Of a stretch of DNA of 64,000 nucleotides, positions 1-64,000 are shown one piece after another. The DNA lies in contig JAQMWT010000196.1 of the NCBI GenBank assembly GCA_029834535.1, positions 1 through 64,000 on the forward strand, given 5' to 3'. Position numbers and translations under genes: made by a program. How positions within the stretch are numbered: the first letter of the stretch is position 1; every line of letters starts with the position of its first letter. Origin of the DNA: Chrysophaeum taylorii. Lineage: Eukaryota; Sar; Pelagophyceae; Pelagomonadales; Pelagomonadaceae. Under the pieces are notes generated by a model. It searched no databases. It had not been told where the DNA came from and was given only the letters and a program-made list of their open reading frames with translations.

Positions 1-1253
1 CAATCGTACGACACACATAAGTACAGCCTATTTAACATTTAATCCTACGTACCTACGGTACTCAAGATGACCATTAACATGAAGAAGAAAAAGTGGATGG
101 TAGATCTTGGGTGCTTAAGGCCATGTCCCACCCCACGGGTTGGCCCGTTTTTTCGGATCCACCTTCGTTTAGCTGCGTCCTCGGGCGGCGCATTGCTCGC
201 TTACTCTCTGCGATGCCCGCCGCTTTATGCTCGGCACCAAGACCCTGTCCTTTCCTCTTTCATCCACTGCCTGCTGCTCGGGATGGGGGGGGGGCGGACA
301 GGGAATGGGGAATGGGATGGGGTGTGGTATTACTTGGAACTGGAGAGTCAGGGTCACCACTAACTTTGAATGCTCTTGACAAGCGAACTTGGTGCTTTGA
401 TGGTGAGAGAGTGGGTAAGGGCTTGGTTTCAATTGCCTGATTTTCCCTTTAATCTCACAGATGCCTTGCCAATCAACATCATCATCAAGGGTACTGCTGC
501 AACTGAGTGAGCACGGCGCAACTGAAACTTGGTAAGCGGAAGGAAAAAAAAAGAGAAAAAGGGGGGACTTTTCCTTTACCTGATTTTTTGCACATCTCCC
601 AGATGGCTTCATTTCAAGTAACATATTATTGCAAGTTTGTAGGACCTGTTCTTTCTTGAGTGCTGCCCACCCCCCTGGTGTGTTTTGGGGGATCCGGCCT
701 CCAAGTTGCACTTTGTCCACGTAATCTTCAACAAAGTGTGGTGAGATTAATGCGTGTGTACAGGTTAGCTCATCCTGTCGGGGGAAGGATGTTGGAGCAT
801 TTGGCTTAGTTCTTTGCGCAATTGTGTAAGTGTATTATCGGTGATTCTGTGCATGAAATCGTGTTTTGATCATTTAAGGCTAAAGTTAGGCGATTTAAGA
901 TTTCGCAAAACCTTAAAGAGTGTTACCAGAAGAATGTTGATAATCGAAGTAGAGGGCAGAGTCGGTCTTCTAGGGAGTTGACCATTGTAAGAGTATTAGA
1001 CAGGTCTGAATGTAACTGAAGGTTCTCAGAGGTCAGACTTTGAATTTTCTTCGTTTGTTGGTCGGTTAAGAGCAGAAGGTTGTCGACTCTTTGGTGAGAA
1101 TTTCCACATTCGAAGTTAGCACCTCAAGGTCATGGTTTAAGAGTAAGCTCAAAGGTTAAAGGCAGAGCGGGCGTGGAAGGGGGGCAGCTCTGAGTGGTCA
1201 ATCAGAGATTCGAGAGCAAAGGAAGGCGGGGCGAGTGAGCGAGTGAGCGAGAG
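1..1253. other. No recognisable gene; 3' flank of copia element A
   Basis: I see no coherent coding region here. Open frames on both strands in the first 720 bases have no family resemblance and unstructured composition. Around 1127-1180 lies a degenerate copy of a short repeat (core resembling GGTTTAGGAGTAAACTCAA) that is also found at 2690 and 33512, so part of this stretch is repeat-derived. A short GAGTGAGC repeat sits near 1230-1250. Confidence 0.5.
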
Positions 1254-2588
1254 CTACTTACGGCACGATGGCGCCCAAGACGACGAATGTCTGTGAATAA
1301 GGTCATGGTTAGGTACCGTGGATGAAACAGCAGGATGTAAGGCAGTATCCACAGTTGGGGACAGGGGATGTTGATAGTTTAACGACGTTTCGATCGAAGA
1401 AGTAAGTTCTGCGTGCAGTTGGGGATACTTTGAAGCTTGTAATTTCGCGAAATCCCGCTGTTCAACATCTGTAAAGGCAGTGGACTGGATGTCATCAAAT
1501 ACAGAAGGAAGTTTGATGTCATCAGTCATCATGTTGTAGTGAGCGATATGGCAGAAGGGAGATTGGAACAAAATACACATTACTGTCGTATAGGAGTTTG
1601 GTTTGATAACAGAGTAACGCTTTGACTGAGCACGCGCAACTGTAACCAATAAGGATAAATGCTCCAAAAGTATCCTGGTGATTCTCTTCAGATTAAAGGC
1701 GCAGGGAATTTGAGGCAAGTCGCTCGTGGTCGGTGGAGGCATGTTGATATCGACTGGCAAGTCGGTTTGTAGAGCGATTTTATCCTGTCGTAAAGTGTGA
1801 AGTTCGGGCGATATACAGTAAACGCGAATAATGGTGGCCCGAAGGTGACCAGCAGGACATGATTCGCAAGGGAATTTCACGGATGTGTGATTTCTAGCGA
1901 ATACCAGAAAACTGAGCTTGGGCTGGTCTGCGTTAAGGCAGGCATAACACAAAGATGTGGTAAGCACCGAAATTGGAATGAAAGCACTGTCTAGATGCCT
2001 GGGGCTGGTTAGATGATCAGTCACATCTTTGGGAGGCTCTGAAGCCACCCTTTTCTTGTAAGTTTCCGTGCAAATTAGTTGTGGCGTACCATGCGGCTGG
2101 AAGCATTGCATACAGTGGAACGATACCAGTTGCAATTCTTCTTTGGTCCCACGTGCACACAAGGTAGCCTTGATGGCAGGTGCTGATGGTAAAGTGACCA
2201 CCACAGGAGCCCGCATGGAAAGGAAGGTAGACAATTCCATAGAAGAGAGTGGATTTTTCGAAACGTAAATCGCGTCGATAGCTGAAGGTAATTCCATGTT
2301 AACAAATGTTATCAAAAAGGCCGTGATAGAAGTACGATAAACTTCATTTACCGGTAAGTCTTGGACATAGTGGCTAAAGGTGAATGCCAGAGCATCTGCG
2401 AGTGTTTGAGTGGAGGGGGTTTCCGCTCGCATAGAAGAAGCAGAGCGAGAATACATTCGAGTACTGTCATCTTTGTGAGTCTTCCGGCGATTCGAGTTCG
2501 GAGGAGTTGTTAACGAGTCAGCCGGAGCAAGATAGCGAGGGGACTCTCGACGTGCAGGAGACACCCCCCTTGGTAAAGGAGTACGCAT
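1254..2588 (-). CDS. Copia-associated extra ORF (ORF3), copy A: Cys/His-rich protein of unknown function
   Basis: This 444-residue reading frame starts at a true ATG and lies just downstream, on the same strand, of the RT/RNase H remnant of copia element A. It is homologous to the frames at 13442-15339 and 54594-56154, which hold the same position behind RNase H. The shared core has a CMQC pair followed by GTP and an ICTE segment, then a CYAC pair, then CESCPAGHLRA. This is a likely zinc-binding arrangement (inference). The N-terminal 60 residues are Ser/Pro/Arg-rich, and the C-terminal part has FTD and TSLNY motifs shared with copy D. I recognise no named family. It could be an accessory protein of the retroelement, comparable in position to the env-like ORFs of plant sireviruses, but no membrane segment is visible. 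It is the only intact copy of the three. Confidence 0.7.
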   Translation of the reverse strand: MRTPLPRGVSPARRESPRYLAPADSLTTPPNSNRRKTHKDDSTRMYSRSASSMRAETPSTQTLADALAFTFSHYVQDLPVNEVYRTSITAFLITFVNMELPSAIDAIYVSKNPLSSMELSTFLSMRAPVVVTLPSAPAIKATLCARGTKEELQLVSFHCMQCFQPHGTPQLICTETYKKRVASEPPKDVTDHLTSPRHLDSAFIPISVLTTSLCYACLNADQPKLSFLVFARNHTSVKFPCESCPAGHLRATIIRVYCISPELHTLRQDKIALQTDLPVDINMPPPTTSDLPQIPCAFNLKRITRILLEHLSLLVTVARAQSKRYSVIKPNSYTTVMCILFQSPFCHIAHYNMMTDDIKLPSVFDDIQSTAFTDVEQRDFAKLQASKYPQLHAELTSSIETSLNYQHPLSPTVDTALHPAVSSTVPNHDLIHRHSSSWAPSCRK

Positions 2589-2678
2589 TGCCGACGGCGG
2601 CTATGGGATTGGCGACGTCCAAGTAGAGTTAGTGGTAAAAAGGAAGGGCTACAAGTGTATTGTAGTTTAACGACATTA

Positions 2679-2886
2679 CGGTCACCAGGGTTTAGGAGTA
2701 AACTCAAAGGTTAGGGCGGAGCGTGCGCTGATCAAAGCAGCTTAGATTGGCGGGGGTGAGAGCGTCGAGCTGAAAGGAGAGTGGGGTGAGTGGGAGGAAG
2801 GACATGGACGCAAGGCGATAAAAAGGGGACGGCCAGGCGCTAGCCTAACCGTGCGGACGCCGCCAGGGACCCCGGTCACCAGGGTT
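2679..2886. repeat. About 180-bp insertion with 14-bp flanking duplication
   Basis: The 14-mer CGGTCACCAGGGTT occurs at 2679-2692 and again at 2873-2886, bracketing about 180 bp between the RNase H stop and the start of ORF3 in copia element A. The start of the insert (TTTAGGAGTAAACTCAAAGG) recurs at about 33512-33535 and, in degenerate form, near 1131. A target duplication of this length suits a target-primed (SINE/LINE-like) insertion. No pol III boxes were identified. Confidence 0.5.
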
Positions 2887-2892
2887 AGCAAG

Positions 2893-4990
2893 TTAGCGCT
2901 CTTCTTGGCTCAGATTAGAATGGACATGATGCATGCCTAAGAGAGAACGAAACGTAGTAAACTCGGTTGCAAGGGGCTTTATGAGACCATCAGCCACATT
3001 TAATTTGCCAGGAACGTGATGAACACGGACCTTTTGCAATGCGACATATTCTCTGATCTTGGTCCAGCTAGCAGAAAGAGCCTTGCCGTCTGGATTGTTA
3101 GAATTATGCACGGCTGCAGCATTGTCAGACAGGAGTGGTAGACGTCTAATGAAGCGCATATCTTCAGCGATAGGATTGTTATCATCATCAAAGCCCGTTG
3201 GAGAATCCTTATCAGCATGCGTGTTAAAAAAGAATGTGGGATTGACCACAAGGAGAGTTCAAGCTGTAGCTTACGGAGCCAGACTGCTTCATCAGCGCAG
3301 ATGCTCAGAGCGATGAGCTCTGCTTCATGCGTAGAGCATGAGACAATAGGCTGAAGTTTACTCTTCCAGCAAATGAGGCAGTTGACGAGGTAGAAGACAA
3401 AACTCGCAGTAAACTTCCTGTCTTCTTGAGCAAGGGACGGTGCGTTGTGTGCGTCAACCATGGCGACAAGAGGGTCAAATTTACCACGGCAATGTCTCTT
3501 TCTTGGTAATCAACCACGGTAAATGGGCCAACTCGGTTAGCGGAAATGATGCGTGAATGGTTCTTAGAAACAGAAAATTTGATGTCACCTGGGCGGAGTC
3601 CTTATGGCAGTGGTAGAAGTGCTTGTCCTCTGTGCGTCCTGTCTCCTTCGACGCAGGGACGGCACTTGACAGTGTCAGGTGACGGGCTTCTTGGGCGTGT
3701 ACGTAGTGTGTTAGCGATATAGAGAGGGGGGGGGGTGGTGGGGGGGGGGTGTCATGGCGAAAATGAAATTTTCTACCTCTAGTCCTCGATGGCATTGGCC
3801 TTGGGATGGAACCGAAGACGAAGGGCTCTATTCGCCGGCTTGCTAAGGTAGCGCAGGAAGTGTTGGGGTATTTGTACATGCACATAAGTAGGAGAGTGCA
3901 AACCTATAGAGCAGCGTCCCAGAGCCTGCGAGAAATTCGGGCGGCAAGCTGTCTGCATGAAAACCAGTTTGCAAAGTAGAGTGGCGAAATGATCATGAAT
4001 GTAGACTTCCACATCGGTAAAAGGAGAGCCAGCTTTGTAAACAAATGCAGAGGACATGGGGTACTTCAGTGGAGTTAGAGTCTTCAGGATGGGGTGATCC
4101 TCAAATAAAGAATCGAGCTTTGCCTGAACATCCAAGGATATAGAATCATCAGAAGTTTGGCAGACACGCATTCCGAGGAGAGTGTGTACAGGCTCAAACC
4201 GCTCCACGTAATAGTGTATGCGTAGAGCCTCCTGTAGTTCTGTACGAAGCTCATCATCGTTAGCTACAATGACGATGTCATCCACGGATAGGCAGCAAAC
4301 GAGAAAGCGAGCGAGAGTAGTGACACGTACATACAGGCAATAGTCGGCATGGAATCGTTTGTAGCCGAGACTTCTAAAGAACTTGTCGATCTCCTTGTTC
4401 CAGAGTGGGGGAGATTGCCTGAGTCCATACAGGGACTTGTGCAACTTGGGTAAACGGCGGCGGCGATATTTATTGTCTTGTGGATCAAGCAGCTTGATAC
4501 GTCAGGGAGCTGGACGCAGACGTGTGCATCCATGTCGGACTGGACGAACGCGTTCGACACGTCGCTGTGGTACACGGTGAAGTTATTGTAAGTAGCAATA
4601 GCTAAGATGACTCGTATGGCTGTCATCGTTGCCATGAGACTAAACGTCCCAAAGAAATCGGCGCCAAGTGAGGCTAAGAAGCCACCCAAGACTACCCGAG
4701 CCTTGTGCTTGAAATATTCTCCAGCAGAATTAGATTTGATCTTGAGCACCAGGGGACTGTCAATTGGACGAGTCAAGACATCAGGTAGAGCTAGCTTGAA
4801 ACAGCCAAAGCGGACGATGCCATGTAGTTCCTTTGCAATCGCCTTGATGTAGGCTTGTGCATCTTCAGGTGTAAGCCCTTGTAAGCACTTGAGCTTGTAC
4901 TGGTCTATAGCAATGTCGGATTCTTGGACTTTGTCTTCGTCCGGACCTACAGTGGCTGGAGAGCCATAGTTTAACGACTTTTCGGTCGAA
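2893..4990 (-). pseudogene. Ty1/copia pol remnant A: reverse transcriptase and RNase H
   Basis: The minus strand reads 4990 to 2893 through at least two frames (4264-5088, 3779-4444, then 3000-3461 and 2893-3249). RT is recognised by the fingers segment with GFLASLGADFFGTFS, by DVSNAFVQSDMD, by SLYGLRQSPPLWN, and by the catalytic LSVDDIVIV. RNase H follows with the STHEAELIAL and SDNAAAVHNSNNPDG blocks and the terminal HHVPGKLNVADGLIKPLA. Frameshifts between RT and RNase H make it non-functional. The RT active site is SVDD rather than the common YVDD, as in element B. Upstream of RT is a short stretch (YPEVLYTASTEKSLNYGSP) that resembles the C-terminal part of ORF3, which suggests a rearranged junction. 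No protease, methyltransferase or integrase is left in this copy. Confidence 0.85.
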
Positions 4991-5607
4991 GCAGTGTACA
5001 GCACTTCAGGATAAGCGTGAGTAGAACAAGCGGAAGGGGTAGAAGAGTCTGACTTGCCCTCCACGGAACCCTTGATGAGGACCGACACGGCCTCGCGGAA
5101 GTGCTTCGCGCGATAGCTGGCTCTTTGTCAGCACGAAGGTTCGGAGCAGGTGTGCCTTTTAGCACACGTAACGATATTGTCTACTTGCACATCACAACGA
5201 GCAGCACGCACATAAAAGCTGCAGCCTTGTATCTTGCACTTGAACGACAACGATGTCGCGCTGTTGACCATGTTGTACACGCCGTGCTTGCCGCCCGTGT
5301 CGAACATCATCTGCTGCAAGTCGGCCTCGCGAACACACATGCTGAACTTGGCATCTTGGTCAGGTCGAGTAAAGTGGAACCTCGTATTTGCGCGCTCTGA
5401 TCTGCGACAGCGTACTCGGCGATCTCTCATAGTCGTTACCATCGTCAGGGCACGCGACTTCTTTTTTTTTTTCTCGGCGTCGTGGTCAACCGACGTCGGC
5501 GTGTTACCACCACGCTCCCGCTCGACCTGAGCGAAGCCCGCATCGATACCGTCCTCCTCGTCGTTCGTTTCGAAGTCGAAGGACGCTCCGGAGTCACAGC
5601 GCGACAT
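4991..5607 (-). pseudogene. MULE (Mutator-like) transposase N-terminal DNA-binding fragment
   Basis: The frame at 5128-5607 has an acidic, lysine-rich N-terminus with a KKKKK run. It then has a segment typical of the MuDR/FAR1-type DNA-binding domain: FKCKIQGCSFYVRAARC followed by VTCAKRHTC, that is a C-x4-C pair and a C-x4-HTC end expected for a WRKY-GCM1 zinc finger. Reading continues past a stop in another frame with LRADKEPAIAR and then runs directly into copia element A, so the transposase catalytic domain has been lost. I infer a Mutator-like element truncated by the copia sequence. A host FAR1-like gene fragment is possible. Confidence 0.55.
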
Positions 5608-5987
5608 GCAGAACCGCTGAAAGCTTGATCACGGCGGGCCTTGTTTTGTCAGCAAATCCTGTGTTTGGTCTCTAAACGTTTAAGTTAGGTCAAAATCCAG
5701 ATCTGTATTGACCAAATCTGTATTGACCAAACTTAAGTGATAAAACTTGTTGAGGGTTACGGTGATAAGACTTATATGGTGGTTGCAAACTTGACTTTAC
5801 CAAAAAAAAAAACCTGTTCTAACGGCGTGACCAAGCGACATTGGAAAAAAGCGTTCTCGACCTCAGCGCGCTTCTCGATCAACTTCAGCTGATCAGTTCC
5901 AGACCATTGTGGATAACTACGACTTTAAGATGAGTCAACAAGCAGCTCCAGCTTGACGTCACCTAGAGTCACGGTACTTGTTACAGT
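5608..5987. other. Non-coding spacer with a short tandem repeat
   Basis: No gene is seen. A 15-bp unit (ATCTGTATTGACCAA) is repeated twice in tandem near 5698-5730. The region separates the MULE fragment from the tRNA gene. Confidence 0.4.
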
Positions 5988-6059
5988 GGGGGATTACGAG
6001 AATCGAACCCGTGACCTCTCGCACCCGAAGCGAGAATCATACCACTAGACCAAATCCCC
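5988..6059 (-). tRNA. tRNA-Pro (anticodon CGG)
   Basis: Read on the minus strand, the sequence folds as a cloverleaf. The acceptor stem is GGGGATT pairing with AATCCCC, followed by the discriminator base at 5988. The D-arm contains GGTCTAGTGGTATGAT. The anticodon stem TCTCGC/GCGAGA encloses the 7-base loop TTCGGGT, giving anticodon CGG. The T-arm loop is TTCGAAT on a five-pair stem with one G-U pair. The D-arm and anticodon arm closely match eukaryotic nuclear tRNA-Pro. There is no intron and CCA is not encoded, as expected for a nuclear gene. Confidence 0.93.
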
Positions 6060-6700
6060 TATAACCAACAAGCGCGTACCCAACGCGCCGGACCGCAAGG
6101 TCGTGCTTGGTTGGCTTGCGTCAACGTACGCCCCATTACCCTTTCCAGTCGCAACCTTATCACGCAAACTGTGTATAAATTATTTGCCCGACCTCTGGAA
6201 GAGCAGAGGGTTCAAGAGAGGTCAAGGTTCGTCTGCGCGAAGGCGATGGCATCGCGTGGAAGGTCGGTCACGCTGCTGCACCTCCCAAATCAGGTGCTTC
6301 TTCTGCGGCCGATGGTCCTCTCGACCCCTCTTCACGACGATTGGCAACTCCTTGCCTAACTGCTCGCCCTTCACGATCAACCGGGCGGTCCCGTACCTCA
6401 TCCGCTCGTTCCCCGTCTTCGGGTTCGGAAGTCGGCGATGGGCGGCGGGTGGTCTCCCGCCTCGCTGGCCGCCGGACGGTTTGTCTCGTCATCCCGAGCC
6501 GCGTGGCGGGCCGCCGTCGCTCGCCACGAAGGCGCGAGCCACGACGCGGTTTATCGCGAGAAAAACCGGAAGATGTCCGAACCAGTCTTGCGTCCTATAC
6601 TCGAGCTATAGGTAGCTTCTCTTTCGAGCAAGTAAAAGAAAATGCGGAAGAACACCGTTACACACGGGGCGCAAGGGACAGACGGGACAGACGGGGCGCA
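6060..6700. other. No gene supported
   Basis: Several overlapping frames of 70-170 codons are open on both strands, but composition is Arg/Ser-rich in every frame and no domain is visible. I treat this stretch as unassigned. Confidence 0.4.
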
Positions 6701-6704
6701 GGCT

Positions 6705-6795
6705 TTGATTTTATAGCGCGAGCTCCAGACATTTTACTGTTTTGATATGCGAAAAGAAAGGAGAAGGAAGTTCGTCCTCGTCTCGAAGCTGATGG
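6705..6795 (+). repeat. Direct repeat, left copy (partner at 8301-8390)
   Basis: The segment running from TTATAGCGCGAGCTC through TGTTTTGATATGCGAAAA to GGAGAAGGAAGT is repeated, with a few differences, at 8301-8390 in the same orientation. The pair is spaced about 1.59 kb apart and brackets the unrecognised minus-strand gene remnant. The arms could be short LTRs of a small element or the edges of a host segmental repeat. I cannot decide which. Confidence 0.6.
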
Positions 6796-6840
6796 GTCGA
6801 GCTCGAACCTGGCTCTCTCGAGCCCTATCTACCTTGCGCA

Positions 6841-8110
6841 CTATCTGTCTTCAGTCAATGCGGCAAGCTCGAGAAAAAGCACTAAGTGTCGCTCGTTGCG
6901 AGAGCACAACCAGGCTGCGGGTAGCCATCTATGTACTGTGATGGCAGCCTGCTCAAGTTCGTCGCTTACCAAGGACGTGCGATGAACTCTGTCGTCGTGC
7001 TCAAATACCAGGTCTTCCCGACTCGGTGTGCAGCGACTGATCGGCACGTCTTCGAAGGTCCCATCAGCGTCGAATCTCCGAGCTGTGATGTCCAAAAGCG
7101 AAGTCGAGTAAATACTGGCCTGGGACCGTACGTCGAGTCGGCGCCGCCGAACCAGTAGTGGTGGTCGCAGGGCTGAGTGCCGTCGACGGCACGAAGATCC
7201 GACGGCTTCCTTGCAACGTGCTCCGCAAAATCGAGTGGCAGCTTGATGATGGCGTCAGGGTTGTCATCCAATCCTCTTGCAACCACATCGCGTGCCATCT
7301 CGACGTGCGCGGCAGTGATTGAGTCGACGCAAATACCGCGCTTCAGGAGAACCTGCCACACGCTACCGCGTTAGCCGCAGTGCCTGTCGCCCACCTCGTT
7401 CTGCCGTCCGCGTCCACATTCCGTCATTTGATCGTCGATAAGACTGCGCATCGCGTCGGCAAAATCAGCATTGCGTACGATCCCAAACCAAGGGGGCGTT
7501 TCCGAAGCCGCGACGCCAAGTCAATCCCTGTAGTGCGACGGGGTCAACAAGAGGTCGACCACCGAGTCGCCCGTTCGCACCGAACAGAGCGTCGTGTCGG
7601 CTTCCGCAGGACGGAGGACAGTTCCTTGGCGCCAAGAGCGACCGCCGTCAGCCGAACGACATAAAATTGTCCATCCGCGCAGGAGCTCGCCCGGGATGAC
7701 GCCTTTGGGATTGAGTGCTGTCGGTACAAAACCCGACGCTAGAGCTCTGTACTCTTGCAGGTCGAAGGCGCCGAGTCCACACCAATTGCTCGGATTCACA
7801 TGGTCACGTCGCCGTAGAGGTCAATCAGGTCGGTACTTCCAGTAGTTGGCCTGACCGGCTCTGCTTCTGACATCATCTCATTGTGTACGTCGCCCTCGTC
7901 GTCCTCGTCGTCACGCACTCCACCGTTGTCTCTGACGGACTTGGCTCGTTTCCTCGCAGCTGGTCGCGGCTGCAAGAAGGCCCTTCGAGCCTCTGCAGCG
8001 TCGCCTTTGCTTCAGCTACCCGCTGCTCCTCAGCACGCTTGTCGCGTTCAATCCCTTCGTTGGTACGGCGCTTTCACTGCTGAATGTCCCTCCCCCGAGA
8101 CATCGTCCGG
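6841..8110 (-). pseudogene. Unrecognised broken gene between direct repeats
   Basis: On the minus strand, coherent protein-like segments follow one another through frameshifts and stops. The first is a charged coiled-coil-like stretch (RDKRAEEQRVAEAKATLQRL, about 8050-7980). An acidic segment (RDDEDDEGDVHNEMMSEAEP) follows, then a globular-looking part at 7799-7521 (SNWCGLGAFDLQEYRALAS ... TGDSVVDLLLTPSHYRD). The last part, 7361-6966, is rich in Trp/His (CDHHYWFGGADSTYG). I do not recognise the family. Upstream, on the same strand, are two inverted CCAAT-type motifs and a duplicated 19-bp block, so this may have been an independently promoted gene. Confidence 0.35.
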
Positions 8111-8168
8111 TCCGTGGTCGGTCAATGTTGCTCGCTCGTCAAGAAGTCTTGAGCATCGCGCCGGAAAA

Positions 8169-8240
8169 TGCTGACGTGTGACGAGCTATTCTGGCCTCTC
8201 ATTGGCTGGTGCTGACGTGTGACTAGCTAAACGAACCAAT
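8169..8240 (-). promoter_or_regulatory. Candidate promoter: duplicated GCTGACGTGTGAC block with CCAAT boxes
   Basis: A near-perfect direct repeat (TGCTGACGTGTGAC, then N, then AGCTA) occurs at 8169-8188 and 8210-8229. It contains the TGACGT core of CRE/bZIP sites. CCAAT-type sequences (CATTGGC near 8199, and CCAATCAG near 8235) lie between and beside the repeats. The block is immediately upstream, on the minus strand, of the unrecognised gene remnant at 6841-8110. Promoter function is inferred. Confidence 0.35.
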
Positions 8241-8300
8241 CAGCGTTCAGACTAGTTCGTCATAGAGCTCGCAGTACAAAATCAGCCCCGGGACGCGGCT

Positions 8301-8390
8301 CTGATTTCATAGCGCGAGCTCTATAAAATTTATTGTTTTGATATGCGAAAAAAAAGGAGAAGGAAGTACGTCCTCCTGTCGAAGCTGGAC
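8301..8390 (+). repeat. Direct repeat, right copy (partner at 6705-6795)
   Basis: Same orientation and order of blocks as 6705-6795: CATAGCGCGAGCTC, then TGTTTTGATATGCGAAAA, then GGAGAAGGAAGTACGTCC. It ends about 30 bp before the hAT target site. Confidence 0.6.
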
Positions 8391-8427
8391 GCACATTGAA
8401 CTTCCCGTTTTTGCGATCCGTTTAGGT

Positions 8428-11300
8428 CAGCGTTGGGAATTCACTTCAGCAAGTGAACGTGAACCACTTCACCAGCCACACAATATTGGTGAAGTGATTT
8501 GAAGCGAACACGTCACCCTACGTGGCCATCGTGAACCTTTGTGAAGTGAACGCCACTTTTTTTTTTTAATTTAACGCCAGCGCCGGTCCCTGCCGCGCCC
8601 CGTCAGTTCCGTGCACCCCGCGCGCTATTGCCTAGGTCTGGTGCTCGTAGATTCATTCGCGTTTCGGGGCGAAGGAGGAGTTACCGTGGATGGGGTTCAG
8701 TGTTTCTTACTTTAGGCGATGTGAGCGACCTCGGTATCTTCTTCTGGTTCTTCATCATCAACCACCATCTCCAAAGAGTCTTCGGGGATGGTGCTCTCGG
8801 CGTTTTTGGAAAACTCGGTCTCGTGTCACACGAGGTCCCTGTACTTAATCCGGGCCTCTTCTTCTTTTTTCACGCGCAGTAGGGCAACTTTGTCTGTCTC
8901 GTCCGCGCCGAATAACGTGTTTCTTTCCCTCGGTCAGGACAAGATTTCCAATGCTCAGGCAGCGCTCACAGTAGCTCTGCGCGCCGTGTGTACTACCAAT
9001 TGAACCCTTAGAGGCTCTCGCCATGTCCGGAAGGAACCCATGCTGCTCCTTGGTGAGCGGTCGATACAGCTTTCAAACGTCGAGCACAGCCAGATCTGTG
9101 AAGCCGACTTCATCCTTCTTCTCAAGTTCAGGATAATGCTCTTTCCAGTCGAGCGATCTCGACAGCCTGATCCATTGAGTGAAGACCTGTTCAAACTCCA
9201 CATTGAAATCGGGCATCTGGTTCTCGGGCATAGCAAAAGAAGGCACGTCGCCACTAATGTCGTCGTCCCAAGCGCCGGGTGCGTCGAGTGCCGCCAAGAG
9301 ACTGCGGGCAGGCGCAGGCTCGGAGGGCGGCGCAGGCTCGGAGGAAGTCTTTGCCTTTTCGTGGTGGAATGCAGTCCGTGCGTAAATCACATATTCTTCC
9401 TTGAGCGACTTCCTGGCCTGAGCTCTCAGATTGGACGAGAGGTGCCGGCAGTTGATAGTCTGAAAGTCAAGAAGGAAGGCAATCAGCTCGCGATCGTTGA
9501 ATTCGTAGTCGAAGTGACAACGTAGTTTTCATTATTCCCGCAAAACCGACGCTCACATTCGAGTATAGCCCACTCAAGACAGATTTTGCCGGTCTCGCTG
9601 AGGTCGTCAACATCGACAGTCTTACGTGGCATGGATTTCGCAGTTATGTTCGGGAGATCAATGACTTCTAGCGTCCCAGCTCGCAGAGACTCGATCATGT
9701 TGTGCCTGATCAATGCGGCACACGCCCCCAGGTATAAGTGTTCATGTTGCACGAAAACAACGGGGTCATCCGATAAAGCAATAATCGCCTCGATTTCAGC
9801 CAACGCCACCCATTGCTCATCACTGATTGTCCAGGGGAGTCCAATGTTGGTAGCCGTGTACAGTTTGAGCACGTGGTGCATACGCAGCAAGGAACGAATA
9901 AGTTGGTATCGCGCCCGGAATCTCGTCTTATTGAGGTCGAGCTTGAGCTTGAGCTTCGGCGATTTCCCCGGCTGTAAAGGCAAAAGCGCATGCAGATCCT
10001 TTAAACGTGTGCCGTAAGAAGAGTACTTGGCTCCATCGTGGGCACTGTTCAGCAGCTCCTGGCCAGCTGGGAATTGATTGATCACCTGCTTGCCTCTGGA
10101 TCGTGTCAAGGCGCCACATGCCGCTGCCGAGATTTTGAGATATCACGCATGTCACACGCTTCGAACTCAACAAAAAATCTTCGGCGACGCCAATTGCAGC
10201 CCCGGTCTTGAACAATGGTTACGGCCGCCAAATCGATATCGATTCCCGCACGCTCCGCGAACACAGAACGGAGCAGAGAAACCGTGCCGGAATCGGTTCC
10301 GTCGTCAGCTGGAACGAGGCCCACGCACACCGTCTCAACGCCACTCCAATCAGGCCAGATGAAGGATAGGCCAATGGCCTGTCGCTTGAACTTATCCTTG
10401 AGTGTCCCGCCGTTATGCAGCACAATGGCGAATGGATTGCCGAAAGCCGCTTCATAACACTCCGCAACGACGTGCTACAAGATTCGAACAAAGCAACGAT
10501 ATTCAGCGTCCACCCATTCAAACAGCGCCTTTCGAGTAATGAACGGACATTGCCTTTCCCGTCACCGCCGCGGTAATACGCCTCAATTAGGTTGCGATGT
10601 TCTTCGTCGTCGAAGGTGCGCTTGGAAATTCGCTACGACGTGTACACGTAGTGCCGAGCCGAGAACGCCATCAGGGACTGGCTGGGCATGGCCATGAAGA
10701 AACTCGTAATATCCGATTTACCCTTCGATGCTGCCACAATGCCCACGGCCGTCATAACGCCCTCCTTTTCTTGGTCTGTCTTCTGTTTCTTGGTGAGCTT
10801 TTGACGTCCCAGCTCGTCCTCCGGATGCGCAGCCTTGAAGTGGGAAAGAGGCTTGGTCGTCTGCCATGTGCCTTTCTTGAAGTCTCTCGTCACCTTCAGG
10901 CGCTCCCAGCACCGGATACACACATGCGTCGCCTTCGCACTGACGCGGTCAGGATGATTTTCCTTCAGTCGACGCACGCAGTCCCACACTTTGGACCTGG
11001 TTGATCGTCCACTTTTGCCGGGTGTGTTCCACGTCACAACATCGACGTCGCAATCGGGTCGTTCTTGTGAACTTCCTCGTTCTGTTCCGCGTATTCATCC
11101 TCATCATCAACATTATTCTCCACCTCCAGGTAGCGCGGCTCGACTTCGCTCATCAGACGGGGTCAGGGTCAGGCCGTCAGCCAAAGTGAATGAACGTGAA
11201 GTGAACATTTGACTTCGGACGAAAATTTTCGGTGAAGTGAAGTGAAGTGAACCAAATTCAGTGAACCTAGTGAAGTGAGCCTAGTGAATTCCCAACGCTG
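8428..11300 (-). mobile_element. hAT-family DNA transposon (2.87 kb) with TIRs and 8-bp TSD
   Basis: The element begins CAGCGTTGGGAATTCACT at 8428 and ends with the reverse complement of that sequence at 11300. It is flanked by identical 8-bp direct repeats GTTTAGGT at 8420-8427 and 11301-11308, the signature target duplication of hAT elements. Inside both ends are clusters of GTGAAGTG/CACTTCAC motifs (8433-8550 and 11217-11285), likely subterminal transposase-binding sites (inference). The only coding content is the broken transposase on the minus strand. The perfect target duplication suggests a fairly young insertion, yet the transposase is already interrupted, so it was probably mobilised in trans. 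Confidence 0.92.
9073..11037 (-). pseudogene. hAT transposase, disrupted (BED zinc finger to dimerisation region)
   Basis: Read from 11037 downward. The first segment (10633-11037) carries a BED-type zinc finger: SKVWDCVRRLKENH, then the VCIRCWERLK pair and TKPLSHFKAAHPE. Frames then shift to a segment with LHNGGTLKDKFKRQAIGLS and VCVGLVPADDG (10106-10423). This aligns with the hAT catalytic block around the first acidic residue (usually DGWT), but here Asp is replaced by Asn and Trp by Gly. The next part (9483-10109) is helical and includes LNKTRFRARYQLIRSLLRMHHVLK. The C-terminal part (9073-9390), with FEQVFTQWIRLSRSLDW and YPELEKKDEVGFTDLAVLDV, resembles the dimerisation region. Several frameshifts and stops and the lost acidic residue show that it is inactive. 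Confidence 0.75.
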
Positions 11301-11308
11301 GTTTAGGT

Positions 11309-11890
11309 TCGAACATACTGAAAAACTGAACTGGCGACGACGGTTTCGCCAACGCATCAATCAGCCGAAGAGCTTTGGTCAAAACCTTCTCTTCGAGAGG
11401 GCTAGTTTTCAACCAAAGGATAATTTACGAAACCCTCAAGCGCCTCAAACTACTAAACTACTACTGCACAGACCACCCCAGTGCATGGGGCGTAGGCTAA
11501 TCCCAGCGCTGTGGCGCGTTGGATCTGAGTCAAGGGGCCGAGAGCCGAGGGGTGCTGACAGGGGCATCGGGGGAGAGTTGACGCCTGTCGCCTGCGACGC
11601 GGAAATCGCGACTTGACCAAGAACCATTTCGTCGTTAACGTTTCCTTCAGCGTTCCCCGGCCATAACCCGTCTCACTGCGAACGTTCCGGCTTCCAACCA
11701 AGGGGATATCAATGCCCGGGGTGGAAATAAGGCCTCCCTCTCTCTCCCTTTCCCTATGTTTAGCGCTGAATGATGTGCGGACGACGAAGTGGGGCCAGGG
11801 GGCAACACTCTGCGTGAGACGGCGGCCGATACCGTCGTGGAAGCTTGCCCGACAATCTGATTTAGCGGGAACAGAATCGGGAACTTCGAC
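11309..11890. other. No gene supported
   Basis: Open frames exist on both strands but none resembles a known domain. The stretch joins the hAT target site to a copia fragment. Confidence 0.4.
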
Positions 11891-12807
11891 TAATTGAACA
11901 ACGAGTAGTGGATCAGCATGTAGAAGGACTCAGTATAGTGAGCCTGCACGGTGATGTAGCCTTCTATGTCGGAGATGTTAGGGTCAAAATCACCATAGGG
12001 GGTATCATTATGTGCCATAATCGCGTGGGGCGCAAGCAATGCGTAAGCATATTGAGCGTTAGGAACTTGGATTTTTGAGCATGCTAGGAGATCATATGAA
12101 CGAGAACACGAGGTAAGTGGAGATCCTTGAGGCTGGGCGTGTCGAGTAAGTGAACAGGAATGGCAGACGAAGGGAGTATATGGCTGCTCTTGTCCACATC
12201 ACCAGAGACATCAGAAATTAAGCGTGGAGTTCGAGAAAGAAGGTGATGTACATGATGGTGAAGGGGTGTGAAGAATTCCCCCTCTGGAGGTACAGACTCC
12301 CAGTGGATGACATTATTGGTGTGAAGGGAGTGGAGGGTGGGGTCGGAAAAGTTGAGGTAGTGTTTGTTGACGTCATATTTAAAACCGGCCAAGGTACTAC
12401 CAGCGCGCTTGTAATCGCCAATAGTAGGCGAGGCCAGCCGAGCTTGAACAGCCTTGAGATTGGTTTTACGCCGAGGGCGGTTGATTAGGGCCGGGTTGGA
12501 GGCGTATATGGTGTTGTGCAAAGAGCCCGCGAAATGTCTGCATGATAGGCAGAGCATTTGAAGAAGGTTCAGATGTAGAAGGTGGAGCGACTGGAGCAGC
12601 AGAAGCAGGAGAGGAAGAGGCTGGAGCTGGGGATGGAAAGTTAAAGTAGTCCTCCTCTTATGTTCAGTGTCAGTAGACACAGCAATCCCCCTTTGCAATG
12701 CATCACTGGGGGTGCTTTGAACGGAAAAGGGTACGTCAGGAGAAGGTGCAGGAGGTGGGGATTGTTCATAATCCGGAGGAGGTTTAGCAGTCAAGTAAGG
12801 AAAGGAG
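11890..12807 (-). pseudogene. Copia pol linker fragment (between integrase and RT)
   Basis: The minus-strand reading at 12084-12887 and the sequence running on to 11890 match the stretch just upstream of RT in element B. The shared order is PVHLLDTPSLKDLHLPRVLVHMIS, then QYAYALLAPHAI, DISDIEGYITVQAHY. The N-terminal part is Pro/Ser-rich (PPPDYEQSPPPAPSPDVP). RT itself is missing. Frames shift near 12090. It abuts the LTR-like repeat at 12808, so it is an inner fragment of another copy of the same family. Confidence 0.6.
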
Positions 12808-13211
12808 TGGAGTGATTTGACCCTCTCCGGGTACATGGTAGAGACCGCGTGCGGTCTTAGGCGCGTACAGACCACTCCGCTTGCCACATGCTACTACACA
12901 AGGTAGGGATTTAGGCCCTAACTCCATAAGGACATGAGGTCCCATAGAAGCGTTTACATTGACAACGAGGAACTAAGTATCTGCTAATAAAGCAGAGAAC
13001 ACCGTACCCAACGGTACGCACCTGGAGGACTTCTCCTTGTTGGAAGAGGGCTTCAGACTCAGAGCTTCATAGTCATGAAATATATATTTGCGGAAGGGTA
13101 AGGAAGGTGAGGGAAAGCCGTATTACGGAGAGAAAACCCTCAAGTAGAAGGAGTGTGAAAGAAGGTGCGAGGAACTCCAGTGTCGTACACATTATAGTGT
13201 AGCTCTCTGGA
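12808..13211 (-). repeat. Copia LTR-like repeat, copy L1
   Basis: About 400 bp, same family as 22814-23223, 25498-25897, 53401-53780 and the fragments at 23790-23955 and 49440-52045. It starts (minus strand) TCCAGAGAGCTAC and ends GGTCAAATCACTCCA. Conserved internal blocks include GAGGGTTTTCTCTCCG, CCTCCAGGTGCGTACCG and the GACCGCACGCGGTC palindrome. It belongs to the same subfamily as 25498-25897 and differs clearly from 22814-23223. It lies where the 3' LTR of element B would be expected but is not a close match to that element's 5' LTR. Confidence 0.75.
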
Positions 13212-13441
13212 CCCCCTCAACGTGTGGGAAAGGCTTTATGCGTTCCAGACGTTCTTGAGTGTGAAGCTTGTGTACGATACATGAAAGCATCGAGTAACTT
13301 AAACATAAAACAACAACATAAACGATGAGGCTACATTACAATTAACATTAGGAGGCGGAAGTTGGACGTGTTGTTACATCATGTAACGAATCAGCATCCA
13401 CAATGTCTGATGTATGGTCCAATTCATCATCATTATTGTCT
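13212..13441. other. 3' region of copia element B
   Basis: AT-rich spacer between the end of the ORF3 frame and LTR-like copy L1. No further feature seen. Confidence 0.4.
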
Positions 13442-15339
13442 TCAAGTTTCTTTAATTCTGGAGAGGAAGTGACATGATCTTCGGGCTGGTGGTTGTGGTA
13501 TGTTGTTCATAGTCGTCGCGTCGCAGAGATCAGCGAGTGGAGACATGACAGAAGACAAGTAGGACATAGCAGCAGCAGGAGGTAGAGTGCGCTGTTCAGT
13601 TGCAGGAATAACACGATCCTGTGCATCAGACATAGCGGTATGTAAACCAACGGCTATATTTTCGATTAAGAGTTGCTGTGTCTCCTCGAAGGTGTTTGGA
13701 GGAGACTGTTCAGCTGAAGCGACAATGGACTTGGAAATCAGATGAGCTAAGACAGCAAGGGTGGGCAATGTAGCATCCTGGTGCATCTGGTAGCTGGAAA
13801 GCAAATCGTCCAAGAGTGACACATGCTTGGTGTTATCTTTTAATTGCGCGGTAAGAGCATCATTTGCATTTGAAGTTGAGTGATGGTCTCCAAAGCATCG
13901 GAGATTCGTAGGTCACGTTCTGCAAGTTGCTTATCACATTCAGTGATGTGCAAAGAGAGTGACTGGGTTTCTTCATTTAAGAGTCGTAAAGTTTCAGGGA
14001 CATTGTCGGGAGGCTCCGCTGTAGGAGTAAGCACAGCATGCTCATGTTCTTGCTCAGATTCAGACAATTTAGTGTCTGAAAATGAGTATATTATTGCGGG
14101 GGGATAACCAACTTGTATAAGCACATTTTTGAATGCAGTCTGATGATCTGGGACTAAATTAAAGAAGTAGTCCACCATCGGTGGCAATGTCTCACGAGAT
14201 GAAGTGTGAATCTGATGTATAACATCATTAACGAAACTCTTAATGAGAACTCCGAGAAGCTCATCAGGTGTTGTAACAACACACACTTTGTCTTCGACGG
14301 ACTGTAGTAGTGACCAGGCGGTAATAAGTATTTCGATATTGACAGTCGAAATATGAGGAAGTTGCAGAAGCAGTGGGGAGTTATCATCGTCTGGGCTGAC
14401 TACTATGTCGGAGCTGTCAAGGTTGTGAACGGCCATGTATTTGAGGAGCGCATCTTTGGGCAGTTTATTAGTTGGAATGGACTTTCCAAAGCGCAAGATA
14501 GCAGCTCGAATATGGGCTGACGGGTCATTATGACACGAGAGAAGAAACGTGTCAAGACATTTCTTCGTTAATGCGGTCCCGTGTTGTGAGAGGTTACACA
14601 TGACACAGATCCATTGAAAATCTGGGCGAGGGATATCAAAGCAGTGCGCGGCATGCTGCGCTGATGACAGGTGCTCTTCGATAATATTAGTAACTTTATC
14701 CGCTTTGACTTCGTCCTCAGTACAAATAACGAGAACTAACGGAGTACCAGGTGGGTCAGATTTATTGAGGCACTGGGTGCAAAGCACATGTACTTTTGCA
14801 ATTCCTTTAACCTGTGGGAATTTATGTAAGTGGATCCCTTCGTGTATTGGTACATTGGGCGCATTTTTAATCCGTTTGGTCCTTAAGCACAGGAGGGAGC
14901 TCAAAAAATGAAGGTTGTCAACTTTACTGTTCTGTTGTGCATCAGTGAGCAGCTGCTGCCTAGGCTGAGACCAACAGTGAATATCCTTTGGTGGCGGTAG
15001 TAGAAAATTCGGAGGGTGATTACCAAGCGAAAGAACGTTTCCAGACATCATCGCCATAACGTCAAACTTACAGTGCTTTAACAAACAGTACCCTGTGCTC
15101 TTGACAGGGCTGCCAACAGCATGTCGAGTTGATTTTGACGTGGGGGTCACCGGTGTTTTGGTTCCTTGAGCAACAGAGAGATACGACGGTCGTTTACGGT
15201 TGTTGGGAGATCCGGCAGGAACAAGCGCCGGATTCAGTGCATTAAAAGGTGATGATAAAGAAGCGGATAGGCCACCACGCCCACGATTCAATACTGAGTA
15301 TCGTCGGCATGCCGCATCTTTATTCTTGGCAGGGTTCAT
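13442..15339 (-). pseudogene. Copia-associated ORF3, copy B (Cys/His-rich, coiled-coil C-terminus; one frameshift)
   Basis: An ATG at 15339 opens a 499-codon frame to 13840. A one-base shift near 13860 then connects to the frame ending at 13442 (reading ALTAQLKDNTKHV across the shift), so the ancestral protein was about 630 residues. It follows the RNase H stop of element B by about 110 bp on the same strand. The core parallels copy A: CTQC, then PPGTPLVLVICTEDE, an HLSS..H segment, CVMC, and CHNDPSAHIRAAI. Here the last Cys pair is C-x-n-H rather than C-x2-C. The C-terminal third is a likely coiled coil (LRLLNEETQSLSLHITECD, QLAERDLRISDALETITQLQ). No membrane segment or catalytic motif is seen, and the function is unknown. 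Conservation across three diverged copies argues that it was under selection as part of the element. Confidence 0.7.
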
Positions 15340-15413
15340 CTTTTGTAAACATAATATGAAGATGTTTTGTCAGCGAGCTGCAATAATATGGCAATATTCG
15401 TTTCTGTATGGGC

Positions 15414-15434
15414 TAGTTTAATGTCATTGCGGAC
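15414..15434 (-). promoter_or_regulatory. 21-bp box between pol and ORF3 (element B)
   Basis: The + strand reads TAGTTTAATGTCATTGCGGA followed by C. It is one of six copies in the window of a box with consensus TAGTTTAAYGNCNTTNCGRW. Three copies lie between the RNase H stop and the ORF3 start (2663-2683, 15414-15434, 56648-56668). The role is unknown; see findings. Confidence 0.5.
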
Positions 15435-15453
15435 ATAACGATAAGGGTAATGA

Positions 15454-17742
15454 TTAAGTATCTCGCTGGGCTGTGGGTTGTTGTAGACCAAGTAACGTGC
15501 GAAACCTGGCCAAGAAAGGAGCACCAAAGAACTTAGTGAATTCGTCAGCAATATTATGTGAGCCTGAAGCATGGTGCAAGCGAATACGTCTCAGGTGAAC
15601 GTAGTCACGAATACGAAACCAGCGTGTGCTGATGGCTTTGGCTTTGGTTGCACTATCAGGATTATTCGATAAGTGGATGGCAGAAGCTGAGTCTCCAAGT
15701 ATAGGGCTGTTACGTATGAATGACATGTCTGACGGGAGGGGATTGTCATGGGCATCATAATCTAATAGCAGATCTTTCCCTGGAGGTTGGCGAAGATAGT
15801 ATTGCGGATTTATAGCAAAAGCCATTTCCGTCAGCAGTTTACGTAGCCAAACCACATCATCAGCACACATATTTAGGGCAATAAGCTCACTCTCATGTGT
15901 GGAAGTAGCCGTTATAGGCTGTAATTTGGATTTCCAAGTAATAAGGGAACCAAACAGAAAAATAGCATAACCAGTTGTGGATTTGCGATCTTGTTCGTAG
16001 GAGGGTGCGTTATCAGCATCGACGAACGCAACCAGTGGATCAAAATTACCTGAATCCACTTGTTCTTTAGTATAGTCCAACATGGTTGCCATATCAGTGC
16101 GATTGCCGATAATAGATCTAAGATGTTCCATTAGAGCAGAAGAACCAGAGTAGTACCATAATCGAAGATTGCGATTTTCTGGTTTGCGCAAGTAACGAAG
16201 TACTCCTGTTAATACCTGGACGTGCAGATATTCTGGATTGTGCATTCCACGGGAGCAGCGACTGAGGCTTTGCGATGAATCAGGGCAACAGGCCAACTGT
16301 ACAATAGTGAGCTTGCCGAGTAGGGTGGAGAAGATGTGCTGGATGAACTCGTCCATATCAGAGGATGGCTCTCCAGTTTTATATATAGTTGAAGGAGACA
16401 TAGGGGTAGATGTTGGACGTAAATTTGCTAGTATAGGGTACTCTTCAAACAAGGCATCGATTTTAGCTTGGCAATCGAGTGAGATGGAGCCATCGGTAGT
16501 GCGTGTTACTCGCATGCCTAGAAGAGCATGAGCTTCTTCAAAGTCTTCAACCGAGTATTCTTTCTTTATGGCCTGTTGAAATTCACGACGTCGACTTTCC
16601 GATGTACAGATGACAACAACATCATCCACTGATAAAGCACAAAGTAAAAAAATAGCGCCGGATTGGACTTTGGCATAGATGCAGGTATCTGTTCGAAAGC
16701 GCGGATAGCCTAATGCGTCAGAGAATCCATTTATGGTTTGGTTCCAGAGTGCAGGGCTCTGTCGTAATCCATAGAGAGATTTGAGTAGTCTTGGGAGACG
16801 TCGTCCCTGGTACTTTGCATCTTCTGGATCCAGTAGGTGAATACCTTGTGGCAATTTAACGTAGACGTGAGAATCTATGGGGGCATGGACAAACGCGTTA
16901 GGCACATCTATGTGATAGACAGGAAGTCGGAGGTGTGCTGCGAGCGCACGAATACCAGTGAGCTGCGCCATTGGACTGAATGTGTTAAAGAAGTCGGTGC
17001 CAAGTGAAGCCAAAAACCCCCGCAGGACCAATCTCGCTATATGTTTGATGTATTAGCCGGCGGCGTTGGTCTTTATACGTAATACCAGCCGGGTATCAAT
17101 AGGTTTGGAGTTGGCCATAGGCAACGATAACTTGAAGCAGCCAAATTTGACAATATCAAAAATCTCCTTGGAAATTGCGGAGATGTAGGCCTTGCGGTCA
17201 GCATCTGAAAGACCTTTTAGGCAGGTCAGCTCATATTCATCGACCTTGATATCCTTGGCTTGGATTTTATATTCATCCGGACCAACAGTGCTGGGATCTT
17301 GAGCATGAGTTAGGTGGATGATCGCGTAAGAATCAGCAATAGCGGGAGTAGGATCGGGATCGGGAGTTTCGACAAGTTGAATGACAAGTAAAGGATCATC
17401 TCCAAGGTGTGCATCGATGTAATGAGATTGCACAGTGATGTAGTCTTCAATGGCGGAAAGATGGGGTTCTGAGGCGCCATAATAAGCATCGTTATGATCC
17501 ACAACAGAATCGGGCGTTAGCAAAGCGTAAGCATATTGAGCGGGAGGAACTTGAAAAGCTTGAGCGTGTTCAGAAATTAGATGAACAAGAGCACGAGGAA
17601 GGTGGAAGTCCGAGAGGCTGAAGTCGTCGAGGAGATGAACAGGGGTGGCGGCCGACATATATTCTATCACTGGAAGTAATGTAGCCCAGGTGCCTGCTTT
17701 GAGCCAAATGCATTTCGGACAGTGCAAAAGAACGGTCAACAA
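15454..17742 (-). pseudogene. Ty1/copia pol of element B: linker, reverse transcriptase, RNase H
   Basis: One long frame from 17742 to 15454, broken only by TAA at 17053-17055, where copy A has a Glu codon. The N-terminal linker (STVGPDEYKIQAKDIKVDEYELTCLKGL, split by me for length: STVGPDEYKIQAKDIKVDEY then ELTCLKGL) precedes RT. RT motifs are FNTFSPMAQLTGIRALAA, HIDVPNAFVHAPIDSHVYV, KSLYGLRQSPALWN and the catalytic LSVDDVVVICTS. RNase H has FVDADNAPSYEQDRKSTTGY, STHESELIALNMCADDVVW, LGDSASAIHLSNNP and ASGSHNIADEFTKFFG. The order and the terminal IADEFTK are diagnostic of Ty1/copia. Apart from the one stop, RT/RNase H is nearly intact, so it was active relatively recently. Confidence 0.92.
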
Positions 17743-19356
17743 ATTCGAGATAGTTTTCCTTAGGATAGTGATGAGTGAATCTTGTATGCGACATCCCCTT
17801 CAACTCGTGGCACGACCTCGCACAAAACCGCGCGCAGTGGCGGTCCGCCATCAACGCCATTTCATCCCTCGCCTCTACCCCAACGGTGTGATTTTGCTCT
17901 GTGATCCTGGACCGGCTCCTGCCGGCCCTGCCTGGCTCCCATGCCCGGGAGAGGTCCGAAGTTAGTTAGTTAGTTAGTTAGTTAGTTAGAATCTTGTAGA
18001 ACTTGTGAACTGCGAGAAACAAGGGTGCTAATTCAGCGACGTGTGTCCACGAGTTCATATGCATGATGATAGGCTTGACAGAGCCAAATAAAGCCTGTGG
18101 CTGGTTCCAAAACGACTGTTTTCTCGTTCGACTTATCGTGCGATGGGAGAGTGTAAGTTTCGCCAAAAGCACCGACAGTTGCTTTATAATTGGAGGTAGA
18201 ATTGGTGACGGTTATGTCGCCACCAATGTGTCTTCCACCTGTGGTGTAGTAGATGGGTGTTGTTGAGGACTTGTTAAGGAATAACCTGTGAGAAGCTTGG
18301 TTAGTTTCGAAAATAGTTAGGCAAAAAGACACGTGTTTCGTGGTTGAGTTAGGCAACAAACGTCCAAAGACGCTACATAGTAAAACAAATGCCTTGATCT
18401 CAACTGGGGATGTCACGTTAGCCAGTGGCTGTCTGGAATTCGTATAAAACCCAAACGAAAGTAAGAGCAAGATCCATGTCGTCTTGGGCCGGCTGTTCCA
18501 AAGTTTTCTGGGAACATAGCCGTAGGAAAAGCATGGTCAGAGTTTCCAACTCAACCATAGTCATGCGAACAGATCCAGTGCAATTATAAAAACTGAAAGT
18601 TTTAGGATTTGTTACATGACATACGTCAGGGAAAACCTGAGTGCATTTCTCATCGACGAGCAATTTTTGATTGATGGCATTGCTGTTATCAGATATGTCA
18701 ACAAACGAAGTGAGACGTTTGTTGGGCCAAGTGAGCACATCCAGAGGCCCGGAGTGATATCCGCGTGCCACGAGTATCCATCTTTCCGGGATTGATAATG
18801 TCCGCACACATAGCGTGGAATCGGTCGCGTACATCCACTGAGTAGTACATTGACGAGAAGAGAAGATTACCACTCTGGTATGGTCCTCATATGAAGCAGA
18901 ATGAGGTGGAGTCATTTCCATCAAAAGGACTAAAGGCTTGATGAATTCCAGGATGCTTAGAACGCTGGGAAATAACGAATCGTTCGTATCTCGCTTGAAC
19001 GTCGAGCTGGCTCTCCCGTTGATGACATTACGATTCGTGCAAGGAGAAGTCAATTCCACAATATCGGTGTAAAACTTTGAACGTTCCTGCTCAGAAGCTC
19101 GATGTACGTACGTGAGGAATCTAGGAAGAGATGAAAATACCTCTATGGAATTGCCAAAGCGAGAAAGTAGCATATGCGTCACGTCGTCATCACTCTCAAC
19201 GATAACCTTGACGTTAACGTTGATTTGCAAGTCATTAGTAGCACATGCCAAGCACGCAGGAGTAGACAACCCAGCACAGAGAAGAGTCACTGTAGGAGCA
19301 CGAGAACTAGACTCTGAAGTGACAGTACGTAAAAGACGAGGATTCAGTTTTCGTCA
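17640..19356 (-). pseudogene. C5-cytosine DNA methyltransferase-like domain inside copia pol (element B)
   Basis: Minus-strand reading from about 19353. Motif I is TVTLLCAGLSTPACL, motif II is KVIVESDDDVTHML, motif IV is FYTDIVELTSPCTNRN with the catalytic Cys codon at 19039-19041, and motif VI is IKPLVLLMEMTPP with the Glu codon at 18916-18918. Motif VIII is IPERWILVARGYHSG. After a frameshift near 18430 comes the part with YYTTGGRHIGGDITV and AFGETYTL. After the LINE insert comes FALSEMHLAQSRHLGYI. All these align with the copy at 26402-28414. It is in the same frame as the domain encoded upstream (19357-19941), separated only by TGA at 19354-19356. Motifs IX and X are not clear here and may be deleted. 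An active ancestor would have methylated cytosine in DNA. This copy is dead. Confidence 0.8.
17787..17988 (+). mobile_element. 5'-truncated LINE insertion (TTAG-tailed family) with 10-bp TSD
   Basis: A 202-bp plus-strand insert lies within the methyltransferase region of element B. It is flanked by GAATCTTGTA at 17777-17786 and 17989-17998. It encodes the last residues of a LINE protein (the PFNSWHDLAQ block, then RAQW/R), stops at TGTGTGA, has a 3' UTR, and ends in seven TTAG-type repeats. The same 3' end occurs at 50763-51261 and 51281-51642. The tail and variable 5' truncation are typical of target-primed reverse transcription. Confidence 0.88.
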
Positions 19357-20260
19357 TAGAGGTGGTGGTAACCTCTTACGGATATGCAAGTGCTGATCAT
19401 ACATACTTTGCAAGATGGCTTTGTACCATGGAACATAAATTACTGTCTCAATGAGTTTAGCGTATGGTGCTTGCATCTCTCTCTGCTCATCATAGAGACA
19501 AAGCGTATATTGGCGAGATCGCAACTCTAGCTTTCGTGCTTTGGCCTGTTGCATTGAATAAGCTGGCAAAGTAGGACGCATGTTCTCAAGTCTGAAAAGT
19601 GGAATGCGTACATATTCATCCAGATCACTGGTGACAGTTGACCCGCCTTTGTATTCCCGGTGATGGAGATGGAAAACCAATTTAACCTCAGTCCATTGCG
19701 GTAAACTGATGATGTGCAGGTCGGGATCAAGATTCTGGTTCTTCTTAGGGAGAAACAGAGCAATGTCCAATTTTACATACCCACCTTCAGGATGCTTAGG
19801 AAGAGCCGGTATCACATACGAGTGATCATAGCATGTGTTGTCCTGTGAACATGGGTAGCAGTCTGTATAGAAGGCGATAGCGAGTGATGATGTGCTGGTC
19901 GGGTACAAGATTATGGTTCTTCCTAGGGAGAAACAGCGCAATGTCCAATTTTACATATCCACCTTCAGGATGCTTAGGAAGAGCCGGTATCACAATACGA
20001 GTGATCATAGCATGTGTTATCCTGTGAACATGAGTGGCAGTCTGTATAGAAGGCGATAGCGAGTCAGGGAGCTTCACTATATGAAGCGGATCCGCATAAC
20101 GACGAAAGTTCACCACATGATGCGACGCGCCGCTATCAGCATCCCCGGGAGTACAGATAGAAGGCAGGTTGTATTCATTGTAAAGCTGCATGATGAGAGA
20201 ACAACACGCATATGTGTGACTTCTGACCAAAAACATATTTGATAAGAAAGAGTTGTCCAT
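19357..20260 (-). pseudogene. Copia protease and adjoining unknown domain (element B), split by a tandem duplication
   Basis: The frame at 19826-20260 carries the retroviral-type aspartic protease signature DSGASHHVVNFRRYADPLHI followed by QTATHVHRITHAMITRIV. Protease is followed by a domain of unknown identity (19357-19941: HPEGGYVKLDIALFLP, then EYVRIPLFRLENMRPTLPAY, then a helical KARKLELRSRQYTLCLYDEQ). A similar domain occurs at 25905-26390 in element C, in the same place between protease and methyltransferase. A 178-bp direct tandem duplication (19708-19885 and 19886-20064) shifts the frame between protease and this domain. The catalytic DSG is intact. Confidence 0.75.
19708..20064. repeat. 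178-bp tandem duplication in the protease/unknown-domain region
   Basis: GATGATGTGCAGGTCGGG at 19708 is matched by GATGATGTGCTGGTCGGG at 19886, and similarity continues through the whole 178-bp unit, ending with GTCTGTATAGAAGGCGATAG in both. Since 178 is not a multiple of three it breaks the polyprotein frame. Several base differences show the duplication is not brand new. Confidence 0.85.
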
Positions 20261-20499
20261 TCACGGAGGGTGTAACGACCAGAAGTAAAGCCATTGTTAA
20301 TAGGCAGCTTGGGGATAGACTTAGGTCGAGCAGTATCATTCTCCTCATCATCATCTTGGCTCTCTTCCTGTTTCTCCTCAGTCTTAGAAGGAGTATCTTG
20401 ACAGTTGCGGCGAATTACAGCTTGCGATGTTTTAGCGTTGATATGTTGTAGAAGAGGCTGAGGGAGCTTATCAACATCATCATCGCTGACGGTTAAGAA

Positions 20500-22290
20500 T
20501 GCTTTAAAAAGTCTTTCCGTATCAGCTCTCCCCCTCTACTCTGCATCACTGGGGGTCGCTGTAGGAACAGAGGCATTTGGATATGAGTCCGAAGTAGATC
20601 TAGATGAATTAAAAAGAAGAGCCTCCATAGCATCGGACATTGAATCGACTGTTGACATATATTGATGCATGTTAGCAACCTCATCATTGTCAAGAGTTTG
20701 GGTGAATGCATAGGAGACAGTTGCCCACAAAGTATCCATTAGAGTTTTCATCTCATCCTGCACAGCATTTACCTCTGCGGGTGGATTTGGATTAGCCTCC
20801 TGAAGTTTGCGAAACAGATGCTTTTATCGCTCAGTCTGATAGGAAGCACGATCCATTAGGGACATGTTAGAGCGAGGGCGGCGATCAGTTGTCCGAGGGT
20901 ATAAAGGACGATCATAGCTGTTGCCTCCGCCCGTATTACAGTTGCTGGGCGGGCGATAATAAGAAGTATCGCGAGGCGAGGTGGATGATGCTTTATCTTT
21001 CGTGTTTCGTAGCGCGCATTGAAGCCATACCAGCAGCAGTAGCTAGGAGGGAATAAGTACCCTCCAAACTTTGTTGGGGCTCTTGGATGGTGTCCATTGG
21101 AAGGACCTTAGGAGGATTTGACGAAGTGGTGCCATGGACTTATGGAGTCCATGAAGAAGGCGTATCCAAGCGGCGTTGTGACGTGTACTTCGTCTCATTA
21201 CATTTCCGAAGTAAATACTCCATCCAGTAAAGGACGCACGTCGTTTGGATCCGTGAGTTTTCCAGCATCATTATTAGCTTAATTGCTGCCAGAAGAACGT
21301 GTCTCAAATAGCTTACACCATTCGAGCTTCGACTGCGAGTACCTATCATGATCGCTTGGGTTACAGTAAATACGGTATAGCAATTCATGTGCCTTTTGAG
21401 CAATTATAGTATTTGAGAACTGAATATGGGCTTCATCAATATTAAGTCGATTGGCCCGTGTCTGTAAGGCAAGAAGTTGCTCCACGAATACATGCGCATA
21501 CCTAATTTAAATTAAGCGACATGCGGTTAAATTGTATTTTAAGCTCAGACACATCGGCCGAGCTAACTGACTCGTAATAGAAAAGAGCCAGAAGCCTGAT
21601 AGCCCGGGTTTTGTAAGGGTGTGCATTCATAGAATACAGTTGTTTCAGCTCTGCCCATATGGCAAGAGCTGGCTTGTCAACTCCTTCCAAGTTAAAGAAG
21701 GTGAACAAGAAACCAGCGTAAGTCTCAGTGTACTTAATGGTCTGCTTTAGTGAGACCAGAGAAGTTGGTATCAGGTAATGCCTGATCGTAAACAATTCGT
21801 TTGGTGAATTGTTGGTCCAGGTTGCTTATAGTGCCTTTAACCTGCGTTTCAATTTCAGGGCGCGTGAGATTATACTCGTCGCGAAAAAATAGGCGGGTGG
21901 GTAAGTTTCGCTCGTCATTATCAAGGTTGCGATAACCTGGAACGTACTGCCATGACTGTAAATGCTCTGGAAGAGCCGATATGTCAGGGAGACGTAGATC
22001 AACGACTGGTTGATTCTGGCAATTGCGAATTACCTCCTCAATAGTGGAATCAAAAAACGTATTATAATCGGGAGCAGCCCGGATAAAGGCTACCCATGAA
22101 TCATAGTTTAAAATAGCATCAGCATGCGCGAATGTTAAATGCCTGCGAAGCATATCAAACTGAAGACTCACTTTAGTGGAGTTGTCTTGAAATCGCAATC
22201 CATCATTTAACTTGTCACCAAGTTGTTGCTCAAGTTTGAGGACGTCAGTGGTCGTGATTGGCTTGGATTTTTAACTTGACATGCTTGAAG
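20500..22290 (-). pseudogene. Copia gag of element B (degenerate)
   Basis: Minus-strand frames at 21734-22198, 21502-21795, 21279-21485 and 20536-20763 follow one another between the primer-binding site and the protease, where gag belongs. Features are consistent with a copia capsid: NYDSWVAFIRAA, then WQYVPGYRNLDNDERNLPTR, then KPALAIWAELKQLYSMNAH (the W...L...Y pattern of UBN2/retrotran_gag proteins), then LKIQFNRMSLNLN. The frame can be extended upstream of 22198 to about 22280. I do not see a clean CCHC zinc knuckle. Frameshifts near 21750, 21490 and 21280 disrupt it. Confidence 0.65.
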
Positions 22291-22795
22291 CATGAATTTG
22301 GGCTTGATTTGTGAGGTGACCTGAGACGGTTGGTTAGGGAAAGGATTCTTAAACAATAACACTACATATGAAAAGAAGGGTTTCGCATGTGCGAGTTTGT
22401 ATGTACAGTACGCGGTGAGCTTGATGGCTCATAAAAAACGTGAAGTTATGTACAAGACCAAACAGTTCACAATACCAGCTAAACAGTGTGACCTGAGACT
22501 GAAAAGAAATACATATTTTCTTGTCAGACGATCCTTGGTTGGGGTCAAAAGGTAAAGACCTTCGCTTGTCTTCCGCGTACAAGCGCGGGAAATGTTAGTT
22601 TTATTGTATCATGCGAGTGCACGTGTCCAGTGAACGACCCTACTCGTTCACTTGCCAATCACTGGTGGGAACGCACCGTCGCATGGAAAATATGTACAGT
22701 AGACCAGCGCCAACACTTGTCGTTTTGTACTTGCAACCAGGCGTGTAACTGATTACATCGTTAAGTGCACAAAACAATTGGACTAACACACCTGC

Positions 22796-22813
22796 GCGTC
22801 TGGGCCCATAACC
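22796..22813 (-). promoter_or_regulatory. Primer-binding site for half-tRNA(iMet)
   Basis: On the minus strand, GGTTATGGGCCCAGACGC directly follows the LTR end (TCTCCA). It is complementary to the anticodon-arm region of eukaryotic initiator tRNA-Met (CTGGGCCCATAACC). That is the internal half-tRNA primer used by Drosophila copia and related elements. This fixes 22814-23223 as the 5' LTR and the element as minus-strand copia. Confidence 0.75.
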
Positions 22814-23223
22814 TGGAGAGATTTGACCCTCTCCGGGTATATGGTAGAGGCCGCGTGCGGTCTTAGGTGTGACTAGACCATCCCGCATGTCACGTGCTAC
22901 TACGCAAGTAGGGACTACGTTCCTCACTTCCCAGGGACAATAGATCCCGGAGAAGCTTTCACAACGACAACGAGGAACAGAGCTACGGCTAGATAAACAG
23001 TGAACTCTGGACCGTACGGCACGCAAGGGCGGATTTCTCCTAGTGTCGGATGAAAGCACTAGACGGAACTCATTGTCAAGATAGTAGAAAGCGGAAGGGA
23101 GAAAGGGCAAGAATGATGGAAAGCCGTGGTTGACTCGGAGAGAAACCCTCATAAGAAAGAAGTAAGGAGTATGGCGTGTTAGGATACCAGAGAGTCATGT
23201 ACGATATGGGTCAACTCCCTGGA
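22814..23223 (-). repeat. 5' LTR of copia element B (copy L2)
   Basis: 410 bp. In the element's direction it starts TCCAGGGAGTTGACCC and ends GGGTCAAATCTCTCCA. The ends form an imperfect 16-bp inverted repeat (12 of 16 match). It contains GAGGGTTTCTCTCCGAG, a CACTAGG block and the GACCGCACGCGGCC palindrome. It is a different subfamily from L1 and L3 but matches the fragments at 49562-51700. The primer-binding site follows immediately. Confidence 0.8.
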
Positions 23224-24336
23224 GCCGCCCACCTCCATCTTGGACCGACTCCCCACTCAAACATTCGCTGTTTCCCCACAATGGCCCTGGCCCCATTCCC
23301 ACCCACACTCCTTATGGCGCCCTTCTTGCCGAATCCATAGTACATCACCTCACCACCCGCATCACACACCATCCATGATTTCCACACCATCCACTTCACT
23401 TCGTTCATTTCGATTCACATCGCCCTTCACTTCTTTTTTTGTCTCCGTCAGTTTTCCTTCCACCTCATCTGCCGTGTTTTGATCCAGAACTCGCTCTTCT
23501 CGACCTCGTTCTGCGAGGGCGTAGAATAAGGAATTTCCTTCTCTTCGTCATTTTCCCCTTACCCTATTCTAAAATCGCCAACAACCCGATCATGTAGCTC
23601 GGCACCACACTGCCTTGTACTGTCCATCGGGCGTCGACTGAGACAGGACGCAAGAGACAGCCCCTGCAGCTGCGACAAGACTCCACCAGGTGACGTAGCT
23701 ACCATAGTTGGTGGTTTTTACTGTCACAAGGAACCATCCGAGATAGGAAAGAGAACCAGACGAACTTGCCGTTGGTTCTATTAAAACGAAAGAAGGAATG
23801 GAGGGTAAGGATTCCGAGTGAAAGCCGTGATTAGGACTCGGAGAGAAAACCCTCAAAAGAAAAGAAGTAAGGACTGGTCCTGCGGACCAGAAGTGGTTGT
23901 ACGGAAGAACCAGAGAGTCATATTCGATATGGGTGTCGCTCTCTGGAGGTTCTCCCAATGCATCACGCTCTCAATCAGGCTCAGGACGATTGCCATTCGA
24001 TATACAGAACGGAGTTGGCCCTAGCAACAACGAGCCTACACCTCCTGTAGCCCCTCTCACACCTAACATTTTTACCGTCATTGGCCGAGCCGTTCCAACT
24101 AGGTGGGCGTTCCAACGTCCCGAAAAACTGCGATTCCAGAAAATCAAACTCAACCAACCAGGCGAAATTCTTTGACCCTAGAAAACCAAACCCAACCAAC
24201 CAGGCGAACGCAATCAACCCGAGCAATCCAACCAAACCAACCGCCAAACCAGCCTAAGCCAACATCCAGCGTTCTCGGTCGCGTCGTCTTCTGGGGCCCG
24301 TAAGACACGCGCGCCGTTCCTTCCGAGCAACGCGCA
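23224..24336. other. Intergenic region with a partial LTR and CCAACC-rich repeats
   Basis: A truncated LTR copy (minus orientation) is visible at about 23790-23955 (GGAGAGAAAACCCTC, AAGTAAGGA, ACCAGAGAGTCATATTCGAT). From 24145 to 24260 the sequence is rich in AACCAACC-type units. The rest (23224-23780, Pro/His/Ser-rich in translation) shows no gene. Confidence 0.5.
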
Positions 24337-24942
24337 TCATTGTGACCAAAAATCTGGCATGGAGATGACGAACACGTTCGGAGATGCTCTCCTCCCATTC
24401 GTACGGCGGCATGGCGACGGCCGGCGCTCTAACACCCGCCCTGGGACCAACAAAGAAAGATCCAATAGAGGTTTTGCATGTCGCTTCGTTGTAAACGGTG
24501 CAGCGGCTTCAGCCGGAGCCGCCGCCGCCGTTGTCGTCGCTGGTGCCGGTGGTGGTGCCGGTGGTGGTGCCGGAGCTGATGCCGGGGCTGGTGCCATTGC
24601 CGGTGCTGGCGCTTGCGGCGGCGCAGGCTCTGCAGCGTATTTCTTTAGGATTTCCTCGACTGCAGCGTAATACATCTCCTGGGTCCGCAACTTTTCGTCG
24701 AACAGGCCCTTCAAATCCTTCAACTCCGCCCGGCGCGCAGCTCGGGCCGTTGTCGTCGCTGGTGCCGGGGCTGGTGCCATTGCCGGTGCTGGCGCTTGCG
24801 GCGGCGCAGGCTCTGCAGCGTATTTCTTTAGGATTTCCTCGACGGCAGCGTCGTACATCTCCTGGGTCCGCAACTTTTCGTCGAACAGGCCATTCAAATC
24901 CTTCAACTCCGCCCGGCGCGCAGCTCGAGCTGTCTCGTCCAT
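24337..24942 (-). CDS. Small protein with two 61-residue repeats (SHOCT-like helix-turn-helix plus Pro-Ala linker)
   Basis: ATG at 24942 opens a 201-codon frame. It begins MDETARAARRAELKDL and contains two tandem copies of a unit made of AELKDLNGLFDEKLRTQEMY, DAAVEEILKKYA and a Pro/Ala/Met-rich linker ending ATTT. The period is 61 residues (183 bp). The helical part resembles the short SHOCT-type domain (an L-x-GLFD-x-LRTQEMYDA pattern), which often accompanies oligomerising proteins; this is a resemblance, not a firm assignment. After the second unit the Ala/Pro linker expands, and the last 50 residues (from FTTKRHAKP) look different and may be past an unrecognised splice site. High GC and codon use resemble the host genes rather than the retroelements. 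Upstream, GCGT-CG-CGAAGA occurs three times (24955-25055). Confidence 0.5.
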   Translation of the reverse strand: MDETARAARRAELKDLNGLFDEKLRTQEMYDAAVEEILKKYAAEPAPPQAPAPAMAPAPAPATTTARAARRAELKDLKGLFDEKLRTQEMYYAAVEEILKKYAAEPAPPQAPAPAMAPAPASAPAPPPAPPPAPATTTAAAAPAEAAAPFTTKRHAKPLLDLSLLVPGRVLERRPSPCRRTNGRRASPNVFVISMPDFWSQ

Positions 24943-25227
24943 GGTTCAGGAATGCGTCGACGAAGAGACAAAAAAAAAAAAATTAAAAGGCGTGCGTCGG
25001 CGAAGAGAATGAATCAAACCAAACCAACCAACAATGCGTACGTCGGCGAAGAAATGAGTCTGATCAAACCAACCTGCTGACGCGTCGCGTCAAGATGATA
25101 ATCCAACCTAACCAACTGCCTGCGAATAATTGTATCGAAATATCCAACAAAAACCAATTTTACCCTTATTTTAGTTTTATTGGGTATCAAACCAGGTTAG
25201 ATCGGCTCGGCCAATGACGGTACTCGT

Positions 25228-25482
25228 GTGATTGTGTCCCCAAAATTACTGGCTCAACCTACTCTTACGCTGCCAGTGTCTTCAACTAATGTTTATTCTG
25301 AGAACGCCTTCCTTTCTAAGTATATGCGGGATCACAAGCTTCCTCCACACTTTAAGCTGACCTATTTCGATACACGCGCCTCGATCTCGTTTATTACTAC
25401 GTTTGACTACGCTTTTAACTTGCATATCGTCCCTGTCGACACTCGCATTGCGCCCGTGGTCCAAACTGCTACTGGTCAGTAG
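25228..25482 (+). pseudogene. Copia protease remnant (element C)
   Basis: The plus-strand frame contains LTYFDTRASISFITTFDYAF, then NLHIVPVDTRIAPVVQTATG. This aligns with the protease segment of element B around DSGASHHVVNFRRYADPLHI and QTATH. The catalytic DSG has become DTR, so this copy is inactive. It is cut by the LTR-like repeat at 25498, beyond which the reading resumes (IMLVKISIS, PLPSHPEIGYVKI). Confidence 0.65.
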
Positions 25483-25497
25483 CAAGTCTCTCATGTC

Positions 25498-25897
25498 TCC
25501 AGAGAGCTACAATATTATGTGTGCGACACTGGAACATTTTCACACCTATCTCTACACGAGGGTTTTCTCTCCGTAGTACGGCTTTCCCTCTTTCTTCCTC
25601 TTCCCTTACCCTTCCGCCCCTTTTCTTTCACGACTATGAAGAACCCAGTCTGAAGCTCTTTTCCAACATGGAGTAGGCCTCCAGGTGCGTACCGTCGGGT
25701 ACGGGGTTTTCTGTTTAATTAACAGAGACTTCGTTCCCCGTTGTCAGTGTAAACGCTTCTATGGGACCTAATGTCCTTAAGGAGTTAGGGCCTAAATCCC
25801 TACCTTGTGTAGTAGCATGTGAAAAGCGGAATGGTCTGTACACGCCTAAGACTGCACGCAGTCTCTACCATGTGCCCGGAGAGGGTCAAATCTCTCA
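25498..25897 (+). repeat. Copia LTR-like repeat, copy L3 (inserted within element C)
   Basis: 400 bp, plus orientation, from TCCAGAGAGCTAC to GGTCAAATCTCTCA, closely related to L1 (12808-13211) and L6 (53401-53780). It interrupts element C between protease and the following domain, so it postdates that element. No primer-binding site follows it and I could not define a target duplication. Confidence 0.8.
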
Positions 25898-25904
25898 AAT
25901 ATCA

Positions 25905-26390
25905 TGCTCGTTAAGATCTCCATCTCCCCGCTTCCATCACACCCCGAGATCGGATACGTGAAGATTCACTATACCCTCTTTCTAAAACCAGTGCATGGTC
26001 GTCAGTTGTTCATTGTCCGCGCCCGAGTGGAAAAGTTCGCCTGACAATTACCCTCAACAGCAGCGAGCGTCCCAACTCCTCTTTCGTCACAAGTGAACGT
26101 GACAAAGATGTCAAGATCCCAATTCACTTTGTGGACCATGACTTATTACCAGCCTTGCTGTGCAAACCGTATACTCTAGATCGTGACCGTAACATGCAAC
26201 TTCGCTCATTGGCATCTCCTTTAAAGCGGTACCACAAAAAGCGCGAACTTCTGGCTCATTACACATACCAGATGCGGAAATTACGAGAGCGTCCTTGGCT
26301 TCGCCCTCTCTTACTTAACAAGCGCCAGAATAACGAATTCGTGACTGAATTCCCGACCAGTATTCCTTTCTGTGGAAACAGGTCAGTAAC
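25905..26390 (+). pseudogene. Unknown domain between protease and methyltransferase (element C)
   Basis: The plus-strand segments HPEIGYVKIHYTLFLKP, DVKIPIHFVDHDLLPALLCK, and RNMQLRSLASPLKRYHKKRE/LLAHYTYQMRKLRERPWLRP correspond in order to the region at 19357-19941 in element B. A frameshift near 26120 and another near 26380 break it. The domain is beta-rich, then strongly basic and helical. The family is not recognised. Confidence 0.55.
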
Positions 26391-26481
26391 GTAAGCCCAA
26401 TGTCATGTTCCTATGTTCTGGTCTGTCGACTCCCGCATTTCTTTCACCATCCCCTCATGACTTAGTCTTGAACATCAGTGT

Positions 26482-26633
26482 TATAAAGGAGATGCAGGTT
26501 TCCTTGAAGGTGTCGTACGGCTCGTCGTTGTTTTTCCCCGGCACGACGCGCAAGTCGGAGTAGCAGGTGGGCCCGCGGACGACGGTCAGGAGGACGCGCA
26601 TGTGGAAGGCCTCCTGGTTCTTGGGAGACACGG
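26482..26633 (-). mobile_element. Helitron helicase-protein fragment inserted in the methyltransferase
   Basis: A GC-rich 150-bp block interrupts element C between motifs I and II; element B has no such block. On the minus strand it reads NQEAFHMRVLLTVVRGPTCY then SDLRVVPGKN and YDTFKETC. This follows the pattern common in Helitron-encoded Pif1-type proteins (an FxxRxLLxxVRGPTSFxDLRTVxG...YxTFxEAC pattern). It is too short to carry helicase motifs and no Helitron ends were found. I infer a captured or exchanged fragment. Confidence 0.6.
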
Positions 26634-27153
26634 CTTACATGTGTGCCACGGCATCCGTCGAGATTGTCGAGTCGGATGAAACTCTAGTGAGAATGCTGCG
26701 CCAACGTTTTCCGAATGTATTAGTCTTTAAATCAATGCCGTCCTTCATAAATCATTTACGCTCGATTACTGAGCCCGAACGGCGAGAATTCTACTGCGAC
26801 ACCGTGGAGGTCACCACTCCCTGTACGAATCGCAACCTCATCAAAAGCACCCAGGCTACTGAATTGTCGAGTTTACTTGATGATGCACTCTTTGACAGTA
26901 TTCTTTCTGTTATCAAGCTACTCAAGCCCTTGGTCCTGCATGATGAGATGACTCCGCCACATAAAGGTGTTTACAAGGACCATATGTCCGTGGCCAACTT
27001 GATCCACTCCACGCTCAAATACTCAGTAGATGTTGTCGACCGGTTTACCACTTATTTCTGCGGAGATTTCCAGGCTCGGGAGAGGTGGATCTGCATCGCA
27101 CGCAGGTGCCATACCGGCAACCTCAACAAGCTCTCCTGGCCAACCCAACATCC

Positions 27154-27276
27154 GACCCCGACTAGGCTCCGCATACCCATCTACGTCCCTCAGGCACATC
27201 CTTCATGTCCCCACACAACGCACCAAATACCTTCAAGCACCCACACGCACCTCCCCCTGTTAGCAGTCGACCTTTA
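27154..27276 (+). mobile_element. 5'-truncated LINE tail (AGTCGAC-tail family) with 12-bp TSD
   Basis: A 123-bp insert is flanked by AACCCAACATCC at 27142-27153 and 27277-27288. It ends with a run of CACACGCAC, CTCCCCCTGTTAGCAGTCGA and CCTTTA, the same 3' end seen at 49609-50533, 52250-52484, 58079-58148 and (minus) 33477-34245. Leaving it out brings the methyltransferase frame on both sides back into register, which confirms the insertion boundaries. Confidence 0.88.
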
Positions 27277-28414
27277 AACCCAACATCCAATGCAGCTCCA
27301 AGATACTGCAGATAGTCTTTCGGCCATATTGAAACAACTATGGTTGTCAAAAAATCTCGCAAAGGACTGCGTGCGAGTCTATACAGATCCACCCGTTGCC
27401 TCTACACCTAAGAGCTTTCCAGCCTTCTCTCGCACGGGCTCCACTCGGATGAGTATGCATGAACTAGAGACCTTAAGCCTTTTGTTCCTCGGACTGGATT
27501 CCCAACAAGCTATGAAGCAAGCCACTCACGACTCACACCCTGAATGCACTTACCATCATATCCGGCTCTTACGTGACTCAACATCATCTCTGCCGAATGC
27601 TGCCAACCCTTTTCGCTTGAAAGCGTTCACATTGCTTTAAACGTTGTCTCTAGGAATCTGCTTGATATTCCAACACCCGTGTCCTACTATATCACGATTT
27701 CGAAACTAACCAACCCTCTCAGAGGTTATTCCTTATTCCTTACAAATCAGCCTCCAAACAAAACATGTACTTCATCACAGGAGGTAAACATATTAATGGT
27801 AATCTCCTCGTCGTCAATAGGTCTACCGAATATAAGACGTATATAGACGCCTTTGGCACGACCTACACCCTGTCCTCGTTTGCCAATTCCGAGGACAAAT
27901 CGATTAGGTAGAGCCGTTCACTGGCTACCTTTGGTTGGTACAGGCGTACCCCCAAGTCCATGCAACTCGTGAAAGCCGCCCTGCCCTTAACAACCTCATG
28001 AGCAGATGTGATCTCGTCATTCCTCGTTGCCTTTCTTACGATGCATTGACTGATGCCACACACACACACGGTGTGCTACAAGGACAAGCACTTTGCGTTA
28101 GAGGACTACCGACTCTCGCATTCTCGCTACATTGGATACTTACTGAATAGCGGCCGTCGCTTAGGCTCCAAGATCCACTCTATGAGAGTTCCTCTTCCAC
28201 CACTCGCGGGTTTGCGAACATGGTACTGTTGGATCCTCGCAACAACAAGCTGCGCTATGCGACGCGACCTGAGCTCACTCGAGCCAACAATTTCACCCGC
28301 GACCAAGAGTCCTTCTTACTCTCCTTTAAAGCTGATTTGTGCTGCGACATTGTTAGCAATGCCCTGCCGGCGGGTACGTGCCATTTACTGTACACCCATT
28401 TGTGTCGCACGCAT

Positions 28415-29135
28415 TGTCTCTGACATGAAAATTCTCATGTTATCGCCAAACTTCGAGCATGACGAAGCGATGCGTCGCAACAACTATGAGTCTACCTTCG
28501 TCACGCTCGAGTTACCTCGGCCGTGTGATGACTATGATATCATTATTCAGGCCGAAACTTTCATGAGCAGAATCGCAAATCGCAATATCTGGCCGATTTC
28601 AATACGTCGACTAAAATTGCCTCTCTCGAAGAAGCACTGGCTTTCACACCAACCGATGTCAATGATTCTTCTGAACAAGATGACACGCCCCCTCTAGATC
28701 CGCGCACCGAGTTAAAGTTCAGTACGCGGCGGCTAAAACACACACCCGTCAAGTCTGTGCCGCGCGAAGTCTATCCTCATGGTACGGTCAAACATCTCAA
28801 CGCCAAGGAACGTGCTAACCGGTTCCACCGTAAGCACCATTGTCCGGATAGTGTGGCAACAAAGGCGGTCGAGATTCTTTCTCGCCCTGGGTTTGCAGCT
28901 TCAGAGATTGAATGAATACAGAGATTTTTGCACAGACTGTATTCTTCACGACAAAAAAAAACACCGTCATTCTTCATTTCAACCCGACAAAGCCTAATTT
29001 CGAACAAACTCACCGTCCTGGTGAAGTGTGGGCTTGTGGTGGCGGCTATGTTTCTGTCTGATCTAAATGGGGTGGCTTCACTCGTTTGATTGTGCTCAAG
29101 GAACTCCTGTCAAAATTCCTTCTCGTGTATTCTAG
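28415..29135 (+). pseudogene. Integrase remnant of copia element C, downstream of the methyltransferase
   Basis: After methyltransferase motif X come an acidic linker (DVNDSSEQDDTPPLDPR, about 28660-28700) and then an HHCC-type integrase zinc finger. It reads NRFHRKHHCPDSVATKAVEI, then after a frameshift near 28910 NEYRDFCTDCILHDKKKHRH. The catalytic core begins with HRPGEVWACGGGYVSV, a stop, and SKWGGFTRLIVLK, comparable to the GELW-x-D-x(n)-GG...LLFVDD start of copia integrases. The first acidic residue appears as Gly. The sequence ends abruptly at about 29135. It shows that the pol order in this lineage was protease, unknown domain, methyltransferase, integrase. Confidence 0.6.
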
Positions 29136-29139
29136 ATGC

Positions 29140-29635
29140 ACAACCCACAGCACCATTTCCATCGCAAGGGAGACGGGCCACGTCGACTTAGACTTCGACT
29201 ACCTGTCGTTCGAGCACAGCGCGCTTGCTCTGCAAGACGACAATGTTTCGTGCCTGTTGATGTAGCACGACGCAAACATCTACCTGGCCAGTAATAATGG
29301 ATTTCCACATGTTCTCCACGTCGCGAACTATGATAGCTATATGACCGTCGTGCCATTATGGACAGACTTATGCACGTCGCATGCCTGTTACTCAACCATG
29401 GTGCAGACTTCAACGAGATCTAGGCTGATGGGACGTCGCAACTTCAGCCTGAAAAGCCGAGCCTCAACGGCCACGTTGACGTCGTGCGTTTGCTTCACGA
29501 ACATGGCGTGGATGTGAATCAGGACAGGAACCACTGGTCGACACCGATAGCTGCTACCTGCGCAGCTGGGCATATAGGGGCAGTGCAGCATCTGCTCGCA
29601 TTTCCCCAGCGTTTGGTTTCCAAGAGCTCGTAGCA
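29140..29635 (+). pseudogene. Ankyrin-repeat pseudogene fragment
   Basis: The plus-strand reading gives ankyrin-type units in broken frames: ISIARETGHVDLDFDYLSFE, then HVACLLLNHGADFNEI (stop), then LNGHVDVVRLLHEHGVDVNQ, and STPIAATCAAGHIGAVQHLL. The GHVDVVRLL-x-x-HGVDVN pattern is characteristic. Stops and frameshifts show it is dead. It lies directly between the end of element C and the 3' side of IFT122. Confidence 0.65.
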
Positions 29636-29979
29636 TACAACTCAGAAACCACTTTGGCTTACCACAAAGTTAAATATATAGGATCGAGTTGATCAAATTT
29701 GTTGGCGTGGGGTCAGACTCGAGCTTGCACGAATGACCTCGGAAACGTGACTGACGCCGGTGTCTTGAAAAGTCTCGATCGAACCTTACTGCCCGTCTCT
29801 CCAGCTGCGACGCCCGGGTTGCTTCGGGTCCGCCGTTTGAGTCCCTGCACCGAAGTCGACGTCAAAACCGCCTAGCTAACTAGAATCGCGACTAACTAGA
29901 ATCGGGTTTTCGAGAACCGCGGATGTCGATCTTCATAATAGAAGAGCAACCGTACAGAGAAGCACAAGGCGAGAATTTA
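29636..29979. other. 3' flank of IFT122
   Basis: No coding sequence is seen. It contains the IFT122 3' untranslated region (minus strand) and an AACTAGAATCG direct repeat (29880-29905). Confidence 0.4.
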
Positions 29980-32900
29980 TCAACAGGGCCCGGTGTCGCC
30001 GAGGTCCTTGAGTCGTGAGTAGGGGCAGTGTCCGTCGCGGAGGACGGCGAACTCGAAGTCTTCTTCGTGGAAGAAGCGGTGCTGGGAGATGGCGAGGTGG
30101 ACATCGGGAAGCGCGGACTTGTAGAAGGTGGCGCGCATGCCTGGGTGTCGCGGGGCGCAGACATAGACTTCCTCGCGGCGCAAGGAAGCAAGGGTGTCGG
30201 CGTCAACAGTGACAGAAACGTAGGCGTCGTCCTGGGTCGAGAGCGTGCGGTTGATGGCCTTAGTGAAGAGGTCGCCGTCGTCATCGTCACCGATTTGCTC
30301 GGTCGGCGGCTCGCGGATCAGGCTCAGAGCCTCGTCGTCGGTGATGGGGGGCGCCGGAAGGAACTCGATGAGCGGGAGAATGTCAAAGGTGAGGAAGGAT
30401 CGGACGAAGGGATGGCCGCACGAGGCGCAGACATCGCAGTTGTGGGAGCGGGCCGTCGCCGGATTGAGGAGAGCATTGGCCGCACCGCATCTGTAGCATA
30501 CGGGGAGAAGATCGGGGGAATCGCGGACGGGTTTGGCGTGAACAGTGACCATGTCGACCTCGAGCGAGTCGACCCAGGCCGCGTCGACCTTGGTGTGCGC
30601 AAGCTTGTCGTAAGCAAACCGCGCCAGCTTGTAAGCGCCGAGCGTCTTGGCCTGCTTGGCGAGCGTGTACAAGATCTTAACGCGCGAGATGCCCAGTGGG
30701 GCTTCGTTCGTGCCTAGTGTGTTGACGAGAAATCGCGCAGCGTTAAACAACACCTCGGGCTGCACGGGCGTGAACGGTAAGAAGAAGCTCTCGAGGAAAG
30801 AGTAAGCGTAGTAGGCGTCGGCTTTTTCGAGGCACGACTGGTAAAATGGGAGAGCGTCATGCACCGCGTCGGGGCCGCCAGCCTCGAAGGCGCTTCGGAG
30901 GCTCTCGGTGGCAAGGCGCCAGTAGTAATACGAGGCATCTTTGAACCTCGACTCGACAACCGCGTTAAATGTGAGCTGTTCCATCATGCGCGAGGCCTGG
31001 TCGGGCCTCCCGGCCTTGCGATAAGCGTCGAGCGCCTCGTCGAACTGGTCGTGGAGCGCGAGGTATTCGGCGTATGGCAGGTAGAGCTTTTCGGTGTTTT
31101 TTCGCTCACCCGCGAGCGCGATCGCCTCGGCCCACTGCTGCTTGCGCACGTGCAGCTCGATCAGCATGTCGACATCGTCGAGCTTGGCGTACACCTCGCG
31201 CGCGAGCTCATCCTCTCCGGCGTCGAGAAAGTACGTCGCGCACTTGCGAAGAACGTCGCCCGTGACGGTGCGAGCGATCGACGCGAGCTGCTTGACCCAT
31301 CCCGGGTGTCGACGCTCGCCTAGAAGCTGGACAGCGCGTGCGGGGTCCACAGACACGTACATCTCGGCCGCCGCGTTCCAATCTTCAATCTCCTCGGCCC
31401 ACTCGGCCTGGCGTCGCACGAGCTCGCGGCTATCGACGTCCGAGGACGCAGCAAACATCTTGGCCTCTTCCCACTGGCGGAGGTCAGCGAAGAGGTCGAT
31501 CGCGAGCTGGACTTTGCCCGCCCTTGAAAAGACCTTTGCGGCTTCCTGGTATTGACCGGCGTAGGCAAGCAGCTCGCCCTGCAAAACATCGGCGTCTTTA
31601 TCGTCTTTCAAGACTTCGAGCAGCCGGAGGTCGTGGACGCGCGAATAGGCTGCTCGCGCCGTCTCGAGATTCATCGCACGCGCCGCAGCGATTGCGAGTC
31701 GTCGCCAGTCGGCTTCCGTCACTCCCAAGCATGCGAGCTTGTGTGCGGTCTCGAAGTCCTTGTCGGCGATGTGTTGGCTTAGGGCTTGCGATTGAGGCAA
31801 GTCGACCGCTTCGACGCGAGTGCCGTCGACCACAAACACCTTGGAGCCCGCCGAACCCACGACGCGGCCCTTGATTTTGTGTTGGAGAGCGGGTTTATCG
31901 ATGAATCGCACGGCGACCTTGTCCGAAAATTGCGAGTAGCAAACGCAGTCGTCGAGGTGCGCGTTGAACGCCGCGCCCGTCACGTCCTCTTCGACCATTA
32001 CGACCTTGCTGCCCTCGTAAATCTGCAAAATCTGGCTCGTCGATAGCATCAAAAGCCGCTTGCGATCAGGCGAGAGCGAAGCGACCACGATTCCCGACGA
32101 GCTGGGGGGTACGAGTTCAACGGGAAACGCGTTGTCGAGATACAGCTTGAGGACCGCGCCGTTCTCGAGGCCGACAATCAACCCTTCGCGACCGGCAGGT
32201 CCGCCGTCGACGACGATCGATGTGATCGCGACGTCGAGAATCCACTGGCGCACGAGCTGCTGGTCCTGGTACAGCAAGAGCTTGGCTTCCGTACAAAGCA
32301 ACACGTGGTGCGCCGTAATGCCCACGAGTCTTTGGGACGACACTCCAGTGAGGCCATGCTCCTTTCTCAGGCGGTAGTGCAAATCGCCCTCGTCGCACTC
32401 GTAGACGTTGACGCGGTCTGGCAACTGAATCGCGAGGCGGTCCATATACAACGCAATATTCACGACGCGCTCGCGACTCTTGATACGGACGCGTTTCTCG
32501 GCTTGCTGCACGATGACGTCCGTCATTTTTTCGGTAAACGCAAAGCGGTCTGACGCCAACCCATAAACGGCCTCAAATTCGAGGTGCCAAAGCGAAATCG
32601 CGCCGCCATAGGACCCGACCCCCACCGAGTTATTCCGGTGCGACACCACCGAAAACACCCACTCAGCGTCCTCGCAGATAGTCGCCAATCGCACACCTTC
32701 GCGCGTATAGAGCGCGGCCGTGCGATCCGAGCCGCCTACGACCAAATGCGGTCCGCACGGGCACAACGACACGGGATAGCTCCCAATTTTCCGCTCCTTG
32801 ATAAGCACGCCGTTGTGGTAGAAGGCCAGCGTTTCGTCCCAGGCTCCCACGACCAGCGTGTCATCGCACCACGCGACGCACCACACGGGACCGTTCCGCT

Positions 32901-33417
32901 CGAACCGCGAGTGCTCGGCCGCCTTCTTGTCCCTGATCTGGACCGTGCCCGACGCCATCCCGAGCGCCAGCAAATCGCCCCACGTGCAGCTTAGGATTTT
33001 GCTCGAAATCTTGTGTTTCGTGACGCTCTTCTGCTCCTTACTCCACAGCCCGAAGTCGCTCGCTGTGCAACTCGTGAGTTGTTCAGATTTCGAGTAGCAA
33101 ACGCATTGGATCGAGTCGTTGTGAGTGAACTTGAGGATGCCCTCCCCCTTGTCGTTCCAGATTATGACGGTACGGTCGGCGCCGCCCGACGCGAACCGAG
33201 ACCCGCTCGGCGCGTACGCCAGAGCGTACACGGTGTCTTTGTGCCCGCGCAGCCGATGCCGCAAGTCGCCGTCGATTGTTGCGTACACGAGCACCAGCGA
33301 CGACACGGCCACCACAACCTCCTTCCCGCTCGGCGCGTACGCCATTGAGTATACCGTCGCCTTGACATTCCCCTTTGGCGGCAACCCCGGGTCCTGCCAT
33401 ACCTGCTTCGCCTCCAT
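29980..33417 (-). CDS. IFT122: Intraflagellar transport protein IFT122 homologue
   Basis: A single uninterrupted 1,145-codon frame from ATG at 33417. Residues about 1-300 form the first WD40 propeller: SMAYAPSGKEVVVAVSSLVL, YALAYAPSGSRFASGGADRT and VIIWN, DTLVVGAWDETLAFY. A second propeller follows to about residue 560. Then comes a long TPR/alpha-solenoid region (AYAGQYQEAAKVFSRAGKVQ, DQFDEALDAYRKAGRPDQAS and RMMEQL). Near residue 1000 is the zinc-binding C-terminal segment CYRCGAANALLN followed by CDVCASCGHPF, then SFLTFDILPLIEFLP. IFT122 belongs to the IFT-A complex, which drives retrograde ciliary transport and import of membrane proteins into cilia. The length is slightly below that of animal homologues. 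The organism is therefore ciliated at some stage. The upstream gene at 35921 is divergently oriented, 2.5 kb away. Confidence 0.95.
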   Translation of the reverse strand: MEAKQVWQDPGLPPKGNVKATVYSMAYAPSGKEVVVAVSSLVLVYATIDGDLRHRLRGHKDTVYALAYAPSGSRFASGGADRTVIIWNDKGEGILKFTHNDSIQCVCYSKSEQLTSCTASDFGLWSKEQKSVTKHKISSKILSCTWGDLLALGMASGTVQIRDKKAAEHSRFERNGPVWCVAWCDDTLVVGAWDETLAFYHNGVLIKERKIGSYPVSLCPCGPHLVVGGSDRTAALYTREGVRLATICEDAEWVFSVVSHRNNSVGVGSYGGAISLWHLEFEAVYGLASDRFAFTEKMTDVIVQQAEKRVRIKSRERVVNIALYMDRLAIQLPDRVNVYECDEGDLHYRLRKEHGLTGVSSQRLVGITAHHVLLCTEAKLLLYQDQQLVRQWILDVAITSIVVDGGPAGREGLIVGLENGAVLKLYLDNAFPVELVPPSSSGIVVASLSPDRKRLLMLSTSQILQIYEGSKVVMVEEDVTGAAFNAHLDDCVCYSQFSDKVAVRFIDKPALQHKIKGRVVGSAGSKVFVVDGTRVEAVDLPQSQALSQHIADKDFETAHKLACLGVTEADWRRLAIAAARAMNLETARAAYSRVHDLRLLEVLKDDKDADVLQGELLAYAGQYQEAAKVFSRAGKVQLAIDLFADLRQWEEAKMFAASSDVDSRELVRRQAEWAEEIEDWNAAAEMYVSVDPARAVQLLGERRHPGWVKQLASIARTVTGDVLRKCATYFLDAGEDELAREVYAKLDDVDMLIELHVRKQQWAEAIALAGERKNTEKLYLPYAEYLALHDQFDEALDAYRKAGRPDQASRMMEQLTFNAVVESRFKDASYYYWRLATESLRSAFEAGGPDAVHDALPFYQSCLEKADAYYAYSFLESFFLPFTPVQPEVLFNAARFLVNTLGTNEAPLGISRVKILYTLAKQAKTLGAYKLARFAYDKLAHTKVDAAWVDSLEVDMVTVHAKPVRDSPDLLPVCYRCGAANALLNPATARSHNCDVCASCGHPFVRSFLTFDILPLIEFLPAPPITDDEALSLIREPPTEQIGDDDDGDLFTKAINRTLSTQDDAYVSVTVDADTLASLRREEVYVCAPRHPGMRATFYKSALPDVHLAISQHRFFHEEDFEFAVLRDGHCPYSRLKDLGDTGPC

Positions 33418-33476
33418 CTTTTTCGGCCGGCGTTGTTTCGCGACGGCCTTCGAAGGTGGTTTTAAAGGTTCAAAAA

Positions 33477-34245
33477 TGGTCGACTACTAAGAGGGTGCGT
33501 GTGGGGGTAAAGGTTTAGGAGTAAACTCAAGGGAATGAGCGTACACTGTGGGCGCCGAATAAACGCATCTTAGATTGGCTTGAAGGTTTAGGGTATTTAA
33601 AGGTCGACTGCTTAGAGGGTGGGTGCAGTTGAATTAATAGGGGACTATAAAGGGGTGAGGGTTTCTTTTAGGTCGGGGTGTGTGCGTGCGGGGGCTTGAG
33701 GGCTTCGGTGCGCTGTGTGGGGACATGCGGGATGCGCCTAGAAGGCGAAAGTGAGTATCACGTTCAAGTGTGGGGGGAAAAGAAGTGGGGACTGCCTGAA
33801 CGGCGGGGTTTTCCAAGGCCACACTGCTAGGGCGGGGGTGCGAGCAGGGGTCCAGGCGCATTTGGGTTGTGTGAAGACGCGAGAGGTGCCGGAAATGCGG
33901 AGATATCCCGTTCAGGGGTTCGGAGGGTTGTGTGAAGACGGGAGGGAAGCCTTAAAGGCGGGTTCATCGCCGAGCCACGGGGAAGGCGAAGAGAGGGCGG
34001 GCCCCGCCCGTAGGTCACACGCATGCTGCCGCCGGACGTATGTGCGGCGAAGTGCGACGTCCTGCTGGGCACTGGCAGCCTGGGTGGGGCTACCCTTGGT
34101 GGCGACATGGCGGAGGGCGGTGAGGGCGTAGCGCGTTCGGCCCAAGACGCTGGCGATTTCCCACTCGCGGTGGATGCGGCGAACTTGGGCCGCCTTGGAC
34201 TCTGTGACGTTGGCAGAGCCGCTTCCAACGACCGGTGGGTCATCA
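33477..34245 (-). mobile_element. LINE-type 3' ends and C-terminal coding fragment (AGTCGAC-tail family)
   Basis: Minus strand. Two tail copies are present. One at about 33477-33512 (TAGTAGTCGACCA) follows a short repeat resembling 2690. The other at about 33594-33640 (CTAAGCAGTCGACCTTTAAA) ends a longer truncated element. Between 34240 and 33930 the coding part reads NVTESKAAQVRRIHREWEIA, then SVLGRTRYALTALRHVATKG, AQQDVALRRTYVRRQH. It matches the element at 49609-50533. The insertion lies in the IFT122/giant-gene intergenic region. Confidence 0.65.
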
Positions 34246-35741
34246 GACCCGAAGTCTACTGTAAAAAAAGCCAGGCTTGCGGAAGGACTTGCAGCGCCGC
34301 CGTTCTTATGTCATCCGATTGAGCGCTTGAAATTGCTAGCACCAAGAAGAGTGTTTTCCCAGGAAGGCGGTTCCACGGCATGCGTGCAACGCGGCAAGTT
34401 CCACGGAGCTGGCACCGGCGTGGCCTGAAAAGCGGAGCAGGCGGCAAGGTCGATTTCTCATGATCCCAAGTGCGCTTCAACGCGGTTAATCATGCGCGCG
34501 CAGTGGGCGTGTAATCCAGAGTTGGTTGTAGGCACCTTCTGTGAGGTATCACGATCGGGATGATCCGACGTAGACGGTTGGCTCGGGCAGAGACGCACTT
34601 TGACGAAAACGCGCATTCCCCGAGAGCGCCAAAGGCCGCCGAAGAGTTCTTAAGGCGCTTATTGACGGTTCGTCCTAACAGTCGCGAGTCGTCCCGAGGT
34701 CCTTGAACTCGGGATGCATCGGTCGTTGTCGAAGTCGGAGAGACCCACGCCATTGTGGGGGCCTCTCAGGATCTTCATAGAGACCCCGGGACAGCGACGA
34801 AGAGTACCTCGATCTTCGAGACCAATCTCGACGCTTCGATTTCCCGCGCGAACTTTGGTGCTTCCACTCGGCGCGGTGCCGCATAAATGGCGATGTGCCG
34901 ACGACTACCTCGTCGTCTGGGTTCGCCGACTCATCGAACGGGAGTTATGACCTGACCTCTATGACATGATGCAGCGTCGCTTGCATGCGGTGGGGCACCA
35001 TGATGAGCATCATGACGATGCTGACGCGCGAACCAAACGTCCTCCTAATATTATTCGAGATCCCTCGAGAAATTTGTGTGAAAACACTACCATTCGCATC
35101 CACAAAGTGACGGGATGATCGAGCGCGATACTAGCGCATAAACGCGAGGCACCCATTGGAAAGTGCGACATGGTTTTGTTTGGCGGCCAGGCTGCGTTCT
35201 AGGCTCAACCGCGCATCGACCGTCAAATCTAAGCAAGTCCACGCTTTGCTGTTCTGAAAGGTGTCGTGGGTTGGGCAAGTCGAGCTGCGCGCACATGGCA
35301 GTCACAATTGTGGTCGGGTTTGGGGTGTTTAAACATACAAGCGGGCTCTCGCCGCATCGATACCTGAACCGCATCTCCCACAGTCTGCCTATTTCCCGGG
35401 GCAGATGCGGAATGGCGCTTCGTGCGCTATGAGCTGCACTGGGAATTTATTCGTCGCTCGCAACAATTGTCGGGGAAGACGACGTTTGCAACAAAGAAAC
35501 GCTCCTCCGAAACACCACAACGAAGGCGAGTGTCGCGACGAGAGGTGGTGAGCCTTAACGGGAAGAACAAACAAACAAACAAACAAACAAACAAACAAAA
35601 CAAAGAAACAAAGAAACAAACAATGCCATCTTCCGACCGACAGACTCCTCATCGATCTCATTACGACGGGGGTTGATTGACTGGTCCTTCATAATTACTA
35701 TTCCTTGTTGAACCCAAAAAAAAAACAAACACTTGCTCTTT

Positions 35742-35780
<39 letters not shown>

Positions 35781-35920
35781 GCATAATTACGATTGTACAA
35801 CGCGTGATGAGAGTAATAATAGTACAAATATACCACCCCCGCCGAAATGGAAATTTTGCCAGAGCGCGTCGTTGTGGCAAGGTGACGGAGTAACAGAAAG
35901 GCGGCTCAAGAAACATCAAA
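34246..35920. other. Intergenic region upstream of the giant gene, with two microsatellites
   Basis: No coding region is supported. An (AAAC)n tract lies at about 35568-35625 and a (GAT)n tract of about 13 units at 35740-35781. Both lie within 350 bp of the ATG of the giant gene, inside its probable promoter or 5' untranslated region. Confidence 0.5.
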
Positions 35921-38900
35921 ATGGGAGGAGGAGCTTTGGACGAGGTCCTGGGGGAGTACGCTCGCGGCGGGAAGATAACGGCGGGGGACGTGCGGTGGGT
36001 GATGTGGGACCTCGGGAGGCACTTGCTCGCGGAGGAGGAGGCCGAGGCGCTCGTGGAGCTCGACGGCACGGGAGCTGGGGTGATCGACGTTGAGACGATG
36101 GTCGCATGGATCTCAAGGCGGGAGGAGGCGTGGGCCCGGTGGTGCGGCGAGGACTCGACGGTGCGGCTCGTGGTTCGGGCCGCGCGCGTGTTTCGGGAGT
36201 GCGACGAGGCGATGGACGGCGAGATCTCGGCGCGGGAGTTCACGCGCGTGCACCAACGGCTCGCGGAGGTCGGACTTGTACAGCAGGGGTTCCTGACGTG
36301 TCTGAAGGAGGTCGACCGCGAAGGGGACGGAGTGATCGAGTTCAACGAGTTCGCCGCCTGGATCGTGCGGCGGTCTCGGCAGCACGAGGAGGCCCCGCCG
36401 TCGCCGCTGCCCCTCGCGGGACCGCGGACTCCTCCTCCGCGGTCGAGTCCTTGGCTCGAGGACGCGGCGGGTTTGGGGGAGTGTCCGCGGGACGTGGCGG
36501 GGCTGCAGGAGGCCGTGCGGCTCGCGGCGGCGGCCGCCGCGGCGGCGACCGAGGAGCTGGCCGAGCTGGACCGCGAGTACGGGTCGGCGGCGCGCGACGC
36601 CGACGTCGCGCTCGCGGCTTGCGGGGACGCGGACGCGGCGACGTCGCGGCGGGAGGGCGAGGTGGTGCGGGCCGAGGCACGGCTCGCCGAGGCGCGGGAC
36701 GAAATCGAGGCCGCGACGGGGTCGGTCGAGTCGGCGCGGAAGATCACGGCGGCGACGAGCCCAGGGGCGTCGGCGGGCGGGCTGTCGCTGTTCTACTCGC
36801 ACACGCCGGTGGCCGTGAGCCAGGCAGTGATCGAGGCGGCCGACGAGCTGCGGTTGCTTCAGGACGAGGCGAACGACCACAAGATCTGCGAGGCGTGCGA
36901 CGAGGCTCTCGCCGAGGGCCACGTGTTCGGGGCCGTCGGGAGCCTGGATCTGTCGACGTGTTCGGCGCGCGGGCTCGCGGGCGCGCTCGAGCTCGCGGCA
37001 CGGCTGGGGGGTGCGAAGACGCCTCGGGCGGCGTGGCTCGTCGCCGCCGCGGCCGAGGCCAAGACCGTGCGCGAGGCGCTCGTGGCGGGTCCCACGACCT
37101 GGGGGACGCGCGCCCTCGACCCCCTTCGGCTGAGGGACGCCGCGGCCCGGCTCGACGCCGAAGCGATTCGTCTGCGCGGAGACGGCGACCTCGCGCCGTG
37201 GTACGCGTCGACGGGCATCGCGAAGGAGCTCGGGCTCGTCGCGGCGACGGCCGAGGCGCGGGCGGCGGCGAGTTCGCTGCGCGCGGCCGTGGTGGCGCAG
37301 CCGGTGACGGGGTCGCCGGGGGCTCTCGACGTGCGGTCGGCGCGCGCGGGGCTCGCGGCGCTCGAGGACGCGCTCGGCGCGAGCGACGCGCTTCGCGAGC
37401 CGACGCCTCACGTCTCGGCGCTGGCCGACGCCGCGCGCGCCGCGCTCCGGCTCCGCGAGGCGGCGTGCGCGGCCGTCGACGCGGACGCCCAGCAGCAGCA
37501 CGACGACAGCGCGGCCCTCGCGCGGTCCGACTCGGTCGGCTCGCAGCTCTCGTCGCTCTCGGTCCAGTCGGCGCCGGCGCGGCACCTCGCGGCGGCGGCG
37601 GCGGCGCACCGGGCAGCAGCAGCATTGAGGACCCCAGGCTTAGACGAGGGCGGGCCGCTCTTCGAGGAACTCGAGGACGACGGGTCGACGGTCGCGCCGC
37701 TCGACGACGGCGCGGGCTCGGTCGCGCCGCGGCGGCTCGGGCGCGCGTACAAGGGTGGCGTCGACAAGGGCGCGGCGCTCTCGGCACTCTCGGCGGCCGT
37801 CGCCGTCTTGGCCTCGCTCCTCGACGCGCCGCTCCACGGCGGGGGCGACGACGACGGCGCGGGCGACGCCGAGGACTCGACGACGGCCTCGCTCCTCGGT
37901 CAGGAGAAGGCGCTCGTCGAGGCCGACTTGCACGATCGGATTATCGCGCGCGACGTGCCGCTCGCGCTCGCCGACGGGCGGACGGCCGGGCGGCCGGGGC
38001 CGGGGCTCCGCGTCGCGGCGAACGACGCGACCCTGGCGGCGCTCCGCGCGGCCACGGCCCACGCGCGCGAGTGGGCGGTGCGGTGCGGCACGTCGCGCGC
38101 CAAGGAGCTCCTCGAGCGGGCCGAACTGCTGCTCGCGTGTCGCGACGCCGCGAGCGAGGAGGACTGGGAGGCCGTCGACGCGGCGCTGAGCGGGGTCGCG
38201 ACCTTTACGGTCTCCCATTCTCCGTCGTCGTCCTCCTCGTCGCCGCGGCACGCGGCCTCCAAGCTCCAGCACGCCAAGGCCCTCGCGGCCGCGGGGGCCG
38301 AGGTCGAGCTGCTGCGGCTCGAGGTGAACGATCGGAAGATGCGTTGCGCGGCGTACGATGCGTTGGCGACGGGGCGGGTCGTGGGCGTCGCTGGGGCGAT
38401 CGACGTCGACACGAGCCCGTGCTCGCCGGCGGACCTCAACGCGGCCCACGTCTTCGCGACCGAGGAGCTCGGCGGGCCGCAGACGGCCGAGGCGCGGCGC
38501 GTCTACGCGACGGTCGGAATCGTCGCGCGCGCGCGGAGCGCCTTGGCCGAGTGCGAGGGGTACTTTTGCGACGAGTGGGACTCGAACGAGGCTCTCTTTC
38601 CCGAGACCCTCCGGCCCTGCTACGACGCGATCGTCGCCGTCTCGCGCGAGCGCCACCCGACGCAGCCCGAGCTCGCGGCCGCGCTTCTCGACAAAGAGGG
38701 CGGCGCCGAGCTCGCGATCGTGCTGAGGACGGCCGAGGCGCGGCGCGTCGCCAAGGCGTTGCGCGCGGCCCTCTCGAGCGACGAGAGCGTCGCCAAGGGG
38801 CCCCTCGACGCCCTCGACCTCGCGGGCGCGCGCGCGTCGATCGAGGCGATCGAGACGGCCCTCGCCGACTTCGACCGCCTCGAGGTCCCGACCCCGCACA

Positions 38901-41900
38901 CTTCGGCCCTCGCGGCCCTCTGCGCCGAGGTCAAGGCCCTCCGCCTCGCCTGCTTCGAGGCCTTTGACGACAGCGAAAACGAAAGCGACGACGACGAGAA
39001 CGAAAAAAACGATGATAACGACGACGGCGGCGGCGGCGGCGAAAAGAAAGGGTTTGAGTCGATCGTCGAGGCGGAGGCGGAACGGGACGCGGCGCTCGAG
39101 GCGGCGATACGCGGTTTGCGCGATACGCTCGACTGTAAGCTGCGGTCCGAAGGGGACGACAACGTGGTGCGGCACGCCGACGCGAGCGAGACGCGCGGGG
39201 ACGTGGTGGGGGCCGAGGTGGATCGGATCGAGCTCGCGTTCCACGAGCGACTGATCTCGCGGGATCTGCCGAGATCGCTGCGCGCGGGCCGCGTTTTTGG
39301 CGAGCTCGGGGCTCTGAGCGTCGACATCGCCAAGATCGACCGGCTCGAGCGCGACGCCCAGCACGCGCGCGCTTGGGCCGGACGGTGCGGGACGCGCGGC
39401 AGCCTCGAGCTCCTGTCGACGGCCCAGCTCGTGCTCGCGTGCCGCGCGGCGCTCGCCGACAACGACTGGGCGGGCCTCGCGGCAGCGCTCCACGGGCCCG
39501 ACGGCGCGGCGGCCGCGGCGGCGCGACGCGAGGACGCTCCCTTCGTGCGGTTCTGCGCGTGGGCGCCCCATGCCGTGAGCCGCGCGGCGATCGACGCCGC
39601 CGACGAGCTGAGGTTGTTGCGCGACGCCGTCGACGACTACGAGATCTCGACGGCCGCGGCGACCGCGCTCGCGAACCACCGCGTCGGCGGCCGCGTGGGC
39701 GCGCTGGACGTTTCGGGCACGGACGCGAAGCCGCTCGACGCGGCGATTTCCCTCGCGGCGAGCCGCGGCGGCGGCAAGACGGCGCGCGCCAAGTGGCTCC
39801 TCGACGCGGCCGCCGAGGTCCGCGGCGCGCGTTCGGCGCTCGCTTCCGGAGCCCAAGCAGAGGGGTCGCCGTGGACGACGCGCGAAGCCCTCGGGGCCGC
39901 GCGGCTCGCGCGGTCGATCGCGGCCCTCGCCGAACGGCAGCCCGACATCGCGCAAAACGAGCGCGAGCTCGCGTTCGACGAGCTCGAGCTCGTGCGGCGC
40001 ACGGCCGAGGCCCGCGAGTGCGCGACGACGCTCAGGGAGGCCGTCGGCCACGATGCGCACCGGCCGGGCGGTCGCGTCGGCGAGCTCGACGTCGCCGGGT
40101 GCGAGAAGTCGATCCCGGCGCTCCGGGAAGCGCTCAAGCAGGCGCAGCGGCTCGCGGCGCCGACGCCCCACACTACCGCCCTCGCCGAGACGGCCAAGGC
40201 GACCCTCCATTTGCGCGAGGCGTTGGTGCGCCGCGCCGACACCTCGACCGACGACGACCTCGACACGGACCTCGCGACGGCCGTCGCGTCGGCCAAGGAT
40301 ATGCTCCTCAAGCCGCTCCACGCGGGGGGCGACGACGACGCGGCGGACGGGACCCACCGCGAGGTCGGGCATCTTTTGGACGCCGAACTCGGGACGGCCG
40401 AGCGCGAGCTCCACGACCGGCGGATCGCGCGGAACGTGGGGCGCGCGCTCGCGCACGGCAGGTGCGAGGGCGCGCCGGCCGACGTGGCCGTGACGGCCAA
40501 CGAGGCCTCGCTCGCCGCTCTGGACGCGGCCCACGCGCACGCCCACGAGTGGGCCTCGACGTGCGCGACGCCGCGCGCGGCCGCGCTCAGAGCGGCCGCC
40601 AAGGTCGTGCTCGCGTGTCGTCGCGCGGCCGTCGCGGGCGACTGGGACGGCGTCGCCGAGGAGTTAGCGCGCGCCGAGCCCGAGGCGAGCAGCCTCGGCG
40701 GCCACCACGTCCCCAAGGAGGCGGCCGAGGAGCTCGCGCTGATGCGGCGCGAGGTCGACGACCGCGCGATCGTCCTCGAAACCGTCGACGCCCTCGCGCC
40801 GGGGCACGCGATTTCGGGCGCGATCGGCGCGCTCGACGTGTCGCGGTGCGACGCGGCAGTTCTCGAGGCGTGCCTCCGAGCCGCCAAGCCGCGGCTCGCC
40901 AACGCCCAGGCCTCGCCGCGGGTCGAAAGGCTGTTGTACGCGTGCGCCGAACTCGCGCCCCGACGCAAGTTGCTCGACCGCGGGTCGACGGCCGAGCAAA
41001 GGCGCGCGGCGTGGGCGACCGCGCCCGCGCTCCGGCCGGCCAACCTGCGCGCGAGCCTCGTCGCGCTCCAGCTCCTCGCGCAGCGCGGGGGCGCCGACTC
41101 GGTCGAGGGCGCCGCAGAGCTCAAGCTTCTCTTCGAGACGGCCGACGCGCGCGCCGCCTGCGTCGCGCTCCGCGAGAGCGTGGAGAATTCTAAACGCGCG
41201 ACGCGCGGAACGGTCGGGGCCATCGACGTGCGCGGCGCCGTCGAGGGTTTAGAGGCCGTCGACGCGGCGCTCGAGCGCGCGGCCCGCAAGCAGCGCGCGG
41301 GCGTTTCGACGGCGCGCCTCGAGGCCCTCGTCGCCGTCGCGAAAGCTACGGCGCGCGCGCGGCGCGCTGTGGCGGCCGTCGTCGAGCTCGGCGACGACGC
41401 GTACTCGGACCAAGCCATGACCGAGCTCCAAGAGGCCGTCGCCGAGGCGCGCGGCGTCGATCTCGCCGCGGCGGCGACGGGCGGTGCCGACGACGACGGC
41501 GGCGCCCGTTCTTTGGTGGGCGCCGAGCTCGACCTCGTCGAAACCGAACTCCACGAGCGGCGCTCGCGGCGGGCGCTCGTGAACGCGACCAAGCCCGGAC
41601 GGACGCGCGGCCGCGTCGGCGCGCTCCACGTCGGCGGCGGCGGCGACGACGACGAATCCGCCGCGGCCGAGGCGATCGGCCACGCGCGAACGTGGGAAGC
41701 CCGCGGCGCGTGGTCGCCGGTAGCTCGCGAGCTCCGCGCGACCGTCGAGCTCGTCTTCGCGTGCCGTCGCGCCGCGCGCGAGCGGCGGTGGGCCGACGTC
41801 TCGCGCGCTCTAGATTCGGGCGGCGACTCGTGCCTTTGCCTCGCGCCCGCCTCGGACGCCTTCGTCCGCCTCGTCGGGTCGGCTCCGCCCGCGGCTGCCC

Positions 41901-43854
41901 GATTCCTCGTCGACGCCGGCGACGAGCTCGCCACCCTCAAGGCCCAGGTCGCCGACGACGCGATCTGCCGCGCGTGTAGGGCGGCCCTCGGCGCGGCGCG
42001 CGTCGCGGGCGACGTCGGCGCGCTCGACCTCGCGGCCTGCGACCCCGCGCCCCTCCGCCAGGCCCTCGACCTCGGCGCCAAGTTGGGCGGCGCGCAGTCC
42101 CCCAAGGCCGCGTGGCTCCTCGCGACGGCCGCCGAGGTCGAGGCCTGCCGCGCGGCCCTCCGGTGCGCTGTGGTCGACTGGGGCTCGCAGACGCTCTCTC
42201 CAGCGCGCCTCGCCCACGTCCTTCACGACGAAATGGGGTATCCCGCGGCCGCGACGGCCTTGTGGGGGTCGCCCCTCGACGAGTCGCTCGGGTTCGCCGA
42301 GCTGTTCCTCGTGCTCCACACGGCGCGCGCCCGCGCCGTCGCGGGCGCGCTCGTCGCGGCCGTCTGCGACGACAAGTACCGCGTCGTCGGAACCCCCGGC
42401 GCGACCGAGCTGAGAGGCGCGGCCGCGTCGCTTCCGGCGCTCCGGGCGGCCGTCGGCGACGCCGAGGCCCTCCTGGCGCCGACACCCCACACGGCCGCCC
42501 TCGCCGAGGCGGCGCGCGCGGCTCTCCGCGTCCGAGAGAGCCTCGTCGACGCGTCTTCCTCCTCCTCGAAGGACGCGGACAACGACGACGGCGGGGACGA
42601 GCTCGCCGGCGGCGGCGGCGGCGACGACGAGGTGGTCCTGGAGCGCCTCCTCCTCGCCGACAACGCCGAGGTAGCGACGGCTATCGCTGCCGCCAAAACC
42701 CTCCTGGACGCGCCGCTTTTCGCCGGCGACGACGACGACGACGCCGAATCCCGCCGCCGCCGATTCGGGCACGCGCCGTCGACGGTCAAGGAGCTGTTGG
42801 GGGCCGAGTTGGCGCTGGTCGAGGCCGAGTACAACGACCGACGCATTTCGCGCGAGGTCCCGCGAGCTTTGGGGCAGGGCCGGTGCGCGGGCCGCGCGGG
42901 CGCCGTGGTTGTGGGCGCCAACGCGGCGACCCTCGTAACCCTCGAGATCGCGACGCTCCACGCGCGGGAGTGGGCGCCGCGGTGCGGGTCGGCGGCGGCG
43001 CAGGAATGGACGCGGACTGCCGAGCTCGTGCTCGCCTGCCGGTCGGCGGCCGTCGAGGGCGACTGGGACGCCGTCGCGGCCGCGCTCGACGCGGCGCGCC
43101 GCCGCGAGAACGCGACGTCGGCGAAGGCTGCGCCCCTCGGCCCGGGCGCCCCGCCGTCGGCGTCGCCGCGCGCGGCCGTTTCCGTCGTCGGACCCGAGCT
43201 CCATCTCCTGCAGGACGAGGTCAACGACCGTTCCATCATGGTGGCGTTGACGCGGGCCCTCGACGCCGGCGCCGTCGAGGGTTCGGTCGGGGCGCTCGAC
43301 GCGACGCGCGCCGACGCCGGGCCCCTCGACCGCGCTCTAGACCTCGCCGCCGAGCTCGGCGGCGCCAAGACCTCGACGACCGATCGCCTCGTCAAGACCG
43401 CCGCGGCCGTCGCGCGGTGCCGGGCGGCCCTCGCGACGGGAGACGCGGCCTGGGAATCCTCGGTGGCGTTGTCGCGGCCCTCGCTCCGCGCGCGCGTCGA
43501 CGAGCTCGACGCCCTCGAAGCCGTGTCTTCGGGACCGTCGCGGTCGTCGGGAGACGAGTCCGGCGTCGCGAGCGCGGCGGCAGAGTTGAGGTTGGTGTTG
43601 CGGACGGCGGACGCCCGCGCGGTGGCCGCGGCGTTGCGGGGCGCCGTCTCCGACGAGGGCCGCCGCGTCTCGGGGTTTCCGGGGGCGATAGACGCCCGCG
43701 GCGCGGCCGCCTCGATTCCTCTCCTCGACGACGCCCTCGACGCCGTCAGACATCTCGAGGTCGCGACGCCCCACGTCGAGGCCCTCGCGCGCTGCGCCCG
43801 CCTCGCGCGCGCCTGCCGCGCCGCTCTCGTTCGCGCGACCGAGAATAATCAAGA

Positions 43855-43885
<31 letters not shown>

Positions 43886-46014
43886 TTGGTGGCGGCGCTC
43901 GCGGCCGCGAACGACGAGCTCGAGGCCCCGCTCCACGGCGGCGGAGACGACGACGCGACGCGCACCCACAACGACACGATCGCCTCGCTCCTGGGGGACG
44001 AGCTCGGCCTCGTCGAGGCCGAAGTCCACGATCGCCGTGTCTCCCGCGACATTCCCCGCGCCTTATCCGCGGGACGGTGCGCGGGAGCGCCCGGCGCGAT
44101 CGAGGTCGAGACGAACGAAGCGCTCCGGGAGCTCGAACTCGAACGCGCGACAACGCACGCGAGGGCGTGGGTCTGGCGTTGCGCGACGCATACTTCGGCC
44201 GAACTCCTCGCCGCCGGCGAGCTGGTCCTTGCGTGCCGCCGCGCCGCGGCGCGCGGCGACTGGCGAGGCTACGACGAGGCCTGCACCGTCGACGCGATCC
44301 TGGCGGCCAAGCGCCAGCGCGACAACGCCCACCGCGCGGCCTCCTCCCTCGGCTCGAGCGACGCCCTCCTCGGACCCGGCCAGCCCCCCGTCGTCAGCGC
44401 GATGGTCCCCCTTGCTGCCGCCGAAATTTCTCTCCTCCAGGACGAGGTCAACGACCGAGCGATCGTCGACGCGGCCGCCGACGCCCTCGTCGGCGCCTCG
44501 AGGGTGCGCGGCCGCGTCGGCGCCCTCGACCTTTCCCGCGTCTCCCCCGAGCCCCTCGACGCCGCGATGGACCTCGCCGCCAAGCTGGGGGGGGCCAAGA
44601 CCCAGCGCGCGAAGCGCCTCCTCGCGACGGCCGCGATCCTCGCCGAGTGCCGCGCGGCGCTCCTCGCGCGCCGCGACGCCTGGGACGGACCCCTCGACCC
44701 CGACCGCCTCGCGACGGCCCTCGCCGACCTCGAGCGCGCCCCCGAAAACCGAAAACTCACCGGCGTCGCCGAGCTCCGGCTCATCTCGGACACGGCCGAG
44801 GCGCGCGCCGCGTGCTCGGCCCTCCGCGCGGCCGTCTCGCTCCCCAAGCATCGCGTATCCGGAACCTGCGGCCTCGTCGACGTCAGGGGCGCCGCGGATT
44901 CGCGCGCGCCTCTCGCCGCAGCCCTCGCCCGCTTCGCAGGCCTCTCGACCCCGACCCCCCACGCCGAGGCCCTCGCGAAGGTCGCCGACGCCTGCCTCCG
45001 ATACCGCGCGGCCCTCGTCAGACTCGTCGACGCCGGACCCGACGCCTATGCCGAAACCCTCGTCTCCGACCTCGCCTCGGCCCTCGGCGCCGCCAAGGCA
45101 TTGTACGCCCTCGACCTCCGCAGCGCCGGCGACGACGACGCGACCACCAAAGCCGGCGGCGGACCCTCCACGGCCGCCTCCCTCCTCCAGACCGAGGTCG
45201 ACCTCGCCGAGCGCGAACTCCACGACCGAAAGATCGCCCACGACATCCCCAAGGCCCTCGCCGAGGGGAGATGCTCGGGCCGCCTCGGCGCCGTCCGCGT
45301 TTCGACCGACGCCTCCCACGCCCTCCAAGATCTTCACCACGCCGTCAAGCACGCCCGCGAGTGGGCTCCCAAGTGCAACACGCCCCACGCCTCCGAGCTC
45401 CTCGCGACGGCCGAACTCGCCCTCGCCTGCCGCGCCGCCGCTGCTAAACAGGACTGGCGCACGGTCGACCTCGCCCTCCACAACGCCAGCGACGCAAACT
45501 CCGCCTCCTCCGCCGCGACCCTCCCGCTCGCCGCGCTCGGCCTCCTCGCCCCCCGCGCCCCCGACGACCTCACCTCCACCCTCCGCGACGCCTCCCGCCA
45601 CAAAACCACCCTCGCTGCCAAGTCCCAGGACGCGATCGCCCACGACAAGCTCAAGCGCGCCGAGGCCGCCCTCGCCGACGCCAAGGCCGCCCGCGAGCGC
45701 GTCGCCGCCGCCTCCGCTTCGGCCTCCAAAACCAAGGCCGACCTCGACAAGGAGTACAAGGACAAGCTCGCCCGCACCCAGCAGGCCCTCGTGAGTCTTT
45801 TTTTTTTGGAACAAAAACGAATTTTTCCCCTTCTTCTCTCTCTCTCTCTGTCTGTCTCTCTGTCTTCTTCTTCTGCTGATATTCGCTTTCTCCCTCCCAG
45901 GCGCGCCGCGACGCCGCGCGCCGTAAGGCCGCCGCCGCCCACGAGGCTTTGGTCATGGCCGAGCGCGCTCTCGTCTCCTCCCCGCGCCAGTCCCCCACCA
46001 AGGCACACAGCTAA
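35921..46014 (+). CDS. Giant EF-hand protein with seven tandem three-module repeats (about 3,327 residues)
   Basis: ATG at 35921 (AAAATGG context). Exon 1 runs to 45790 (3,290 codons) and a 110-bp intron separates exon 2 (45901-46014, ending in TAA). Residues 1-150 are a four-EF-hand, calmodulin-like domain; loops 3 (DEAMDGEISARE, 95-106) and 4 (DREGDGVIEFNE, 132-143) look competent for calcium, loops 1 and 2 degenerate. Residues about 185-275 are coiled coil. From about 309 to 3194 there are seven units of 370-490 residues. Each unit holds three modules with signatures ELRLLQDEVNDRxI (A), ELRLVLRTAEARAVA (B) and ELHDRRIxRDVPRAL (C), and Asp-rich linkers separate B and C. All modules share GRVxGxVGALDV and an ending like TAELVLACRxA, so they are probably one ancestral helical repeat, about 21 copies. 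The C-terminus is again coiled coil. No catalytic motif is seen and no family is recognised. A structural, calcium-responsive scaffold is inferred. Confidence 0.85.
45791..45900 (+). other. Intron in the giant gene (GT-AG, 110 bp)
   Basis: The donor is CTC/GTGAGT at 45791 and the acceptor CTCCCTCCCAG/GCG ends at 45900. The interior is a strong polypyrimidine tract of CT repeats. Exon phase is 0 on both sides. Splicing replaces an improbable low-complexity C-terminus, which would read through into the next gene, with the coiled-coil tail ARRDAARRKAAAAHEALVMA and an end at AHS. Confidence 0.85.
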
Positions 46015-46070
46015 GAAAGAACACCATTCTTTCTTTCTTTCTTTCTTTAGAGAGAGAGAGAGAGAGAGTA
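46014..46070 (+). other. Hairpin and microsatellites just after the giant gene stop
   Basis: AGAAAGAA (46014-46021), loop CACCA, TTCTTTCT (46027-46034) form an 8-bp stem beginning at the last base of the stop codon. (TTCT)n and (GA)n tracts follow. It is probably in the 3' untranslated region; the function is unknown. Confidence 0.4.
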
Positions 46071-46266
46071 GTTTCCTGTTTCTTATTACAACAACTTTTT
46101 CTGCTTCTCTTCCTGGTTCTTCTCGCCGCGTTCAGAAGTATATATGTTGTTTTCACCTTTTTTTCAGAGTTATTAGTACTAAACTAAAAATATTAATCGC
46201 GGCGAAGAAGTTGTCGTTGCGCAGCGGCCCGTCCCCTGTGACGAGGCCGCGCGGTGGGCGCCGTCG

Positions 46267-47199
46267 ATGCCTCCCAGCCTCCTGAACGCGACTACCGTGG
46301 TCTTCAGGAGCTCGGGGTGTGGGCTCTGGGGCGTTGTACTGAGGTTTGTCGGCATGCCCCTCGAGAAGGTCGCGCTCTTTGCCAACTCATCGCAGGTAAG
46401 CGGCAGCAACCAGCTAGCGCAGGCGGTGCGACTCACGTTTCGCGACGGCGCGTGGGGACCCTACCGCGTCGTCGGCGGCTCGTCCCTCGTCGCGTGGTTT
46501 CTTCAGTACTCGTGCATGTCGTTCGTCTTCCAAGCCGCCGACCGGGCGCTCTCGCTGGCAACAGGCCTCGACCGCGTCGTCTACGGCGATGCCGTCTACG
46601 ACGACCCGACGACCCGCGAACCCCTCTCCAAGGCCCTCAAGGACGCCGCGGCCGCCGTCGTCGCCGGAGCCGTCGAGTCGGCCGTCTCCAACAGAGCCGA
46701 GGTCCAGCGCTACTATGGCCTTAACAACAGATTCGATTATGGGGCTTTTGGTCCCGCCTTGGCACCGAGCGTCGCCCGCAACGCGATCATGGCGTATTCG
46801 GCCTTCGTCGCCACCCCCGTCGCTTACGCGTGGTTCTGGCCTCGCCAAGCGAAGGACTCGACGTCCTTCTTCGCCTTCGGCCTCGCCCTCAATTGCTTCT
46901 TCGGCAACGCCATCGCCGTCACGATGCAGGCGCTCTGGGGCCACTCCCTCGACGCCCTCGCCACCAACCGAAAACACCCCGCCTATCTTGACGTCCTCCG
47001 GGACGGCCTACGCCGGGACGGCCCGGCCGCCTTCTTCTCCCCCGCAAAGTGGGGCTCCCGCATTCTCATGAATGCCCCGGCCGAGGGCACCCTCGCCTGG
47101 TTCTACAACCGCATCCTGCCTATCGCCGAGCCTTCCGTTCTGCGCGCGGCCGACGACCTTTACACCACCTTCGTAGTCTCCGCCGCTCGTAAGCAGTAA
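46267..47199 (+). CDS. Divergent mitochondrial carrier (SLC25)-like protein
   Basis: 310 codons from ATG at 46267, 253 bp after the spliced stop of the giant gene. Three-fold carrier-like organisation can be traced. Repeat 1 has GMPLEKVALFANSS (a PxExxK-like signature), then FRDGAWGPYRVVGGSS and LVAWFLQYSCMSFVFQ. Repeat 2 has AVVAGAVESAVSNRAEVQRY and SVARNAIMAYSAFVATPVAY. Repeat 3 has GNAIAVTMQALWGHSLDAL, then LRRDGPAAFFSPAKWGSRIL. The canonical PxD/ExxK is clear only once, so the transport substrate cannot be guessed and a non-mitochondrial carrier-like membrane protein is possible. High GC and codon use are like the neighbouring host genes. Expected location is the inner mitochondrial membrane, by family. 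Confidence 0.6.
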   Translation: MPPSLLNATTVVFRSSGCGLWGVVLRFVGMPLEKVALFANSSQVSGSNQLAQAVRLTFRDGAWGPYRVVGGSSLVAWFLQYSCMSFVFQAADRALSLATGLDRVVYGDAVYDDPTTREPLSKALKDAAAAVVAGAVESAVSNRAEVQRYYGLNNRFDYGAFGPALAPSVARNAIMAYSAFVATPVAYAWFWPRQAKDSTSFFAFGLALNCFFGNAIAVTMQALWGHSLDALATNRKHPAYLDVLRDGLRRDGPAAFFSPAKWGSRILMNAPAEGTLAWFYNRILPIAEPSVLRAADDLYTTFVVSAARKQ

Positions 47200-49440
47200 C
47201 TTAGCGCGCCACGACGTTATTATTTATTATTGGGACGCCGGAGTTACCTCGACGACCTGGTGGGCTCCACCCACGGGATTCTTTTTCCCGGTACACCACC
47301 GACGTAGGTACGCGGCCTAAATTCACGACGACGACGCGTGCCTAGATATATCTTTCGAACGCATACATCGGGTTCGCCGGCGCGAGCAAATTCCCCGCCA
47401 TCGTAGTCGGCCGACATCGACGTCTTCGGGGGCCAAACAGACGTCAATTTTTTTTCGATTTCCCTTATTATTATTTACCTGTTGGGCTGCGTTGCCACCT
47501 TCTAATTATGAACGAAAGTTTTTCAGAAGATAGAGAGTAGACTTCCCTTCTTGCGGTGATCGCATCAATAATATTCGAGTCCGAAGCCAGTCGACGTCGC
47601 TAAAGACCCTCCGCCTCAGAAGGGCCTCTAGTAACAAGCATCCTGCGGAAACTGAGCTCATCGACGGCCTCGGACGTTTCCTCGTCGACCATTGGCGACA
47701 GTTTTTTTACCCCACAGGCTCAGCTTCGTGCCTCGAGGGCCGAAGACGGCTGAACGGGATGCTGTCGGCATCGCCCGTCGCAGAGTCAACACGTTGTTAT
47801 CCCGAAACAATGGCTTTGCTGCCATGGTCCCCCGCAAGGCTTGGGCAGAAAAGTATCCTCGTTTGCAGACAAATCGGCAGACGCTGCCGTGTTGAGAGAG
47901 CCTCTGAGTCGTGTCGTTGTGGGACTGGTGATGCACCAACTCGAGACCATCGGAGACAGAAACATCACCGACACGCAATTGGGACCCGTGACTATGCATC
48001 GAAGAACGAGAGCCGAAACATGCCAGCAAGTGTACGCGTCAGCCAGGCGATCTCAGCAAGGCGGGAATTTCATACAACAAAGCTTCTTAGCTCGTTCGTC
48101 TGTGTCCCGAAAGCCAACAAAGCCTGGAGGAACCATGCAACGGTACTCACATCGACAATTCAACCGATGCTACCCATGGGTTTCACTGACGTGCTTATCA
48201 TGCTTATCACTCTGCGATGCCTGCAGTGAAGGTCAACAAGCTCCCGATAACGGCAGGATACCCCTTAAGAGCACTACTTTGGACTTTGTCCAGCGAACAT
48301 GAGCGAAATCTACGACCCATAATTAGACACCTATGTCTGCGGGGTGTCCGTGACCCGTCAACGTCTACGCTTCGTCTGCCCCCTCACTTGCTGTTCGCAT
48401 TTGCAGGTCAGCTGTGGACGAATTAACTGCAAGCTTCACCAGAACAACCACGAATCGCGCGGAGGATGCCACCCGGCTGTCTGTGAGCATGCAAGCCTCT
48501 CGATTGACATGTGATATCATTGTCTGAAAGGCAGTTAGCACGGCTTGGTGCGTGTAAGGCAGAATTCCAAGCAACACGCTCGTCGCAGTTCAGCAAGATC
48601 GCCGAGCGATCCATCTGCGGGAACGTGGACGCAGACACCCGTAGTCGAGTGCGCCGTCTACTGGAGTGTCGTAGTTCGAACCTGCGTCGAGGTGAATCCT
48701 TGGTTTTCAACGCCAGCTGGGCGTAGAGTTTGCATCGCACAAACAATGGCGCCTGACGCAAGCATCCTTGTTTGCCGAAATCGAGTGAAGGTTGAGCCAA
48801 GTCGCGTGGCTTTGTGCGACTTGTCGCACTTGAGCAAGACGAGGCCCGTCAATCTCCTCGTCATGCACCAAAGTTGCTTTGAAGGCTCTGCCACCCTTAG
48901 TTGCAGCACTCGATGATCACGGCGGTTGGTGCGCGTGCCAACTTCTGAGCTGTCACCCGCCTCGCCCATCGTCCTGGGGGGGAACGTTGCTGAGTCTCAT
49001 TCGGGGAATGCTAGACGCCAGTGGATGTCGACACATGCTCGCAGCGTTTGCCGCGGTGACGCTCGACGGCGAAAGTGGGTAACGAGTGCTGCAACTAAGG
49101 GTCCCCCCCGTCGTTCCAGCTATACTGCCCCCTCGGAAACAACGGCCCCCTCGGAAACAACGAGTTGGATAAAAATATTTCGACTCGTCGAGTTTGATGC
49201 CGACGAAATATGTCGATTGTCGAATTGGGTACGCAGTCTAAAGGCGATTACGTGCATGCCGCCAGAAACGCCAACGCCAAACTGCGTCCGGGTACCAATA
49301 CCTGCGACGGCCATACCACTCCTGAGCGACGCAACGACCTGTAGCTCGGCGCTGAACATCAGGCATGCCGATTCAATGTATGGCTGCTTTACGCCGCTCC
49401 ATATTTACGCATTAAGATCGCGCACGACGTCCAGAGAGTA
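47200..49440. other. 2.2 kb without a recognisable gene
   Basis: Overlapping open frames of 60-170 codons occur on both strands, but none has a domain signature and base composition is more even than in the GC-rich host genes. It is probably decayed repeat DNA or non-coding sequence downstream of the carrier-like gene. Confidence 0.45.
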
Positions 49441-49608
49441 ACACCTTTATCGTATATGACTCTCTGGTACTCCAATACACGACTTATGGTCCACAGGACC
49501 ACTCCTTACTTCTTTTCTCTTGAAGGTTTTCTCTCCAAGTCCTAATCACGGCTTTCCCTCACACAAGTAGGGAATACGTTCCTTACTTCCCAGGGACAAT
49601 AGATCCCT

Positions 49609-50533
49609 TGTCAACCGCGGAGGAGCGCGGACCACCTGACATGACGGCCAGCTCGACTGCGTCCACTGCAGCGTCAAAGAGGCCGGCATCCCACCCCTGT
49701 CCGAGGTTTTCGGCATCTTTGCTGACGTCGTCGCCCCTACCATTCGCACGCGCCTCTACGGCCGGTACCGAGGCAATCTCGCCCGTCGCCACGTCGTCCC
49801 AGACATCCTCACCACGCTCGACAACAAGGAGCAGCTCTACGACATCAAAACCCTCGCTTGGGGTTCGTTCTACACCGCCCACGCCCTCCATCCCTCCCAC
49901 CCGTCGCCTGTCGATCGGCGCGCAGCGCAAGTCCACTCCGAATACCTCGCTCACGCCCGCTGCATCGACGCCATCATCCCCCAGCCGGGTACAGCACCAC
50001 CGCCTGGCTTCTTGGGCCCTGTCGAACAGCGGCTACGTAGCTACGGCACCGTCGCCGGCCTCGTCTTTGGTGCCTTCGGTGAGGCCAGCGCGGCGTGCCA
50101 CGCTCTCGCCCAAACATGCGCAGAGCGCATCGCTGCGCGAACCTGGGTGGCAAGCGGCTGCACCAACTTCACAGAGGCAAAGGCGGCCCAAACTCGCCGC
50201 ATCTACCGTGAGTGGGGGATCGCCAACGCATTAGGCCGGGCTCGCTGTGCCCTCACCGCCCTCACCCATGTCGCCGCCTCGGGGAACCCCACCCAGGCCG
50301 CCCGGTCCCAGCAGGACGTCGCCCTTCGTCGCACATACGTCCGGCGGCAGCATGTATATACGACCTACGGGCGGGGCCCGTCCTCTCTTCGCCTGCCCCA
50401 CGACTCGGCGATGACCCCAACTAGGTCCCGCGTACTTATCTCCGCCCGTCAGGCACATCCCTCCTGCCCCACAAACCCACCACGTCCTTCATGCCCCCCA
50501 CACACACCCCCCTCTTAGCAGTCGACATTTAAA
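49609..50533 (+). mobile_element. Non-LTR retroelement 3' fragment (AGTCGAC-tail family) with 14-bp TSD
   Basis: 925 bp flanked by GACAATAGATCCCT (49595-49608) and GACAATATATCCCT (50534-50547), one mismatch. One plus-strand frame reads LSEVFGIFADVVAPTIRTRL, then LRSYGTVAGLVFGAFGEASA, then FTEAKAAQTRRIYREWGIAN and AARSQQDVALRRTYVRRQH. The same C-terminal part is found on the minus strand at 33.9-34.2 kb. The motif GLVFGAFGEAS is of a type I associate with algal retroelement proteins, from memory. The 3' end has CACACACCC, CTCTTAGCAGTCGAC and TTTAAA. No RT domain is left because of 5' truncation. Confidence 0.7.
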
Positions 50534-50762
50534 GACAATATATCCCTGAGAAGATTTCACACTGACAACGAGGACCAGAGCTACTGCCAAATAAACAATA
50601 GACTCTGGACCTTACGGCACGCATGGGCGGATTTCGCCTAGTGTTGGATAATAACACTAGACGAGGCTCATTGCCCAGGAAGAAGAAAGCGGAAGGAAGG
50701 GAAGGGGGCAAGCCGTGTTTACTCGGAGAGAAAACCCTCATAAGGGAGAGATGTAAGGAGTG

Positions 50763-51261
50763 CCTCACCGAGGTCCTGTTCCGCCGGCTGCGGTGTTTCC
50801 ACGCGCAGTGCGCCCGCGTCATGTGTCGTGTGACCCGGAAACACACCTGGTTCCACCACATCTCAACGGAGATCCTGCTGCGGCGCCTCGGCCTCGAGTC
50901 CTTTCGACGTCTATGTCACGCGCCGCCAGCTCCGCTGGGCCGGTCACGTCGCCCGCATGCCCTTCTCCCGACTCCCTCGCAAGATGCTCTCGTCTTGGGT
51001 CCGCTCCAAGCGCCCACCGGGGGCTCCGCAGATGACGTACGGGAGGTCGCTCGCCAAGGCACTCCGGAAATGCGACATCCCCTTCAACTCGTGGCACGAC
51101 CTCGCACAAGACCGCGCGCAGTGGCGGGCCGCCATCCACGCCCTTTCATCCCTCGCCTCTACCCCAACTGTGTGATTTTTGCTCTGTGATCCTGGTCCGG
51201 CTACTGCCGGCCCAGCCTGGCTCCCATGCGCGGGAGAGGTCCGAAGATAGTTAGTTAGTTA
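50763..51261 (+). mobile_element. 5'-truncated LINE (TTAG-tailed family) with RT C-terminal coding and 10-bp TSD
   Basis: 499 bp flanked by GTAAGGAGTG at 50753-50762 and 51262-51271. The coding part is the C-terminal end of a LINE ORF2: RRLRCFHAQCARVMCRVTRK, then a frameshift near 50910, RRQLRWAGHVARMPFSRLPR, KRPPGAPQMTYGRSLAKAL, and FNSWHDLAQDRAQWRAAIHA. The LRWAGHVARM and LAQDRAQWR motifs are typical of CR1/Jockey/RTE-type LINE tails. It ends with a 3' UTR and a short TTAG array. Confidence 0.85.
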
Positions 51262-51280
51262 GTAAGGAGTGTGGCGTATA

Positions 51281-51642
51281 CCCTGATCGCCGACCGTGTG
51301 GTTGCGATGGAGGACGGTGCCTCATGAATCCTGAGCCTTGCGAGGGCATCCGCCCTCCCGGCGTAGGTTGGCACCTATTCGCCTCCCGGGCGGGCCGGTT
51401 GGCAGCCGGAACGTTCGCAGTGGGACGGGGTATGGCCGGGGGGCGCAGACGGAAGGTTATCGACGAGTTGGTTGTCAGTCACATCGCGGTCTCCTCGTCG
51501 CATGGTGACAAGTTTGATGATCACTCTCCGCCGACCCACCTTTCGGCGCCCCTCGTCTACAGGCCCGTGATTCCGGACTGGCTCCTGTCGGTCCGGCCTG
51601 GCTCCCATGCTCGGGAGAGGTCTGAAGTTAGTTAGTTAGTTA
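51281..51642 (+). mobile_element. 5'-truncated LINE (TTAG-tailed family) with 10-bp TSD
   Basis: 362 bp flanked by GTGGCGTATA at 51271-51280 and 51643-51652. The 3' end (GGCTCCCATGCTCGGGAGAG, GTCTGAAGTTAGTTAG) matches the elements at 17787-17988 and 50763-51261. The 5' part is different and may be a distinct subfamily. The left target duplication shares its first base with the right duplication of the previous insert, so the two LINEs landed about 10 bp apart in the same LTR. Confidence 0.8.
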
Positions 51643-51700
51643 GTGGCGTATAGGAGTACCAGAGAGTCATATACGATATGGGTCAACTCCCTGGAGAGGG

Positions 51701-52045
51701 TTTTCTCTCCGAGACTTATCACGGCTTTTCCTCATCCTTACACCCCTTCCTCTCTCTTTCCGCTTCACCAGATAAAAACAGACAAGAACCTCGCCTGGTT
51801 CTTCCATTCGACCTTTGGAATAATCCACCCTTGCGCGCCGTAAGGTCCAGAGTACGTTGTTTTGTTTATCTGGCAGTAGTTCTGTTCCTCATTACCGGTG
51901 TGAAAGCTTCTCCGGGGGTTGTGTCCCCTGGGAGGTGAGGAGTCTATTCCTACGTCCGTGGTAGCACGTGGTAAGCGGAATGGTCTGATCACATCCGAGA
52001 CCGCATGCGGTCTCTACCGTAACACTGGAGGGGGTCAAACCTCTC
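51701..52045 (+). repeat. Copia LTR-like fragment in plus orientation
   Basis: From GAGGGTTTTCTCTCCGAG to GGGGGTCAAACCTCTCCA. It lacks the first 80 or so bases of the LTR and meets the minus-orientation LTR start head to head at about 51700. It retains the GACCGCATGCGGTC palindrome. Confidence 0.7.
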
Positions 52046-52484
52046 CATCCTGAGGACTGTTCAGCTACGTATACCACTCAGGCACTGGCAAATGAATCTC
52101 CAATTAATCGCGACGATGTCCAAGCTCGCCACGAAGCTGACGAAATCAAGTTGGACCAACTTGAGGCCAAGCCTTCGTGTGCTCTCTCTCCAATGAGTAC
52201 GCTTATACCAAAGTCTTATCCTCCAGGGTCACTTGTCAAGACTTTTAGAGGTGTAGTGGTTTTCTCAGACACCCGCCCCTCTTGGCCGGACCAGGGGCCT
52301 CAACAACCCTGTCTCCCAACCCGAACCGCGGGTGAAACCACCACACGCCCGGTCTCAGCGCAAACACACACGCCATCTCGAAAATCGGACAATCAAAAGA
52401 GGGTAATAGCAAGAAGAAACCACCCACTTCCTTCATGCACCACACACACACACACCCCTCTTAACAGTCGACCTTTAAAGACAG
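52046..52484 (+). mobile_element. Retroelement fragment followed by an AGTCGAC-tail LINE 3' end
   Basis: 52046-52245 has an open reading (LHPEDCSATYTTQALANESP, then DDVQARHEADEIKLDQLEAK) that follows the LTR but is not recognised. From about 52250 to 52484 is a 5'-truncated LINE tail ending CACACCCCTCTTAACAGTCG, ACCTTTAAAG. I could not define a target duplication. Confidence 0.5.
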
Positions 52485-52689
52485 CAAGAAAGCAATACAA
52501 ATGCCTGGTACATTGGGTTCAGTGGAAGCGCAGGTGAAGGTGTCAAGATGACACCCCCCCCCATAATTGCAAGGTCAGTACTAGGGCAACAACCAGGGTA
52601 AGTCAGGTGGCAGGCAAGCAAGTGGGGGGAATGGGCGTTACTGCCACAGGAGCCCCCTACTTGAGATGAAGTCGTCCTCGACTTCAAGG

Positions 52690-53395
52690 GTGACGAAGGT
52701 CACGCTCACGAATGGTACGGTAACCTCGGTCAGCTACATCAGCAGGAACTTTGTTGCTGTGGAGACCGAAGTTACTGACGAGGACGTCGATTTCATCCGG
52801 GCGAAAATCAGTCACACAGGGTTCACAGCTCCCCATGTTGGGTCGTAGGCGTGCGAAGCTACTTCCATCAGGGTCCTTGTATTCTGGTCTTAAACGTCGC
52901 TCAGCCAGAAGCTTAGTAGGATCAAAAACACGAGGATCATCGCGCGGTCCCAAATCGGTATAGTAGTGAAGCGCAACTGTATCATTGTCATGATCGTATT
53001 CTTCATAGACTTCGGCAACGTAGATACGCTTCTTCCACGCGTTGGATCGTCCTTTAACCCTGAAAATCACGAACTTACCATGTTTGAAACGGTCGCGGTC
53101 TGAAGGTAAATGCAGAGGGGCTGAAGAAGTGTCGATGGTTGGGACTGTCAAAGGCACAATCTCTTGTACAGATACTACAACCGAATCAGCATCATCGTCG
53201 TTGACGTTCTGAATTTCGTAAACGACGGGAGAGATCTTTCTGGTAACTATGTAAGGCCCGCGCCGAATGGGACGTAGCTTGTGGCGCGTCTTAGGCACGA
53301 AACGCAGAACATAATCACCTGGGGAAAACTGGATGTCAATTTGGTGGGCATCATAGCCGAGTTTTTGGCTCTCCTGTGCTTTGCGGTGAGCTCGT
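52690..53395 (-). pseudogene. Ty3/gypsy integrase C-terminal region (GPY/F module) with chromo-like tail
   Basis: The minus-strand frame reads from the LTR border at 53400: VTRAHRKAQESQKLGYDAHQ, then FSPGDYVLRFVPKTRHKLRP, IRRGPYIVTRKISPVVYEIQ. The RGPY-x-V...YEI pattern defines the GPY/F module of Ty3/gypsy integrases. A later part, KKRIYVAEVYEEYDHDNDTV, ALHYYTD, RRLRPEYKDPDG, resembles the chromo-like tails of algal gypsy elements. The integrase core is missing, and the upstream side is an LTR of the copia-type family, so this is a gypsy fragment into which an LTR was inserted. It is the only gypsy-like sequence seen in the window. Confidence 0.75.
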
Positions 53396-53400
53396 GTAAC

Positions 53401-53780
53401 TGGAGAGATTTGACCCTCTCCGGGTACATGGTAGAGACTGCGTGCAGTCTTAGGCGTGTACAGACCATTCCGCTTGTCACATGCTACTACACAAGGTAGG
53501 GATTTAGGCCCTAACTCCTTAAGGACATTAAGTCCCATAGAAGCGTTCACACTGACAATGAGGAATGAAGCCTCCATTAATTAAACAGAAAACCCCATAC
53601 CTGACGGTACGCACCTGGAGGTCTACTCCTTGTTGGAAGTGAACTGCAGATCTAATTCTTCATAATCTGAAAGTCATAATGGCGGAAGGGTAAGGAAGGA
53701 AAGAGGGAAAGCCGTATTGCGGAGAGAAAACCCTCTTGTGGAGGTAGGTGTGAAAGGAGTGAGATGTTCCAGTGTCGCCA
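53401..53780 (-). repeat. Copia LTR-like repeat, copy L6
   Basis: In element orientation it runs from GGCGACACTGGAACAT to GGTCAAATCTCTCCA and is the closest relative of L3 (25498-25897), differing at scattered positions. It abuts the gypsy integrase fragment without a primer-binding site, consistent with a solo or truncated LTR. Confidence 0.8.
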
Positions 53781-54593
53781 AGTCACTTTTCAATCCCCAT
53801 CTTAAGACCTCCACACATCACCATCATTCTCCTTCTGCTGCTTTCTCTTGAGCTATCAAGATCTCCTTCCTGTATTTGGTACTCTCGATTTCTCGAGGGG
53901 TTGCAGAGAAAACTGCAGACTCCTGCTCTGAATACTCTGCATTCGCATAATACTCTTCAGACGACCACCTCTGAGGTACCTGTTTCACTAGGTATACCTG
54001 CTGCTTATGACAGCTCTCCTAGAGAGACAGAGCTCGCAGCACCCTCCACACCAAACACCACAATCAGCCAGCCTGCTCGGGTAAGTTCTCCGAAGGATTC
54101 TAAAGTGCAGTGGTAAGAGATCTGAAGAACCATCCCGCCACACCGTGTGAGTATGGCAGGTTAGAGTTCAGGGAACAGGTTTGTGCCCCTAGCCTCAGCA
54201 CTCGACAGACGACACCTAGAACTACACCTAGGTTAACATGCAAAACTACTTACCTACGGGACGCGCTAAGTCATGAGATGAGCTTGGAGCACATTCTAGG
54301 GACCATCGGAAAGTACGAAAAGAGAAGAAGAAGGGTAAGGAAGTGATGTCATTCTCAACGGACGGCGCAAGGGCTAGAGACTGCAGATTTCGCTGCACCC
54401 CCTGGAGAAAGTAAGAATGCCAAAAGAAAAAAAGGTGGTCTTGATAGCTCAAGAGAAAACAAGAGGAGCGTGAAGTGAGGTGAGACGACTCCGAATTAAG
54501 CTTCTGCATAGCTTAGGGTGGAGTAATTCCAGAGAAGGAAACTCCTTGGGAGGACTTGGAAGACTTGGTAAGTGAGGTTACTCCTCCTTAAAG
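53781..54593. repeat. Inverted repeat with about 90-bp arms
   Basis: The left arm at about 53840-53930 (TTTCTCTTGAGCTATCAAGA ... CTGCAGACTC) is matched in reverse complement at about 54375-54470 (TCTTGATAGCTCAAGAGAAA). The arms are about 450 bp apart and imperfect. No gene is recognised between them. Confidence 0.65.
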
Positions 54594-56154
54594 TCATTTA
54601 TCAAGGGCACCAGAAGGAAAAGACGACGCCAGCAGTGACGTGGCGTTTGGCATCATAGTAGGTTGGGTTTGCTCAAGCTGCTCGAGGTCAGTTTTGTCGT
54701 CTTCGTTGATAGCCTGGTCATCCTCGTCGTCGTTGTTATCGTTGATGTCTAGAGCAAGGTGTGGAGTATTACTTTGAGTGGCAGAGGAGTACTCAGGAAT
54801 CAAGCGAAATGTAAACTCTGGCATTTGATCGAAAACCTTGGGGGTGAGTTCACTTAGTGCGAGTCATCACGGCGATCTTCGAGAGAATGTGGCTTGGCAA
54901 AGGGGTCGTGTAGAGGATCGGCATCTAGTTGAAGACATGGATGCCGTAGAGTCGAACAAAAAGCCTGCCGGAGTTGAAGCAAGCGGCCGTCCGTGACTTG
55001 GCGGTTAAGCCGATGCTGAGCTTCGAGAGATAGAGAAAGTCGCGACAATAATTCGCATATCTTGTAAAGAGTGGTCAGATGGACATTGACGTTAGAAGTC
55101 GGAGGGAAGAGGCGACCTTCAAGTAAATTCACCAGGGTGACTGCTGCTAAGAGTTCAGCATGCAGTTTGTTGTTATCTGAAGATGAGGTCTGGATTTTCC
55201 TTGCCTGAGTTTCGACTAAAGTCTTTAGCGAAGCAAATTCTAGAGACTATAATAAGCCTTTGGAGTGATTTCATCAACACCACATTGTTGCGCAAATGGA
55301 ACAGCTGATGAAGAAGAGGGAGATGGTTAAGGTTCAGTAGAAGCATCGTCAACTGATTGACCTGGGTAGTTTAACGACGTTTCGGTCGCATCAGTGGGAA
55401 CATGTACTATTTCTGTGTACAATTGAGGAAACCGGTAGAAGAGTTGTTTAAGGAACTCTTCTGTTTCTTCGTCAGTGAAGCTAGATGATTGCGTCTCCTC
55501 AATAATAGATGGAAGCCGGTCGTCGGCAGAAGTGGCGACATAGGTGGAAATATGAGTAATAGGAGAGTCCGCGATTAATTCGAGCACTGGCGGGTAAAAC
55601 TAGATTTGATCAGCGATTGGCGCTTGAAAAGCGCACGCGCAATGGTTACTAGTAAGGAGAAGTGTTCCAAATGCATAAGTGTAGCGTAGTTGAGTTTGAG
55701 CACAAGTGCTGACTGGTTAGAGTCATTAGAGGTGGGTGAATCTAGTATTAGATCTTAGGGCAAGTCAGCGTGTTGGGAGATTAATTTTAACAGCAGCGCC
55801 TCAAGATCCGCGAGCAAGTAATACGTGCGAATCAGCACACAGGTGACCAGCAGGGCACGAGGCACAAGGAGGATGGTAGGTGGTGTAGTTGCGAGCTACA
55901 ATGATGATGCTATCTTCCACATGGTCAACATTGAGGCAAGCCCGACACACAAGTGCAGTTAAAGCAGTCGCGGAGAGAAAACAATTAGCTTTCTGTTCTT
56001 GGCTGGATAAGTAGGTTGTAGTCTCCTCAGGCACGATAGTAGGGATTTTCCTTGTAAAGATGTCCGTGCAAATACCCAGTGAAACACCAGTGTTTATACA
56101 CGGGGAAATATATCGGTGACCATAAGATATTCCATCTTTGGTCCCCGTCAGCAA
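54594..56154 (-). pseudogene. Copia-associated ORF3, copy D (degenerate)
   Basis: Minus-strand pieces at 55801-56154, 55327-55587, 54854-55132 and 54594-54824 align in order with copies A and B. The first piece has ICTDIFTRK, then LTALVCRACLNVDHVE and PCASCPAGHL, nearly the same as copy A (CYACLNADQ, PCESCPAGHL). The second has SSSFTDEETEEFLKQLFYRF, PQLYTEI and ETSLNYPG, like copy A's STAFTDVEQRDF and SIETSLNY. The third and fourth correspond to the helical and acidic C-terminal parts. Frameshifts and a stop near 55600 inactivate it. Confidence 0.7.
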
Positions 56155-56679
56155 ATGGTAGATTTGATAGCTGGGGCGTCGGCATGTGTTTTAACGATAG
56201 GTGCCCTCATAGAGAAGAAGGACGAGAGCTAAAAAAAGCATAATGGTTCATCGCAGGCATAGATATTTGTAAGAACATCGAGCAGCGCAGTATTAGCAGT
56301 CGATAGCAGGAAGTGAGTTACGGGCACCCGGGACGTCTCACTGACAGGGAGACCGGTTTAGAACGCGTTGAGGTCAAAGGTGAGGCAACTGGCGAGTGTG
56401 ATAGTGGGGGGGGTGCTGTCTTTGCCTTTTACGGCATTTTCAGCTGTGCGACAGAGAAATTGAGAAACGTCATCACGAGAGGAAGTGTTCCTGCGAAAGG
56501 ACTCTGGAGACTGCAGGGAGTTAGCGGGGCCAAAAGAGCGCGGTGGCTCTCTGCGTCCCGGATACAGTGCTCGAGGAAATGAACGCTATCCCGGTTGAAG
56601 AGGCATCAGCGACTCCTGTTAGAGATCCTGTGGTAAAAGAAAGGGGCTAGTTTAATGGCATTGCGATCACTGGGGTAAA

Positions 56680-57593
56680 CATAATTCATTGCTTTTCCCT
56701 GGATTGACATGCATGCCCATCAGTGACCGAAACGCAGAGAATTCCGCTGCAAGAGGCTGGTGAACCCATAGCAACATTTAATTTGCCTGGAATACGATGA
56801 ACTCGGATCTTTCGTAGGGCGAAATATTCTCGATTTTTTACCACCTGGTAGAGAAAGCTTTGCTACGAGAAGGTCCATCTGGGTTGTTAGAAGTATGGAC
56901 CGCGGCAGCGTTATCAGACAACAGATGTAGACTCCTAATGAAGCTCAAGTCTTCGGCGATGGGGCTATCATCGTCATCGTAGTCGGCTATTGGATCCTTT
57001 TTTGCATTCGCATCAACGTAGAAGATAGTGTTAAATACAAAGGAAAGTTCTAACAGGAGCTTCCTGAGCCAAAAAGCTTCGTCAGCGCAGATGCCAAGGG
57101 CGATGAGCTCTACGTCATGAGTTGAAGACGACACGATCGGTTGGAGCTTGCTCTTCCAAGAGATTAAGCAGCCAAAGAAGTAGAAAACGAAGCCTGTAGT
57201 GGACTTCCGATTCTCCTGAGAGAGAGAGGGTGCATTATCAGCGTCAACATCGCAACCATAGGGTCGAACTTGGCAGAGGCAATTTGGTCAGATTGGTAAT
57301 CAACCATAGTGGAAAGAGCGACTCTGTTAGCGGAAATAATGCGAATGTGAGTTTCAATCGCGTTGCCTTTTGGATAGAACCAAAGACGCAGTGCTCTGTT
57401 CTCTGGCTTGACAAGGTAGCGCAGTAGGGTGTGTAGCATCTGCACGTGCACGTAGATTGGTGAATGTATCCCCCTGGAACACCCCTGGAACAGCGCCCCA
57501 ATGCTTGCGAGAAGTCCGGACGACGAGCTGTTTGCATAAACACCATCTTACCCAAGAGGGTAGCGAGGTGCCCGTTAATGTAGACTTCGACAT
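56680..57593 (-). pseudogene. Ty1/copia RNase H remnant (element D)
   Basis: Minus-strand frames 57354-57593, 57244-57555, 57164-57451 and 56838-57134 give the connection domain and RNase H. Readings include MHVQMLHTLLRYLVKPENRA, then SSSTHDVELIALGICADEAF, LSDNAAAVHTSNNPDGPSRS and KAFSTRW. These match elements A and B. Several frameshifts break it. It is followed downstream by the 21-bp box at 56648-56668 and then by ORF3 copy D. Its upstream side is cut at about 57600 where the light-harvesting duplication unit begins. Confidence 0.75.
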
Positions 57594-58078
57594 CGGAAGA
57601 AGGCGAACCTGCCTTCTCTCTGCTTCTTTTCTTTTCCCTTGAACTCTTCTAGAGCTTCTAGCGTCACGCCTTATTGCCCTGCTCCCTTCTTCCTACTTTA
57701 ACCGCCCCCTTTTGCGTTCTCGCTTCTTCCTTGTTTCCCTCTGCGCTAATCCATTCTGGCTCTTTAAGCCCGGGGGTTTCTTACCACAAGAACAATATCC
57801 CTGATGCTTGTACCTTCTTTGCCCTCCTTCTCCCGCCTCCCCATTTCGCCTTCTTTTTTTTTGCTCTATTCCTGCATCCATCCTTCTTTAGTGTTCGCAC
57901 TTCTTTGTGCTGCTCCTCTTCTTTTTCTCCGTTGGCAACTTACTTCCCCCTTGGCGCTTCCTTGCTTCTTCTTCGCTTCCCTCTCCGGTTGTGCGCCCTA
58001 CATACTTTCTGTTGAGCCTAGGAGTCGCCTACTACACTAAGAAGGACAGGCAGAAAGCGAGAAAGACTGAACAAGCAG

Positions 58079-58148
58079 CCCCCATACAACGCACCACAGC
58101 CTTCAAGCACCCACACGCACCACCCCCCTCTTAGCAGTCGACCATTAA
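58079..58148 (+). mobile_element. 70-bp LINE tail insertion (AGTCGAC-tail family) with 16-bp TSD and preserved empty site
   Basis: Flanked by AAAGACTGAACAAGCA at 58063-58078 and 58149-58164. The second duplication unit has a single copy of this 16-mer at 62328-62343 with nothing between, that is the pre-insertion site. The insert ends CTCTTAGCAGTCGACCATTA. Confidence 0.93.
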
Positions 58149-58304
58149 AAAGACTGAACAAGCACATCTGCCGTGGACCCTATACGCGGATAGCGGTGCG
58201 CCCTATACCTGGTAGCCAAGATTCGGTTGAGGTTCAAGATCGACAAATTTTAAACCCTTGTCCCAAAGATCGCGTTGAGAAGCGTGCAAAGCAAAAACAG
58301 AAGC

Positions 58305-58916
58305 ATGTTCTCCAAGGTCGTTCTCGCGCTTTGCCTCACGTCGGCTGCTGCCTTCGCGCCCGTGGCCTCCCACGCAGCCCCCAAGACCGTTGTCAAGGCC
58401 TTCGAGACCGAGCTCGGCGTCCAGGCCCCGCTCGGCTTCTTTGACCCTCTCGGCCTCCTCGCGGATGCCGACCAGGAGAAATTCGAGCGCCTCCGCTACG
58501 TCGAGATCAAGCACGGCCGCATCTCGATGCTTGCCGTCCTCGGCCAGATCGTGACAAAGGCGGGGATCTTCCTCCCGGGTACCATCGACTACTCGGGCAC
58601 CAAGTTCTCCGATGTCCCCACTGGGTTCGGTGCCTTCTCCGCGATCCAACCGGCCGGCATCGCCCAGATCGTCGCCTTCGTCGGCTTCCTCGAGCTCTTC
58701 GTGATGAAGGACTCGGCCAACGGCGCCGCTCCCGGCGAGTTCCCGGGCGACTTCCGCAACGGCGCGTTGGACTTCGGCTGGGACACGTTCTCGGCTGAGG
58801 AGAAGCTGAGCAAACGTGCGATCGAGCTGAACAACGGCCGCGCTGCCATGATGGGCATCCTCGCGCTCATGGTCCACGAGGAGCTCGGTGTTTCCCTCTG
58901 GCCGGGTGGCATCTAA
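58305..58916 (+). CDS. Fucoxanthin-chlorophyll a/c-binding (light-harvesting) protein, copy 1
   Basis: I choose the ATG at 58305 (203 residues) rather than 58275, because it begins a typical bipartite plastid-targeting leader: MFSKVVLALCLTSAAAFAP with the AFAP cleavage motif of secondary plastids. The mature part has the three LHC membrane helices. Helix 1 is RYVEIKHGRISMLAVLGQIV (ExxHGR pigment/charge pair), helix 2 about AGIAQIVAFVGFLELFVM, and helix 3 IELNNGRAAMMGILALMVHE (ExNxGRAAM). Glu, His and Asn chlorophyll ligands are present. FCP proteins bind fucoxanthin and chlorophylls a/c in the thylakoid and pass energy to the photosystems. No intron. A GC hairpin (CGGCCG-CGA-CGGCCG) followed by a T-run lies 20-40 bp after the stop. 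Confidence 0.93.
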   Translation: MFSKVVLALCLTSAAAFAPVASHAAPKTVVKAFETELGVQAPLGFFDPLGLLADADQEKFERLRYVEIKHGRISMLAVLGQIVTKAGIFLPGTIDYSGTKFSDVPTGFGAFSAIQPAGIAQIVAFVGFLELFVMKDSANGAAPGEFPGDFRNGALDFGWDTFSAEEKLSKRAIELNNGRAAMMGILALMVHEELGVSLWPGGI

Positions 58917-59620
58917 GTGCAATCACAGCATCGCTCCGGCCGCGACGGCCGCGCCTTTTTCTTGCACATGAACCCAAGAGGATGACGTGAACCTAGGTAG
59001 ATAAACAATGATGTGGGTCATATCTCTAGCCTCCCTTCGTCGGGGTAGTGCGACAAAGTCGAATTTCCTGGTGAAGAGGGGGGTGGCTAGGATGTGCGCG
59101 ATACTACAAGCTCATCTCGTTCGGAGATTAGGCGCGCAAAAGAACCAGAGAATGCTATAACGGATTACAGCATGTGTGGCAAAGACGACACGTATGACTG
59201 GAAGGCTCTTTGGCCTACTGCAGCAAATTGCGGTATGCGATCGCAGCGCGGCAATGCGCTTTGCGCTTTCTTGCTTCAGCCTGCGCTGTCCTCTAAGGTT
59301 TTCGTCCTTTCTTCCTCCTCATCTGCGCTCATCCATTCTGGCTCTTTTCGAGCCTGGGAGTTGCTCACAATAACATGAAAATAATAGGTACCTCCTTTGC
59401 ACTACATTCCTTTATCACGTGCCACCTTCAGCCCCCATCCTTTGACTTCCCTTCCGCAATTCTGCCTTCTGGCTCTTTGAGCCTGGCAGATGTTCTTTTC
59501 TCTTTCTCTGCGATCATCCATTCTGGCTCTTTGATCCTGGGAGTTGCTTATCATAAATAAAAAACTGGCTTCGAGCCTCGGAGTTCCTACCCATAAGAAT
59601 AATACGCTCATTCGTCGAGC
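58917..59620 (+). repeat. 3' flank of the light-harvesting gene with recurring 45-bp hairpin motif
   Basis: A motif with core CCATTCTGGCTCTTTGAGCC, then TGGGAGTTGCTTA and an ATAA-rich end, recurs at about 59334, 59466, 59517 and 59570, and also at 57749, 61972, 62260 and in the second unit. GGCTC and GAGCC pair as a stem. Variants keep it: GGCTC-TTTTC-GAGCC and GGCT-TC-GAGCC. No coding sequence is supported here. Confidence 0.6.
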
Positions 59621-61800
59621 TCAACTGCGTTTTGTCGCCATTTTCCCTGTCTTCGAATCCCGCCACGCTGCAAATGCCAAATGGCTCACCTCTGTTGCCA
59701 CGGACCGCACACGTTTCGGGTGGGTCGAGGGCACCATCGTGTGGGCCAGCTCAAATGATGTGCAACTTGCTGGGGGTGGTCCGCTCCCCGGCTCCGCCAC
59801 TGCAACTGATTGAACAGTCGTCGATCTTACGCTCGCTGTTGGTTGGCCGGCGCCTGATATTACCAAGTTGCAGCGGGTGTGCCACGAGAACGAGGTTTGG
59901 TGGTCCACCTCCTTCCTAGCGGCGGACGGATATTTTTTTCATGACGCATGCATTCCTCCTTCGGCGGTGGAACGTGCTTGGTTCGCCGGGCGCTTAAAGA
60001 CATTACTCCATGTTCATACTTTCGGTCTTGTTGGGCCAGGTTTCGGGCTGGTCGCGCAATGGTAGGTGTCACCCGTGGTGGCGTTGTCTTGTGCATGGTT
60101 GACGGTCACCTGCGCATAGTTAAGGTGTGCAAGACACGGATGATGATAACGCGCTTGTCTGTGAATTGGAATCCGACAAACCACCGAGAGCTGCATCCAG
60201 ACGCAGCTGACTGATAAGTCGAAGAGGGTTGGTATGAGGGTCGTGTCCACGGCTTTCGGGCAGCGGCAGACACACTCACATCCTTCTTTGCGCTGGTGGC
60301 GACCAACTGGGATCCTAAAGCGTGGTTGTCCCGAAAGCCACGGCCATTGCGGTCTCTCGCGTCGGCATGCGTCGCCTTCCCGCGAAACGCCGCCGCCACG
60401 CTGGCGAGTTTCATCGTGAGCTTTTTTTACCTTTGCCGTTAAGCCCCGCTGCGATGCGCATCGAAATTACCTGTTTCCATACCCACCGCCACACAACCAT
60501 ACCTGCATCCCACGCCCCCCACTCTTCCCCGGACCTAGGTTCGGGCACCTACCACGCGACTGTCGCCGCCTGTTTTCTACGTGGGCCGCGCCTCGTTCTG
60601 CGCGTGATGGCTGTGGTGCTCGACCGCCTACCGATCATCTCGACGTGGCCAAGGACGGATCCGTCTCCAGAGCAGAGAGCGGGGCTGCTGTGGCCATTTC
60701 GATCCCGTCGCCCCACGCCTCTACACTTTCGCTTTGCGGGCCCTGGAACTTTATCTGCGCATCGTGCTGAGGTCGTGGGCATCTATGCCGCACAAGCTGC
60801 ACTTTGGTCCCTTCGTGATGTACTCCCTCGGGAACTCGTGAAAGCTGTCCTTGACAATAATGGCGCTGTGCTCGCACATTCAGGCCTCTCGCAGCGCCTG
60901 CCAGTCACATCCGGCGATGTTTGGTATGAGATTGCGCCCTTCATTCCGCGCCTAGCGACACGTTTTGGTTCATTTGACATCGCGTGGGTGCGTGGCCACC
61001 CCGAAAGCCGCAAATCCTCTTGCCAGCTCACCTTTGTCGAGTCTCTCCAACATTGTGCTGATGGCCTTGCGGCGCGTGCCCGGTGTGGAGCGGGTGCGGA
61101 TGGCCCTTCTTGCACGCGTTTCTGCCGTGGTCGGCGTTGTTTTGTCACCTTCCAGCGGCGGCGTCTGTTTGACGGGATTTGCTTCACTTCGCTGAAGTAG
61201 CTTGGCGTTGCGCTCCTTCGTGCATGTGAGCCTGCGGATGTCGATCCTCTCACTTTGCTCGTCCGGACATCTTTCGTCGGCCCGTGCATGTCATTCATGG
61301 TGCCGTGCAGCTTAAGTTCCTCATGGTCAATTCGCCACCCGAGAGCTCTCTGTTGCCTGAGGATTGTTGTCCCTGATCACAAGTGACGCTGTTGTCGCCG
61401 CCCTGGCGCTTCACCATCTTCTGACTACGTGCCCACATCACACTTTGACGACGGCGAGACAGAGTTATGTGGCTACTCTGCTGCTCCATCCTCTCGTACT
61501 CGCGAGCATGACTTTACAGCAATGGCTGACTTCCTGTCTCTCTGCTTCCCAAACTACACTTGCTCTTGATTACGGCCGCGACGTTCGTCTGCTCTTCCCG
61601 CTGCATACGGCACCGACGAAGCTTACAACTTTATGCGCGGTCGTTTGCCGGCGGAGCTTATTGACATCCTTGTTGCTTGTGACGTTGATGCTGATGGCGT
61701 GTGGTTGCCTTGTGTTCTCGCGACATGTGGCCGCCTCGCCCGGATAATTTGATGGCGGCCTGCTTGGGAGGTCTGGCATCATGCTGTGACCGTCTCCTAG
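59621..61800 (+). pseudogene. Degenerate LINE-type protein with RNase H domain
   Basis: The clearest part is within the frame 60322-61200: LSAHRAEVVGIYAAQAALWS, then VKAVLDNNGAVLAHS, FDIAWVRGHPES and CADGLAARARCG. The spaced E (HRAE), D (LDNNG), H (VRGH) and D (ADGLA) match the RNase H found downstream of RT in several LINE clades. After 61200 the reading HHLLTTCPHHTLTTARQS suggests the Cys/His element and tail that often follow. Upstream (59868-60420), readings such as NEVWWSTSFLAADGYFF and GFRAAADTLTSFFALVATNW look coding but are broken by stops. No RT motif is seen, so this is a 3' remnant. It is part of the duplicated unit. Confidence 0.55.
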
Positions 61801-62260
61801 CGTCATCTTCTCGTGTCTTTCTTCACAACAAAGCCTGCCGCTACTCTCTCCGTGCTTCTTTTCTTTTCCCTTGAACTCTTCTAGTGTCACGCCTTCTTGC
61901 CCTGCTCCCTTCTTCCTACTTTTACAGCCCCCCTTTTCGTTCTCGCGTCTTCCTTGTTTCCCTCTGCGCTAATCCATTCTGGCTCTTTGAGCCCGGGGAT
62001 TTCTTACCACAAGAACAATACCCCTGGTGCTTGTACCTTTCTTCGCTCTCCTTCTCCCACCTCCCCATTTTGCCCTCTTATTCTTTTGCTCTTTTCCTGC
62101 ATCCATCCTTCTTTAGTGTTCCCACTTCTTTTCTCTGTTCCTCTTTTTTCTCCATTGCCACCTTACTTCCCCCGTTGCGCTGTTTACTTCTTCTTCGCCG
62201 TCCTCTCTGGTCATTTCCTTCTTTATTTCTCCCCCTTTGCGCCCAGCCTTTCAGTTGAGC

Positions 62261-62286
62261 CTAACTAACTAACTAACTCCAGGCTA
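62261..62286 (-). mobile_element. Tail-only LINE micro-insertion (TTAG family)
   Basis: Relative to unit 1 (GAGCCTAGGAG), unit 2 has an extra 24 or so bases consisting of four CTAA repeats plus TCCAGG. On the minus strand this reads CCTGGAGTTAGTTAGTTAG, the end of the TTAG-tailed LINE family. The duplicated flank is only about 4 bp (CCTA/GCTA), so the assignment is tentative. Confidence 0.45.
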
Positions 62287-62483
62287 GGAGTTGCTTACTA
62301 TAACAAGGAGAACCGGAAGAAAGCGAGAAAGACTGAACAAGCACATCCGCCGTGGACCCTATACGCGGGTAGCGGTTGGCCCTATACCTGGTAGCCAAGA
62401 TTCGGTTGAGGTTCAAGATCGACAAATTTTAAACCCTTGTCCCAAAGATCGCGTTGAGAAGCGTGCAAAGCAAAAACAGAAGC

Positions 62484-63095
62484 ATGTTCTCCAAGGTCGT
62501 TCTCGCGCTTTGCCTCACGTCGGCTGCTGCCTTCGCGCCCGTGGCCTCCCACGCAGCCCCCAAGACCGTTGTCAAGGCCTTCGAGACCGAGCTCGGCGTC
62601 CAGGCCCCGCTCGGCTTCTTTGACCCTCTCGGCCTCCTCGCGGATGCCGACCAGGAGAAATTCGAGCGCCTCCGCTACGTCGAGATCAAGCACGGCCGCA
62701 TCTCGATGCTTGCCGTCCTCGGCCAGATCGTGACAAAGGCGGGGATCTTCCTCCCGGGTACCATCGACTACTCGGGCACCAAGTTCTCCGATGTCCCCAC
62801 TGGGTTCGGTGCCTTCTCCGCGATCCAACCGGCCGGCATCGCCCAGATCGTCGCCTTCGTCGGCTTCCTCGAGCTCTTCGTGATGAAGGACTCGGCCAAC
62901 GGCGCCGCTCCCGGCGAGTTCCCGGGCGACTTCCGCAACGGCGCGTTGGACTTCGGCTGGGACACGTTCTCGGCTGAGGAGAAGCTGAGCAAACGTGCGA
63001 TCGAGCTGAACAACGGCCGCGCTGCCATGATGGGCATCCTCGCGCTCATGGTCCACGAGGAGCTCGGTGTTTCCCTCTGGCCGGGTGGCATCTAA
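62484..63095 (+). CDS. Fucoxanthin-chlorophyll a/c-binding (light-harvesting) protein, copy 2
   Basis: Identical in protein sequence to copy 1, again with the preferred start at the second ATG (62484), the AFAP leader and three LHC helices. The 5' flank from about 62344 (GCCGTGGACCCTATACGCGG) and the 3' hairpin are shared, so both copies probably have the same promoter and are co-expressed. In this copy the upstream region is not interrupted by the LINE tail that sits 226 bp before the start of copy 1. Complete identity points to a recent duplication or gene conversion. Confidence 0.93.
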   Translation: MFSKVVLALCLTSAAAFAPVASHAAPKTVVKAFETELGVQAPLGFFDPLGLLADADQEKFERLRYVEIKHGRISMLAVLGQIVTKAGIFLPGTIDYSGTKFSDVPTGFGAFSAIQPAGIAQIVAFVGFLELFVMKDSANGAAPGEFPGDFRNGALDFGWDTFSAEEKLSKRAIELNNGRAAMMGILALMVHEELGVSLWPGGI

Positions 63096-64000
63096 GTGCA
63101 ATCACAGCATCGCTCCGGCCGCGACGGCCGCGCCTTTTCTTGCACATGAACCCAAGAGGATGACGTGAACCTAGGTAGATAAACAATGATGTGGGTCATA
63201 TCTCTAGCCTCCCTTCGTCGGGGTAGTGCGACAAAGTCGAATTTCCTGGTGAAGAGGGGGGTGGCTAGGATGTGCGCGATACTACAAGCTCATCTCGTTC
63301 GGAGATTAGGCGCGCAAAAGAACCAGAGAATGCTATAACGGATTACAGCATGTGTGGCAAAGACGACACGTATGACTGGAAGGCTCTTTGGCCTACTGCA
63401 GCAAATTGCGGTATGCGATCGCAGCGCGGCAATGCGCTTTGCGCTTTCTTGCTTCAGCCTGCGCTGTCCTCTAAGGTTTTCGTCCTTTCTTCCTCCTCAT
63501 CTGCGCTCATCCATTCTGGCTCTTTTCGAGCCTGGGAGTTGCTCACAATAACATGAAAATAATAGGTACCTCCTTTGCACTACATTCCTTTATCACGTGC
63601 CACCTTCAGCCCCCATCCTTTGACTTCCCTTCCGCAATTCTGCCTTCTGGCTCTTTGAGCCTGGCAGATGCTCTTTTCTCTTTCTCTGCGATCATCCATT
63701 CTGGCTCTTTGATCCTGGGAGTTGCTTATCATAAATAAAAAACTGGCTTCGAGCCTAGGAGTTCCTACCCATAAGAATAATACGCTCATTCGTCGAGCTC
63801 AACTGCGTTTTGTCGCCATTTTCCCTGTCTTCGAATGCCGCCACGCTGCAAATGCCAAATGGCTCACCTCTGTCGCCACGGACCGCACACGTTTCGGGTG
63901 GGTCGAGGGCACCATCGTGTGGGCCAGCTCAAATGATGTGCAACTTGCTGGGGGTGGTCCGCTCCCCGGCTCCGCCACTGCAACTGATTGAACAGTCGTC

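Follow-up and report, generated by a model that had tools for sequence, protein, structure and literature searches.

The window analysed here is a stretch of 64,000 nucleotides from the pelagophyte alga Chrysophaeum taylorii (contig JAQMWT010000196.1, positions 1 to 64,000), and the two C5-cytosine-methyltransferase (DNMT) copies that it contains are old relics of a large Copia LTR retrotransposon family of this species (Table 1). The copy at 26351-28604 on the plus strand is broken and flanked by copia protease and integrase relics. All motifs named in the original prediction were found on this strand and in order in the frame from 26402 (three-frame reading of 26402-28950), under names that we take to be those of the C5-methyltransferase motifs. 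Stop codons interrupt the copy, frameshifts occur in it between about 27640 and 28150, and some 180 bases have been inserted at 26483-26662; tblastn with relatives from the same genome recovers DNMT homology in the three segments around this damage (best set, E 1.4e-124). The predicted position between protease and integrase remnants of a copia element was borne out by the same kind of search, in which the second protease part aligned over 25895-26256. Because the motifs occur in order and tblastn aligns the locus to the DNMT, protease, and integrase of the relatives, the relic lies far beyond chance. A proposed check against Pfam profiles came out positive for C-type relatives in the genome, which exceed the PF00145 cutoff, and negative for the open piece of the relic itself, which had no Pfam match at E up to 1; we therefore assign the relic as a DNMT through its genome relatives and not through a Pfam match of its own. 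Homology to these relatives stops at 29154, and an ankyrin-repeat-like stretch was seen by eye just past this end (29400-29640, plus strand).

A solo LTR flanked by 5 bases (ATGTC/ATATC), of which 4 are alike by eye, interrupts the protease relic. Among the matches listed, this LTR has 40 others in the genome, 39 of them at 96-98% identity and one shorter at 87%, and it is 96.5-97.5% identical to the 5' LTRs of three A-type elements. We read it as a recent A-type insertion within the relic.

The second DNMT copy, read at 19353-17988, belongs to an LTR element at 12808-23151 on the minus strand and is less broken than the first. Motifs I to VI and some of VIII are retained in its open piece (18421-19353), which shares 62-71% identity with the other 126 scored matches of its kind in the genome, while a deletion between DNMT and RT has taken the integrase core together with motifs IX-X (residues 496-1240 of the A-type frame L040 are missing). 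The PC cysteine and the motif VI glutamate are present in both copies of the window. Since its own LTRs are 73% alike, we consider this element to be old. A 178-base tandem duplication lies in its protease region (19707-20064), and further pol fragments on the minus strand are of B type at 3369-5064 (70-74% to the RT of the B-type frame L039 by tblastn) and of A type at 11876-12824 (main pieces at about 49-59% to L040 by tblastn). We regard the window as a graveyard of this DNMT-bearing Copia family.

Table 1. Features of the two DNMT-bearing elements in the window and the evidence for each
Feature	Position	Strand	Evidence
Plus-strand B-type relic
Protease relic, first part (active-site region YFDTRASISF)	25228-25497	+	tblastn 44% to L039 frame; translation
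Solo LTR of A-type DNMT element, inside protease relic	25498-25898	+	genome matches; alignment with LTR pairs
Protease relic, second part	25899-26256	+	tblastn 48-49% to L039 frame
DNMT relic, motif I	26351-26482	+	translation, tblastn
Motif I, FLCSGLSTPAF	frame from 26402	+	three-frame translation
DNMT relic, motifs II, IV, VI, VIII	26663-27637	+	tblastn 52% to L039, E 1.4e-124 over set
Motif II, VEIVESDE	frame from 26402	+	three-frame translation
Motif IV, TTPC	Cys codon 26822-26824	+	three-frame translation
Motif VI, HDEMTPPH	Glu codon 26945-26947	+	three-frame translation
Motif VIII, GDFQARERWICIARR		+	three-frame translation
DNMT relic, frameshifted VIII-IX region, then motifs IX and X (28253-28369)	27699-28604	+	translation, tblastn
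Motif IX, RYATRPELTRANNF	about 28253-28294	+	three-frame translation
Motif X, SNALP	28355-28369	+	three-frame translation
Integrase relic, N-terminal HHCC region	28661-28909	+	tblastn, translation
Integrase relic, start of catalytic core	28975-29154	+	tblastn 68% to L039
Minus-strand A-type element
5' LTR	22814-23151	-	73% direct repeat with 12808-13142
Primer binding site GGTTATGGGCCCAG, immediately after LTR	22800-22813	-	sequence reading; genome site count
gag	21288-22258	-	tblastn 32-50%, three pieces, L039 gag frame
Protease region	19468-21012	-	tblastn 27-44% to L039 frame; repeat search
DNMT	17663-19353	-	tblastn 65 and 62% to L040, two long pieces
RT and RNase H	15457-17649	-	RVT_2 7.1e-33; 91-95% to L040 over 15937-17649
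Third ORF (ORF3), env position	13843-15369	-	genome matches; fixed spacing to RT and DNMT
3' LTR	12808-13142	-	direct repeat with 5' LTR

Across the C. taylorii genome, about 350 DNMT places were scored as a lower bound, and these fall into three subfamilies (A, B, and C). Searches with the minus-strand and plus-strand pieces of the window scored 127 of 1016 candidates for subfamily A and 150 of 1182 for subfamily B, respectively (window copy included in each), with zero overlap between the two lists. Subfamily C adds 73 further distinct places, none of which is overlapped by 44 A/B places chosen from C-bearing contigs. All scored lists are lower bounds in which duplicated-looking contigs may double-count a few places; the contigs of the pairs C10/C297 and C25/C521 carry matches at identical or almost identical positions and are probably duplicated or allelic. 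In the 70.8-Mb assembly, the PF00145 profile itself has 57 matches, each of them above cutoff, comprising 2 host-like genes (L009 and L010), 36 retrotransposon DNMTs of subfamily C (18 of 18 fetched loci, the rest called by position on or within 400 bases of a subfamily-C match), and 19 that are unplaced.

A search for intact copies, as suggested in the original prediction, uncovered open frames that join the DNMT to integrase and RT in each subfamily. In the C-type locus L022, an aspartic-protease-like site, DNMT (PF00145 E 1.1e-7), integrase (rve 0.006, a weak match below cutoff), and RT (RVT_2 1.6e-38) are joined in a single 1952-aa frame, while DNMT, integrase, and RT share one open frame in L039 (B, 1691 aa, with the protease in the preceding frame) and L040 (A, 1464 aa). 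The family carries its DNMT domain in Pol between protease and integrase. Its features are those of Ty1/Copia elements, with RVT_2 in the window and L022, an integrase upstream of RT in L022 (the sub-cutoff rve match), L039, and L040 (by reading), and an LTR pair with a primer binding site right after the 5' LTR in the window element at 12808-23151 and in three elements elsewhere. The order of the A type is LTR - PBS - gag - PR - DNMT - IN - RT - ORF3 - LTR over 11.5-12.9 kb in these three elements. Drosophila copia has the same order of PR-IN-RT-RH and an internal initiator-tRNA-Met primer site but is smaller and is not known to carry a DNMT or a third ORF.

DNMT and RT have a fixed spacing and strand. 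Of 150 scored RVT_2 matches (out of 1670 candidates), 63 have an A or B DNMT from the lists 3-6 kb upstream in the same orientation, which is a lower bound because the DNMTs were taken from listed matches and the remaining 87 RTs may have one too. The median distance from DNMT to RT is 4.27 kb for A and 4.14 kb for B, and the controls for the wrong side and the opposite strand both gave 0. Together with the shared frames of L022 and L039, these counts confirm that the DNMT is retrotransposon-borne and not a host gene with chance neighbours. ORF3 has 84 genome matches including itself and no Pfam family over cutoff; with 56 of 150 RTs used, it lies downstream of RT in 20 pairs (controls 0 and 0), at a distance of 1.77-1.87 kb in 17. 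It also lies downstream of the A-type DNMT in 21 pairs (controls 0 and 1), 20 of which are spaced at 6.0-6.9 kb. The window has two downstream ORFs, at 1257-2600 and 13843-15369, and they are only weakly alike (E 3e-5, 23%). Among the matches listed, the A-type LTR has an A DNMT 3.6-4.0 kb downstream in 13 pairs (controls 0 and 0) and 7.2-11.7 kb upstream in 5 pairs (controls 0 and 1). In three cases, of 11.5, 12.9, and 12.1 kb, the matches form an LTR-DNMT-LTR element. The motif GGTTATGGGCCCAG after the LTR occurs at 549 genome sites versus 0 for the reversed control; it presumably pairs with the anticodon region of initiator tRNA-Met, as the primer site of Drosophila copia does. Of 100 such sites that were listed, 5 are paired with an LTR from the list, each beginning 9 bases beyond where the LTR query ends. 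An A DNMT follows the site at 3.0-5.2 kb in 16 pairs (controls 1 and 1), and a B DNMT at 2.8-4.8 kb in 17 (controls 0 and 0; 26 of 150 B places used).

The DNMT is under purifying selection, with dN/dS of 0.06-0.08 in A (3 open-frame copies), 0.15-0.24 in B (3 copies), and 0.12-0.54 in C (5 copies). The family also transposed recently, as seen from three elements whose paired LTRs are 97.2-98.7% identical. Subfamilies A and B share 47% identity in the DNMT, 58% in IN, and 61% in RT, and identity of A/B to C drops to 24% in IN and 29-37% in RT; for the DNMT, BLASTP matched B to C over 87 columns (26%, E 7e-4) and found nothing significant between A and C (E 1.4). Since DNMT, IN, and RT diverge in parallel across the subfamilies, a single old DNMT capture would fit these data without being proven by them.

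In its accessible text, PMC5890265 (de Mendoza 2018) describes LINE, DIRS, and Gypsy retrotransposons as carriers of DNMTs and Copia elements of Symbiodinium as free of them, and the accessible part of PMC6338049 names Gypsy and DIRS carriers. PMC12344493 mentions, in the portion available, DNMT3 in LTR Copia and DIRS elements with reference to PMC5890265, and a Copia case therefore cannot be called unheard of. No retrotransposon-borne DNMT is described in the accessible sections of a survey of microalgal DNMTs (PMC9998398), nor are transposons, retroelements, or DNMT mentioned in those of the main text of the genome paper (PMC10366177). Our literature search, to which preprints and most subscription papers were external, found no pelagophyte DNMT element and no described Copia one.

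Among the systems in the accessible text of PMC5890265, SymbioDIRS-Dnmt3 of Symbiodinium similarly is present in many copies, encodes a C5 DNMT within its Pol polyprotein, and conserves key residues. However, it belongs to the DIRS elements, which have a tyrosine recombinase and split repeats, unlike the C. taylorii Copia family with RVT_2, a retroviral-type integrase, and simple LTRs, and its enzyme is named as a Dnmt3, a class to which the C. taylorii domain may or may not belong. KnitGypsy-Dnmt3 of Klebsormidium nitens likewise has a DNMT in the Pol of an LTR retrotransposon and is under purifying selection (Ka/Ks below 0.2, compared to dN/dS of 0.06-0.24 for C. taylorii A/B), but it is a Ty3/Gypsy element of a streptophyte and not a Ty1/Copia element of a stramenopile with the DNMT between PR and IN. 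SymbioLINE-Dnmt shares a retrotransposon DNMT outside the named DNMT families and many copies, yet it is a LINE with the DNMT in the ORF upstream of RT and with no LTR or integrase. Given that the RT lineage of the C. taylorii carrier is Copia (RVT_2) and not LINE, DIRS, or Gypsy like the published ones, an independent DNMT capture seems likely. Transposons are normally victims of DNA methylation, which makes carrying a DNMT paradoxical, and the present case, which is probably independent, could help to explain what a mobile element gains by methylating. Copia in a stramenopile adds another lineage, in which three deeply split subfamilies have the domain at one and the same place in pol, under selection and with recent activity; this suggests that the trait recurs and is of use to the element.

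Two host-like DNMTs were found outside the retrotransposon copies. L009 (360 aa) has many named relatives that are tRNA (cytosine38) methyltransferases, i.e., DNMT2, and L010 has an SNF2 domain as in DNMT5. With just these two found, in a tally where 19 of the 55 other PF00145 matches are unplaced and the six-frame search can miss intron-split host genes, we entertain as a doubtful idea that retrotransposons supply the sole de novo-type cytosine methyltransferases of this alga while the host merely maintains. If true, mobile elements would seed new DNA methylation and the parasites of the genome would write its epigenome. The seemingly simple host repertoire of DNMT2 and DNMT5 types makes it directly testable who starts methylation, in a genome far easier to study than those of dinoflagellates.

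We consider it fairly probable that the Pol DNMT of this Copia family is catalytic, is freed by the protease, and methylates the element's own cDNA or insertion-adjacent DNA, with the host maintaining the mark. The protease would free the DNMT inside the virus-like particle, and the enzyme would then methylate de novo, before or at integration, most likely the element's own cDNA or else DNA beside the insertion. The DNMT5-like enzyme of the host could subsequently maintain a mark that makes new insertions quiet and tolerable or labels them as self. This proposal draws on the position of the domain in Pol and on the published activity of SymbioDIRS DNMTs, which gave CG methylation in yeast and for which self-methylation of cDNA was proposed; LINE and Gypsy DNMTs gave no methylation in yeast, a result that the authors term inconclusive (PMC5890265, accessible text).

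CpG statistics show a weak trace of methylation at best and lend no clear support to the predicted influence of the element on silencing: observed/expected ratios are 0.83-1.06 in five fetched loci, compared to 1.16-1.37 for two host genes in the window, and in six copy pairs the rate of change at CpG sites is 1.1-1.7 times that at other C/G sites. So weak a signal would fit an enzyme that has no DNA target and instead acts on RNA, either genomic RNA or the tRNA-derived primer, in aid of packaging or priming rather than silencing. DNMT2 methylates tRNA, and the apparent primer site would match the anticodon region of initiator tRNA-Met, an identity that we presume. RNA methylation is also discussed for the LINE DNMT in the accessible text of PMC5890265. 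However, the motifs present are common to C5 methyltransferases as a whole, and comparison with DNMT2 aligned the core motifs without revealing special kinship, and we consider an RNA target improbable.

Methylation of DNA by a catalytic domain, our preferred reading, also depends on what the domain is. By reading, motifs I, IV (PC), VI (Glu), VIII, IX, and X stand in order in the window relic, in A/B, and in C. The A/B domains deviate in motif I, which lacks the usual F-x-G-x-G, and in motif VI, which has EMT instead of ENV. They also stay below the Pfam cutoff (best relative 20.2 bits against PF00145, cutoff 22), with weak matches for 3 of 7 core pieces and none for six longer A/B pieces and the window pieces, and the domain of about 600 aa has a long part between motifs VIII and IX. 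All of this could point to a former methyltransferase kept for a non-catalytic role such as nucleic-acid binding or integrase tethering. Against this, the PC cysteine and motif VI glutamate not only persist in both window copies but are invariant in the three-sequence alignment A1, and the DNMT is under purifying selection, so that we give a non-catalytic role little credence and infer a catalytic methyltransferase that uses these two residues.

The identity of A/B rests on motif order, the weak profile matches, and a low-confidence fold. An AlphaFold model of the A type is poor (pLDDT 41; the window piece folded alone reached 35.5), and Foldseek with this model returned dehydrogenases first and DNMT3A at rank 24, with one dehydrogenase on top and others tied with DNMTs, including many DNMT3A/3B chains that tied with other proteins as well. 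None of the 17 matches of the A/B profile to the PDB up to E 10 is a methyltransferase, and a sequence search of the PDB with the L022 frame gave no match. These ties and the missing PDB methyltransferase are what would be expected of a different Rossmann-fold enzyme that merely resembles a C5 methyltransferase in its motifs. We find this very unlikely in view of motifs I, II, IV, VI, VIII, IX, and X in order and of the C-type domain, which sits at the same pol place and is over the PF00145 cutoff. Hhalign of A with C was collinear over the full length, at a low probability of 4.7% (E 0.0086; core only 37%, E 3.5e-4). A protein search with the A-type DNMT found one relative, P0002, among 5937 scored candidates (none among 7997 with the C type), and it also argues against another Rossmann enzyme, matching PF00145 and no other Pfam family. 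P0002 is a marine protist transcript (MMETSP) that encodes a 392-aa A/B DNMT relative without a pol domain in Pfam, and it could be truncated or a domesticated copy. The chance that a host DNMT gene was simply hit by retroelement insertions is practically negligible, being already refuted by the open frames that the DNMT shares with integrase and RT and further opposed by its fixed spacing and strand relative to RT, ORF3, and LTR and by hundreds of copies.

The window also holds other genes and fragments. That the host is a chlorophyll a/c alga, as had been predicted, agrees with its identity as a pelagophyte and with a light-harvesting gene in the window; two such genes of 220 aa each (58254-58916 and 62433-63095, plus strand; Pfam of the first) have listed translations that are the same and form a tandem duplication 4.18 kb apart. 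An uninterrupted 1167-aa IFT122 gene adjoins the DNMT relic (29983-33483, minus strand) and suggests a flagellate stage. A 3463-aa open frame (35894-46285, plus strand) has an EF-hand pair near its start and is otherwise repetitive by eye, and an integrase C-terminal fragment at 52687-53580 on the minus strand belongs to another element class (Integrase_p58_C; SH3_Tf2-1 below cutoff).
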